A DNA stretch of 64,000 nt from Sabellastarte sp. h YS-2021. Taxonomy: Eukaryota > Annelida > Polychaeta > Sabellida > Sabellidae. Below the pieces are notes generated by a model. It saw only the letters and a list, made by a program, of their open reading frames with translations. It was not told the origin of the DNA and ran no database searches. Position 1 is the first letter of the stretch. Each line of letters opens with the position of its first letter. The DNA is taken from contig OZ024933.1 of the NCBI GenBank assembly GCA_964017235.1, forward strand, positions 95,943,432 through 96,007,431, in the 5' to 3' direction. The translations under genes and the position numbers were made by a program. Shown in pieces: positions 1-64,000 of this stretch.

Positions 1-1
1 T

Positions 2-760
2 TGCAAAGTGACATGCTCATCGTGTGGAAGAGGACACCACAGTAATATATGTCGTCCCAGACAAGAAACTGAGTCACCAGGCCAAAGTAACAGTTACCAG
101 TCAAGACAACCAATAACTCAGAAAAGTCTGAGCCAAGACAAGGAGACAAAAACACAGCCTCAACAAGATGATACAAGTGCCTCCTTGAATGTTTCATGCA
201 CTGCACATGCAAGTAAAGAAACCATCATGCAGATGACCAGAGTTGAAGCCAGTGGACTTAAAGCTCACAGTTCAGTGAACATTCTGTTTGATTCAGGCAG
301 CAATTGCACCTACATAAAGAAGGAATTAGCAGACAAGCTTGGTTGTAAGAAAGTAAGAAGTGTTCAACATCAAGTGTCTATGTTTGGTGGTCATAAGACC
401 AAATCCACTCTCAAGATGGTAAGAGAAGTTCAACTAGCTGATCAGTGTGGCAATCTCCATAAGATTGAAGCTATAGAGACAACAGAAGTCTGTGCTCCTC
501 TTGTGCAGCCAAAGATAAACACTGATAACCTTCCACAGGAACTCAAATTGGCAACTATACCATTTGGAACAGTGACAATTGAAATCCTGATTGGGCTGGA
601 CAATTATTACAAATTTCTGGGAGATCAAGTGATCAGACTGAATGAGAAGCTTGTGGTACACAAAACTCCATTTGGTCACATAGTGAGTGGTGTAGTTGGA
701 ACATCAAGCGACAAGGCTGTTCTCTCGCATCAGCTATTTGTAAGGTCATCCTCTGAATAG
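2..760 (+). pseudogene. BEL/Pao gag C-terminus and aspartic protease (partial)
   Basis: The frame is open from base 2, so the coding region enters from outside the window. It starts with a CX2C..H..C zinc-knuckle pattern (CSSCGRGHHSNIC), a nucleic-acid-binding motif of gag. A polar linker follows, and then the protease active-site signature LFDSGSNCTYI at about codons 90-100. The protease would process the polyprotein. The frame is closed by a TAG at 758-760. The same frame is open immediately afterwards and continues into the RT region, so this looks like a single nonsense mutation inside one pol frame rather than a natural gene end. Confidence 0.8.
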
Positions 761-1890
761 TGCAATAATTACTGGGAAAATGATTTTAATCTACATTGTC
801 AGTCAACCCAAGTTGAAAAGGACAATGAGTGTTCAGCCCAAGAGGACATAGCATGTTTGTGGAACCTAGAATGGTTAGGAGTTGATGAAAATGTGGTGGA
901 AGAAGACAGCATCTTCACAAAGTTCAAAAGGGAATTAACATTTGATGAAGATGAAAGGAGATATGCTGTGAAGCTTCCATGGAAACCACTTTCAAGCCAG
1001 CTCCAAAGTAATGAAGAAACAGCGAAGAAAAGATGTATCAAACAAATCACGAAACTGTCACCTGAGCAGTACAGTTTATACATGAATGTCTTCAAAGAAT
1101 GGGAAGACAACAAAATAATAGAAGATGTGCCTGTGGAGGAAATGAATCTCCCCAAAGAAAGAAAAGTCTTCTATCTTCCTCACAGGCCAGTTATAAGAGA
1201 AGAAAGTATCACAACTAAAATCCGCCCAGTCTTTGATGGCAGTGCTACCGATCAAAATGGCTTATCAATCAATGATGCCCTGTACACTGGACCAAAGCTG
1301 CAGAATGACATAGTTGACATCTTGATAAGATTCAGAACACACCAAGTAGCATTAACAGCAGATATTTCAAAGGCATTTCTTCGAATTCAACTGAGTGAAG
1401 AAGACAAAGACAGCTGCAGATTCTTCCTACCAACTGAAAATGGTTCCCTGAGAGTTATGCGATTTAGGCGACTTCCCTTTGGACTGAACTCATCTCCATT
1501 TATCCTGAATGGAACATTAAAGGTCCATCTGTATAAGTACAACAGTAAAACAGCAGAAGAACTGAAAAGGAACCTGTATGTAGACGACTTATTGACTGGT
1601 GAGGATAATGCCACTGCAGCAAATCTTCTTTACAGAGAGGCAAATCAGATCATGCAAGATGTCTCCATGCCTCTTGCAAAATGGAGGTCAAATGTCAAAG
1701 AATTCAAAGATAGCGACATTCCAGAAACAAAAGTGCTGGGATTATCCTGGGACAGTGAGACTGACGAGTTTCATTATGGAGGAATCAAGATTCCTGTTGA
1801 AGTTGTTGGAACCAAACGTCTCATCTTGTCCTGCATTGCAAGAGTGTTTGATCCATTAGGATACATTAGCCCTTATATCATTAAGGTTTC
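761..1890 (+). pseudogene. BEL/Pao reverse transcriptase domain
   Basis: This region is in the same frame as the upstream protease. RT palm motifs are visible: the first catalytic Asp in ADISKAFLRIQL (about 1360-1395), the LPFGLNSSPFILN block, and the catalytic box YVDD at 1577-1588, followed by LLTG as is usual in BEL/Pao. The thumb and connection follow to about 1885, where the frame is lost. From about 1890 the homologous connection and RNase H sequence continues in another frame. The domain would copy element RNA into DNA in cytoplasmic particles. This copy is inactive by its breaks. Confidence 0.85.
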
Positions 1891-2738
1891 AAGGACTGGA
1901 ATGGGATCAAGAAGTAACACCACAGATCAATGAAGAGTTTAAGAAATGGATTGAAGGCCTCCAAGAAATTAAGGATCATTTCAAAGTTAAAAGACAGTAT
2001 ATACAAAATAGGTACACAGATGAAGACAAGAGTTTGACAGTCTTCTGTGATGCTAGTGAAAAGGTATATGGTGCAGCAATCTACCTGAAGTCCAGCCAAG
2101 GTTTCTCCTTGATCATTGCTAAAGCAAAGGTAGCACCAATCAAAAAGGTCAGTTTACCAAGACTTGAGTTGATTGCGTGTGTTATGGGATCACAATTACT
2201 GAAGAAGGTCAAGACAGCATTAAGCTTTGACAAAACTAACTACCAATGTTATTCTGACAGTGAAATTGCCCTGCAATACATCAAGCAAAGTCCAGACAAA
2301 TGGAAACCATTCATAGCCAATAGAGTTATGGCTATTCAAGAAACAACTGATCCCTCACTTTGGCGCCATATACCAGGAGAGAAGAACCCTGCAGATGCTC
2401 TGACAAGAGGAGTACCTGCTACAAAGTTTATAAGATGTGTAAATGCATGGGTCAGTCCTGCAATGGATTTGCTCCCACATCAGAATCCAGACTCTTCAGA
2501 CATTAACTCAGCTCCGAATAGCCCCAGCTGGCCTGTGTCTTATTATGCCCATCAGGAAGACATAAAATCAGATGATAGAGATGATTCACGAACATTAATA
2601 GAGAATAGGTTCACAAAGCCATTCATTTCATGTGAAAGATGGTCAAAGTTCACTAAAGCTATGAGAGTCATGGCTTTTGTGTTACGCTTCATGGCAAACT
2701 GCAGATCCAAAGCAAAGAAATATCCCCTACAGAGTTAG
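1890..2738 (+). pseudogene. BEL/Pao RNase H domain
   Basis: After the frameshift near 1890, the coding sequence resumes with a connection segment and the RNase H core. Acidic positions are visible in TVFCDASEKVYGAAIY, LPRLELIA and CYSDSEIALQYI, and the tail IPGEKNPADALTRG is typical of BEL/Pao and Ty3 RNase H. The domain removes the RNA strand during reverse transcription. A stop at 2736-2738 follows a second apparent frameshift near 2720, after which integrase sequence continues in a third frame. Confidence 0.8.
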
Positions 2739-2740
2739 CA

Positions 2741-3782
2741 ATGTCAAAAGAAACTTTGATCAGGTGCACCCAGAAAGCTTACTTTCAAGATGAGATCAAG
2801 CTTTTGCAGAAAGGAAGCTCAATTCCAAAAGGTTCAAAGTTGTACCCATTGACCCCCTTCCTGGACAACACAGGAATCATGAGGATCAAGGGACGCTTGG
2901 AAAACTCTGATCTTTCCTATGAATCTGTCCATCCTGTTATCCTTCCAGGATGTTGGTTAGCCAGACTTTTAGCGAGAGACTATCAAAAATCCATGCATCA
3001 TGCGGGCATATCCACCTTGATAAATGCTATCCGTCAGAAGTATTGGATCATAGGCCTCAGAAGAATAGCCAAGTCTGAAGTAAAGCTGTGTTTCCAATGT
3101 CAGAGAATTCAAGCAACTGCTTGCAATCAACAGTCACCCAATTTGCCCAAGGAGAGAGTTACTAAACAACATCCCTTTGCTGTCACTGGTGTAGACTTTG
3201 CCGGACCATTATATGTAACAGACACGGATGAGAAACATTATATATGTTTGTACACTTGCATGACTATCAGAGCTGTGCATCTTGAGCTTACTTCAAGTTT
3301 AAAACATGAAGACTTCCTGAAGTCCTTCCGGCGCTTCTCAGCCAGAAGAGGTATACCACAAACAATGTATTCTGATAATGCATCAACATTTGTTAAGGCG
3401 AGAGACAAAATTAATGTTATGTATTGAGCTTACTTCAAGTTTAAAACATGAAGACTTCCTGAAGTCCTTCCGGCGCTTCTCAGCCAGAAGAGGTATACCA
3501 CAAACAATGTATTCTGATAATGCATCAACGTTTGTTAAGGCGAGAGACAAAATTAATGTTATGTATGGAGACCAAGCACCCCAGTGGAAGTTTATCACAC
3601 CAAGATCACCTTGGAAAGGGGGATGTTGGGAGAGAATGGTCCGCACAGTAAAATCACATCTGAAAAAGGTGTTGGGAAACCAGACAATTACTAAGGATGA
3701 ACTTGAAACCGTCTTACCTGAAATTGAGTATGTGGTGAACACAAGACCATTGACTACAGTTACTGATGCACCAACTGACATT
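2741..3782 (+). pseudogene. BEL/Pao integrase, broken by an internal tandem duplication
   Basis: The N-terminal zinc-binding region is visible (HHAGISTLINAI followed by CFQCQR), and then the catalytic core. The first Asp is in VTGVDFAGPL, the second in MYSDNAST and the Glu in CWERMVRTVK, giving the DDE triad of retroelement integrases. A 142-bp stretch is duplicated head to tail (3282-3423 and 3424-3565). It repeats the core segment with the second Asp and shifts the frame, because 142 is not a multiple of three. After the second copy the homologous frame continues to NTRPL and a TGA at 3783. The enzyme would insert element cDNA into host DNA. Confidence 0.85.
3282..3565 (+). repeat. 142-bp perfect-register tandem duplication
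   Basis: Two adjacent copies, 3282-3423 and 3424-3565, appear identical except for one base (ACATTT against ACGTTT). The second copy begins directly after the first. Such high identity implies a very recent event or an assembly or collapse artefact. Confidence 0.9.
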
Positions 3783-3783
3783 T

Positions 3784-4331
3784 GACCACTAACACCAGCT
3801 GATTTTGTGTTAAACAGAGAAAACCTTGATTTCTCCACACCAAAATCAATACAGAAATCCTTAGTTACTGGAACTCACCAGTTACACAAGTTCTGGAAGT
3901 TGTGGAGTAATTCATATCTAAAAGGACTTCCAAGGATGGTTCCTACATTTAAAGAGAAAGGTAATTTACTATTGGGATCTGTTGTTCTCATTAAAGAAGA
4001 CAATCTTCCAAGACTCCAGTGGCCATTAGCCAGGATTATTGACCTCATGCCATCAGACGATGGACGTATCAGGACTGTAAGATTGAAGACAGCAAAGGGC
4101 AGTTGTGTTCGGCCTGTACAAAAACTCCACCTTCTTGAAAGTGCAAAGGATGAAGCACTGCCCAGTGATGATTGCCAAATGTCTCCTGTAATAACTAAAC
4201 ACAGGAAATCCAAGACTGCACATTTGGTAAAGCCTTCAGTAAGGTCTTCTGTGAAACCTATCAAAGAAATCCATGTAACCACACATACAGGTCGGATTGT
4301 ACGAAAACCAGACACATATGGCTCACAGTAA
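3784..4331 (+). pseudogene. BEL/Pao pol C-terminal domain (DUF5641-like)
   Basis: This region is in frame with the end of the integrase after the TGA at 3783. It begins PLTPADFVLN and contains the block WPLARIIDLMPSDDGRIRTV followed by RPVQKLHLLE. That is the small SH3-like tail placed after the integrase core in BEL/Pao polyproteins. A basic linker follows, and a normal stop lies at 4329-4331. It would help target or stabilise the integration complex. This is inferred from family knowledge. Confidence 0.75.
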
Positions 4332-4876
4332 ATACCTTAGTGCCTTGAAGGAGTATTATCATTCAGATTGGGGCCAGAATAATGCCCAAGTAATGCAAAG
4401 GGTGAGGGACAGTCTACCCCAATGACCCCTTCATATCATGCTTAAGACTATTGAACATTATATTGGACATATACTTGTATAAACAGTTTTGTGTTTCATA
4501 CACTTTTGTATAAACTTATTCTTATGTTTATTGAAACAGAGTGTAAAGATTTACTTTGCATGTGTATTTTCATTTAAGTAAGAGTTTTTGTTTAGATAGA
4601 AGAAGATTTGATTTATAGAGTCTTAAGAGACAACTTAGATTAAGCACAAGAAAAGTCACAGTTGCTATACTGTTTAATTCCCTACTTTGTAAAATGTGTA
4701 ATCAGAAACTGATCATTGTACTAGTTGCTCCAGTCTTCTTTAGATTCTGGCCAGCTGTTAAGGTTTACGAAATGTAAAATTATATGTTAAACTTAAATGT
4801 TCAAAGTTAAAAACCACAGTTACTTTCTGAGATTGTTGGAGCCTCTTCTCTGATCCACGTCTCCAACTGGGGGGAA

Positions 4877-5215
4877 TGTTAAATATTATCCAAGTTCAAG
4901 TATTTTCTAGTTTATAAACATATTACGTGTTAAGAAAGGCTAACACTGTTTCACTTAATTATGTTCAGTTATTTCACCAGCAGAAGTTAATACAATTATT
5001 ATTATGCTGGTGTTTTTGAAAAAGACAAAGAATGAGTGGACATCTGCCTATGTTCCCTGTTTTTCTTTGTGAGTTTATAAAACAGAGAGAATGGAGTTTG
5101 TAAATATTCTAGAGAAATAAAATGTTTTAGAAAGAAGTCCAGTTTTTGTTGTTAAGAACTTAAGATTAAGAACCCGGGGATTTAAGACTAAGAACTATTA
5201 AGATATATGGTGACC
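4877..5215 (+). repeat. candidate 3' LTR with polypurine tract and poly(A) signal
   Basis: A G-rich purine run (4869-4876) sits directly before TGTTAAATATTATCC, the expected arrangement of polypurine tract and LTR start. AATAAA at 5116-5121 could be the LTR polyadenylation signal. The LTR end is not determined. Sequence between 4332 and 4868 is AT-rich 3' untranslated element sequence with nothing else recognisable. Confidence 0.5.
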
Positions 5216-5384
5216 TCCAATATGAAAGATGTCATTAAAAGAAGTGTTTTATTTATGTTGCTGTCAGTTGTGAGCTAATTGTATAACTGCCTATTTTCTA
5301 TGTGTTATCCCCTGGTCCATGAGGCAATATCATGGTGTTGGATCATTAATCTATGTGTATACATATAACACATTTGGTATTTAC

Positions 5385-5631
5385 TTTATTTATTTTTTTA
5401 ATTATTTGGGTTTTTAACGTCACTTTCAACACGCCCTATAGGTCATATCACGATGGGTAGTTTAATGGGCAGAGGAAACCAGTACATACAGTTGGTTAAG
5501 GTTCTGTACTGTAAACTGCCAACCAACGACAAGCAACTACCAGCTTTTCCACTTGAGGTAGACCCAGGAATTGAACCCTGATCTCGGAGGTGGGAGGCGA
5601 GAGTGTTACCACTCTGCCACCGTGGCCCCAT
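5385..5631 (-). mobile_element. tRNA-derived SINE (family 1), with target-site duplication
   Basis: Read on the minus strand it begins GGGGCCACGGTGGCAGAGTG. It carries a tRNA-like A box (TGGCAGAGTGG) and B box (GGTTCAATTCC), then a conserved body (CTGGTAGTTGCTTG, GGCAGTTTACAGTAC) and the tail GACGTTAAAAACCCAAATAA. A 13-bp direct repeat, ATTTGGTATTTAC, flanks it at 5372-5384 and 5632-5644. The same family recurs at 8904 and 52274. It is non-coding and would depend on a LINE for retrotransposition. Confidence 0.85.
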
Positions 5632-5644
5632 ATTTGGTATTTAC

Positions 5645-6779
5645 ATCTTGTTTACTCCTTGTCAATGTTAGCACTGAGTAATCTAATAATCTATAGATTT
5701 CAAAGTGAATACATCCATGTTAATCATTATAAACATTTGACCATCTTTATTAAGAGCCATTTTATTTAAATTATAAATCTTTGGACTAGCTGAGTTAAAA
5801 GCAGTTTACTCATACACGCTAGTTTACTCATATAGACTTGAATGATTTTCAAGAAGTGACAACATAGAGCTACCAATGATTTTACTTTTGTTTACATCAA
5901 AATCTTGCAACATGGTCTAATTTAGAAGAAGACATAAAAATTGAAAAACTTTCATGAAGTCATTGTGTGGAACTTTTCCCAAGCTCTGTGATGTTTCTAA
6001 ATGAATGTAAAATATCTTTTTAATCAGGGCACAGTAGTTCATAACATGGGTGCACTGTGCATGACCAGTCTTGTACAACTAGATTAATTATATGGTTATT
6101 TATACAGTCATTAAATTAAGTTAGACAATCTCACATATATTCAGATACCACTTTATACAGATCCTTCAAAATGTTGGATTTGTGTTTCTGAAATGCGAAT
6201 GAATTTATATTTCTTGGATTAACCAGAAGTGCATGTAAACATTGAATCTTCTATTCATTTACAAAAGTGTACACACAAAATATTAGAAAAACACCACCTT
6301 TGATGCAATAAGATTTGTCAGAGGTGTAGAGACCTTGAAAAAGCTACAAGTAAAAGGCAAAAGTGTGAAGTGTCATGATCCGTAGAGAATAAAATGTAAA
6401 TAGTATCAAAAAGTTTGGATTTTTTTTTTCTGATGTAGGAGAATGTTGAATGACTTGGGAATATACTGAGAACACATAAAATGGACTGAAACTGACATGC
6501 TGGTGACCAATCGAATGAAAGACCTAGACAACATGAAATGTCAGAAATTGCCACTTTTTGGCCTTTAAACATCGCCACTCTCTGATTTAGGCAATTCCAA
6601 TTCTAAAAGTACTTTTATGGTTCTTAATTTCCATCTTCCAAGACATGCAGACTCTAGGTAACATCGATAATCATATAACCAGAGATATAGCAGGAGTCAG
6701 CACCAAAGAGAAAGACTGGGAAAGAACCAATAATTAAGGAGGATTTGCTTTTGCAAAGGGAAAGGTTTTCAACTTCTTT
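5645..6779. other. AT-rich intergenic sequence, nothing recognised
   Basis: This is non-repetitive AT-rich sequence without long open frames, splice-like exons or RNA-gene motifs that I can support. Confidence 0.4.
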
Positions 6780-7195
6780 CCGAATAAAGACTTTAAAACT
6801 TTAAACTAAACTCAACTTTAAAATCAAGTTGAACCCAACAGTAAAATCTGGTTGAAATACATGTAGATTTTTGCAAACCTTTTTTTAGTTTGGATCCAAC
6901 GGTTGAACTCAAAGTGCAACCATCCGGTTGAAATATGTGTAGATTTACAAAGCATTTTTAATTGGATTGAATGGTTGAAATCATTTTGAAATCAATCGGT
7001 GAAATCAGGTTGAATATGAAGGTGAAATCTGGTTGAAACATCGGTAAATTTTGTAAACCATTATAAGTCGCATCAAATGGGTGAAATCATGTTAACATTA
7101 ATGGGTGAAATCTGGTCAAGATACATGTAGATTTTGCAAACCATTTTTAGTGGGACCCAATGAGTAAAATCAGGATGAATCCAATGGATGAAAGA
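6780..7195. repeat. degenerate minisatellite, unit about 80-90 bp
   Basis: The phrase GGTTGAAAYAYRTGTAGATTT followed by TTTGCAAACCATTTTTAG and a T/G-GGATCCAA-type block recurs at least four times, with heavy divergence. No coding content. Confidence 0.6.
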
Positions 7196-7504
7196 ACGTT
7201 GAATTGTGTTTTAAATTTGCAAATTATCCTTGGTTATATCAATGCATGTTGTAATCTATGTTACTCCAATACAGATTAATTTTTTTATGGAATGATGGCA
7301 TTTATATTTTTCATTTTTCATTCAGTAGCTCAAGCCATTGGTTCTCATGTGGCTAGTGGAATTCTCATAATAATATGTGAAATGGTAATTTTCCATTTAA
7401 TTCATGCATATACGATTGCATAATATACTTGTTCATTGAGGATGATTTTTTCATTGTATCTGTTCATCATAGTGCTTGTGCATGCACTCAAACTTCATCA
7501 CTCA

Positions 7505-8640
7505 GTATAGAATAGAATAGAAACATTTATATAGCGCAAAATTGATACAACATCCTCTAATGTGCTTGAGATCAAAAAGGAAAAGTCCAGGGACGTATCA
7601 GATCGAAATCCAAATTAGCGCCTACCAGGGAGATGTACTATGGTGGAGAATAGGCTAGTCTAAACAAATAGGTTTTCAGCTGACTTTGGAAACCTGTTAT
7701 TGGGTGTTGTGATTGGACTGATTGTGGGAGTCTGTTCCATTCAGTGGGGGAAGCCATTGCACAACCTCGCCTGCCAAAGGCCTTTCTAGGACAAACTGAG
7801 GAAAGAGATAGCCTACTTCCATGAATTAGGCTACTGGTTTTGATCAAGGATGATAAGTACGTGGGTTGGGAGAATTTGATGGCTTGAAGGTAATTAGATT
7901 GTATTTAAACAAGATGCGATATGTAATAGGGAGCCAATGTAGTTTTTGAAGAAAGGGAGTGACATGGCTAGTTCTATCAAGTCAAAAACAATTCTGCGAT
8001 GGGCATTTTGAATCTTTTGGGGTTTAGCCACATTATATTTACTGATGCCATAGAGTAGGGAATTGCAGTAGTCAACTGCTGATCATTGAGTTAGTAAGCA
8101 AGGCTGCAATCTCCACACTGAGGAATTTACCAATGCATCTTAGATCCTTGAGGTGGTAATAACAGGCATGGCAAACCTTTGTTATGTGACTGGTGAAGGT
8201 GTTTCTAGAATCAAAGATGACACCTAGGTTCTTGGCTATATCGGTAGGGGAGATAGAATTTCTGAGAAATTGGGTTGGAAACTTTTGGATGAGGGACTCT
8301 CTGGCTTGTCTATCACCAATGATAAATTCTGTTCCAGCAAAACTGGAATCAAAGTTCCTATGGTCAAGTGCTAGATATATTTGGGTGTCATCTGCATAAA
8401 ATGGTGGGTGACATTTAAACTGGAAATGATATTACTGAGGGGGCTAGTGTAAAGGGTAAAAAGGAGAGGACCCAGGACAGAGCCCTGGTGTACTCCATAG
8501 GAGAGAAAAGGGATCTGAAAAGCTATTACCTAGTTTAACCTTTTGCTTGCAATTTGAAAGATATGATTTGATCCACCTCAACACAGTGCTATCAACCCCA
8601 AACCAATTCCTGAGGCAATTAAAAAGTAAAAGTATATGGT
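7505..8640 (-). mobile_element. 5'-truncated CR1/L2-like LINE remnant
   Basis: On the minus strand, translated fragments give, in order, the RT motif HQGSVLGPLLFTLY (RC of about 8450-8505), ADDTQIYLALDHRNFDS (about 8340-8400), an IAKNLGVIFDSRNTFTSHI block (about 8180-8240), and the C-terminal end PTEWNRLPQSV..QLKTYLFRLA (7640-7760). The 3' end runs into a (TTCTA)n-like run near 7505-7520. Several frameshifts and stops make it a pseudogene. The motifs are those of CR1/L2-clade non-LTR retrotransposons. Confidence 0.8.
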
Positions 8641-8903
8641 TATATATTATGATCTTTTGTATTTCCGGCCTATGTATCCATTAATTTATGTTTCTATGAT
8701 AGGGAAATCCAACTTCAATAATCTTATGAATTCTTGATAATATTTTAAAAGAAATTAAATATTTATGAAGCGACATTCTCTGTGTCTAATTATTTTATCC
8801 AGCCAAACTTGTTTTATGTTATGTTAAAAATAGACATTGCAATTAGAAAGAAACTCAAGAGTAAAACTGCAATGCTCTTTGCTGTCTCTCTTTCAAAATA
8901 TTC

Positions 8904-9141
8904 GGGGGCCACGGTGGCAGAGTGGTAACACTCTCGCCTCCCACCTCTGCGGCCGGGGATCGATCCCCGTCATGGCCGTAAGTGGGAAAGCTGGTAGTTG
9001 CTTGCCGTTGGTCGGCAGTTTACAGTACACAACCCTAGCGAACTCTATGTACTGGTTTCCTCTGCCCTTCCAACTACCCGTCGTGATATGACCTGTACAG
9101 TGTTGAAAGCGACGTTAAACCCCAAATAAATCTAAATCAAA
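8904..9141 (+). mobile_element. tRNA-derived SINE (family 1), with target-site duplication
   Basis: It begins GGGGGCCACGGTGGCAGAGT, with B box GATCGATCCCC, shared body CTGGTAGTTGCTTGCC and tail GCGACGTTAAACCCCAAATA. A 12-bp direct repeat, TTCAAAATATTC, flanks it at 8892-8903 and 9142-9153. Of the three copies its internal promoter boxes look best preserved. Confidence 0.85.
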
Positions 9142-9153
9142 TTCAAAATATTC

Positions 9154-10083
9154 ATCTTTTGAATGTAGTTTGGAAAAACATGATCAAGCTGAATGTGTAC
9201 AAGTTCACCACACTGAAATAGTTTACAACTTTGACCACAAAAGAGTTGACCTAGCTAGACAAGCCCACACCATGCTATTGAGAAAGGGTAAACACTTCCT
9301 ATTGTGTGGTCCTGTCATTAATTAATTTTAGTCCCAGACCTAACAGCCAGTACAGCAAGGAGTACTGATTAGATAAATATGTGAACCCCCTGAAACTACA
9401 GAGCTATTGTGTTCTTATAGTGATCGCATGTTATAACTCAAGAGCTTAGGTTCATGCTGCTTTAATTTTGACATTTTCTTATTCTATCTTAATATATTTG
9501 TCTTGTACATAGGAATGACTGTAGCACACAGATTTTATAAATATGTATTTATTCATTACACACTAATTGTTTTTATGGTCCACCAAGGTGTTACTTTTTA
9601 CTGCATATGAAGTAAACACTATATATTAGAACGGGTAGTTTCACAACGGTAGTTTTCAGTGTACAATTATTTTTTTAAAAACTGATATCCGTTTTGATTG
9701 TTATTCTTTGAGACAAGACCTGATATTAAAACACAAAAATTTGTAAAATTTGGTGATAATTTCATAGCCAGAAATATTGTTAATATAGGGTAATTAACCT
9801 ACTAACTAATAAATAGCATTCCTTGAGATAAAATGCAGAAATTAAAACAGGACAATGTAAGAAGTGAGAAGGATAAATGGATTTTATGTAGCTATGACAC
9901 CACTTACAGGGAAGGTAAACAATTAACATGTACTCTTGTTATACATTTTTTCATATTCAATATGTTTTTCTTCCAAAATATGACTACTTTTTCCCTATAG
10001 AAATCAAACTTTGTTTTATTGTTAAAAAGGTCTACACTATTTTTAGGATAAATTTTCAACACTAAATAAGCAGTATTTCATGT
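9154..10083. other. AT-rich sequence, nothing recognised
   Basis: No open frames, exon-like segments or repeats stand out. Confidence 0.35.
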
Positions 10084-10266
10084 CTAAAGTATGACTAACT
10101 TAGATTCAGTGTTGAAAACGTGTGCATCAGGCAGATCATTCCAAGTTTTTGGAGCATCATATGCAAAGCTGAGGCCAAAGTGCTTAGTAGATTTATATAC
10201 TGATGACGGAAAGTGTGGGACCTCAAGCACTGCACCGTCAGCTTGACTTCTATGAGTACTGTACAC
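10084..10266 (-). mobile_element. LINE C-terminal fragment (CR1/L2-like)
   Basis: The minus-strand translation contains FGLSFAYDAPKTWNDLP. This is the conserved segment near the C-terminus of CR1/L2-type pol proteins and parallels AFDAP..NDL in the element at 11760-11830. Only this fragment is recognisable. Confidence 0.65.
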
Positions 10267-10456
10267 ATTATGTCCAGGTATAAAGAAGGCTTAAAACAAA
10301 TTTAAGACTGGAAAAATTTTTTGAGTTTTTTATGTTGCATCTTTGAACCATAAATAATGAATATGGTTTTATCAGACACAAAGTTTTTCAAATATCCTAC
10401 ATGTTTGTTTATACATAACCAATGATTATTATAGGGTTTGAAAAAACAAGATCTCA

Positions 10457-12093
10457 ATAGGTGTATTTCACAGACATAATCCATCGAATCCCAGTTCTTC
10501 AGATTAGCTGATTTGCTTGTGACCAGAATCCTAATCCAGATTATGAATATCTTGATCTACCTCCCGAGGTGGATACATGGATTCAGATTCATTGGATTAC
10601 CCATAATGCTTTGCAAAATAATGAAGGCAAAGTGTGGCAGTAAATGTTAAAAATTAGGAATTTTTTATGATATTTACAGTGGTTTATCTTATTTTTTTCA
10701 TTTTGGATTCTGATCTGGAGAAAATCGCATTTCACAAATATAGCTAACTGAAGGAATCCAAACCTGTTGGCTGCCTTTGATACAATTGACCATGATACTC
10801 TTCTGAATATTTTAAGTCCTGGTTTGGTGTGTAGCATGGCCCTGAAGTGGTACTCCTCCTATCTCAGCCACCGATGCCAAGTAAATAAAATTGGGTCAAC
10901 CCTCTCAGAATTGCATGAACTGCTGTTTGGAGTGCCACAAGGCTCTGGTCTTGGCCCTCTGATCTTCTCTCTGTACAAAACTCCCTTGAGTAAGGTTATT
11001 CAAAGGCATTCCTATCAATTTCCATTTTTATGCTGATAACACTCAGTTGTTTGGTTCATTTGTCCTACAAAAATGCCACCTCAGCCTTTAATAAATTGAA
11101 TTCTTGTCTTCAGGATGTTCAGGAATGGATGTCGTTGGGTATGCTAAAAATAAAACCCTGAAAAACAGAGTTCATCATATTTGGATCTCGTGCTGGGCTT
11201 AAGAAATTAGATTCTTACCTCCCTGTTCGGATATTTTGTAAACTTTTCCATCCATCAGCTGTTAAGAACCTGGGTGTCTGGTTTGATGCTAATTTTGCCT
11301 TTGGTGATCATCTCCGCAATATTTGTAAGACCTGCTTCATTAAAATGCATGATCTCAGGCAGATCAGACAGTACCTGAAGGATGAGGCTCCTGTCCTGGC
11401 AGTAAATGCCCTGGTGAGCAGTCTTCTGGACTACTGCAACTCTCTTTTTAGAAGTCTGTCCAGTTTCAACATGTACAAATTGCACTGAATTCAAAACACT
11501 CTTGGAAGGATTGTCACAAATTGCAATAGATACTCACTTACTCATGGGCTACTCATATTCTCAAAAAACTCCATTTGTTGCCAGTTGAAATTCGGTGTAT
11601 TTTCAAAAGTGCCACTTTGGTTTATAAGTTTCTTCACAGTGGTCACCCAAGCTATTTTAGCCCTCTTCTGTCTATTCAATGTGAAAGATATGGCACAAGA
11701 TACAACTGCCCAGATAAAAGGTTCCAGGAGGTTCCTCAATACTACCCATCAGTAAAAAAATCAAGAAAACACTTCGGACACAGTTTTGCTTTTGATGCTC
11801 CCACACTTTAGAATGATCTGCATGATGATGCCGTTTCTACTCCAAATCTTGCCTGTTTCAGGAAAAAGTTAAAATCATATCTCTTTGATAAGGCTTTCCC
11901 ACCTTAACATGTTAACTTCCCAGCCTCTCCGTTGTGTTGACCTGGCTATGTCTATGGAATGATGATTATTGATTATGTACCTGGTGTTGCATCTTAGAGT
12001 CTGTCTTGGCAGAGATTAAGCTCTATAAAAATTCAGAATAGAATAGAATCTCTAAATCTGGATTGCACAAATTATGCCTATGAAATACACCTA
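10457..12093. repeat. 23-bp inverted repeats bracketing a LINE copy
   Basis: TAGGTGTATTTCACAGACATAAT (about 10458-10480) has an inverted partner at 12071-12093 that differs at two positions. Flanking bases show weaker inverted similarity. This may be the ends of a DNA transposon or foldback into which the LINE at 10760-12055 was inserted. Confidence 0.4.
10760..12055 (+). mobile_element. 5'-truncated CR1/L2-like LINE pseudogene
   Basis: The translation begins in the RT domain ([15 protein letters not shown]) and continues through GVPQGSGLGPLIFSLY, then YADNTQ-like and KNLGVWFDANFAFGDH segments in other frames. It ends in KHFGHSFAFDAP and FRKKLKSYLFDKAF before 11910. Multiple frameshifts and stops are present. 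The 3' UTR contains GCATCTTAGAGTCTGTC and AGAGATTAAGCTCTATAAAA, followed by a (GAATA)n tail at 12035-12050. The 5' truncation inside RT is typical of LINE insertions. Confidence 0.85.
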
Positions 12094-12445
12094 GTTTACC
12101 GTGTATCTTATGATTCGTCCCCAGAAAGTGTGAGAAAAAAATATAGTGTAGTTTAACATTTACCAAAACTTTTGGATTTCGGCTATTTTTTGTCCTTGAC
12201 CTTCTTAAATCAAAACATACCTGAGATGAACGTCCTTGCCAGAGTTTGTAAAAGTGCTCCCTTTATACTGCGGGGGAGTGTTACGGTGCCAAGGAGTGCT
12301 GCAAGGTGAAATACTTGACTCGTTCCAGCATTTTACTTGGATCTGCAAAGCATGTTAAAGATTTCAAAAGGCTACAGTGTGAGAATGTTGAGCCCCTTGC
12401 GATCAGCCAGTGAAACTCGTCAGTTGACGTGGTTACTTGGACTCT

Positions 12446-12671
12446 ACTGCTCAGGCTGTGAATTTCGTCACCCCAGTGAAGTTCGTCACTCATATTTTAT
12501 GACAGTATTTAAACATCTTTACTATGATCTTCCTGCAAACAATTATACCTTGCTCTCGAAGGCAAGTACCCGGTATTCCACTTTTTAAAATGTGGATATT
12601 GCTAGTCCTTGAATGCTTTTATAGCAGGTGACGAACTTCACTGGGGTGACAAAATTCACTGGCTGAGCAGT
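12446..12671. repeat. foldback element with 44-bp inverted arms
   Basis: The left arm 12446-12489 (starting ACTGCTCAGGCTGTGAATTT) is almost the reverse complement of 12628-12671, with about three mismatches by eye. The 138-bp spacer has no recognised content. This may be a small MITE or foldback. Confidence 0.7.
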
Positions 12672-13456
12672 ACAATATGCATACCACAAAAATGTGTACA
12701 TCCAACTGCTCCCAAAACTGCTTTACTAAATTTCTCTCAACATTCAAACACAAGCAAGTAAAAATAAATGATATTTCCTCAGTTTCAGTAGTTTGTAATA
12801 TCCTCATGTATCGTCGTTGTACGGAAGTTCGATCGCTTAAGAAAATTGATGTCTATATTTACGAATAAAACTCTAATAAAATGTGTTATTAAATTTTGAA
12901 ACCTACAATAAGCGAAAAAATATCTATATTTTAGTTTTGCTAAGTTGTTTTTATTTAAAATTCTCTAAAATATAACGATTTTATTAATATTTAAAAGATA
13001 CCATTTCCTTTAACTGTTGTCATAGGGGATAGAGATGTACAAAAAATCGATCATTTGGTACTCACCTCTATATCTTCTTGCATAGGTAAAGTTGAGGTTT
13101 CTAGATAAAAAAGTGATATCAATTGATCGATTTTTCATCTCAGTCAGGTAAGTAAAACATCTCTAATAAAAATGCAATTTCTTTAGATTTTGCAATAGAA
13201 AGTTCTTTAAAAACAATTTTCGATTGTGCAACAATTATTAATCTATTTTTGCAAAGGAAAAATAAAAATACCTGTTTTTTTCCTCATGTTGACATCAGAA
13301 TAAAATATTTTTTCTGATAAGATTGTTTACATTCGAAATGCCAGCAGCCTTCTGTTCCTCATACAACCATTCAAAACGAAGCAGATCGGAATAAAACGAA
13401 GCCGATCGACACTTTGTCTATATCGAACTTAAGTACATTGACGATATATCAGTTCT
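12672..13456. other. AT-rich sequence with a short GAAGC-type direct repeat
   Basis: Near 13375-13410 the phrase AAAACGAAGCMGATCG occurs twice in tandem. At 13045-13140 an AAAAAATCGATCA / TGATCGATTTTT inverted pair is present. Nothing else is recognised. Confidence 0.35.
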
Positions 13457-13665
13457 ACTGCTACCCTGCATAAGTTGGCCTTCTCACCACATCTTCACAG
13501 GGCTTTAATATGAGTTCCCTACTGCACTCTGAAATCATGTATTATTGTTAAACTTATTATATGCAACAGTTTTCATTGGTGTACAATAACCTATTTGCCT
13601 TTCTGGAGCCTGTAGATGAGCCGCGGCCAACTTATGCCTGCGGCCAACTTATGCAGGGTAGCAGT
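13457..13665. mobile_element. MITE-like element with perfect 24-bp terminal inverted repeats
   Basis: ACTGCTACCCTGCATAAGTT plus GGCC (13457-13480) is the exact reverse complement of 13642-13665. An extra copy of the inner part, GGCCAACTTATGC, sits at 13626-13637. Total length is about 209 bp with no open frame. I could not define a target-site duplication. Confidence 0.75.
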
Positions 13666-13689
13666 ATTCTATTAATACCTGGGCTTTTG

Positions 13690-13800
13690 GGGATTCCCCT
13701 TTAGCTCAGCTGGTTAAAGAGCCAGACTTGTGTTTATTTCTGTGTGTAATCAGAAGGAAGTGAGATCGAGACACAGCAGAACCAATCAGTAATTTCTCCC
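13690..13800 (+). mobile_element. tRNA-like sequence (SINE head or tRNA pseudogene)
   Basis: CTTTAGCTCAGCTGGTTAAA resembles a tRNA D-arm and A box, and GTGAGATCGAGACAC about 60 nt later resembles a decayed B box. The full cloverleaf is not convincing, so a functional tRNA is unlikely. Confidence 0.35.
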
Positions 13801-13929
13801 ACTACACATTTTTCAAAAAAAATTTTTTTTTTTTTGTTGTAATCAAAGTTGCGTGAAATGGCATACTGCCTTGCTACCAATTATTGCCGGTTACACAAAG
13901 ATATATGGGCATGATAAACAAAGGCACAC

Positions 13930-14480
13930 AGTCTTCAGACATTTACAGGTTTAAACAAAATCATGCACACTAAATACCAAATGTCATGGTAAGCTTTGTG
14001 TGTTTTATTTAGTTTTTGCCTTTTCGCCCATTCGTCAATATTTTGGTTTTCAGGCTCTAACTCAAAAACACTCCCGTCGATAAATTTGAAATTTATTAGG
14101 ATGGTAAGACGTACACTACTATGGCTAGGTTGCTTTTGAAATTGGTGCAAGTCGGTGTGTCTGTCAACATTTTGGTTTCCAGACTCTTAACTCACAAATG
14201 CTTCTGCCAATCAACTTGCAATATGACAGGGTGGTAGAATACCACCTGGGATGGGTTGCTTTCCTAACTGGTGCCATTTTGAAAAATGCAATGGTTGCTA
14301 ACTTGCTATCTTGAAATTCCATTTCAAGACTCTAGCTCGGAGATGCTTATAGTTTTTTTATATAAAACTTGACAGAGTCATGGAACCAGATTCCTTTTTA
14401 CAAACAAATAATAAATTTGAAATTTGTTGCTGGACCCTATCCCTGGTACCGATCGCAGAACCCTCTTTTTGGGGGTCTTT
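13930..14480. repeat. degenerate minisatellite, unit about 130-140 bp
   Basis: The phrase TTTTGGTTTYCAGRCTCTAA, followed by ACTCR-AAA-TGCTT and a TTGCTTT-AACTGGTGC block, recurs at about 14040, 14165 and 14315. It resembles the TTGGTTTCCAGACATTTTA units found in the element at 20965. Confidence 0.5.
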
Positions 14481-14744
14481 AACCTCCATTTTCATGTTAT
14501 TGAATGAAACAACCAAATTATATTATTTTGAAAGTATAGTTACTTAACATTTTAAAGTACATGTATTTCTTTTTAAAGTTACTAATATATCTTGACAAAT
14601 AATCTAAACTATACAAATAGAAGCTGGAAGGCAGATGTTCCCTGGTTGAATACTGTTGTAAGGGTGATTGTTGAATGTACCTGTACCCTTTGTTTCATAT
14701 AATTATTGCTTGTCCTTCATAGTTTTTAAGTTAAAGTCAGAGTT

Positions 14745-14850
14745 GTGGTTTTACATCCTGTTCAACAGCCAGTTGAACCCAGACAGAGGTGAGAGCCTGT
14801 GATTAGATGCCAAAGCTGTTAACCTACTAGGCCACTAAGAATCTTTTTCA
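14745..14850 (-). mobile_element. tRNA-derived SINE fragment (family 2)
   Basis: The minus strand reads TGGCCTAGTAGGTTAACAGC (A-box-like), GGGTTCAACTGG (B-box-like) and a tail GAACAGGATGTAAAACCAC. A second member lies at 28611-28715, and a similar tail, GGAACAGGATGTTAAACAC, is seen near 59537. Confidence 0.5.
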
Positions 14851-15518
14851 TAGTTTTACAGCATGTGTCAAACTTCCATTGGTGTCATACTTCACTGGCT
14901 GAACACTGAACAGTATGTCATATTACTCCCACCTCTGAGAGGATGGTAGGCCAGTAATCTAAACACCATCAAAACAAAGAGTTTCAGAACTACATTCCCC
15001 GAAGACAGTCCAACATGTGTGGGTTAGATATATTAACATATTGTCATGGTGTTCCAGTAAAATACCCTCAATACTGAGATTCCAGGGCCACTGACCCATC
15101 AATATTTGAAACACTGGCTGTTAATCAGGTCCCTGGTGTTACTGTATATTTTGCACCAGTTTGCACACACAAGTACAACATAAAATGTTCACCCCATGGC
15201 ACCCAGTTGGCAGTTGAGGAAAATTACACTTAAGACAATTCAACCTGGTAATACAGTGATAGAAACTGATAAAAATTAGAACATTAGTCCAAGTTTTGTG
15301 GCTGCTGCCTCACCACTATTAAGAATAATTTTCCAATCATATAAAAGGATTATTGAAAGCATGTTTACAGGCAAGCTCAAGTAGAATAATATGAGGCATA
15401 TTTTGTTTGAAACATTTTCTTTCATCCGTAACATCTACTTTTTGCCTTTATTTGGGAGTAGTCATTTAAGAAAGTAACAAACAACGGCTTACTATTACCT
15501 GTTTATTTTTTTTTTCAG

Positions 15519-15655
15519 ATGTATGTCAAATCTTAACAATGATGACGAAAAGGGATCAGGATGGCTTTCACGTCTACTTGTGCGCAAAATAGACACTGGA
15601 AAGGAGTCCCACTCTCGTCTACTGGCAGATAAGGATACAGTATACGAACTGCAGT
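15519..15655 (+). CDS. NIPSNAP: NIPSNAP coding exon A (first one located)
   Basis: The acceptor is a long T-run ending in CAG at 15516-15518. The donor GTTAGT follows 15655. The first base completes a split codon from an upstream exon, and the exon ends with one base of a Phe codon. It encodes the segment after the targeting peptide: [20 protein letters not shown], then [14 protein letters not shown], matching the family's SWF-RSLFVHKVD-K-AHS-LL region. The upstream exon with start codon and transit peptide was not recognised in 1-15518. Confidence 0.9.
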
Positions 15656-18600
15656 GTTAGTTGCATTTAGTTACTTTTTCCCTATCTAGCCTTACAAGAC
15701 ACTGTAATTATTGTGTTCACTTGTGTACTGTTTGACCCATAAATGTGCCAGATTGATTGCAGTGTGTGAAACAATAGTGATACTTTGTTGTTAGAGGCTT
15801 GACCTTTACTTATTGCATCACTTGTAAAGAAATAATTAGAGTCTAAGTGGATACTGAAAATTTATGGAAGCCTCTGTTAAACTCTGTGCAAGTAATAGTT
15901 TCAGTAATGAAAAACAATGTTTGGTCATTGGTACTTATGATTAACATATACTTACCAAAACAAACCCAAAAGAAACTGCATTTTATAATTGTAGGACTTC
16001 AACACTGGTTGTTCAGTGCAACTGCATGTTTCATTGGTTTTTTTTTTTTTTGGCAGCGCCTACTTAATTTTTATTGTTTGTAAATCTTATGTGTCTAGAC
16101 ATGTTGCCATTTTTAAACCCAGGATTAAGATCATTTTAATAGTTATCTACATACACCGGAAAAAGAGTTAGTTTGTCAGTTCAATGTTAACTGATGATTT
16201 GTGTTGATGTCGTTTGCCATTTCGGGTCCTACATTCAAGTTTCACCTGTGGCCTCAGGTGTAACAGTCGGTGGTGGATTTCCAAATCTTAGTGTACATCT
16301 TTCTACCACCCAAACAGCAGCTTCACCTTTACTGCCCATGTAATTGATGTTACACCTAAATCAATTTTCATTGACATAAATGTATTTGTCCCACATTGGT
16401 AAATGAAATATAACGGTCTCATGGTTTGTTCACATATCATATGCATTTTGGTGTTATGAAATGGACAATGGACAAGGCACATCATATACCAGTTTATAAT
16501 TAATCTCCTTCTGTATATTTAGTTCATGCGGTGAAACCAGAAAATATGCAAGAATATCTGGAGCAATAGTGAGTAGATTGTGCATTGTTTGTGATATTTA
16601 CAAACATTCATTAAACTATTGCTTTGTTTGAATTTCATAGAAAATAATCTTACTAAAAATGCCCTTTTCAGTTTGACTTGAATTTAATGCAAAGTTTACT
16701 CCAGCTTTGACCCTTTTATTTTCATCGATGCATAATACTTGTACAAAGGAATAGTAGCAAAAAAATATAAAGTATTATGTTACAAAATTTGTGAAAATAC
16801 TAAAAATGTAAGGCGAAAGCAAGTCCAACTGTAGTAACACCAATGTATAAAAGCTATCAATATAAGTAAAACCCTCAAACTTCTAAAGTTAGGGGAAAAG
16901 CATATACATGTATGCCTGATGAATTGGTTAATGGAATATATTTGATTCAGTCAAGTGTCTGGGGCAGTCTTTTGTACTGATGTGTTCCAGTTTACACTCA
17001 GTTTATCTCTGTGTCTTTGTATTGGATATAACCAAATGAAGTCAGAATTTTTCTTTGCATCGGGGACATGCTTAAAATGTCCATTCTTCAGTAAAAGTTT
17101 GTTCATCATATCAAAGTAAACTTTGCACCGGGGACATGCTTAAAATGTCCTTTTTTCAGTTAAAGTTTGTTCATCATATCAAAGTAAACTTTGATCTGCT
17201 TTTTGATCTATTCTAATCTATCTAATGTGGACTTTGACCGCTTAAGTGCACTACTCGTGTCACTGATTGCTTTGTGGCTCGCACTGGTAGACTGAAACCC
17301 CTTTTGGCCTTGTTTTACTCTCTGTGTCTCTTTTTGAAGAAATGTGTTTCTCTGTTCTTGCTAAGTTGGTTGCAGGTAAGCATTTGCAGAGTACTCTGCA
17401 TGTGTTTTCAGTGAGAGGTATGTGTCTCTGATGACTGAGAAGAACACCGGTGCTGAGCTGGCGGGCAGTTGGACTGTAGAGATTGGAGACCAGGATGAGG
17501 CCAGTAAGTTATTAAAGTACTAGGACAACAGGTCAGGCTTCTGGTGCCAGTATATAAAATATAATAAAAATTTGAGTCAATTGCACATGTTATAACAGCT
17601 GAATTTAAAGTATTTACTTAGATAGACTCTCAATGTATTTCCCACAGCTAATTTGCTCAACCTAATTTTGCACTGAAGCAGCATTGGTTAGTGCTTTGAG
17701 TGTTTTAATCTTCAATATAAAGACTGGAAGTGCACAGACTACACAAAACAATGGAGTGCACATGTTTCTGCGTACATTTATCTGAACCAATAAATGGACG
17801 ATCGGCAGTAATAGAGAACCAAACAATACAGACAAAATATAGTGCGACAAATAGAAGTGTAAAAATCATATTTATAATGCTATTTTTGGATTAATAAAAG
17901 AAACTGGTCTTTATAATACAAATAAAGTCCACGGACTCGTACTTTATGACCTCTATAAAAGGATGGAACTTCCGGCATAATGGACTTGCGTTACCGCACT
18001 CTTCCATTATCCGCTGGAAGTACCATCCTTTTATAGAGGTCAAAAAGTACTCACTCTTGGACTTTATTTCTACAAGAACCAGTTTCTAATGATCTTTGAA
18101 GTTCAGATTTCTTGGAAGTAAGGTAACTCGAGCTGTAAGTTGCAGTGAGATGTAATCACAGCTGCGGCTGGGATTAATATTTTTAGAAAAATTATGATTA
18201 ATGGGGGGGGGGGGGGGGGTTAAGTTTCGCCACTTATATCTTGTCTTTCTCTTCACACCCACAGCCCTGGATTATTGGTGTATACCATGCTTTGACTATA
18301 CCTTTTGTTAATTTAGCACACTGAGTTCCCTGTTGTGGGAAAGATATTGCCCCTACAAAGTTGTACATTAGATGGTATTAGTTTGCCAAAATATATTAAA
18401 ACCACTTGGTAGTTGTGTTCTCCACAAAATATGTCCATACTTGCTACTTTTTATCAGCCAGCAAAATATAAATGTAGAAGAACAGTTGAAACCTATAAAG
18501 TTTAAATTTCAAGTGATCAGGAAATACCACATAACAAGATAAATATTGAGGATCTGATCATTATTTCCTCATAAAAGGAAACTCTGAACTAGGTTGATTT

Positions 18601-21600
18601 TGTGAGAATGTTTCACGAATTGCCTCCGCATTCAGGTTTAATATTTTTATTGTTAATGTAAATTTGTATGTTTGCAGTTCACATCTGGAAGTATGTTGGA
18701 GGTTATCCCGTGTTAAATAATGCAACGAATATCTACAGAACAGACAAAGTAAGGCACTAACTTGTAAAATATCTCAATGTGTAGTACATTTAAATAATCA
18801 ACTCAGCAGTCTGTGTAAATATTCAGATTGTCATATGTTTGAATTTCACTTTCAAACCTCCCTTAAAATGTGAGTAGCTTTGGAATACAACAACCTTTGA
18901 AGATTTGAAATAGCTGTTTGACTGGTACATATAATTGAGTTAACTTTGTATCTATGTATTTTCGCAGGATTTTATCGACTACAGAATAAAGAGAAATAAG
19001 ATGCTTCGATCGAGGAAGAATCAGATCTTGCTGGCCTTTTCTTTCTGGGGCGACATTCAACCTCGTGATGGCAAGTGGATCTACGAACTCAGGAGCTATA
19101 CTCTCAAGGTACTACTTCCTCTACCCATGTATCCATACACCCAATGTACATCACATTGGAACTGCTTTCCTGTATTTCTCTATAATGTAATGCACTCTCA
19201 CATATGTAATATATTTCTCTGGTAACTCAAAGCCTGACTGGCTGAAATACTTCCACAACTAATCACTGGGTTCTCATATCTATGATTGTGGGTTCAAATC
19301 CAGCTGGTAGGGCCGACACCAAAATGTGGAAAGTCAAGTACTTCTCTTTGACAAGTTCTCATTTTGATACTTAAACAACAAGGTATGTTATTCATATTCT
19401 AAAATGGTAGGCTGCGCAGTGAACGTGGACACGTCTTTTGCGCAATGCTTGAACCGCGAATATAGAACGGTAAATAAAGCACGCTGTTGAAATCTCGTAC
19501 ATCGTCCCTTCACGTACAAACGTAAACAAACAACTCGCGGTGAAATAAAACTTAAATTATATGCAGCAAATACTAAGTCAAATAATTCTGTAGGGGATTT
19601 TATCAATATTTCATTTAAAGATCGACTACTCATTAATATGACATTACCGAATTCTGTGGGGGATTTTAACCAAAATACTTTGAGTCTTGTACAAGTTAAT
19701 ACTTCTTTCCTGTAGACTTGTTTATATGGGGAAAGTTGGTTTTAGTGGCTTTTGTTTGTGCCCACATTTTTCTAGTGATGTAAATAAGACTGTTAATAAT
19801 TTGTTTAGTCAGTTTTAGGCTTGTAGTACAAGCAAAGTATGTATTTCTCAATATCTAATTTGTCAAGAAAGAAAATAGTTATATATTTTCATTTAACTCA
19901 TGAGTAGATATAGAAAAGTAAGTTGTGTTTTGTGAAATAGGATTTTTTTCCCTCCAAAAAAGATGATTCTTTGTTTTTCAATAGTTTAACATATTCCCAT
20001 TGTCATACATGTATTTGCAGTACTGGGTAAGAATATAGATATAAAATTAAGTACCTTTAGTTAATTTGTAAACAGTTATTGAAAAATTCTTTCTGTGTTC
20101 AAATTTATGCTTAGATCAAATTTATTAGGGACAGGTTAATTGAGTACCAAAAATGATTTGACTTGTCATGAAAGTGAGCAGAAACTAATTACAAACTGTG
20201 TGCACCGATAATTCTTTAAAATATTGTTATACCCAACATTACCATCGGTCAAACTTGAATTTCCAATCAGATTTGTCTACATAATTAACATTTTCATATA
20301 AGTGTCCTTTTTCATTTCCACAGACAATTGATATTTTATTTGTAATAAATTTGTTTACATTAAATGCCGCATTGGCTTTATTAGTACTGTAGTCAGCCGA
20401 TATTTACATGCCTTGAGTCACATATTTCTAATGTACTCCTGGTGCAGACCTCACTCCACTTTATGTTTCAAATAGACAGCTGTGACAGAATGTTCTATTT
20501 TTTTTTTTTTTTTTTTTTTTGGACAGCTGTTTCAAGTTAAAGCCTGGTTCACTATGAGTGAACCAATTTCACACCCTTTGTATCATGTTTTTGAAAAAAA
20601 AAATACAACACTTGTAGGGTTTTTTCTTACCTTGTGTTGAATCCTGACACATGGTAGGTATATGTGTGTAAATGTTTGATGTATTTAGAGTTCTTATCTT
20701 GGAGGCACACTCACCTCCCGTCTATCAGGCCCTGGGTTTGATACCCAGCCAAACCTAACTCGGAAAAAACTGGTATGTGATGGTTTTCAGTGCAGAATGT
20801 TTCTAATGTAATGATCTCTGATTTCTGGCATTATGCATCTTAAAGTCTGTCAATAGACAGAGATTAAGCATTATAAAAGGACTATTAGAATTAGATTTAG
20901 TTATATGACCCATACAATCTGTTGAAAAGTGATATTCAACCCACATTGATCAATCAGGAATATTTATGTCCACCCCACTGGGGGGTGGACATATTATTTT
21001 TGCTTTTTCCGCCGTCCGGCGTCCCACTTGGTTTCCAGACATTTTAGGCAACAGTTCTTATCCTATCTTTACCAAATTTGGCATGCAGGTTTATTGGGTT
21101 AATAGCTTGTATGGGATTGCTTTTGGTGACGATAGCTCTATAGCTAACTGAGTAATAGCTACTTTGCTACTTTTGAGTAGCTCTTTGGTTTCCAGACATT
21201 TTAAGGAATGCTATTAAGCCTAGATTTCTGAAATTTGGTATGGAGGTTCATTGGGTTAATAGCTTGTATGGGATTGCTTTTGGGGGGAATTGCTTCATAG
21301 ATGAGTGAGTAATTAATTAAATAAATGAGTAAGTGGCTATTTTGAATACTGAAAAAGGCAAATGTGCTCATATCTCCTAAACCGTGCGAGATAGAGCGAT
21401 TTCGTCGAAATTTTCGACCCACAGGGTATCTAAGGAATGTAATCTTTGCAATTTTCAAAAAAATTTCCCCTCCCCAAAAATGGCGGCCATTTTGAATTTT
21501 CGAATTTTTGCCAAAAAGGGCAAAACACAAATTTGCTTCCATCTCCTAAAATTTCCCCTCCCCAAAAATGGCGGCCATTTTGAATTTTCGAATTTTTGGC

Positions 21601-24600
21601 AAAAATGGCAAAACACAAATTTGCTTCCATCTCCTTAACTGTGCGAGATAGAGCGATTTCGTCGAAATTTTCGACCCACAGGGTATCTAAGGAATGTACT
21701 CTTTGCAATTTTCAAAAAATTTTCCCCTCCCCAAAAATGGCGGCCATTTTGAATTTTCGAATTTTTGCCAAAAATGGCAAAACACAAATTTGCTTCTGTC
21801 TCCTTAACCGTGCGAGATAGAGCGATTTCGTCGAAATTTTCGACCCACAGGGTATATAAGGAATGTAACATTTGCAATTTTCAAAAAATTTTCCCCTCCC
21901 CAAAAATGGCGGCCATTTTGAATTTTCGAATTTTTGCCAAAAATGACAAAACACAAATTTGCTTCTATCTCCTTAACCGTGCGAGATAGAGCGATTTCGT
22001 CGAAATTTTCGACCCACAGGGTTTCTAAGGAATGTACTCTTTGCAATTTTCAAACAATTTTCCCCTCCCCAAAAATGGCGGCCATTTTGATTTTTCAAAT
22101 TTTTGCCAAAAATGGCAAAACACAAATTTGCTTCTATCTCCATAACCGTGCGAGATAGAGTGATTTCGTCAAAATTTTCGACCCACAGGGTATCTAAGGA
22201 ATGTAATCTTTGCAATTTTCAAAAAATTTTCCCCTCCCCAAAAATGGCGGCCATTTTGATTTTTCGAATTTTTGCCAAAAATAGAAAAACAGGAATTTGC
22301 TTCTATCTTCTTAACCGTGCAAGATAGAGTGATTTCGTCAAAATTTTCGACCCAACCAATGCAAAAAGGCATGAAGCTGAAATAATTTACATCTACACTA
22401 ATAAATATTTAAGCATCATTGATATATTTTACAAATGAAACAGGGTCTTGTAAGACTACTGCACAATTTTGGCAAAAGGTTCATGGGGTGGACATTACAC
22501 ATGATAATGTGTGTTCTTCTATGCTATCCTGTTTCTATTCGCATCTACTATCAACAGGGCGTCCTATTTCTAGTTATTTTAACAGATGATCTGATAGAAG
22601 AATAAGTTATTAAGCGTCCCCCAAGGGATGCTTTTTTGTGTGTAGGAGAAAATCAGGCTCCGCCGGCTCCGCATTTCGTTTTCCTTATAACTCTGTAACC
22701 GTTGGGTGGATTCTTTTCAAATTTGGCAGGTGTATGCAGTAGCCTTAAGGAATTATTATGTCCACCCCCCTGGGGGGTGGATATATTATTTTTGCTTTTT
22801 CTGCCGTCCGGCGTCCGATGTCCGGCGTCACGCATGGTTTCCGCTCATTTAAAGGAAAAGTATTAGAGCTATTGTCACCAAATTTGGTATGCAGGCTTAT
22901 TGGGTCAGTAGCTTGCTTGGGATTGCTTTTGGCTGTTGTACCTCTTTTGCTTACTGAGTAATACTTAAGTACAGCTATTTTCAGTACCCATTGGTTTCCG
23001 TGCATTTAAGCCAAAATAATTAAAGATATTTTACTACAATTTTGAATACAAGATTGTTATGTCCATAGCTCGCTTGGTATTGCATTTGGGACTGATAGCT
23101 TTTTCAGTACATGAGTAATAGCCATTTAGGTACTTCATTATGTATTTTCAGTACTACTTTTGAGTAATTTGCTAATATCTCAGAAACTGTAAGAGATAGA
23201 GCGATTTCGTCGAAATTTTCGACCCACAGGGTATCTAAGGAAGGTAATCTTTGCAATTTTCAAAAAAATTTCCCCTCCCCAAAAATGGCGGCCATTTTGT
23301 ATTTTCGGATTTTTGCCAAAAATGGCAAAGCACAAAATTGCTTCTATCTCCTTAACCGTGCGAGATAGAGCGATTTCGTCGAAATTTTCGACCCACAGGG
23401 TATCTAAGAAATATACTCTTTTCAATTTTCAAAAAATTTTCCCCTCCCCAAAAATGGCGGCCATTTTGAATTTTCGAATTTTTGCCAAAAATGGCAAAAC
23501 ATAAATTTGCTTCTATCTCCTTAACCGTGCGAGATAGAGCAATTTCGTCGAAATTTTCGACCCACAGGGTATGTAAGGAAGGTACTCTTTGCAATTTTCA
23601 AAAAAATTTCCCCTCCCCAAAAATGGCGGCCATTTTGAATTTTCGGATTTTTGCCAAAAAATGGCAAAACACAAATTGGCTTTTATCTCCTTAACCGTGC
23701 GAGATAGAGCAATTTCGTCGAAATTTTCGACCCACAGGGTATCTAAGAAATATACTCTTTTCAATTTTCAAAAAATTTTCCCCTCCCCAAAAATGGCGGC
23801 CATTTTGAATTTTCGAATTTTTGCCAAAAATGGCAAAACATAAATTTGCTTCTATCTCCTTAACCTTGCCAGATAGAGCAATTTCGTCGAAATTTTCGAC
23901 CCACAGGGTATGTAAGGAAGGTACTCTTTGCAATTTTCAAAAAAATTTCCCCTCCCCAAAAATGGCGGCCATTTTGAATTTTCGGATTTTTGCCAAAAAA
24001 TGGCAAAACACAAATTGGCTTTTATCTCCTTAACCGTGCGAGATAGAGCAATTTCGTCGAAATTTTCGACCCACAGGGTATGTAAGGAAGGTACTCTTTG
24101 CAATTCTCAAAAAAATTTCCCCTCCCCAAAAATGGCGGCCATTTTGTATTTTCGGATTTTTGCCAAAAATGGCAAAACACAAAATTGCTTCTATCTCCTT
24201 AACCGTGCGAGATAGAGCGATTTCGTCGAAATTTTTGACCCATAGGGTATCTAAGGAAGGTACTCTGCAATTTTCAAAAAATTTTCCCCTCCCCAAAAAT
24301 GGTGGCCATTTTGAATTTTCGAATTTTTGGCAAAAATGTCAAAACACAAAATTGCTTCTATCTCCTTAACCGTGCGAGATAGAGCGATTTCGTCGCAATT
24401 TTCGACCCACAGGGTATCTAACCAAGGTACTCTTTGCAATTTTCAAAAAAATTTCCCCTCCCCAAAAATGGCGGCCATTTTGTATTTTCGGATTTTTGCC
24501 AAAAATGGCAAAACACAAAATTGCTTCTATCTCCCTTAACTGTGCGAGATAGAGCGATTTCGTCGCAATTTTCGACCCACAGGGTATGTAAGGAAGGTAC

Positions 24601-27600
24601 TCCTTGCAATTTTCAAAAAAATTTCCCCTCCCCAAAAATGGCGGCCATTTTGAATTTTCGGATTTTTGCCAAAAAATGGCAAAACACAAATTGGCTTTTA
24701 TCTCCTTAACCGTGCGAGATAGAGCAATTTCGTCGAAATTTTCGACCCACAGGGTATGTAAGGAAGGTACTCTTTGCAATTCTCAAAAAAATTTCCCCTC
24801 CCCAAAAATGGCGGCCATTTTGTATTTTCGGATTTTTGCCAAAAATGGCAAAACACAAAATTGCTTCTATCTCCTTAACCGTGCGAGATAGAGCGATTTC
24901 GTCGAAATTTTTGACCCATAGGGTATCTGAGGAAGGTACTCTGCAATTTTCAAAAAATTTTCCCCTCCCCAAAAATGGTGGCCATTTTGAATTTTCGAAT
25001 TTTTGGCAAAAATGTCAAAACACAAAATTGCTTCTATCTCCTTAACCGTGCGAGATAGAGCGATTTCGTCGCAATTTTCGACCCACAGGGTATCTAACCA
25101 AGGTACTCTTTGCAATTTTCAAAAAAATTTCCCCTCCCCAAAAATGGCGGCCATTTTGTATTTTCGGATTTTTGCCAAAAATGGCAAAACACAAAATTGC
25201 TTCTATCTCCCTTAACTGTGCGAGATAGAGCGATTTCGTCGCAATTTTCGACCCACAGGGTATGTAAGGAAGGTACTCCTTGCAATTTTCAAAAAAATTT
25301 CCCCTCCCCAAAAATGGCGGCCATTTTGAATTTTCGGATTTTTGCCAAAAAATGGCAAAACACAAATTGGCTTTTATCTCCTTAACCGTGCGAGATAGAG
25401 CAATTTCGTCGAAATTTTCGACCCATAGGGTATCTCAGGAATGTAGTCTTTTCAATTTTCAAAAAATTTTCCCCTCCCCAAAAATGGCGGCCATTTTGAA
25501 TTTTCAAATTTTTGCCAAAAATGGCAAAACACAAAATTGCTTCTATCTCCTTAACTGTGCGAGATAGAGCGATTTCGTCACAATTATCGACCCACAGGGT
25601 ATCTAAGGAAGGTAATCTTTGCAATTTTCAAAAAAATTTCCCCTCCCCAAAAATGGCGGCCATTTTGTATTTTCGGATTTTTGCCAAAAATGGCAAAACA
25701 CAAAATTGCTTCTATCTCCTTAACCGTGCAAGATAGAGTGATTTCGTCGAAATTTTCGACCCACAGGGTATCTAAGGAAAGTACTCTTTTCAATTTTCAA
25801 AAATTTTCCCCTCCCCAAAAATGGCGGCCATTTTGAATTTTCGAATTTTTGCCAAAAATGGCAAAACACAAATTTGCTTCTATCTCCTTAACCGTGCGAG
25901 ATAGAGCGATTTCATCGAAATTTTCGACCCACAGGGTATCTAGGGAAGGTACTCCTTGCAATTTTCAAAAAATTTTCCCCTCCCCAAAAATGGCGGCCAT
26001 TTTGAATTTTCGGATTTTTGCCAAAAATGGCAAAACACAAATTGGCTTTTATCTCCTTAACCGTGCGAGATAGTGCAATTTCGTCGAAATTTTTGACCCA
26101 CAGGGTATCTCAGGAATGTATTCTTTTCAATTTTCAAAAAATTTTCCCCTCCCCAAAAATGGCGGCCATTTTGAATTTTCGAATTTTTGCCAAAAATGGC
26201 AAAACACAAAATTGCTTCTATCTCCTTTACTGTGCAAGATAGAGCGATTTCGTCACAATTTTCGACCCACAGGATATCTAAGGAAGGTACTCTTTGCAAT
26301 TTTCAAAAAATTTTCCCCTCCCCAAAAATGGCGGCCATTTTGTATTTTCGAATTTCTACCCAACCAATGCAAAAAGGCATGAAACTGAAATAATTTACAT
26401 GTATACTAATAAATATTTAAGCATCATTGCTATATTTTACAGATGAAACAGGGCCTTGTAAGATTACTGTACAATTTTTGCAAAAGGTTGATAGGGTGGA
26501 CATTACACATGATAATGTGTGTTCTTCTATGCTATCCTGTTTCTATTCATATGTCGCAGGTACAAGCAACAGGGCGTCCTATTTCTAGTTTTGAATATGC
26601 TGCAGTGCCATTTCAACCAATCAGAGAGGTCACATGACCAAAATTGCCTTTTTTTGATGGGTAAGCTTGTCCAGATGATAACTTGAAAGGGATTTTATCA
26701 ATTCACTTGAAACTTGGCAAATATATCCATTCTATTAAAATCTGGAAATCATTAGATTTTGGCATTGATTGGTTAAGAAATGGCAGAGTAATTAATGATC
26801 AATTAATCATTACATATTTCTAAATAAGGAAAACACAAAAATGCTTATATCTCGAAAACCGTGCTAGATAGAGCGATTTCGATGAAATTTTTGACACAGG
26901 GTATCTCTGCAGAGTGGCCATCACAATTTTCAAAAAAAATTTGTCTCGCCCAAAATGGCGGCCATTTCGAATTTTTTGCAAAAATTGCAAAACACAAAAA
27001 TGCTTATATCTCGAAAGCTGTGCTAGATAGAGCGATTTTGACGAAATGTTTGAACCGTAGGGTATCTCTGCAGAGAAGCTATCTCAATTTTCAAAAAAAA
27101 TTTTGTCTTGCCCAAAATGGCGGCCTTTTTTAATTTTCGAATGTTTCGCAAAAATTGCAAAACACAAAAATGCTTATATCTCGAAAACCGTGCTAGATAG
27201 AGCAGACTACGCAGACTTTGGTTGCCACAACAGTATAAGGCTACAAGCAGAGCATTTTCTTAATACTTTAGCACTCAGCTTTATATCCTTTTCGGGACGC
27301 TTTGTTTTTGCTGCAAAAACATTATCCTTTTTTGTTGCAAGCGATCCTCTAGTTTTATTTATTTATTTTTTGATGATGATGATTTTAGATTAGCATTGAG
27401 CGCTACATATGCATGTACTGAATCTTTTTCACTTACCAGTATCTTTGACTGTGTATCCATTATGATAGAAAGACCTTATTGACCCACATATAGAAGTATT
27501 TGTGAAGTTTAAGATTTCAAAGGTTGATGATTTTCTGTTATTGTTCACTTATTTTTTTTATGTATTGCTATTTTAAGTGTTTATTAAATATTCCATAAAC

Positions 27601-30600
27601 AACAAACAGTATGTTGTAAGGAATTTAATGAAAACAATGAAATAATATCAAATTGCTCAGATTTGTTAGGTATAATTTTACTTCAGTTGACAATATTAAT
27701 AACTAATTACAATGTTACACATAATTATTATTAGATAGGTGTGCTGTACTGGCACATTAACAATACTTTATAACGCTATTTTAAACCTATAACGCCTTTA
27801 AAAATCATGTTATTGAACTGTTATTGTGATATTTATGAGTGGAGGCCTGACAGTCTGATCCGATAATTAAGTGTAAACTGATATAACATACCTTGTTGAT
27901 CCTCGCAGAGAATACTGATACAGGTGATATGAAGCAATCTTTATGTTGAAAAAATTTCACAAACTTACAGCACATATGATGTGCTATTGCGCATTAGAGT
28001 GCCCTTAATAAAATGGAGGTTAAAAGCTATAAAGGTCCAGTTAGAATTAGAATTTCACAGAGCTCTAGTTAAAATGACATAACCTGACTATTTGTGGACT
28101 GATTTGAACCTACTTTTTGCACCATTTTGTTCAAAAATTCATTATGCACTGATGCATAAGTGAAAAAATGCAATGATTCATATAACCAACTGACGAATGT
28201 TTAAGCCTTCAGACTGCGGTGTTGTGTTATAATGTCCCATATATGTAATTTGGAGAGAAAATTTGTTGATTCTAATTAGGTAATATCTTAACAAAATGGA
28301 AATTATCAATAAAATATGCACTCATGTCATTTCTTGTAGTCTTTAAAAATTAAAATAATTTTGTGTCACATTTTCAATGACTCTGGTTCATACCTATCTT
28401 GACTAAGCAAGCTATTATTCTTCACCTATATGTCTGTATCTTGCAAGCGTGTGGCTCAAGTAGTTTTTTAAAAAAAAAAATTTTCAAAATGAGAAGAAAC
28501 TGACAAACAATAAGCCTGGTCTCTATGTGAAGAACATAGGGTGTAATCAGGGTGTTCTTCAGTGGGTGTTAATTTCAGACCTGGCTATAGTTTGTTTAAA
28601 GTACAGTACTGAATGTCGATTTGTCAAAGTTGGAGTTTAACATCCTGTCCAACAGCAAGGGTCATATTGGGACAGGGTCCTTAGCCTGCTAACCCACTTG
28701 GCTACTGTGGACCTCGAGTGTCTACAGGTAATTTCTTACAATTATATTGGGTTAATTTCTAAATTCTAACCTAGCTGTACTTTGTAAATGTATGGTACTT
28801 AGTCTCTAATTGCAATGTCTTACAATTTTATGCTGTTAATTTAAAACCTTGCTGTATTTTGTAAATACACATTACTGTGTAGTGTCTTTTAGTAATGTCT
28901 TACAATTGTATTGTTTTTCAGCCAGGTACTATGATAGAATGGGGCAATAACTGGTGAGTCGTTTTGATTAGTTTTATTTGCTTTCTGTAATTCTCAGAAA
29001 TCAGTATTCTTTATGTCCTCTCTGGAATAAATATTAATAGGATATTTTGATATGATTTCTCAAAGACAGTTTGATTTCTCAAAGACAAGTTTACTTTTTA
29101 TGAAAAATATTTATTGATATTGAATGAAGGACATGAAGTAGTCAAAATAAGATGATAATTAATTTATTTTATGTGTCTAAATAAAGTCAGTTGACAAATG
29201 AAAAGTTGTATATTTAAAGTACTTGTGGTTTTTCTATGCAGCTCTATTTAATTTTTATCACTGTAAATCATCATTTACCAAAACAGCCAATATTGTTTAA
29301 AAATAAATACCATTGATTTATCCCACTTCTGTCATGCTAACAGACACACAAATTTCAGGCCAAGCATATCTGTTTAATTGGTTTCCTCCTTAATATCTTT
29401 GGAGGTCAATGTTGTGAGATTCAGCTGTGCAGTTGTTATATGTGTCAGTGTATTGAGCATCACTAAGCGACCTTATGTTGTTCTTATGTTTCTTCACCTG
29501 GGAGTCTGGCAGTGCAAAGGTTATGTGCTCTATAGGTATGATTTGATTACATTGTGAAAATAAAGTAACCTTCACCTAACCTGCTACTGGATATTCCCCA
29601 TTTTCCCCATTGTGGCCCAAAGTCCAGCAATCAATGGTAAGGTGTACTTTGCAAGTGCTGTGCCTTTTGGCTGCCGTCTAACTCCTTTGTGTTATTTATT
29701 TTCATGGCTTATATGTATAATATCATTAAGCCTCTCTAGTAGTAATTTCACCACTGGTTAAATTTGTCTGCATATATCTGTCATTATCTTAACGTTATTG
29801 TTATACCTTTAGCACCCCCCCCCCCCCCCCCAAAAAAAAAAAAAAAAAAAGAGTGACTCTGTGTAGAGTTAGCAATGATATAAGCAGGAACTGGACATGT
29901 ATGTTGTGTACCTTGGTTAAATAAGTGACACTGATACTGTCATTTGGCCTCTTCAGTTTTCAACAACATAAGCGGAAAACCTAATAATCAGCCATAATGC
30001 TTTATCCCTGCCTCTGCAGTAATTTCCAGACCTTGAGTCTTTTTGGGATCAGATTCCCTACACAGCAGTAGACTATACAACAGATGTTCTTGACTCTAGC
30101 ACTGTTATACTATGTATATTTTCTCCCACAGCTTTTCCACCAGGGTAGTAGAAATAAACCTTTTTTGTTTTCTCTTGCTGTATGCTTATAAATATACATA
30201 AAGAATAAAAAATTATGATACACCAAAAAAAAAAAAAAAAAAAACCACCACCACAGAAACTTGTCACAGTTAATAGTGGTAAATGTGTCCGCAATGATTT
30301 TTCTCAGAAAAGTATCCTGGATTAAAATTCTTTATGTTTTATCAGTGAAATAAAGTAAAACCAAGCCAAGAAGCAGCATTATTCTGTTCATCTCGCAATT
30401 GTTATCTTTTCAGTACCTACTTGCTAGGGCTGTGATTAGATAATCAGGTATCCAAAAAAGATGGATGGAGTTTATTGAAAAACTGTGTAGAAGCTAATAA
30501 ATTGGGTACTCTTAAAACTATTGTTAATACTCTTATTCTCAACCCTGTTTTTTTAATTGTTCTGAATTGCCAAAAGAAACACAAAAATTAAAAAAAAAAT

Positions 30601-33600
30601 GACCATACAGTAAACACCTGCATTGACATAACTTAAACACTATATATATGGGTAATCTACTTATAATCCTTCCTCCTGCCCTCCTTAGACACATGTTTAG
30701 TGGTATTGCACAATTCAAACTATACAGCAAGAAAATAATGATATTGCTTGCAACTATATACATCATGTTAATGTAGCTTAAGTGCTATTCATTTCCCATC
30801 TCCAAACTCATGATTTTCACCAGAGTGCACAGCTTTAAGCAAAAGAAAAGAGATTTATTATACATCAGTGTGTTTTTCAAATGTAGCTTAATCGCTGTGC
30901 TTTAGCAAATTTTTCAGACAGGACAAGGGTCAAGCTGCTCACACAGAATAATAAAGACATGGTTCACTACAATAAACACTTTCTCTGAATGTGACTAGAA
31001 TGATTGTAAAGTAAGAAATGTGAAAATCACCACAGTATGTGACTGAAATTGCTAGTGAGGATACCAACCTTCTATTTTCTTGGCTTGTGGGGAAATTTTT
31101 CAAACATTTGTGACTTTTGTGACAACATTAGACCCCTGCAGCCATATTCACTAAAGATCTTTGCCAAGTCTTTGGCATAACTTTTCTATACATATATAGC
31201 CGACTCAAGCCAAACACTGGGCTAAGAGCCCAAGACCTCTTCTGAATATGGCCCCTGATCTCTTACATGGCAAAATTGGTAGGAATTTTTATTGTTTTGT
31301 TTTGCTTTTAAATGGGCACCTCTGCGACAAATGCCATGAATTTCACATTTATTGCTCTAAACTTTTAAATCTTTTTGCAGCAGGGTGCTTGTCCTCAGGC
31401 TGTTCAAGGATAAATATTCTGAATATTATGTGTGTGTGTGTGTGAATTTGGCTTTACCTTTCCCCCCTGTAAAACTTCGCGTTTTTCTGACAGGGCTCGG
31501 GGTATCAAGTTACGCAAGGAGGAAGGAGAAGCAGTGGCAGGCTACTTCTCCAATATCGGGGATGGAAATGTAGCCCACCATATCTGGGGTGAGTCTCCCC
31601 TAGCAACGGGAGAGAGAATTTCAGATGACGGGAATGAAAAATGATTCTTTTAATTGCCTAAAACTGCAGAATTCACCTGTTGCAAGTGCTATATTATTGG
31701 GTAAAAAGTTAAAATTTGACATGCAGGGTCAATATACGTGATGTTTTCAGGCTAACATTTAGGCTTATAGGCTGGTGCTTGTTGATTAAGGTGAAGAGAT
31801 TTAGAAACATAGGATAATGGATAAGTGTTCAGTTTAGAATTATACAGTTTACAGTTACAGGTTATGGGTTAAGGTTTAATGTTATAAGGTAGTGGCTATG
31901 GGTGAAGATTCTAGGGTTATTTGTAGTGAATTTTATATTTATTTACAAACACAATTGTGAGCAGTGATATCTCATGTTTTCAAATAAAATCTGCAAGTTT
32001 CTTGCAACAAGTGAGATCTGCAGATATTCTAATTTTTGGCTTTGCTAAAGTGTGTAATCACGTATTGTGGTGTCTGTGTCACAGGGTTGCAGTTCAGTGC
32101 TAGAATACTTTGAAATACTTTGGTACAGGTTTTCCCCTGCATGAATGTCAGGTGTGAGGTTGATTTTGATGTAGTATAATATAGACAATGTTTATCAGAG
32201 CCAAATTGTACTTTCTGAACCCCTTTTAAGCTTGTATATAGTTTATATGTTACTCCCACTTTTCTTATGATTTGGGAATTTTCCAGGAAAGTGATTATTT
32301 GGAGAAATTGATAATTCCACATATATAGGTTCAATCATAGCAATCTCTTTTATCTGGTCATGTTGGATAACAGAAAGCTTGTTAAAATAGAAGAGACATT
32401 TCCATATAACACAACAGGGAAATATTATTTTTTTTGTCAGATCATAAAGATTCTATCATATGCACTATTGAATCACTACCAGCACGGAAATTAACCATTC
32501 CAGAAATGTAATTAAATTCATTGCCCTCGGTTGTTTGGACAGAGTATTGTTTTCAAACCGATATAGATGTTTACTATTTGAATGTGGATCTGGCATCAAC
32601 TTAGAAATATTTAATTAATTGTAATGACAGTGTTACCAATAAACTGGGCATTCAATTAAAGAATGGGTGAATCTTCAAACTGTGAAATTATGTAATTTTT
32701 ACAGGAAGTATTTGTGCACTGTATTTACAGCCCTTTTATGTTGTTTTTCTACTAATATAAGGAATCACCTGACCTCTTTTTCTCAGCAAACAAATTGTAT
32801 TTTTCTGTCTTTCTTGTGCATATATCCTTGAATTCATTTTGAGAAGAAAAATCAAGTATTTCTAACCTGTATTTCCTGTTGTGAAGCTTTGGTTATCACA
32901 TACTGGAGGTAAATTAACAAAATGCAGAAATTACATCAAATTTAGTGGTGATAATTTTTTCATGCTCGTCATTTTTGTAATAAAAAATTATTGAAGGAAA
33001 TATTGGCATTACAGATAGCTTTGCAATGGTTGTTTTTGATTATTTTGGTAACCTTGTTTGGGTTTGTATATAAGATGAGAAAGAGGTTTAGGAACTCTGA
33101 AAAGCAATTTCACAGGTTCAATTTTTTTAGAAAGAAAAAGAAATGAAAGTGTTACAATATTTGTATGTACACTTATAAGATTAATTAAATTTAAATCATT
33201 TTAAATATCATATTAAAACTCTTTCAGTGATTCTACATGACTTAAAAATGCAAAATTGTTGTCTATGTCAAAGTCAATTTATTGTAAGCATATTGCCTCT
33301 TGTTCATTTGCAACATGCAGAGAAAAAAAATTGAATCCTTTTTATTGTGATAGAAATTTTAAAAAAAACCAGCAGAATTTTAAATTCTTGAAACACTACA
33401 AAAGATTGATATATGTATTGTTAGTATTTGAAATTCTGTCAGATTTTAGTTTCTGTCAAGATTCAGTATAGATTCTGTGTATCCATATTCTCAATTGTAC
33501 CAAGTTTTGAATTAAGTTTTACACATCCTAAACACCATAAGCTGCTTAGTGCTTGTTTTTGTTGATTTTGTTCGGAAGACATGTTGACGTATTGTTCAAG

Positions 33601-36600
33601 GTAGTTTGTAGTTAATGCTATGAGTTGACATTCTGGCTTGGTACTTTTGAGGTGTGCTTGTCTTGTACATGTATATTGTTCCTGTTTTCTATCATAGCCA
33701 ACATTCTCAAAGCACCTCAAATGAAGGCAAAAGATTGATATTACTTAACAATGGCAAGTTTTCAAATTGTACCAGTTGTATTCAACGTCAAAGTATTATC
33801 TGAGTATGAATGACATAATTATAGATTTACAACTTCACCACAAGCCAAAATGATGCCAACCATCAAGTTAACCATTCTACAGTTGGGACAAAAACACAGT
33901 TGATGATAAATATTAAATGGGTGATTGATGATTAACAAATTTTAAATTAACGCTAGCAGTTGAAGTTCGACGATAAAATAAACAAGGATTGTGTTTTATT
34001 GGTAAGTTAGTATCCTGCGAGATTATGCCTTCCAAATTTTTAAAATGATTCGTGATCTTATGCGATTATGTCTTTGTTGATACTCAAAGAAAAATTATTA
34101 TAAATGACCTTTGTCAGGTCTGATCTTAACTTCCTAAAACAACAGAACTATTATTCTGTAACTAGTATTTCCATACAAAGTTAAAGAATTTGCATTTAAT
34201 TTGAAGGGAAGTCTATTTTACAGCATTCTAAATGAGTGGGAATTACATGCTGTGTAAAATACACTTAAGTACCTGGATGAAAGTTTAAAGCCATAAATGC
34301 CTCAAAGATTGTTTGTGCCAAGAATGAATAGTTCCTTGAATTAAAAATGCCAGGCATAATAAATAAATAATTTGAAAATTTTAGCACTTTTAAAGGGGTT
34401 ATTTCAATGTTTCCCAGATTGGTTGCCATGGTTTCATCTACACAGCTTTCAGTGTGAACGTCTGTCCCATTTCTATCTAAGTTGGGGCTGTAAAATCAAG
34501 CATCTATCGTACTCATTATTGGTCCTTTAGGTTAGAAATGTAAAAGAATCTATAGGAAACCATTGGTCGTTTCTTTCATGTCAACTGAATATTTCAAAGG
34601 ATAAAGGTGCTTATTATTGGTCCCAGAGGTTTGCCATGTGAAAGTGTGCATCTTTTTCAATGCACAGCTTCAGCAGAAATGCATAATGTAGGAAATCATC
34701 CACTGCTACCTTGGGTGAAATATAGGGTTCTTTTTCTTTCCAGTGGACACAAAATGCATCATTTGCCTGATGACCTCTTTCTAGTTATTGTGTATTATTG
34801 TATATTTTGTAATTTTGCTGCATTATCCTCTTTAAGAGCTGGGGCAATGAGGATCCACCAGTTACTGTCATTTCACCTTTGTGGCTTCCAGTTGGTTTCA
34901 TTGTAAGCACGGTATATGTAAAATTCACTTGTTGCACACCTTGTTAGCAAGGCCATATACTATCTATTGGTTATTGAATTTACCTTTTTGCTTCATGCTG
35001 ATTGCTGAATTTAAGGGCCAAAGCGATGAGAATCCGCCTGCAGGAAACCGCCCCGGTGGCTGGCTATTTCTCTAACATTGGAGAGCTGTATAATGCTCAT
35101 CACCTGTGGGGTAGGTCCAGACAAAGGTGACTGAAAGCTTAGCCACATATCCACTCAAATTTACTGCCATGTGAAATACTAGGGCATAGTCGGTGCAAAA
35201 CCATGGCTGTACTATAGATATGTCATCATTTTCACCAGAATCTGCCATGGCAGTTAGGACAAGTGGTAATTTTTGTACCCAGGTAATCTTTTTGGCCATT
35301 TTTGTGCTCTCTCAATAAGGAATAATTTCAGACATGAAACAATGTAAAAAATAATGAGCTACTGCTTTAAAAACTTTGGTTGACTTGTTTTTAGAGCAAT
35401 CTTGAGTATAGTTTTTATGTAAGAAACTGCTACTATTTATCCAGAAAAGAATACTCTTTCCTTTTTACTCTTTTCTTTGTAATAATGATTCTGTTATTTA
35501 ATGAATATAACGTTCTTCCAATTACACAAGGGAAACAATTATGTTTATTGCATCAGCCACAGCTATTACTTCCAACTTTGATCTGGATTCTGTGTCCATT
35601 TGAAAATTGTTTTACTCAGTTGAATGACCATTACTGGTGCAGGATGGCTGCATTTGTTCAATTTTAATAGGTTCAATGAACCATCAAATTTGCTTGATTT
35701 TCAACATTATTATCGGACATGTTACCTTCAGCAATAAATTTCCTTACAAGTGGTAAAATTTTCAGATATGTGGCTAATCTTGGATTGTTCTCTTTGGACA
35801 AAAAACCTTGCCTTTTCTCCTTTAAGCCAGTTACATCCATTTGCTTTATGAAAGTAAGGAGTTTTCACATATGTGGCTTATCTGACACTTGTTATCTTTT
35901 GACCTCTGGCTTTGACCTCTGGCTTATATATCAGTTGTTGTACCTCTTTGCTTTGTGAAGTCTGTGTCTGCAGGATATTTGAGCATGGCCTCTAGTTTTG
36001 TTTTCCATGCCTGTGTAATCAGGAGTTTACACAAAGAACAACACTGTTTCAGTTCTGTATGCTTTTTGTTCTACCCCTTTGTAAGCTTGTGTCACGTCTC
36101 CCCCTTTTGTCTTCAGCTTTGTATTGTTTTGGAACTGTGGCCATGTAGTCAACAAATATATCCAGTGGCTGTATGATTTAATGATTAAGCTAATGATTAC
36201 CTCTTAAGATTTTTAAGACTCTGCTAGATGGAGGTCTCATTAGCTGGGTGGTAAATTTGATGGGCAAAATTCCTGATGGGCATTGTTCTGATGGACATAG
36301 TACATTATGGGCATTCTTCCTAATGGATATTCTTCATGGATTCGTAAATTTGGCATATGTTCACTTGACTCTTACTTTAATGGTCATGGGTTCAAATCCA
36401 ACATACAATTCACAAAGGACTTTTCCCGATATGATCTTAACTACTGAAGGGAATGCTAAGTTTAAAATAAAAGTTTTAAAAAAAATCATTTCAGTTGGCC
36501 CTTGACTGTTTTTTCATTGCTATTTCATTTCCTTCAGTTTTTTGTATGTGTCACAATATCCAAATATTGTTCATAATGATGTCACATTAGAAAATATTTA

Positions 36601-39600
36601 AGTTTTGAAACATTGAGTAGATAAGAATGTTCTTATTCCTATTAAGATATACACGCATATTCAGTTGTTACTTGAAACATTTTATCCCAGCTATTGCATT
36701 TTGACTAAGTATACACTTTAATCATCAAAAATAGTATGTGAAAATGACCTTTCCGTTTATATCATAATTACGTCATAATTTTCAAAAACTCCAGTCACTA
36801 TGAGTAAACCTAAGTCCAGGACCCTCTAAATTCATAGCCGTGATGAGGTGCACCATAACCCGAGACCAATATGATTACACCTGGTACACTTGCACAGTAT
36901 GCAGCAGTCTGTTCATTCAATACATCTGTGTAAATTCAAGGTTATCTTTTCCCAAAACAAATACAAAAATCTGTGCAAAACCCTTGCATATAAGCACACA
37001 AATAAATTATTGAATTTATTGCATAAAACAGACTCGTATATATATAAATTGATAAAGCAGTGTTTGTTAATACCAGTGTTTTGTTGACATTTCATATTGT
37101 ATATACTGGATATTTACCGTATTCACTATTCAAAGGTGGTGCTGGCATTGTGAGCTATGTTAGTATTTAGGACTTTTGGTTTAACATGATAGACACATTG
37201 GTTACACAAAATTGATAAGTCAGTAGCTTTCACACTCGCAAAATCCTCATATTGATATTGTCAAAATACAGTCGCTAATGTTTGGGTTGCTCCACCAGGA
37301 AGCTTATCCACTTTAAGCTTATCCACTTTAAAACTGCAAATTTTGATGGACCAGTGAGAAATCTGTAAAAATGCAGTAAAATATCAGTACGTACATTTTG
37401 GTCCAATTAGTAGGACTATTTGATTTTGAATTCCCTTTAAATAGAAGTAAATGGCTCGCTTTATCAAAAATACTGTTTTTATACTGATTGTTTAATATAT
37501 TTCATCTGGGTCTGCAGAAAAATTTTTTTTCTGGTCCCAAACTATTCAACCAAAAGGAGTTCCACCATTAGTAGTTATATTACCTAGTATCCTTTGCTAT
37601 CTTGTCCATGTAAAAAGTGGACTTTGTTCAGGGGAGATGATGTTGGCTGTTGTCCTGCTGTTTGCATGTGTGTGCTGACAAGTTAATCATTCTTGTTAGT
37701 TTTTACTTAAGTGTGAGTAATGTTGCTTGGCTATAATAAAACTCATTAAGTACGTGTTAATTCAGCAGTTGTTGATTCACTGTTGGTTATGTCTTTAGTT
37801 GGAGTAAGCAGTATGAAATGGTGCCACAACCACCCCAAATTAAGAAAAACAGAAAAAAATCAGTGAAATTGGGAATCTAACCATGGATTTAATATAGCGT
37901 ACCAAATTTTTTAGGGTTTATATAGCCTTGCTAAATGCTTGGTTATCTTTGTAATTACAGGAAAATAGACAGAAAAAAACTTTTAAATTTGCATAATGTA
38001 CTCTTATACATGTCCTGGCTTTTACTCAACCATACAACTAAGACAGTTCTGTGTACATATGATTTCATTGTCTCTTGTTTCTGTCTCTTGTTTCTGTCTC
38101 CTAACATGTCTGGGTGCTTTTTGAATACCAAATATCTGTGTACATGTTAGACAACATATGGTCCAAATTTGAGCCTCAAGGCAATGCTAGGGCTTATAAG
38201 TTATAAACTGCATATCTGGTAAATCTCACACTTCTTACTCTATGTATAGAATTGTGTACTGCTTACCATTCATTTTCAGCCTTGTAGTCAACACATGTTT
38301 ATTTTGATTCCCTTCATCTGGTTTTTCTGTAGTTCATTATTCCTGTTGTTACACACCCATTGAGTGCCAACTGTTTGCATTGTCATTGCTGCGTTTCTTG
38401 TTTGCACACTTACTAGTTCCAAGAGCTCCAAGCACAGGATTATCCAGTGGGAGTCAGCTGGGGATGCTTCCTTGTGTGTTGCATTATTTGTTGCACTTAT
38501 TTTTGTTATTTACCCACTAACCAGGGCTAAGGGCATCACTCACCGGATGGCCAGTCAGGAACCAGTGGCCGGTTTCTTCAGCCAGATAGGAGAGGTGAAC
38601 CAGACACATCACTTTTGGGGTACTGTGAGCTAGGAAACGAAATCAGTGTTTGCTTTTACCTTGAGTAATAAATCATAACATTCCCAGCCTAGTGTAGTAT
38701 GTATTTTGGAAAATTTATGCCTCAATAAATGACATTAGATCTGTGTAAGAAAATTTAACTAAACTGGCTTCCTACAAGCAGGAAAATTTGTTAATGACAC
38801 AAAACATGGGTGTCAAATACACTTGTATGTTTGTTGGGACAAAAATACATACAACCACCATAAAGAAGAAAAAACCCTCAATATTTTTAAAATCTGCTCG
38901 ATTGCATGTAGCAATACCTCAATATATTAGTCAATATAGCCCCTAACTTGTGGCTTCGTGAAACTGACCATCAGTGGGATGTTTTGTTATTGCAATAACT
39001 CAGAAGCTGAGAAGAACTTAAACCTTTTAATTTAGTTGTCGATATTTTTGAAAATTATTTATGCCTAGTTAAGTTTAATTCTTTAATAGTATAATTGATC
39101 CTGTCTGTGGAAATGCATGTCTTTTACCCAGTAACCCTCAACAGTTTTGCACACACTTCTCTTGCAGTACTAGGGGAGTGTTCAGGCTTTTTAGGTTTGT
39201 AAATATGTGAACAATCAACAATGGTGTTCACACTTTCAGAGTGGTGAGTTGGAGTCATCAACTGGAGTTGGTTGCTAAAATTCTTTTTGATTTCAGATGT
39301 TTATTTTGCTTTGAATATTATTAAAATCCCTTTAAAAATTTTTAAAGTTGATGTTAGAATGCTTCTATATAGTTATATATAAAGTAGTTAGTCTTGTATA
39401 TTTCACTGCTTCATTAAGTGTCCCGCGAGGGATGCTTGTTTGTATATGGGAGAAGCGACTCCACCAGATCCGCATTTTCTTTTCGCAATAGCTTCGCATC
39501 CATAAAGCGGATTCTCTTCATATTTGGTAGGTGTATGCAGTAGCCCTAGCAAAAATTTCTAAATATGGTGTCATGACATTTCAACCAATCAGAGAAGTCA

Positions 39601-42600
39601 CATGACCAAAAACATGTTTTTCAACAGGGCGTGCTTGTCCGGATGATAACTTAAAAAGCGTTCAGCTATTCACATGAAAGTTGGCAAGTAGGTTCGTTAT
39701 ATAGATGTCTGGAAATCATTAACTTTTGGAAGTGATCCAATACAAAATGGCCGATTATTAATGATTAACTGAATGTCACAATTTTCTTAACACTGAAAAC
39801 GCACTTATCTCGGAAACGGAGCGAGATAGAGCAATTTCGACGAAATTTTTGACCCACAGGGTATTTGCAGAGTCTACTGGTGACTTTTTGCAAAAATCGT
39901 TTTCCCACCACTTTTGGCGGCCATCTTGAATTTCTGCGTAAAATGCCAAAACATGTTTACCTCTAAAACGGAGCAAGATAGAGCGATTTCGACAAAAGTT
40001 TTTGACCCGCAATGTATCTGCAGAGTCTACTGGTGACTTTTCGCAAAAATCATTTTCCTGCTACTTTTGGCGGCCATCTTGAATTTCTGCATAAAACGCA
40101 AAAAAAAAATAAACAAACCAGATTCATCTATGAAACCTTGCATTTTGTCATAAATGGAAAAAAACATATTAAACACAGGAAGATGGTCATTTCTACAAAC
40201 TCATTAATACTCATTGGGACACTTTGTTTTTGTTGTGCAAAAACAATTTCTTTTTCTGTTGCGAAGCAATACTCTAGTTAAAGTATTAAATAGCAGCTGT
40301 TTGGCTTGTTCTATATGATTGTTTTGTTTATTTAATCCATTGTGAAAACAGAAGCCATAACAAAAGCAGTAGTATCTAGAAGTAAAAGGAATTATTTGCA
40401 TTATCATAACAACAATACAGACATTAAATGTGACCATTTTGTAATAAATGACTAATCCTTCTTTATCTCAATGCAAGAAAATTTACTAGAAATAAAGTCA
40501 TCAAGAGAGCTAGATTATCAAACATTTCCGTTTTTTTGTTTTAATGGCAAGTCAGGCTTAGCGAAGTACCTCTAAAATATGGAGTCCAATGGACTACATG
40601 TCCTCCGAAAAATGGAGTCCCAATAATTTTTTCCTGAGTCCAGTGTTTGCGTTAGTGTTATGAAATGTCGGGTACCTTATGGCTCATCAAAAAGGGGTAC
40701 CACTGTATGAAAATTGAGTGCAAGTAATAATTTTTCTCCTGTAATTTGGGTACGTTTAAATATATAGAAGCACCATCCAATTTCCTTTATATTGATAAAT
40801 AATATGCATCTGTACATAAATAAATGTTAAAAATATTTTAAAAAGCTGAACCCCAGTCAACAAACTTCATTTTAGTCTAATTAGATTGAAATTTATTTTG
40901 TATGATTATTTTATTTAAGCTACAAATATGGCATTGATACTGTTTGAAAGATGAAAATTTGTAGTTTTCCTTGCTTTTTGTCTGACAAAAATTCATTGGG
41001 TAGTCCCAGAGATATAGTTTTTTTGTTCCATCCCCTGTAAATATTTTCGAATTTTACAGCTTTTATTTTCCGGGCAACTTTCCGGGGTTAAATAACAGGA
41101 GTTTCCGAGATTTGTTAGAATAGTTTGTCTTCCACGAAATTCACCGTTCTGGCTTGTCGTTTCGACTGTTTCCGTGCAGAGATCAGGCTTTCTTTCGATA
41201 TATAACGTTTTGAGTAGATATGCTAGTGTACGAAATATCTTGCTTTACAATTGTGGACGTAAACAACTTGCCAGGAAATCGCTCGAAACCATTTAATTTT
41301 AAAATATAAAGCTTATTTTCAGTGTTATATATATTGCTTGCATATCTACGCTTCCTGCCACCGAAAATTTGCTTCTAAAGCAGAAATATTTCCTTCATAA
41401 AAATCGCGTCCCGATGGACGCACTGACAACCGAAATTTGTGTCCAAATCTGAAATACCGCGTATTTAATATACTCTAACGGTGTAATCGCGAACCCTGCA
41501 AGTTTTAATATTAATTTCTTGTCTGTAACTAAAAGTAAAATTTATGTGGTTATGTGATTGCTCATAACTGTTTCATGTTTCTCCTGTAGCTGTACCCAGT
41601 ACAATTTGTAATTCTCTTTCATTGGTGTATATTTATGTCCACCCCCCTGGGGGGGTGGATATATTATTTTTGCTTTTTCCGCCGTCCGATGTCCGTTGTC
41701 CGGCGTCCGGCGTCCGATGTCCGGCGTCACGCATGGTTTCTACTCATTTAAAGGAAAAGTATTAGAGCTATTGTCACCAAATTTGGTATGCAGGCTTATT
41801 GGGTCAGTAGCTTGCTTGGGATTGCTTTTGGCTGTTGTACCTCTTTTGCTTACAGAGTAATACTTAAGTACAGCTATTTTCAGTACCCATTGGTTTCCGT
41901 GCATTTAAGCCAAAATAATTAAAGATATTTTACTACAATTTTGAATACAAGATTGTTATGTCCATAGCTCGCTTGGTATTGAGTACATGAGTAATAGCCA
42001 TTTAGGTACTTCATTGTGTATTTTCAGTACTACTTTTGAGTAATTTGCTAATATCTCAGAAACCGTAAGAGATAGAGCGATTTCGACAGAATTTTTGACC
42101 CACAGGGTACCTAAGGAATGCAATCTATGCAATTTTCCAAAAATTTTCCCCTCCCCAAAAATGGCGGCCATTTTGAATTTTTGCCAAAAATGGCAAAACA
42201 CAAATTTCCTTCTATCTCCTTAACTGTGTGAGATAGAGCGATTTCGTCGAAATTTTCAACCCACAGGGTATCTAAGGAGTGTACTCTTTGCAATTTTCAA
42301 AAAATGTTCCCCTCCCCAAAAATGGCGGCCATTTTGAATTTTCGAATTTTTGCCAAAAATGGCAAAACAAAAATTTGCTTCTATCTCCTTAACCGTGCGA
42401 GATAGAGCGATTTCGTCGAAATTTTCAACCCACAGGGTATCTAAGGAGTCTACTCTTTGCAATTTTCAAAAAATTTTCCCCTCCCCAAAAATGGCGGCCA
42501 TTTTGAATTTCGAATTTTTGCCAAAAATGGCAAAACACTAATTTGCTTCTATCTCCTTAACCGTGCGAGATAGAGTGATTTCGTCGAAATTTTCGACCCA

Positions 42601-45600
42601 CAGGGTATCTAAGGAATGCAATCTTTGCAATTTTCCAAAAATTTTCCCCTCCCCAAAAATGGCGGCCATTTTGAATTTTCGAAGTTTTGCCAAAAATGGC
42701 AAAACACAAATTTGCTTCTATCTCCTTAACCGTGCGAGATAGAGCGATTTCGTCGAAATTTTCGACCCACAGGGTATCTAAGGAATGCAATCTGCAATTT
42801 TCCAAAAATTTTCCCCTCCCCAAAAATGGCGGCCATTTTGAATTTTCGAATTTTTGCCAAAAATGGCAAAACACTAATTTGCTTCTATCTCCTTAACCGT
42901 GCCAGATAGAGCGATTTCGTCAAAATTTTCAACCCACAGGGTATCTGAGCATTGTACTCTTGGTAATTTTTAAAAAATTTTCCCCTCCCCAAAAATGGCG
43001 GCCATTTTGAATTTTTGCCATTTCAAATTTGCTTCTATCTCCTTAACCGTGCGAGATAGAGCGATTTCATCGAAATTTTCGACCCACAGAGTATCTAAGG
43101 AGTCTACTCTTTGCAATTTTCAAAAAATTTTCCCCTCCCCAAAAATGGCGGCCATTTTGAATTTCGAATTTTTGCCAAAAATGGCAAAACACTAATTTGC
43201 TTCTATCTCCTTAACCGTGCGAGATAGAGTGATTTCGTCGAAATTTTCGACCCACAGGGTATCTAAGGAATGCAATCTTTGCAATTTTCAAAAAATTTTC
43301 CCCTCCCCAAAAATGGCGGCCATTTTGAATTTTCGAATTTTTGCCAAAAATGGCAAAACACAAATTTGCTTCTATCTCCTTAACCGTGCGAGATAGAGCG
43401 ATTTCGTCGAAATTTTCGACCCACAGGGTATCTAAGGAATGCAATCTTCGCAATTTTCAAAAAATTTTCCCCTCCCCAAAAATGGCGGCCATTTTGAATT
43501 TTCGAATTTTTGCCAAAAATGGCAAAACACTAATTTGCTTCTATCTCCTTAACCGTGCGAGATAGAGCGATTTCGTCGAAATTTTCGACCCACAGGGTAT
43601 CTAAGGAATGCAATCTTTGCAATTTTCAAAAAATTTTCCCCTCCCCAAAAATGGCGGCCATTTTGAATTTTCAAATTTTTGCCAAAAATGGCAAAACACA
43701 AATTTCCTTCTATCTCCTTAACCATGCGAGATAGAGCGATTTCGTCAAAATTTTCGACCCACAGGTATTTGAGCATTGTATTCTTGGCAATTTAAAAAAA
43801 AATTTCCCCTCCCCTAAAATGGCGGCCATTTTGAATTTTCAAATTTTTGCCAAAAATGGCAAAACACAAATTTGCTTCTATCTCCTTAACCATGCGAGAT
43901 AGAGCGATTTCGTCGAAATTTTCAACCCACAGGGTATCTAAGGAATGTAATCTTTGCAATTTTCAAAAAATTTTCCCCTCCCCAAAAATGGCGGCCATTT
44001 TGAATTTTCGAATTTTTGCCAAAAATGGCAAAACACAAAGTTGCTTCTATCTCCTTAACCATGCGAGATAGAGTGATTTCGTCGAAATTTTTGACCCACA
44101 GGGTATGTAAGGAATGTAATCTTTGCAATTTTCAAAAAATTTTCCCCTCCCCAAAAATGGCAGCCATTTTGAATTTTCCAATTTTTGCCCAAAATGGAAA
44201 AACACAAATTGGCCTTAGCCGTGCAAAATAGAGTTATTTCGTTGAAATTTTCGACCCATAGGGTATCTGAGAAATGTACTGTTAGCAATTTTCAAAAAAA
44301 TTTCCTTTTCCCAAAAATGGCGGCCATTTTGAATTTTCAAATTTTTGCCAAAAATAGAAAAACAGGAATTTGCTTCTATCTTCTTAACCGTGCAAGATAG
44401 AGTGATTTCGTCAAAATTTTCAACCCAACCAATGCAAAAAGGCATGAAGCTGAAATAATTTACATCTACACTAACAAATATTTAAGCATCATTGATATAT
44501 TTTACAAATGAAACAGGGTCTTGTAAGACTACTGTACAATTTGGGCAAAAGGTTCATGGGTGGACATTACACATGATAATGTGTGTTCTTCTATGCTATC
44601 CTGTTTCTATTCGCATCTACTATCAACAGGGCGGCCTATTTCTAGTTTCTCTTGCTCTTAATGTGCTTAAAGTGTCATGAAGTCTGTCAAATATTAATCA
44701 TATATTTTCTGAAGTATTTTTTCCCTTTGTGTCCAGTAAAAAAGAGCAAATTTTAATCATGTTTCTCCTCTCTTACTTGATGTTTTGGCCACTGTTTCAG
44801 CATATGAGAGTTTACAGAGCAGGAAGGAGGTGCGTGAAGCTGCATGGAGGCGACCAGGCTGGGATGAGTGTGTGGCTTACACAGGTACATGCCTTGGCAT
44901 TTGCTAGCATACAGATTATCTGCTACCTGTAGAAGTTATTTAGAAGAAGTCAATTTTCTAACAGGTGCCTGTGGCAATATATTCTCCTCCCACCTCAGCT
45001 GTTTTGGGTAAAAATTTTGATGTGGCAGTAGCATGGAATGTTGGCAGTTCCAAGTGGATAATGAATGAATGCCTGGCTTCCTTTTCGTATTATACCCCAT
45101 AAATTCAAATTCTCACAAAAGTCAAGACTTAAAAAAGTGGTGTATAAAAAATAGAATCCATTGACGAGTTGAAGCCGTATGGTTAAGGCTTTGTAGGGAA
45201 AGACTGACTTGAATCCAACAAACCATATTGTAGGTGTATACAACTGAAACTACTGGTGAAGCCACTATGACAGTTGATTTAAATAACTTCATCTAAAATA
45301 ATTTTTGAAATAGCTGTGAATATAAGTTGGCTTAAGATTTATTAGGTGGACAAATTGTTTCTCCGCAAAAGTAGACCATATAAAGCTCAGTTATGATCAG
45401 GAAAAGTCAAGTTTTACATTTGACATTGATAATGAAATTTCAGGTCAGTATCAACAATAATATACAGAAGATAATATGTTGAGGTAACATCACCAGGTGG
45501 AAACAACCAACACATAATTTTGAATATTTGCCCTTTTTTCCTCAACTTCCTCAAATATACTTTAATATTTCAACTGCACAGTGTGTTAAAATGTTATTAT

Positions 45601-48600
45601 TATTAAGCGTCCCTTGTGGGACGCTTGTTTGTGTATGGGAGACCTTCAGGCTCCGCCGGCTGCGGTGGCTCCGCCGGCTCCACATTTTGTTTTCCTTATA
45701 ACTCTGTAACCGTTAAGCGGATTCTTTTCAAATTTGGCAGGTTTAGGCAGTAGCCTTGGGGAATTTTTTTGAATATGCTGCAGTGACATTTCAACCAATC
45801 AGAGAGGTCACATGACCCAAAATATCTTTTCGATGGGGAAGCTTGTCCGGATGATAACTTGAAAGGAATTTTATCAATTCATCTGAAACTTGGCAAATAC
45901 ATTCATTCTATTAAAATCTGTAAATCATTAAATTTTGGCATTGATTGGTTAAGAAATGGCCGAGTAATTAATGATTAATTAATCATTATGAATTTTCCAA
46001 ATAAGGAAAGCACAAAAATTCTTATATCTCGAAAACTGTGCTAGATCGAGCGATTTTGACGAAATTTTTGACGCACAGGGTATCTCTGCAGAGTAGCCAT
46101 ACCAATTTTCAAAAAAAATGTTGTCTCACAAAAAATGGCGGCCATTTTGAATTTTCGAATTTTTCGCAAACATTGCGAAACATAAAAATGCTTATATCTC
46201 GAAAACCGTGCTAGATAGAGCGATTTCGACGAAATTTTTGACCCACAGGGTATCTCTGCAGAGTAGCCATGCCAATTTTCAAAAAAAATTTGTCTCGCCA
46301 AAAATGGCGGCCATTTTGAATTTTCAAATTTTTCGCAAAAATTGCAAAACATTAAAATGCTGATATCTCGAAAACCCTGCTAGATAGAGCGATTTCGACG
46401 AAATTTTTTGACCCACAGGGTATCTCTGCAGAGTAGCCATGCCAATTTTCAAAAAAAAAATTTCTCGCACAAAATGGCGGCCATTTTGAATTTTCGAATT
46501 TTTCGTAAAATTGCAAAACATAAAAATGCTTATATCTCAAAAACCGTGCTAGATAGAGCGATTTCAACGAAACTTTTGACCCACAGGGTATCTCTGCAGA
46601 GTAGCCATGCCAATTTTCAAAAAAATTTTGTCTTGCCAAAAATGGCGGCCATTTTGAATTTTCGAAGTTTTGCGCAAAAATTGCAAAACACAAAAATGCT
46701 AATATCTGGAAAACTGTGCTACATAGAGCGATTTCAATGAAATATTTGATCCTCAGGGTATCTCTGCAGAGCAGCTATCCCAAAGAGCTTTCACTCGGTG
46801 AAGTTTCAGATCCGTAGCTAATTATTCACCTACTCAAAATGAGTAAATGCTAATTATCTCTAAAACTATTGTGGATACCCAATTTTTCTCAAATAACTCA
46901 TTCATCTACTTTTGGGAGAGCTTTCACATGGTGAAGTTTCAGACCCGTAGATAATTACTCACCTACTGCAAATGAGTAAATGTGAATTATCTCTTAAAAG
47001 TATTGCAGATAGCCAATTTTTCTCAAATAACTCATTCATCTACTTTTGGAAGAGCTTTCACATGGTAAAGTTTCAGACCCATAGCTAATTACTCACCTAC
47101 TCAAAATGAGTAAATGCGAATTACCTCTAAAAGTATTGCAGATAGCCAATTTTTCTCAAATAACTCATTCACCTACTTTTGGGAGAGCTTTTACTCTGTG
47201 AAGTTTCAGACCCATAGCTAATTACTCACCTACTCAAAATGAGTAAATGCGAATTACCTCTAAAAGTATTGCAGATAGCCAATTTTTCTCAAATAACTCA
47301 TTCACCTACTTTTGGGAGAGCTTTTACTCTGTGAAGTTTCAGACCCATAGCTAATTACTCACCTACTCAAAATGAGTAAATGCGAATTATCTCTAAAAGT
47401 ATTGCAGATAGCCAATTTTTCTCAAATAACTCATTCACCTACTTTTGGGAGAGCTTTCACATGGTGAAGTTTCAGACCCATAGCTAATTATTCACCTACT
47501 CAAAATGAGTAAATGCTAATTATCTGTAAAAGTATTGCGGATACCCAATTTTTATCAAATACTCATTCATCTACTTGTGGGAGAGCTTTCACATGGTGAA
47601 GTTTCAGACCCATAGCTAATTACTCACCTACTCAAAATGAGTAAATGTAAATTATCTCTTAATAGTTTTGCAGATAGCCAATTTTTCTCAAATAACTCAT
47701 TCACCTACTTTTGGAAGAGCTTTCACACACGAAAATGAAAAATTGTGAATATCTCGGAAAAGCTATTTCTTCTCCTTTAATGCTCGGCGGGAGACATTTT
47801 GAATTTTCGAATTTTTTGCAAAACACAAAAATGCTTATATCTTGAAAACTGTGCTAGATAGAGCAGACTGCGCTGACTTGACTGGTTGCCACAACAGTAT
47901 AAGGCTAGAAACGAAGCATTTTCTTAATACTTTAGCACTCACCTTTATATCCTTTTCGGGACGCTTTGTTTTTGCCACATTATCTTTTTTTTCCGAGCGA
48001 TCCTCTAGTTATTTATTTTTTTTTTTTTGGTCTTTTTCAAAGAAGTCTAACATATAACTAAAACGGTAACCGAATAGTTTCAAGGAGGTTTTTCATATTT
48101 GATTATACTCAATAATTGTGGGAATTTTCTTTTTTTTTTTCTGCAAACTCATCTTGATGAAGCTGGTCTTATGACTGCCTTCCAATCAGCTTATAGAAAA
48201 CACCACTCTACTGAAAGCGCCCTCCTTAATATACAAAATGATATTCTTCTTAACATGGCCAAGGGTTCTGTCACTGCCCTTACCCTTCTGGATCTGTCCG
48301 CCGCTTTCGATACCATTGACCACACCATTCTCCTGGACAGACTCAATGTTTATTATGGAATCAGTGAGCTAGCACTTGGCTGGTTCAAATCATACCTGTC
48401 CGGAAGGACACACTCGGTCAAGGTAGGTAGTACTCTCTCGCATCCTGCTGCGCTCCACTATGGAGTACCCCAGGGCTCTGTCCTTGGACCAATCCTGTTC
48501 TCTCTCTACACTAACACAATCGGCTCAATCATTCATTCCCGCAGTAGCATCAACTACCACTTTTACGCCGATGATACCCAGTTATACATAACACTTTCAC

Positions 48601-49755
48601 CAGAAAATTTCTCTCACTCTATCCAAAAACTAAAGAACTGCCTAAACGACATTCAAAATTTCATGTTCGCAAATAAATTAAAACTTAACCCAGACAAAAC
48701 AGAGTTCATTCTCATAGGCTCGCGAAAAAATCGTAACCAACTCCTCCCTCATTTCCCTATCAATATTCTGGGAAATCAGGTCTCACCAGCACAAAGTGTC
48801 AGGAACCTCGGAGTGGTGTTCGACTCTAATTTCACTTTCTCAAACCACGTGTCACAGGTCATTAAGTCCACTAGAGTACAAGCGAGAGACCTCTACAGAA
48901 TTCGTCCCCTTCTAGACCTGAATACATCAGTGCTGTTAGCAAATGCTTTAGTTTGCAGCAGGCTGGACTACTGCAATTCACTCTTCTTATCGCTCACTGA
49001 TTTTGAATTAAGGAGATTGCAGCTAGTCCAAAACTCACTCTGCAGAGTTGTCACCCGTTCCTCTAAATTCTCTCACATTACCCCTCAACTAAAAAAAACT
49101 CCACTGGCTACCAGTTAGGTACAGGGTACAATTTAAAATTGGTCTTATTACATACAAAATGCTCACCCAGGGTCAACCAGTTTACCTAAGAGGTTTAATC
49201 CACTCCTACACCTCTTTTAGAAATACAAGGCGAAGTACCCCCAAACTCAAGTTCCTTCAAACCCCCACTTTTGATCGTAGAGTTCACAAATCAATTAAAC
49301 ACTTTTCTAATTCCTTCAGTCACTATGCCCCTGCCCTTTGGAACTCCTTCCCTCTCCATGTAAGAAATAGTCCCTCCGTTGCATCTTTTAGGAAGCACCT
49401 CAAAACTCACCTCTCCAGCTCTAGCTTCCCAACTTAGTCTTCCTTCCCTGCCGGTGACACCCACAATCCTGGATTACCGACCTTGAACACCCCTCGACTT
49501 CCATATGATAATGATTTTGTTTAATTAGCACACTGAGTTCCTCATTGTGGGGAAGATATTGTGCTTGCAAAGCAGTAGATTAGATTAGATTCTGAATATA
49601 ATGTTACATTCCATATACAATAACACAATTACCTGTACAGGCAGAAAGAAGTATTGTCATGTGTGATTTGATTTGTTTATGTTTGTACAGTACCGCTGAT
49701 CCGTCACATGACTGCAAGGATTCTCATCCCCACACCTTTCTCACCTCTACAGTGA
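15519..49755 (+). CDS. NIPSNAP: NIPSNAP1/2-type mitochondrial protein gene (spliced, first exon not found)
   Basis: Coding exons are 15519-15655, 16523-16568, 17412-17503, 18678-18748, 18968-19108, 28922-28953, one of three alternative 95-nt exons, 44801-44884 and 49691-49755. All junctions are AG/GT and all phases agree, giving about 253 residues plus a missing N-terminal targeting exon (human NIPSNAP1 is about 284 residues). The translation follows the family closely: the [11 protein letters not shown] region, [62 protein letters not shown] and the terminal SPLQ. NIPSNAP1/2 are matrix-associated proteins with two ferredoxin-like domains. In vertebrates they accumulate on depolarised mitochondria and recruit autophagy receptors. 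Introns reach nearly 10 kb and are packed with mobile elements. Confidence 0.95.
16523..16568 (+). CDS. NIPSNAP: NIPSNAP coding exon B (46 nt)
   Basis: The acceptor is TATATTTAG and the donor GTGAGT. It continues the Phe codon and encodes [14 protein letters not shown] plus two bases of Tyr, the counterpart of FHNVKPEYLDAY in vertebrates. This begins the first ferredoxin-like domain. Confidence 0.93.
17053..17195. repeat. 68-bp tandem duplication in intron
   Basis: The block CTTTGCAYCGGGGACATGCT, followed by TAAAATGTCC and GTTTGTTCATCATATCAAAG, occurs twice at a 68-bp period. It lies 200-350 bp upstream of exon C. Confidence 0.8.
17412..17503 (+). CDS. NIPSNAP: NIPSNAP coding exon C
   Basis: The acceptor is TGTTTTCAG and the donor GTAAGT. 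It completes Tyr and encodes [20 protein letters not shown], then [10 protein letters not shown]. This corresponds to the helix and the strand LVGNW..WYGEQDQA of vertebrate proteins. Confidence 0.93.
17899..18087. mobile_element. foldback MITE (near-perfect 190-bp hairpin) in NIPSNAP intron
   Basis: The sequence from AGAAACTGGT (17899) to ACCAGTTTCT (18087) reads as two long arms of about 80 bp. The inner part (GACCTCTATAAAAGGATGG against CCATCCTTTTATAGAGGTC) is exact and closes on a loop of about 20 bp near 18000. It lies between exons C and D, so the pre-mRNA would carry a long duplex. There is no open frame. Confidence 0.85.
18203..18219 (+). repeat. G17 homopolymer
   Basis: This is an uninterrupted run of 17 G on the + strand inside an intron, able in principle to form a G-quadruplex. 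Length may be unstable or misassembled. A C17-A19 run occurs in another intron at 29815-29850. Confidence 0.85.
18250..18378 (+). mobile_element. 3'-end fragment of the LINE family at 48120
   Basis: CACCCACAGCCCTGGATTA and the tail TTAGCACACTGAGTTCCCTG followed by GGGAAAGATATTG match the 3' UTR of the LINE at 48120-49590 (TTAGCACACTGAGTTCCTCA, GGGGAAGATATTG). Only the last 130 bp inserted, a severe 5' truncation. Confidence 0.7.
18678..18748 (+). CDS. NIPSNAP: NIPSNAP coding exon D
   Basis: The acceptor is GTTTGCAG and the donor GTAAGG. It completes an Ile codon and encodes [20 protein letters not shown], then TDK. It is homologous to [20 protein letters not shown] of vertebrates. Confidence 0.95.
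18968..19108 (+). CDS. NIPSNAP: NIPSNAP coding exon E
   Basis: The acceptor is TTTTCGCAG and the donor GTACTA. It is 47 whole codons: [37 protein letters not shown] and [10 protein letters not shown]. It spans the linker between the two ferredoxin-like domains and opens the second (IYELR-Y-LKPG is a family hallmark). The following intron of 9.8 kb houses two large minisatellite-bearing elements. Confidence 0.96.
20490..20521 (+). repeat. poly(T) tract
   Basis: A run of about 24 T in the large intron, likely an old retroposon tail on the minus strand or simple expansion. Confidence 0.6.
20695..20910 (+). mobile_element. SINE with LINE-derived 3' tail (family 3)
   Basis: The tRNA-like head has a B box, GGGTTTGATACCCAGCC. 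The 3' part reads GCATCTTAAAGTCTGTC and AGAGATTAAGCATTATAAAA, nearly the same as the 3' end of the LINE at 10760-12055 (GCATCTTAGAGTCTGTC, AGAGATTAAGCTCTATAAAA). A shared tail lets a SINE use the LINE's reverse transcriptase. Confidence 0.65.
20965..22573 (+). mobile_element. Helitron-like non-autonomous element, family I, copy A
   Basis: The left end TATGTCCACC is followed by a C/G hairpin (CCACCCCACTGGGGGGTGG). GGGGTGGACAT, the inverse of the left end, sits sub-terminally at 22485-22495. The palindrome ACACATGATAATGTGT is at 22497-22512, and the right end reads TTTCTAG followed by TT. Inside are two 155-bp units (TTTCCAGACATTTTA at about 21031 and 21188) and then the 169-bp array at 21370-22350. 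No protein is encoded; frames on both strands inside the array are by-products of the repeat. Family assignment as a Helentron/HINE-type element is inference. Confidence 0.7.
21370..22350 (+). repeat. 169-bp minisatellite array, copy A (about 6 monomers)
   Basis: Each monomer contains CGTGCGAGATAGAGCGATTT, GACCCACAGGGTATCTAAGG, AATTTTCCCCTCCCC and the box AAAATGGCGGCCATTTTGAA. One 86-bp partial unit occurs near 21550. Confidence 0.95.
22757..26588 (+). mobile_element. Helitron-like element, family I, copy B (nested in family II)
   Basis: It has the same left end, C/G hairpin and 155-bp leader units as copy A, and the same right end (GGTGGACATTACACATGATA, TTTCTAG). Its array at 23165-26350 is much longer, about 19 monomers. 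Insertion inside a family II element leaves host sequence on both sides in a T-rich site with no obvious target duplication, as expected for rolling-circle-type elements. Confidence 0.75.
23165..26350 (+). repeat. 169-bp minisatellite array, copy B (about 19 monomers, with higher-order repeats)
   Basis: The monomer is the same as in copy A. Blocks 23352-23690 and 23691-24029 repeat at 339 bp (two monomers). Blocks 24030-24705 and 24706-25381 repeat at 676 bp (four monomers), and the copies are nearly identical, including shared variants such as ATGGTGGCC. Confidence 0.9.
27353..28921. other. intron sequence, AT-rich
   Basis: Apart from the SINE fragment at 28611-28715, nothing is recognised. 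The segment before 28922 has the motif TCTTACAATT repeated at about 28735, 28820 and 28900. Confidence 0.4.
28611..28715 (-). mobile_element. tRNA-derived SINE fragment (family 2)
   Basis: The minus strand reads CACAGTAGCCAAGTGGGTTA (A box TAGCCAAGTGG), then CTGTTGGACAGGATGTTAAA. This is the same tail type as the copy at 14745-14850. Confidence 0.5.
28922..28953 (+). CDS. NIPSNAP: NIPSNAP coding exon F (32-nt small exon)
   Basis: The acceptor is TTTTTCAG and the donor GTGAGT. It encodes [10 protein letters not shown] plus TG, the first two bases of a Trp codon. This is an essentially invariant NIPSNAP segment ([12 protein letters not shown]). The split Trp codon is completed by the G at the start of each of the three alternative exons. 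Confidence 0.96.
29815..29850 (+). repeat. C17-A19 homopolymer junction
   Basis: A run of 17 C followed directly by about 19 A, in the intron upstream of the alternative exon cluster. A further poly(A) run lies at 30224-30243. Confidence 0.85.
31384..31478 (+). pseudogene. possible relic of the alternative NIPSNAP exon (weak)
   Basis: After TTTTTGCAGCAG, the same phase gives [11 protein letters not shown]. Against [10 protein letters not shown] of exon G1 this shows L, K and several conservative matches without a gap. It lies 110 bp upstream of G1, like the relic at 38417 (108 bp upstream of G3). No FSNIG or HH-W part is recognisable, so this could be chance. Confidence 0.2.
31494..31588 (+). 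CDS. NIPSNAP: NIPSNAP alternative exon G1 (95 nt)
   Basis: The acceptor is TTTCTGACAG and the donor GTGAGT. The first G completes Trp and the last G begins an Ala codon. It encodes [18 protein letters not shown], then [13 protein letters not shown]. It is homologous to the [31 protein letters not shown] segment of human NIPSNAP1. The N-terminal half is the most charged of the three versions, and it has DGN where the family usually has ELY. Confidence 0.95.
34490..34655. repeat. two degenerate 150-bp monomers related to the array at 55190
   Basis: CTCATTATTGGTCCTTTAGG and GTGCTTATTATTGGTCCCAGAGG with GTTTGCCATGTGAAA resemble the unit GTGCTTATAACTCGCTTATT / ATTGGTCCTAGAGGTTTGC of the array at 55190-56105. 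They are isolated in the intron, 200-350 bp upstream of a relic exon. Confidence 0.55.
34837..34931 (+). pseudogene. decayed copy of the NIPSNAP alternative exon
   Basis: It is preceded by TCTTTAAG like functional exon G2. Same-phase reading gives [18 protein letters not shown], aligning without gaps to [18 protein letters not shown] of G2: the start A-AMRI matches, and Gly plus an aromatic match at positions 16-17. The first base is A, so joining to exon F would give TGA instead of Trp, an in-frame TAA follows, and there is no HH-W segment or donor. It sits 179 bp upstream of G2. I infer a dead duplicate. A function as an unproductive decoy exon is possible but unsupported. Confidence 0.65.
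35016..35110 (+). CDS. NIPSNAP: NIPSNAP alternative exon G2 (95 nt)
   Basis: The acceptor is GCTGAATTTAAG (a weak pyrimidine tract close to the AG) and the donor GTAGGT. It encodes [18 protein letters not shown], then [13 protein letters not shown]. It has the same phases and length as G1 and G3. It keeps the canonical IGELY..HHLW wording and is therefore closest to the single exon of vertebrates. The weak polypyrimidine tract suggests that its use may need help. Confidence 0.95.
38417..38511 (+). pseudogene. probable decayed copy of the NIPSNAP alternative exon
   Basis: After CACTTACTAG, same-phase reading gives [16 protein letters not shown]. Aligned without gaps to [16 protein letters not shown] of G3, it shares K, HR and E and several conservative positions. 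At nucleotide level CACMGGAT and later CAG blocks match. The C-terminal half and a donor are absent. It starts 108 bp upstream of G3. Confidence 0.45.
38525..38619 (+). CDS. NIPSNAP: NIPSNAP alternative exon G3 (95 nt)
   Basis: The acceptor is TTACCCACTAACCAG and the donor GTACTG. It encodes [18 protein letters not shown], then [13 protein letters not shown]. It has the same phases and length as G1 and G2. FFSQIGE matches the vertebrate wording, while the preceding helix (THRMASQ) differs from both other versions. Confidence 0.95.
38620..39413. other. intron sequence, nothing recognised
   Basis: AT-rich, with no exon-like segment or repeat unit that I can support. The introns at 31589-34489 and 35111-38416 are similarly plain. 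Confidence 0.35.
39414..40277 (+). mobile_element. Helitron-like element, family II, copy 2 (short, divergent)
   Basis: It begins TTAAGTGTCCCGCGAGGGA and shares GCGGATTCT-TTCA-ATTTGG-AGGTGTATGCAGTAGCC and TTTCAACCAATCAGAGAAGT with the other family II copies. It has two monomers with TTTTGGCGGCCATCTTGAA, sub-terminal GGGACACTTTGTTTTTG, and the end ACTCTAG before TT. It contains no large array. Confidence 0.7.
40278..41633. other. intron sequence, unassigned
   Basis: No coding segment recognised. The part from 41040 to 41480 has a higher CpG content and a different texture from its surroundings, and may be an old unrelated insertion. Confidence 0.3.
41634..44645 (+). mobile_element. Helitron-like element, family I, copy C
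   Basis: The left end TATGTCCACCCCCCTGGGGG forms the same hairpin. The leader region is nearly identical to copy B, with a short deletion near 41980. The array is at 42050-44420, with right-end sequence GGGTGGACATTACACATGAT and TTTCTAG before TT. The element ends only 155 bp before the acceptor of exon H. Confidence 0.75.
42050..44420 (+). repeat. 169-bp minisatellite array, copy C (about 14 monomers)
   Basis: The monomer is the same as in copies A and B. Several units are shortened (for example near 42170 and 43010). The last unit, TTTGCCAAAAATAGAAAAAC, is shared with the last unit of copy A, which suggests that array ends are conserved while the middle expands and contracts. Confidence 0.92.
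44801..44884 (+). CDS. NIPSNAP: NIPSNAP coding exon H
   Basis: The acceptor is CACTGTTTCAG and the donor GTACAT. It completes Ala from the preceding alternative exon and encodes [20 protein letters not shown], then DECVAYT, matching [21 protein letters not shown] of vertebrates. If no G exon is used, the junction with exon F reads TGC ATA TGA and terminates. Confidence 0.96.
46000..46770 (+). repeat. 170-bp minisatellite, family II version
   Basis: Monomers contain CCGTGCTAGATAGAGCGATT, GACCCACAGGGTATCTCTGC, AGAGTAGCCATGCCAATTTT and AAAATGGCGGCCATTTTGAA. They are clearly homologous to the family I monomer but with consistent differences. Confidence 0.9.
46785..47730 (+). repeat. 133-bp minisatellite, about 7 copies
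   Basis: The unit is GAGCTTTCACATGGTGAAGT, TTCAGACCCATAGCTAATTA, CTCACCTACTCAAAATGAGT, AAATG-GAATTATCTCTAAAA and CAATTTTTCTCAAATAACTC. It lacks the ATGGCGGCC box and is unrelated to the neighbouring array. Confidence 0.92.
48120..49590 (+). mobile_element. CR1/L2-like LINE, 5'-truncated, one major frameshift
   Basis: An RT frame runs from about 48129 to 49118: [71 protein letters not shown], then [16 protein letters not shown] frameshift at an A-run near 49090-49100 moves the C-terminal part to the next frame ([19 protein letters not shown] to [11 protein letters not shown], stop 49435-49437). The 3' UTR has TTAGCACACTGAGTTCCTCA and ends in a TAGATTAGATTAGATT repeat. It is inserted in the last NIPSNAP intron, on the same strand as the gene, and is the youngest-looking LINE here. 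Confidence 0.9.
49691..49755 (+). CDS. NIPSNAP: NIPSNAP terminal coding exon
   Basis: The acceptor is TGTTTGTACAG. It completes Val and encodes [20 protein letters not shown], followed by TGA at 49753-49755. The family C-terminus is [21 protein letters not shown], so the stop is at the conserved place. Confidence 0.96.
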
Positions 49756-51990
49756 TACTGCTGACGTCTTCTCAACTGTACTAAGTGGGCCACTCACACG
49801 GAAAACTGTTCATGTGTACTGACTCTAGACAAACAAGTTTATAATGAGTCTCTGTATTGTGCAACAACAATATGTTCCCCCCATAAAAAAAGTTTCAGTA
49901 GAAAATACATTGCCCCGATATGTTGGATGACTATGTTTGCATAATAGTAGAAGAAAAATTATAGAAAACTGCAATTTGCGAGAGGCAAAGTTTACATATT
50001 AGATGTTCCTCTGCTTTTACTTGTTAAAAGTTTTATTGCGCAAGTTATCTGTCAATATAAAAATATTTTTAGTTGTATAATCTGGTTAAAGAATCCTTAT
50101 ACCAAATGTGTAAATTGCAGCCTGTCTGTGTGTCATTTACTTGTAAGAGAAACTTTTTCTTTTTGATGGTGAACAAAAGTGATCATTATAGACAGATTAT
50201 AAACATATACTATCTATTTATCTTTGCTTCTAGTACTTTAATACTAGTTTGTCAACCTTCTGGCTCAGTTAAAGGCATTATTTAAATTGCAAAATAGGTC
50301 ACTTTAAATTTGTAGGTTTTATAGTCAACTCAGCCTATATACAAACTCGGCCCCCAAAAAACACTGCCCCTCAATCAGCACTCTACCCTGCCCTGATACA
50401 AACTCGGCCCCTATGTTGCAATTGTGGTCGAGTTTTCTGATTTGTAGCAACATATTTTTTTAATCACTTGCTGCATGATGGTTAAAACAAATAACTGAGA
50501 TAGGGCTGCAGTGTTTGTCATTCATTGGCAAGAAAGACAGTGATAATACAAACTTCTAATATTATTGCGCTACAACTGCTAACCATCTGTGACTCAGTGC
50601 TAGTGTGGCATGTTAGTTAAGATTCAGTAATTTGGGGCTCTCTGCATTTGTATATGTGTTTATAGATCAGAAACCCAATGTTTCCTTTATTTTGTTCAGA
50701 GGTTATAAATACATGTTTACCCCATATAAAGAAAAATGAGATATATTAAACCAAATTCATGGGTGTTGTAGTCTAAATGAACATCAGTCATTATTAAGCC
50801 TACATTATTGACCAAAAACCGCTGCTAAAACTTCTTCATGGTTTTAATATTTCTACCACAATAAACAAAAGCCAGAATAATGGTAAACTGTGCAAGTCAC
50901 TGATTCACTACTTTTAAAAAGTTAATAATCAGACTTTCTTATAAAAGACCTTTATTCATTGGAATTAACAGTGTGATCAGGAATCCTGGTTCAGTGAAAC
51001 TCTCTGGTCAAAGGACGTTTATTTATTGGAATTTTAAAAGGACCCTTATTTTATTGGAATTAACAGTGTGATCAGGAATCCTGGTTCAGTGGAACTAATT
51101 TTTGAGATTTGACTCGAAAATTCAACTGTACATAACGGAGAAATGTTTATTGTGTGAGTGATAAGTATAATCTAGTGGGTGTTGACTAAGTGTGCTTGTT
51201 ATGGTGGTAGAGAGGTGTGATGTATATCTCTACACCACTCTACACTGGGTTATTGCTTCCATTTTGTTTTTTTTGTTTGTTTTTTCAAATACAAGTTAAA
51301 CATGTTTATAAGAATTATTACTGAAGCTATTCATTAAGAAAAGCACAAAAGAGTACTTACTGTTTTACATAGAGTATTAGTCATGGCACAGTTAATTGAA
51401 AGAATTGTATAATAAATGCAACAGGTGCTCTCATTGATTATCTAAACTCGTTAATAATCATGGTGAAAAAATTGTCTGCAGTATTAACTTTAGTGACATG
51501 ACTGATGTCAGATGATGTATTGTTTTATCACCAAAATATTTTAGTGGTACTTTCACCAGTACAGTAAGCAATTATCATGGTAAAGTTTTTAACTTCACCA
51601 GTTCTATGTGACCATATAACAGAAAGGTTTTTCGAGGCTATTAACACAAATTTCTGTATAAACTGTAGAAGGTTTATTTGAGAAGATTCTACATGTGCTG
51701 TATTATGTTCTATGAACATGGCATTGTTAATTAAACAAGATTGTAAAGATTATGACACCAAATATTGTGAAGACAAAACAAAAGAATTCAGTGTAAAAAC
51801 ATTGAAATATAAAGTTCAGTTTGAAAGTTTGAAGTATGTTCAGGTGTGCTAGTTATCAACAAAGTAATTATAATAACTAGCAACATTTTGACAATCTAGT
51901 AGAGTGAAAATTAGAGTTATTTAAACTTATTTTTGTCCATGTGTTATTCTATGAAGAAATTGACAACCAAAACAATAAACATTGAAGATT
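49756..51990 (+). other. candidate NIPSNAP 3' UTR and poly(A) signals
   Basis: AT-rich, without repeats at its start. AATAAA occurs at 51411-51416 and 51974-51979, and the true cleavage site is not known. A partial 95-bp-period duplication (GGAATTAACAGTGTGATCAG at 50961 and 51056) lies inside it. Near 50325-50440, phrases such as ACAAACTCGGCCCC suggest an old repeat also seen at 59720 and 60110, so the transcript may end earlier. Confidence 0.4.
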
Positions 51991-52273
51991 TACAGTTGAA
52001 TTCCCTGTTGTTATGTTTCTCTTCTGCTTGTCTTTTAGGGAGTGAAAATTTGTACTGCTATGATATAAAAAAAATAGAAAGTACAAATGTAGTGTTATAC
52101 ACTGCAAACTGATTTGATATGGTCAAATATGAGCCCTTTAAACTTAAGACGTGAAAAAGATTTGTTTCAATTGGTCCAAAAATAAGATGTGTTAATTTCA
52201 AGTGCAGTCTTATGGTATAAACTAGTGATGCCTACCAATTTGTATAAATTTAAAGAATTGTTTAAAATAAAAT

Positions 52274-52515
52274 CGGGCCAAAGTGGTGCAGTGGTAACAC
52301 ACTCGCCTCCCCCTCTGAGATCACATTTCAAATCCTTGCCCAAGCTCAAGTGCAAAAGGCTGGTAGTTGCTTGCCATTGGTCTGCAGTTTACAGTACAGA
52401 ACCTACACCAACTCTATGTATTGGTTTCCTTTGCCCTTCTAACTACACCTCACAGTATAACCAAGGCACTACAAAGGTACTAGGTGTGACTTAAAACAGT
52501 AAATAAATAAATGTT
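52274..52515 (+). mobile_element. tRNA-derived SINE (family 1), older copy
   Basis: It begins GGGCCAAAGTGGTGCAGTGG and has the shared body GGCTGGTAGTTGCTTGCCAT and CAGTTTACAGTACAGAACCT. The tail is eroded (GTGACTTAAAACAGTAAATA). No clear target-site duplication is visible, consistent with greater age. Confidence 0.8.
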
Positions 52516-52649
52516 AAGTAAATTGAAAAAAATCTCATCTGGTATCATTGTTTGTGCCGAAAGCAAGTTACATTGATTGCCACTTTATCTTGTGTCCTGT
52601 ACTTGACTGAATTCATTGAATTCAATTTGGACCATAATAATATACTTTA

Positions 52650-53710
52650 GTTTTCACCTCACAGCTCTTAAGGGCTGTGTGGATATTGTTTTTACCCATG
52701 GTGTCCGGATGGGTGATGGCAAAAAGTTTGTCCGGCCATTGGTTGGGGGTGTAGGTGTGAAACATCATGGTATGACCTTCATTTGACCTTGCCATAGTGA
52801 CCTTGAGTTTGAAAATCTTGTCTGGCCTTAGTCTCGGTAACCATTAGGTGTAGGGAATTGATACTTGGTAGGGACATTGGCTAGGGGTGTAACTGTGCAA
52901 CATCATGGTGTGACCTTGATTTGACCTTACCGTTGTGACCTTGACCTTTAAAATCTTGTCCAGGCTATATCACAGAAACCGTAAGGTATAAAGTTAATAG
53001 TTGGTAAGGACATTGGTTAGAGTGTGTAGGTGTGCAGCATCATGGTGGAACCTTTATTTGACCTTGCTGTAGTGACCTTGACCTTGAAAATTTTGTCTGA
53101 GCCATATCTCAGAAACTGTAAGGCGTAGGTAGCTGATTTTTTTATTATCCGCCACGCAATGTATTTGACCCGTATATGGGGATATACGGAGCGGGATGTA
53201 TTTTTTTTGTATACACCGGCGCCCTGGTACCATGGATTATAAGCGTTAATAACTTCTGGTTTTCCAACAATATCTCGGAAACTATGCTACCTATAGATAT
53301 GTATAATATATCATTAGAAAGGTCATTTTACAGCGATTCTGATCGTGTGAGTTGCATAAAAATCCATGCAGAAATGAAGGCCCTATTGCAAGTTAAAGTT
53401 TTATCTTTTTATATTCACTGGTGCCTGTGGTTTTTGACAGCCTATTCACATTCTCTGATTAAATATTCGTATTATTTCACCCATAAATCGTACAAAATGG
53501 TGGATAATAAAAGTAAAACACCCCTCATCAGACATATACGGAAAAAATATATCACTCATGAAGATTAACAATATAATACTCGTGGTACGCACTCGTATAA
53601 TATTGTTATCTTCATTCGTGATATATTTTTTCTGTATATGTCATTCGGGAAGTTTTCCTATTGGATGGGTCATTGGTTGGGAAGTGTAGGTATGCTAAAT
53701 CATGGTGTAA
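52650..53710 (+). mobile_element. minisatellite-bearing element, family IV candidate, with an internal insertion
   Basis: It starts with a hairpin-like CACAGCTCTTAAGGGCTGTG. Monomers of about 138 bp follow (CATCATGGTRTGACCTTGAT, TTGACCTTGACCTT, CAGAAACCGTAAGGT at about 52765, 52900 and 53040). A segment of about 0.5 kb (roughly 53140-53665) interrupts the fourth monomer. The right end is not defined because another element follows at 53801. Confidence 0.5.
53140..53665. mobile_element. hairpin-ended insertion within the 138-bp array
   Basis: The insertion has CCGTATATGGGGATATACGG, a perfect 8-bp hairpin, near its left end (53171-53190). Near its right end it has a 50-bp imperfect inverted repeat, 53533-53582 against 53592-53640. 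A 130-codon open frame at 53176-53568 has no recognisable domain and is probably fortuitous. Confidence 0.5.
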
Positions 53711-54284
53711 CGTTTAACCTTGGCTCTGCCAAAGTGTGTTCACCTGCCACAGAGAAATATTTCTCTTGTAGCAGATAAATGGATTTCTGTAACTTATTAT
53801 TGTATCCCTGGACGAAAGTCGGGGATACTTAGGATTCAGTACGGTCACGCCGCCGCAGAGATTTCCTTTTGAACGCAATAACTTAAAAAATATTTTAGTT
53901 AGACCTTTCAAATTTGGTATGTGGGTATATATGGGCAATGGCACAAACCCTATTGTTTTGTGACCTTGACCTTCAATTTCATGGTCACTGGTGGCCTCTT
54001 AAAGGTCAGATTTTGGCCATTTTTTCACATTTTGGCCCAGTTCTCATATAGAGAAAGTTAGATCATCCTATGGCTGGTATATATAATACATATATATGTC
54101 CTCTGTAAGCATGCAGAAATTTGACCTTGAGTCTCTTCATTGAAGGTCATCCACAGACCTCCAAAGTACCTTACCGAGGCCATTTTTGGCCTTTTTGGAG
54201 ATATTTTCACGATTAATGTTGACTATATTACATGGAAACTATTGAAAATGGCTTTGGAGGTTGAGTACATGATGGAGTACCAGG

Positions 54285-54575
54285 ATCCAGGCTTACTGCT
54301 TACAGAGAAAATCTGCTGATTCCACAGTTCTGGACGGGAAGAAGGCAGTTGTATCATATAAGCCTACCCCTGCTGAGACATAGTCTAATTTGCCCAGTTC
54401 TGCCAGCTCCTGTGAGTTTTCGCAGAACTGTGGAGACACCAGGAACCGGTTACAGAGCATTGCTTCACCTATAACTGGTTAGGCCCTGGTACTGGGCAGG
54501 TCCACAGGACTGGCTAACAGACCAGCAGAAGCCTTTTAAGGGTCCAAGTGGCCGTCTTAGACCAACCAGTTATTT
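54285..54575. other. GC-rich segment of unknown origin inside the family III element
   Basis: It has a higher GC content and lower repetitiveness than its surroundings, and lies between two copies of a duplicated block. It contains an exact 12-bp inverted pair, TCCACAGTTCTG (54321) and CAGAACTGTGGA (54423). No protein domain was recognised in any frame. It could be captured host sequence or a separate insertion. Confidence 0.4.
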
Positions 54576-55189
54576 CAAGGTCACTGGTAGCCTCTTAAAG
54601 GTCAGATTTTGGCCTTTTTTGACATTTTGGCCCAGTTCTCATATACAGAAAGTTAGATCATCCTATGGCACGTATATATAATACATACATATGTCCTCTG
54701 TAAGCATGCAGAAATTTGACTGAGGCCATTTTTTGCCCTTTTTGGAGATATTTTCATGGCTTTGGAGGTTGAATACATGATGGAGTACCAGCATCAAGTT
54801 TGATGACCTTGGCTATTGTTTTCAAGGTCACCTGAGGCCTGCTAAAATGACTCAAAATGGTACGGTAGACTGTGAGGCCATATACCTCCTTTATTATTGG
54901 CTGTTACCGCTCTAACAAAAAAAAAATATTATACCTAGCCTTCTCAAATTTGTAAGATATATTCATAACCATAAAATCTTCCCTGGGAATATTTTTGGCC
55001 TCATTTTCAAAAACAAGATGGCCGCCAGGGACGTTTATTCGACTTAAATCAAGGACTTTTGTTTGCCCTCTAGAGCAAAGGGTATTATAGTTAGAGATCT
55101 CAAATTCGCAGAATATGTTCCGCATTACAAAATCTTGACTGGAAATATTTTTGGCCTCATTTTGAAAACCAAGATGGCCGCCACGGGTG

Positions 55190-56105
55190 TTTTTTTGTCA
55201 GTCATGAAAAGTGCTTATAACTCGCTTATTATTGGTCCTAGAGGTTTGCAATGTGAAACCAACTTACAGGAAATCATGGGCCGGGAATCTTTTGATATTG
55301 TCAGATTTGACCTTGGACCCCTCCTTCAAGGTCAAACGAGGATAGCCAAACTTGAAAGTGCTTATAGCTCACTTATTATTGGTCCTAGAGGTTTGGGATG
55401 GTAAACCAACACATAGGAAAATCATGGGCTGGAAATCTTCTGGTGTGGTCAGATTTGACCTTGGACCCCTCCTTCAAGGTCAAACAAGGATAGCCAAACT
55501 CAAAAGTGCTCATAACTCGCTTATTATTGGTCGTACAGGTTTGAGGTGGCAAACCAACTTACAGGAAATCATGAGCTGGGAATCTTTTTTTGTGGTCAGA
55601 TTTGACCTTGGACCCCTCCTTCAAGGACAAACGAGGATAGCCAAACTTAAAAGTGCTTATAACTCGCTTATTATTGGTCGTACAGGTTTGGGATGGTAAA
55701 CCAACACATAGGAAAATCATGGGCTGGAAATCTTCTGGTGTGGTCAGATTTGACCTTGGACCCCTCCTTCAAGGTCAAACAAGGATAGCCAAACTTAAAA
55801 GTGCTCATAACTTGCTTATTATTGGTCGTACAGGTTTGAGATGGCAAACCAACTTAAGGAAATCATGAGCTGGGAATCTTTTTTTTGTGGTCAGATTTGA
55901 CCTTGGACCCCTCCTTCAAGGACAAACAAGGATACCCAAACTTAAAAGTGCTTATATCTCACTTATTATTGGTCCTAGAGGTTTGCAATATGAAACCAAC
56001 CTATAGGAAATCATGGGCTGGGAATCTTTTGATGTGATCAGATTTGAGCTTTGGCCCCTCTTTCAAGGTCAAATGAGGATAGCCAAAATTAAAAGTGCTT
56101 AGACA
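55190..56105 (+). repeat. 150-bp minisatellite, about 6 copies
   Basis: The unit is GTGCTTATAACTCGCTTATT, ATTGGTCCTAGAGGTTTGC, AGATTTGACCTTGGACCCCT and CAAGGTCAAACGAGGATAGC, repeating at about 147-150 bp from about 55210 to 55950. Two variants alternate (GGTCCTAGAGG and GGTCGTACAGG). Confidence 0.92.
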
Positions 56106-56251
56106 TTTACTTAGTGTCAGTACAAGTTGCCCCCATAAACACTTATGCCCCCTCCCCACAGGGGTATATTTGTGTCAACCATAATACTCGGTATGTCACG
56201 CTTCAACCATGTCCTGTCCGGGGATACACTGCGTCGAGATTCAATCTCTAG

Positions 56252-57450
56252 TTATATATACTTTTACTTAATGTGCTATTTCCATTGACAGCTATACTTC
56301 AATTGATAAATCTTAGAACTTCATAATTTTTAGCTTAATGGTTAATGCAGTCTTGATATTTAATTGCCTTGTTTTAATGCTTTATCTTTAAAAACATTTT
56401 CTCTTAGACGTTTTCTCTCCTTAAACATTATTAGGATCTTTATATGACTAACACTGTTTGCTCTAAAAGTCTTCTGATCTTTTTCTGTTTCACTTGTTCT
56501 TTATCTCATAGTAATTTTCACCAAATTTCAGGAGATGTTTAACTCAGAGATACACAGCTGATTAGGTTTTTGAGAGTATCTGGCAACAGTGGTTGCCATG
56601 AAAATGATTTTAAGATTTTTGGATCTTAAATTTTGTGGGTGTTATACAGCCGAAATGTAAACACCATTTTTCATCACTTTGTCCCCTTCAACTATGTGAG
56701 AGTTCTTATATGTGAATGAGCTTGTGGGTCCTGTGTATTTCTTAAAGCATTTAAAGTTGTTCCTTAGATTTTTCCAAATCTCAATGTTGTTGACCATTGA
56801 GTAGTATCTGCGGGTTTGGGTTCATGTCTGTCAAAGCTGGCTGTTTTATGTATTTATTATTATTATTTTTTTTACATTCCTGAATATTTAATATTTGAAA
56901 TCTGTATTTTTAAGATTTGTGTCCGCAGGAGCAATTATAAGTTCCAGTTTTTATTCTAGACCCCATTATCTTATCCAGGTGGTATATCCACTTAAATTAT
57001 GTATCTTTTTTGGTGTAGAAAATAACAAAGTTACTGAATTTAAAATATATTTGTAAAGAACAAATGGCTAAGAAATTCCTGAGACTTCACCTAAAAGATT
57101 TTATCAGGGAGATTTGGGTTTCACCTTAGTGTACAGTTCATCATAGTGGGCAGTTGTAAGGGTGCAGAATAGCAATTCATCTTAGCTTGTCATGATTCTG
57201 CACTAAAATCAATGGACATCCACAAACAAGAACATTAGAAACTCCATTATCTGGTCTTCTGTTATTACCACCATGGAGGTATTAAATTCATCACCATTAT
57301 TTGTCTATTTCTTTGTTAGCCTGATTATGTAAATACTACTGGTCTGATCTTCATCGAAAAAAGATGTGTCTTAGCCCAACTTAGATCCCATTAAATATTA
57401 AGTGATCCAGACCAAAAAATGAGCATTATCTGTTTACAAAACAATATTAA
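56252..57450. other. AT-rich sequence, nothing recognised
   Basis: No exon, RNA gene or tandem repeat that I can support. Confidence 0.35.
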
Positions 57451-59115
57451 CAAGAGGAATGCTTGCAAAACAAAGCAACTGTTTTTGCCATCAAAAGTAA
57501 AGCCTCCCGAAAAGGAGAAATAATGGCAGCTTAATCATGTAAGAAAGTTCTGCTTCTGTAGTTATCTTGGATACAGTGTGTTTCAAAAATTTGATGAAAT
57601 TGCTCTATCTTGCACATTTAGGGAGACAATTAAGGTGTTTTGCACTTGTTGTCACAAATTTGAAAATTGACAATGACCCCCATTTTTTGGAAGGGCATTT
57701 TTTTGTTTGAAAATTGGGTAGAGTAGATTGCTTACATACCCAAAGAAATTGCTCTATCTTGCACGGTTATCAAGAATTTTGTGTTTTACATTTTTGAAAA
57801 AAATTTGAAAATTCAAAATGGCCGCCATTTTTTGGCAAGTGAAATATTTGTTGAAACTTGGAAAGGCTTGTCTTCACAGATACTGTGTGGGTCAAAATCT
57901 ATCTGACAGGGTTTTCAAGGTACAAGCATTTTTGTGTTTTGCAATTTTTGCGGAAAATTCAAAATGGCCGCGATTTTTGGTGGGACAAAATTTTTTTGAT
58001 AATTTCGTCAGCTAATCAAGTTACCCTATGGGTCAAAAATTTTGTATAATTGCTCTGTCTAGCACAGTTTTCGAGATACAAGCATTTTTTGAAAAAAATT
58101 CGAAAATTCAAAATGGCCGCCATTTTTGGCAAGTGAAGTATATTCGTTGAAACTTGAAAAGACTAGTCTTCACAGATACCCTGTGGGTCAAAAATTTTGC
58201 CGAAATCGCTCTATCTCGAACGGTTTTCGAGATACAAGCATTTTTGTGTTTTGCGATTTTTGCAAAAAATTCGAAAATTCAAAATGGCCATTTTTGCGGG
58301 ACAAAAATTTTTTGAAAACTGGGTCAGCTACTCAGCAGAGGTATCCTGCAGCTCCGAAATTTTGTCGAAATTGCTCTATCAAGCACGATTTTCGAGATAC
58401 AAGCATTTTTGAAAAAAATTTGAAAATTAAAAAAGTCTGCCATTTTTGGAGAGTGAAATATTTGTTGAAAGTTGGAAAGGCTAGTCTTCACAGATAACCT
58501 GTGGGTCAAAAATTTTGCCGAAATCCCAACTATTAAATTTTTATTTTATGAAGAAAATGGTTTCAAAAAGTACGCATATATCATTTAGTACTGTTCTATA
58601 TGTGTACCTTATGAGCCTATATTTCCAATTTTGTGTTTTCGACAGTAGTTAGTTTAGGTACCCTATGAGTCGAAAATTTTGACGAAATCACTCGATCTGA
58701 CACGGTTAAGGAGATACAAGCAGTTTTGTGTTTTACTCGTTAAGAAAATTGTTAATGTTTAATAATCATCAATAACTCCATCATTTCTTAACCTATCCCC
58801 GCCAAAATTTAATGTCGCCCAGATCTTTATATGAGGAAGTATTTTCTAAATTTCAGGTAGATAGATAAAATGCTTCATAAGTTATCATCCAGACAAGGAC
58901 GCCCTTCCAAAATCACATTTTGATCATGTGACCTCTCTGAATGGTGAAAATGTCATTGCAGCATATTCAGAAAAATTTCCCAGGGCTATTGCATACACCT
59001 GCCAAATATGAAAAGAATCTGCCTTATGGCTGCGAAGCTATTGCAAAAAGAAAATGCAGATCCGGCGGAGTCGCTTCGCCCATATACAAACAAGCATCCC
59101 TCGTGGGACGCTTAA
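57451..59115 (-). mobile_element. Helitron-like element, family II, copy 4 (reverse orientation)
   Basis: Read on the minus strand it begins TTAAGCGTCCCACGAGGGAT, continues with the family leader (CAGGTGTATGCAATAGCC, GAGAGGTCACATGATCAAAA) and then diverged monomers with AAATGGCGGCCATTTTGAA-type boxes (+ strand at about 57817, 57962, 58110 and 58285). Sub-terminal TCCTTTTCGGGAGGCTTTAC and the end CTCTTGTT (one change from CTCTAGTT) close it. Confidence 0.65.
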
Positions 59116-59719
59116 TGATCCAGATTTTTCCTATTTACTTATTACTGGCCATTTTTTCTTTTTGTTTTTTGTTTTTTTCTTTTAAATCATACATGGTTTG
59201 GTAGAGGTATGCATTCTCTGAGTGCTCTTTTAAGAATATTCAGCTGTAGGACCTGATTTATACTCCCAAGGATATGTACTTCCCTTTTGTTATGTACTTC
59301 ACAGTCTCTTTTTTTTTCAACTCCTCGATTATCCAACCATGTTGGGAGAGCATGAACCTGGTTGGATAATGGAGGAGTGTTATTTTTATGTATATGCATA
59401 TTACATAGTTCATTTAAATAAAACATATATTGTCTTATAATATCAGTTACATCAAGCTCACAGAATTCCATGGCATATCCTGTTTGTGAATACATGTATT
59501 ATAAATGATATTACAGAAGAGTTTGTATGACCCTGGCTCCTGGAACAGGATGTTAAACACTAACTCGCACTTTGTCACATCTGAAAGCTGTCAAGAGTAA
59601 CTTTTCACCCCCTCTCAAAAATTACAAACCAAAGAAATTGCCTCCTCAAACCAGGAGTGTTAAAAGATTCCCAAGACCAGGTGCTTGTGTTTATATAGAA
59701 CCACAGACAACTTGGCAAC

Positions 59720-60200
59720 CTGGTCTCCTGCCAACTCAGACCCATTTGATACAAAGTCGGCCCTTTCTAGAATTCATCCCCACAAAATCAGCCCTGTGGT
59801 TATACAAAGTTTACCTGTTTATATGAGAATGGCCTTGGCTTTCAAGCAGTCCATCCTAAAAATTAAAACACCTCTGGAATCCTACACACAGATTTACAAG
59901 TGTATTACATAAATGATGACTGCATTTATAAAATAGCTAATGAATACGATGAAACACTCTCAAGAACATTACTCTCATAATGTTAATCTAATTTAAGATT
60001 ATCTTACGCCCTGTCAATTGAAAACTGAAAAGAATGATACCTAAATTATCAGAATCCATCCATAAATATTTTATGTGAATTTTAAGTTTGAGAATTGGTC
60101 GGACTTTGTACAAGAACACGGCCGAGTTTGTTATAGATGAGGTCAAGTTGGCAGGGGTTGAGTTGCCAAAGGTCTGAGTTGACCAATTCCTTTTATATAT
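59720..60200. repeat. unclassified inverted-repeat pair
   Basis: CAACTCAGACCCATTTGATA and ACAAAGTCGGCCC near 59725-59765 have diverged inverted counterparts near 60090-60180 (GTCGGACTTTGTACAAG, AAAGGTCTGAGTTGACC). A related phrase is at 50325-50410. This is probably an old element; boundaries are uncertain. Confidence 0.35.
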
Positions 60201-60385
60201 ATCGACTAGAAATACCCGTAAAATAAAAACATGGAGGTTCATGTAAACAAATTGTCAAATAAATGATAAATAGTTGTAAAAGCAAACTGTGTGGAAAACC
60301 AATCTTAGGATAGACAAACTTGATGAAAATTAGGTTTATCCATACTCTTTATAGAATAAATGTCTTTATAGTTTTCATGGTTTTA

Positions 60386-60725
60386 GGGCTGCAGAAAAAT
60401 GGCATCGAGCACTCGCCCTCTGACAACCTGCCCAAATTCGAGTAACCGCGAGATTTAGTATCTACCATTCGAAATCTTCTGTGAACCAAATAGTCGGTTC
60501 CGGAAACGAAACTTTTGAAGAAAAACGTCTTCTATTTGATCATATATTACAGAATATGGAGTAAATTGTATGTTTTCAAGCGAAAATAACAACTTTAATT
60601 TACACAAGCGTTTGATTATGTGGGCGATAATACAATACCTCGCGAGTAACCGAGTTTTTAAAATGGACTCGAGTACAAGCCAAGATCGCCTCGTACACAG
60701 AGGCTCGAGTACTCGTTCGCAGCCC
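60386..60725. mobile_element. hAT-like MITE (340 bp) with 8-bp target-site duplication
   Basis: The ends are GGGCTGC and GCAGCCC, with further inner inverted similarity (CGAGCACTCG against CGAGTACTCG). The flanks TGGTTTTA (60378-60385) and TAGTTTTA (60726-60733) match in 7 of 8 bases, the target-site length of hAT elements. No transposase frame is present. CpG content is higher than in the flanks. Confidence 0.75.
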
Positions 60726-61349
60726 TAGTTTTAAGAGTACCTGTACATTAGTTTTCACTCAGATTGTTAACAGAGTCCATCCATTTTTCCATTTCTGAGT
60801 ACCCAGTAGCCCATCACAGCCCGACCTTAAACTGTATGTTACCACAAGTTGCTAAAGGTTAGATTAAATTGCTGGGAAATTGACAATAAAGTAATTAAAC
60901 TTTATCTGGGCAAGCACTTATGAGCAACAAGAGAATTAAGCTCTGTGAATGATTTCTATTTGACAAAAATCAAGCCAATTAATAGTTGGGGGCAAAAACA
61001 AAATCATGGGCTTTCAAAATAGAAGGAAAGTATCTTGGAAAATTCATTTTTTATTTTTCACCTGTCATAATTTATGAAACTTTTTACACACATATACAAG
61101 TACAAAGCTTTAGTTTTAAATAAAATTTGATGAACAGCTTTACCGTAAACATAGGTAGCTACAAAGATCACATTTCAGTTGGAGACACTGCTGTATATAG
61201 TTATTACAGCAGCAACAATTTCCAAAACTAATGCATTCATCGGTTGACAGTCTTAAAGAAAAATTTATTTTCACCTGGAAAAACATGAATATTTCCAAAA
61301 CTTGTCTGATGGCACGAAAAAACTGCATTTTAAATAGTTATATTTAAAC

Positions 61350-63392
61350 ATTCATATCATTATTTATTATCAAACTTTATTCAAGTCTACCATAACAAAA
61401 AATAGGACAACGTTACAAAAATGAAAACAAAAAGGAAGATCATAAGTATACGAGTGGCATATTTAAAAAGTACTTAAATATACAATGTAAAAAAAAAAAT
61501 TTTTTTTAAAAAAAAAAAAGAAAATTTAAAAGGACATGAAAAGGAAAGCAAAAAGCTCATATCGGACACTGCTGGGTACAGGTTAATGGTGTGTTCAAAT
61601 GTCTAGCAATAAAGAGCAATACTGCCTTTACAATAACCTAGTGATCGGCTTACTTCAATAATGCTTACATAACACATGCAGAACAAGCCAGATGCTTTGC
61701 AAAAATCTAGCAACTTTTGATGACTAATTCATAGTATATAGGCATGTACTGAGGTATTAAGAACTTTACATTTATATTCATCTTTTCATGACGATTTTCT
61801 AGTTTTGCATTCAATGAATTATCTACAGATCTTGGGCATGCAATCAGAAAAATGCAGATGTGATCTAGTTGAACAAATAAAAGTTTAAAAACATTTTCAT
61901 CTCAGATTCAGAATTTTCCCTTTATCTCAATGATCTCTACAAACAAGTTATATGGGATAAGCTGCACACCAAACTAAGTAGCTGTAGTAAAAACACTGAA
62001 TTTTTCCCAAAACAGAGTCTCAAACAACAATGCAAGAATGTTTTCTTATTTAATTTTTTTTTTTGGATCATCACACACTCCAATTTAACAAAGACGTTCT
62101 AATTGTCCCACCATGATAACAATTCACAAGATCACATCAGATTTTTTTTTTCTGATTATTTCAAAATCATATATTGTCCCCATCAGAGGTCTTTCCTGAA
62201 CAAATTGCATGAACATATGCTAGTAACACCAAACAATTTTACATAATAAATTACTTTTTACTTTTTTATACGCACCTTTCACTGGGTGGCAGTGTTTTTC
62301 TTAATGTTTCACCAAAAATTATACAACAATAATAATGCTTATATTTCCTCTCACGCTTCGGTTATAACTCATTTATTATTATTTCCCAAAATACACATTT
62401 AAAAAAGGATATTTTTTAAGAAAAAAAAGTCCTACATATCACAAAATTCTTCAACATTTAAGACTTTTCTCATTAAAAAACTTTCGAGAAAATTTAAATC
62501 TAAGATATGTGGCAGACTAATTGTTGGTAGGGAGAAGTTTGCAGATTTTTTTTTATCGTACACGCAGATCAGCCTTCACCAGTACCATGTTGCCAAATGT
62601 CTAGTGATGCAAAAAGATGTTTACATAAGCAAGATTTTGCTTCAATCTTGATTCCAGACTATTATTGATAGACTTTATTGATTAAGCTTATGAACAATAA
62701 AATAGATATATTAAAAGAAAAACAAAGAATCAGTACTTCAGAATATAAAACATTCTTGCAAGACATCTGAAATTGTCTTCGACCTTTTAATCTAAAATTG
62801 TTTTAACGAATTGTTTTGATTTAATTAAACCCATTGGACCTGCGTTTCCTATCTTGAATAATTATAACTGGGCCTTCAGCTTAAAAGGTAATGTACCCCA
62901 GACTGTTTTCAGTTTCATATTTTCGAAAAACCGGTTAATCTACCTATTAGATCTTAACCACATACACAAACTGTAATACATCTGCATATGAAGGCAATTT
63001 AAAAACCAGGCAATATATATTTGACACAACAAAACTAGCGATTACAGTAAAGTTTCCACAAGTAAAACCAATGCCAGCCACTTTCAGTTAATGAATTCAG
63101 TTAAATAGATCTGAACATCAGACAAAGCTCCACACGTGCATAACTGGATACTAGCCATATAACTTTAAGGAAATCTTGTGGATACCAGAGGTTCTAGTTA
63201 TACAAAATCTACTGTATCTCTTATGTTTTGCATTTTCAAAAACCAATCTGAAACTGTCATATTGGGTTTTGTGTCATGTACTATATCTGGATATGAATCC
63301 TATGTAAACCCAGGCACACTGGAGGTATGTATTACTGTAATCCCACTGGTACTGGTGAAAGTAAATGGCGCATTGAAGAAAAGTTGGCCTCT
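61350..63392 (-). other. candidate 3' UTR of the minus-strand gene
   Basis: AT-rich, free of the repeats seen elsewhere, and directly downstream of the minus-strand stop codon. AATAAA on the minus strand is present at 61376-61381, among other places. The extent is inferred, not shown. Confidence 0.35.
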
Positions 63393-63569
63393 CTAGGAAG
63401 CCACGGCTTCTGGCTGATGGGAGGAGCTTGTTTCTTGAGGCTTCATTACATCCGGCAATTCTGGAGGTGTTGACAGTGGTGCCACATCCAATGGTTCAAA
63501 GTCTCCATCTGAAGGTGAGAGAATTTTTTTTAACAGGTCTGCCATGTTTAAGGAAGATAACCCAGCAAA
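63393..63569 (-). CDS. terminal coding exon of an unrecognised gene
   Basis: On the minus strand the acceptor TATTGCTCAG precedes VFAGLSSLNMADLLKKILSP, then SDGDFEPLDVAPLSTPPELP and a Ser/Gln-rich tail ending EAVAS, with stop TAG at 63393-63395. The composition (acidic-hydrophobic, Pro/Ser-rich) resembles a regulatory or activation tail, but I do not recognise the protein. The open frame extends upstream to 63749 without obvious exon character, so the splice acceptor is the preferred boundary. Upstream exons would lie beyond 64000. It converges with NIPSNAP tail to tail. Confidence 0.5.
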   Translation of the reverse strand, partial: FAGLSSLNMADLLKKILSPSDGDFEPLDVAPLSTPPELPDVMKPQETSSSHQPEAVAS

Positions 63570-64000
63570 TACCTGAGCAATATGCATCAAGGTTACATAC
63601 AAGTTCGAATTTTTACAAGTTATAACTTGTAAAACATCACATTTAAAATCTAATAGCAAAATCAATATTCCATTTCTTTCTCCAGGATGATGCAAATCAG
63701 CTTGCTTCTCTAGTGAAACCATATCAATGTCCTCTAAATTCCAATCCATCAGAACATAAGGAGCAACAATTTTTTTTTAAATTTTCAATCTATCAGAAAA
63801 TGCAAGACAAAAGTCTATTTGATAGATTAAAAATAGTATCAGAAATGTCCATACCCCATAACGTGGGGAAATAGGGTTTAACACCATGAGTTATAGAAGA
63901 GATCAAGCAGTACAAAGATCTCGAGACTTTCAAAACAATGCAAGTTATGTTAAAGATGCAGGAGAAATATGTATACTAAGAGTCAAAATGAAGCAATTCA

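Follow-up and report, generated by a model that had tools for sequence, protein, structure and literature searches.

Mutually exclusive exons (MXEs) are recognised by similar length, homology, compatible splice sites and a common reading frame (PMC3923563), and 377 human clusters (60%) are reported to hold exons that are not divisible by three (PMC5740500). In the latter source, the RNA criteria are reads from each exon that bridge the others, together with an absence of internal junction reads unless these shift the frame. Among the described systems, exons 6a and 6e of coq-2 form a mutually exclusive pair in rhodoquinone-making animals and are reported in both molluscs and annelids (PMC7434440). 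Like the NIPSNAP exons considered here, they are tandem, homologous, frame-shifting exons that exchange one core segment in a gene of a mitochondrial pathway, whereas they belong to a different gene, number two instead of three, and have a known function (the choice of quinone) as well as RNA confirmation in other species (PMC7434440). The OGDH exons 4a and 4b are likewise mutually exclusive, anciently duplicated exons of a mitochondrial metabolic protein, but their choice is enforced by distant branch points in a short intron between them (118-131 nt in birds and mammals; PMC7969005), as opposed to introns of about 3.4 kb at our locus. Dscam-type clusters share with it the presence of more than two homologous exons and, in candidate form, complementary intron elements, although the elements found here lack statistical support and the docking candidate sits inside the cluster (PMC6071210). 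The vertebrate NIPSNAP1 and NIPSNAP2 belong to the same protein family as the gene product described below (Pfam, two stretches), while no triplicated exon is mentioned for them in the accessible portion of PMC12842286. A triplicate NIPSNAP exon cluster is not described in the literature searched, judged by titles and the beginnings of abstracts, in agreement with the sequence-only reading of this DNA, which knew of no such description in molluscs.

The NIPSNAP gene and its three G exons

Within the window (the whole stretch of 64,000 nt that was analysed), the coding exons of a complete NIPSNAP gene span 12226-49755, all on the forward strand. Exon A (12226-12305) carries the start codon and an arginine-rich, presumed mitochondrial presequence (MNVLARVCKSAPFILRGSVTVPRSAAR), and is placed by frame and splice site only, without homology. 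Exons B (15519-15655) and E (18678-18748) are placed by similarity to human NIPSNAP1 and by their splice sites, exon C (16523-16568) by a weak similarity to the same protein and splice sites, and exon D (17412-17503) by frame, splice sites and weak similarity; all human sequences used for comparison, including NIPSNAP1, were entered by hand. The constitutive exon E2 (18968-19108), with a single real match in the genome, is based on similarity and a protein search, and exon F (28922-28953), which is 32 nt long and ends in phase 2 (AACTG), on similarity and its splice site. Exon H (44801-44884) is identified by similarity to human NIPSNAP1 and by frame, and exon I (49691-49755), which contains the stop codon, by similarity and frame. 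Between F and H lie G1 (31494-31588, donor GTGAGT), G2 (35016-35110, donor GTAGGT) and G3 (38525-38619, with the weak donor GTACTG), each based on homology, frame, Pfam and a constraint test.

The claim of three 95-nt exons with AG/GT borders, equal phase and gap-free alignment, made by the sequence-only reading, is confirmed at these positions. Each exon is 95 nt long, with AG before it and GT after it; the common frame +1 runs open through each of them, G1 can also be read in frame 0, and stops interrupt the other frames. Pairwise identities amount to 55/95, 54/95 and 53/95 nucleotides and to 16/31, 16/31 and 15/31 amino acids, with 0 gaps, and in length, homology, frame and splice sites the set agrees with the sequence criteria for an MXE cluster (PMC3923563). 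Each isoform, built with one G exon, gives 843 nt with an open reading of 280 amino acids, and the isoforms with G1, G2 and G3 score 155, 150.1 and 157.5 bits against Pfam NIPSNAP (PF07978; gathering cut-off 22.3 bits), in two stretches each. NCBIfam returned no family for the G2 isoform, the only query used there, and a whole-genome search for Pfam families gave 0 matches here and likewise 0 in its control genomes, which makes it uninformative.

When a hand-entered piece of human NIPSNAP1, 74 residues long, was run against the complete genome (1.79 Gb) with a limit of E<=10, 5 candidates were scored and 4 came out as matches, namely exon H and G1, G2 and G3; since the search returned just these, the three likenesses are not due to chance. 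Used as controls, E2, F, H and I were each located at one place in the genome by DNA search, and E2 at one real place by protein search. These searches, in which the DNA queries took in G2 alone among the G exons, turned up neither a fourth copy nor a retrocopy or haplotig of the gene, and only one NIPSNAP locus was found as far as the searches went. Collections of viral and prokaryote contigs yielded 1 and 27 pattern matches, with 0 encoding a relative. The mitochondrial contig of this assembly has 15,345 bases and rearranged genes on both strands; ARAGORN, run with the bacterial code, listed 0 tRNAs on it.

Reading frame, constraint and age of the exon set

The last two bases of exon F begin a tryptophan codon whose third base is supplied by every G exon, and every G exon ends with the first base of the following codon and joins H in frame. 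As 95 is not a multiple of three, the inclusion of none, two or three G exons shifts the frame and leads to a premature stop, which lies 77 nt before the last exon junction with no G exon, 165 nt with G1+G2, 114 nt with G1+G3, 114 nt with G2+G3 and 260 nt with all three; protein is thus expected only from transcripts with exactly one G exon. By the same arithmetic, any joining of one G exon to another would be frameshifting.

Selection on the protein was assessed by a simple simulation of neutral decay, with about 20 nucleotide changes per branch and 20,000 simulations per copy. Amino-acid changes numbered 7, 8 and 8 in G1, G2 and G3, against 13.1, 13.2 and 14.3 expected, and so few changes without a stop occurred in fractions of 0.00015, 0.00135 and 0.00015 of the simulations, values that depend on an ancestor reconstructed by majority rule, on base weights set by assumption and on distances left uncorrected, for short copies of 31 codons. 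The protein of each copy has hence changed far less than neutral drift permits, which argues that each is used as protein. Sites invariant across the three copies number 17, 18 and 4 of 31 at codon positions 1, 2 and 3 (Fisher P 5e-5). The sequence-only reading had asked whether the other two copies lack coding constraint, and neutral decay is rejected for each copy separately.

Among the three exons dS is saturated and not computable, while dN is 0.39-0.51 (NG86), and the copies have diverged from one another about as far as from human NIPSNAP1. No convincing flank-to-flank homology was detected between the introns around the G exons, where the best 12 matches per pair reached E values of 0.044, 0.015 and 0.15 at most favourable. 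By these three marks, that is, saturated silent sites, flanking introns without convincing homology and a divergence comparable to that from the human protein, the triplication is old.

Two other readings of the exon set need to be weighed against this evidence. In one, a single G exon works and the other two are decaying fossils that are never spliced into protein. The donor of G3 fits such a history, with a pairing to U1 of -5.3 kcal/mol compared with -9.9 for G1 and -9.5 for G2, and so do the changes unique to G3, which show no excess at third positions (4, 5 and 5 by codon position) and to that extent count against mutually exclusive use. It is at odds, however, with the low number of amino-acid changes in every copy, with the retention of frame, length, phase, AG and GT and of 150-157 bits in the NIPSNAP context, and with the survival of all this over a time in which introns and silent sites lost recognisable similarity, and we consider it very unlikely. 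The other reading takes the exons as poison or buffering exons, whose deliberate double inclusion or skipping would send transcripts to decay and tune the level of NIPSNAP, with one version as the main protein. Every combination other than exactly one G exon does run into a premature stop, 77-260 nt short of the last junction, but poison exons can do without conservation of their amino acids and all three exons here are constrained as protein, so that we regard this reading as highly improbable; a buffering role and a mutually exclusive coding role can coexist. The reading that we favour is that the three G exons form an ancient cluster of mutually exclusive exons in NIPSNAP, from which the animal probably builds three protein variants. 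The mutually exclusive use put forward by the sequence-only reading thereby stands as the best-supported explanation, because of the frame logic, the separate constraint on each copy and the finding of the gene only once.

Splice sites and the proposed choice of one exon

In this probable mutually exclusive cluster, a regulated choice would place one G exon in each transcript, and mis-spliced products with 0, 2 or 3 G exons would be removed by nonsense-mediated decay, leaving three matrix proteins of 280 residues whose differences fall in the second NIPSNAP domain. The donors of five constitutive exons were computed for comparison with U1 (D -5.1, E -5.0, B -2.0, F -8.7 and H -7.1 kcal/mol), and three of the five are as weak as the donor of G3 or weaker. 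The AG-free zones upstream of the acceptors are 85, 64 and 67 nt long at G1, G2 and G3 as against 20-54 nt at the eight other acceptors of the gene, a difference in favour of mutually exclusive use that was reached in 1 of 165 permutations and examined once the exons were known.

For the choice itself, competing RNA pairing of the Dscam type is one candidate, in which a putative docking site in the G1-G2 intron (32001-32026) would pair singly with a selector after G1 (31664-31686, 75 nt 3' of the exon, containing AATTCACCTGTTGCA), before G2 (34913-34936, about 80 nt 5' of it, containing AATTCACTTGTTGCA) or, more weakly, before G3, where two TGTTGCA words occur (38477-38495); all lie on the forward strand. 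The first two selectors were picked out by inverted repeats and shared words, the third by shared words, and the docking candidate, complementary to selectors 1 and 2, by inverted repeats and by its pairing energy, which does not go beyond shuffled sequences. One repeat measures 23 nt (87%) and the other 24 nt (79%), and they have one arm in common. Of the 13 occurrences of the selector word AATTCACYTGTTGCA in the 1.79 Gb genome, two are here. The docking stretch ranks 1st of 3638 intron windows by summed pairing energy, and further high-ranking windows in the introns to the left and right of the cluster (30918 and 39158) score below it. Three 7-mers are common to all three flanks against a shuffle mean of 0.27 (matched in 4 of 300 shuffles), and an 8-mer common to all three is reached in 10 of 300. 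Yet a stronger best sum arose in two of nine shuffled flank sets, the site drops to third place when the weakest pairing of the three (-20.9) decides the rank, with a better window in all nine shuffled sets, and the best shared stretch was equalled in 28 of 300 shuffles; in addition, the words were noticed before testing and two of the three 7-mers overlap. The best candidate by sum also lies inside the cluster, unlike the docking sites of the two described variants, which are in the intron to the left or right of the cluster (PMC6071210). We do not take docking and selector pairing as an established mechanism, since shuffles reach it, and think it unlikely to govern the choice. With 13 exact copies genome-wide, a transposon origin of the common intron words is itself unlikely. 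Steric interference or incompatibility between U2 and U12 splice sites are both known mechanisms for MXEs (PMC5740500), but the anatomy of the cluster disfavours them, as the coordinates leave about 3.4 kb between G exons and the donors (GTGAGT, GTAGGT, GTACTG) are by eye ordinary GT sites, which makes such enforcement extremely improbable.

The variable segment and its possible role

The NIPSNAP family fold is a dimeric alpha+beta-barrel. Alignment to solved bacterial NIPSNAP-domain proteins places the G segment at about residues 23-53 of a second domain of about 100 residues, with the G-Y/F-F, IG and H-x-W motifs within it, and its human counterpart is one sequence. The sequence-only reading also placed the segment in the second domain; its helix-strand unit can be refined, given this alignment and the topology of the fold, to what would be the final part of helix 1 together with strands 2 and 3. 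The region that varies would then comprise that part of the helix and the turn between the two strands, with the G-Y/F-F-S, IG and H-H-x-W core kept in all three isoforms, and this variable half-helix and turn would probably be where the protein meets partners or makes dimer contacts. That these partners are specific to tissue or stress is a guess.

A link to low oxygen may be considered, as the same genome carries the signature of the coq-2 a/e pair: an e-form exon of 131 nt (LTLNWG...IYSHQ) and an a-form exon of 134 nt (LTFNWG...IYAHQ), both 2 mod 3 and identical in 25 of 44 columns. The e-form exon is in keeping with a mollusc or an annelid. The NIPSNAP triplet could be one output of an ancient splicing programme by which rhodoquinone-making animals adapt their mitochondria to low oxygen, switched in parallel to coq-2 a/e, a proposal that we hold to be unlikely; in the literature searched, 0 papers join NIPSNAP with rhodoquinone. 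If it were true, the isoform switch would change the partners or mitophagy receptors met under anoxia, and the triplet should be conserved throughout molluscs and annelids.

Three interchangeable, selected versions of 31 residues point to a part of the protein where variation matters, and the natural set of G1, G2 and G3 offers ready-made swaps for experiments. NIPSNAP proteins are mitochondrial matrix proteins and reported mitophagy signals (PMC12842286), and with this probable, ancient three-exon cluster NIPSNAP would join coq-2 and mrp-1 (PMC7434440) and OGDH (PMC7969005) as a mitochondrial gene that carries MXEs.

The NIPSNAP gene and its G exons

The gene model on the forward strand opens with exon A (12226-12305), which was placed by frame and splice site alone and whose arginine-rich start resembles a mitochondrial presequence. 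It continues with exons B (15519-15655), C (16523-16568), D (17412-17503), E (18678-18748), E2 (18968-19108), F (28922-28953), H (44801-44884) and I (49691-49755), each based on splice sites and on similarity to human NIPSNAP1. Between F and H stands one of three homologous exons, G1 (31494-31588), G2 (35016-35110) or G3 (38525-38619). The positions, AG/GT borders, equal lengths of 95 nt and gap-free alignment claimed in the sequence-only reading were borne out; the copies share 53-55 of 95 nucleotides and 15-16 of 31 amino acids pairwise, about the same as each shares with the human segment (16-18 of 31). Frame +1 is open in all of them, and G1 is open in one further frame. Each of the three predicted isoforms runs to 843 nt and 280 amino acids without an internal stop and matches the Pfam NIPSNAP family in two stretches, scoring 155 (G1), 150.1 (G2) and 157.5 bits (G3) against a cut-off of 22.3.

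In the whole genome (1.79 Gb, 647 contigs), a 74-residue piece of human NIPSNAP1 gave four matches at E<=10, namely exon H and G1, G2 and G3, while exon E2 gave one real match and a second at the level of noise (E 7.5). A 414-nt spliced E2-F-G2-H-I query returned the five exons of this gene and nothing else, and by these three queries the assembly shows no sign of a paralogue, a retrocopy or a haplotig.

The G3-H intron holds a satellite array (42042-44427; 14.4 copies of a 169-bp unit), and related-looking repeats also occur near 21-27 kb and 46 kb. BEL/Pao-type retroelement fragments lie at 761-3424, with RVT_1, Peptidase_A17 and Integrase_H2C2 (Pfam) in adjacent interrupted frames. Reverse-transcriptase-like fragments, of non-LTR type by eye, lie at 10752-11811 and 48078-49437, Pfam confirming RVT_1 for 48078-49115 only, just 5' of exon I. 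Elsewhere in the assembly, a 15,345-base mitochondrial contig (C647) carries protein genes on both strands in strongly rearranged order, with cox1 and putative cox2 and cox3 genes on one, and putative nad5, nad4, atp6, cob, nad1 and nad2 genes opposite them.

Frame, constraint and age

Exon F stops two bases into a Trp codon whose third base is supplied by each G exon, and the length of 95 nt is 2 mod 3. Without a G exon a stop falls 77 nt upstream of the last junction; with G1+G2 it falls at 165 nt, with G1+G3 or G2+G3 at 114 nt, and with all three at 260 nt. The usual rule for decay targets is 50-55 nt, by which transcripts with none, two or three G exons are predicted to be such targets. 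Since the stops in these transcripts precede the last junction, inclusion of exactly one G exon is the sole choice predicted to be productive, however the splicing machinery behaves. By the sequence criteria of PMC3923563, G1-G3 are a predicted mutually exclusive exon (MXE) cluster, in agreement with the candidate status proposed in the sequence-only reading. In human, 377 MXE clusters (60%) are reported to contain exons of length not divisible by three (PMC5740500).

Coding constraint, whose absence from the copies would have spoken against that proposal, was found in each by simulation. For about 20 nucleotide changes each, the G1, G2 and G3 branches carry 7, 8 and 8 amino-acid changes, below the 13.1, 13.2 and 14.3 expected of random change, and of 20,000 simulations per copy only 0.015%, 0.135% and 0.015%, respectively, were as low without a stop (the ancestor being taken by majority rule, with base weights assumed and distances left uncorrected). 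Changes unique to G3, however, are even across codon positions (4, 5, 5), which counts against all three copies being real. A further point against is the weak G3 donor, whose pairing with U1 comes to -5.3 kcal/mol, although of the five constitutive donors for which a value was computed, D (-5.1), E (-5.0) and B (-2.0 kcal/mol) are no stronger.

Synonymous distance among G1-G3 is saturated and not computable, with dN at 0.39-0.51, and comparison of their neighbourhoods gave no convincing homology among the 12 best matches per pair, so that the introns bear no visible trace of duplication there. Given also that the copies differ from one another about as much as from human, the triplication would be old, or fast change came after it.

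Exon choice and the coq-2 pair

Neither steric interference nor U12 incompatibility fits, the G-G introns being about 3.4 kb long with ordinary GT donors. The acceptors of G1, G2 and G3 are preceded by AG-free zones of 85, 64 and 67 nt (stretches 31409-31491, 34952-35013 and 38458-38522), as against 20-54 nt at the other eight NIPSNAP acceptors, a separation that 1 of 165 permutations gives, for what was one among several features examined. Such long zones often accompany a remote branch point and alternative use of the exon. Pairing between docking and selector elements, complementary intron elements as in Dscam-type clusters, is a lead that we think unlikely to set the choice. Inverted repeats give a candidate docking stretch (32001-32026) two complementary partners, 31664-31686 at 75 nt 3' of G1 and 34913-34936 some 80 nt 5' of G2; the selector candidates share the word AATTCACYTGTTGCA, rare at 13 copies genome-wide, and TGTTGCA is present twice upstream of G3. 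Of 3638 intron windows none exceeds this stretch in summed pairing with the three flanks, but 2 of 9 shuffled sets did; judged by its weakest pairing it comes third, and each of the nine sets contained a better window. The shared 7-mer count was attained by only 4 of 300 shuffles, whereas the best shared stretch (28 of 300) is not convincing, and all of these tests were run after the motif had been noticed.

The same genome (G000:C1:112669125-112700413) carries tandem coq-2 exons 31 kb apart, the a-form and e-form (6a and 6e), one reading LTFNWG...IYAHQ and the other LTLNWG...IYSHQ. The difference agrees with the two exchanges, Phe-to-Leu and Ala-to-Ser, that mark the e-form tied to rhodoquinone (PMC7434440). 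That source is reported to record the pair from rhodoquinone-making helminths, molluscs and annelids and from no other species. The e-form (131 nt) and the a-form (134 nt) are each 2 mod 3 in length and agree in 25 of 44 columns. They offer a yardstick for old mutually exclusive exons within this animal, and the pair lends support, short of proof, to the mollusc of the sequence-only reading, though it would suit an annelid as well.

Protein consequence and meaning

The G segment lies in the second NIPSNAP domain, which was compared with bacterial members of solved structure (matches to six distinct sequences, with alignments for 5kak, 5k9f, 1vqs, 1vqy and 2ap6) and, in a further alignment, with two Paraburkholderia sequences. 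The motifs G-Y/F-F, IG and H-x-W are kept, and variation falls ahead of these motifs and in the IG-HH turn. On the fold of the family, the segment presumably takes in the last part of helix 1 and then strands 2 and 3 with the turn that joins them, and the choice of G exon would then swap an outer face and a turn while retaining the core.

No description of the NIPSNAP cluster appeared, by title or start of abstract, among the papers listed; this is consistent with the sequence-only reading, which knew of none for molluscs. The cluster is of moderate interest, and would be more so if a link with anaerobic mitochondria were true.
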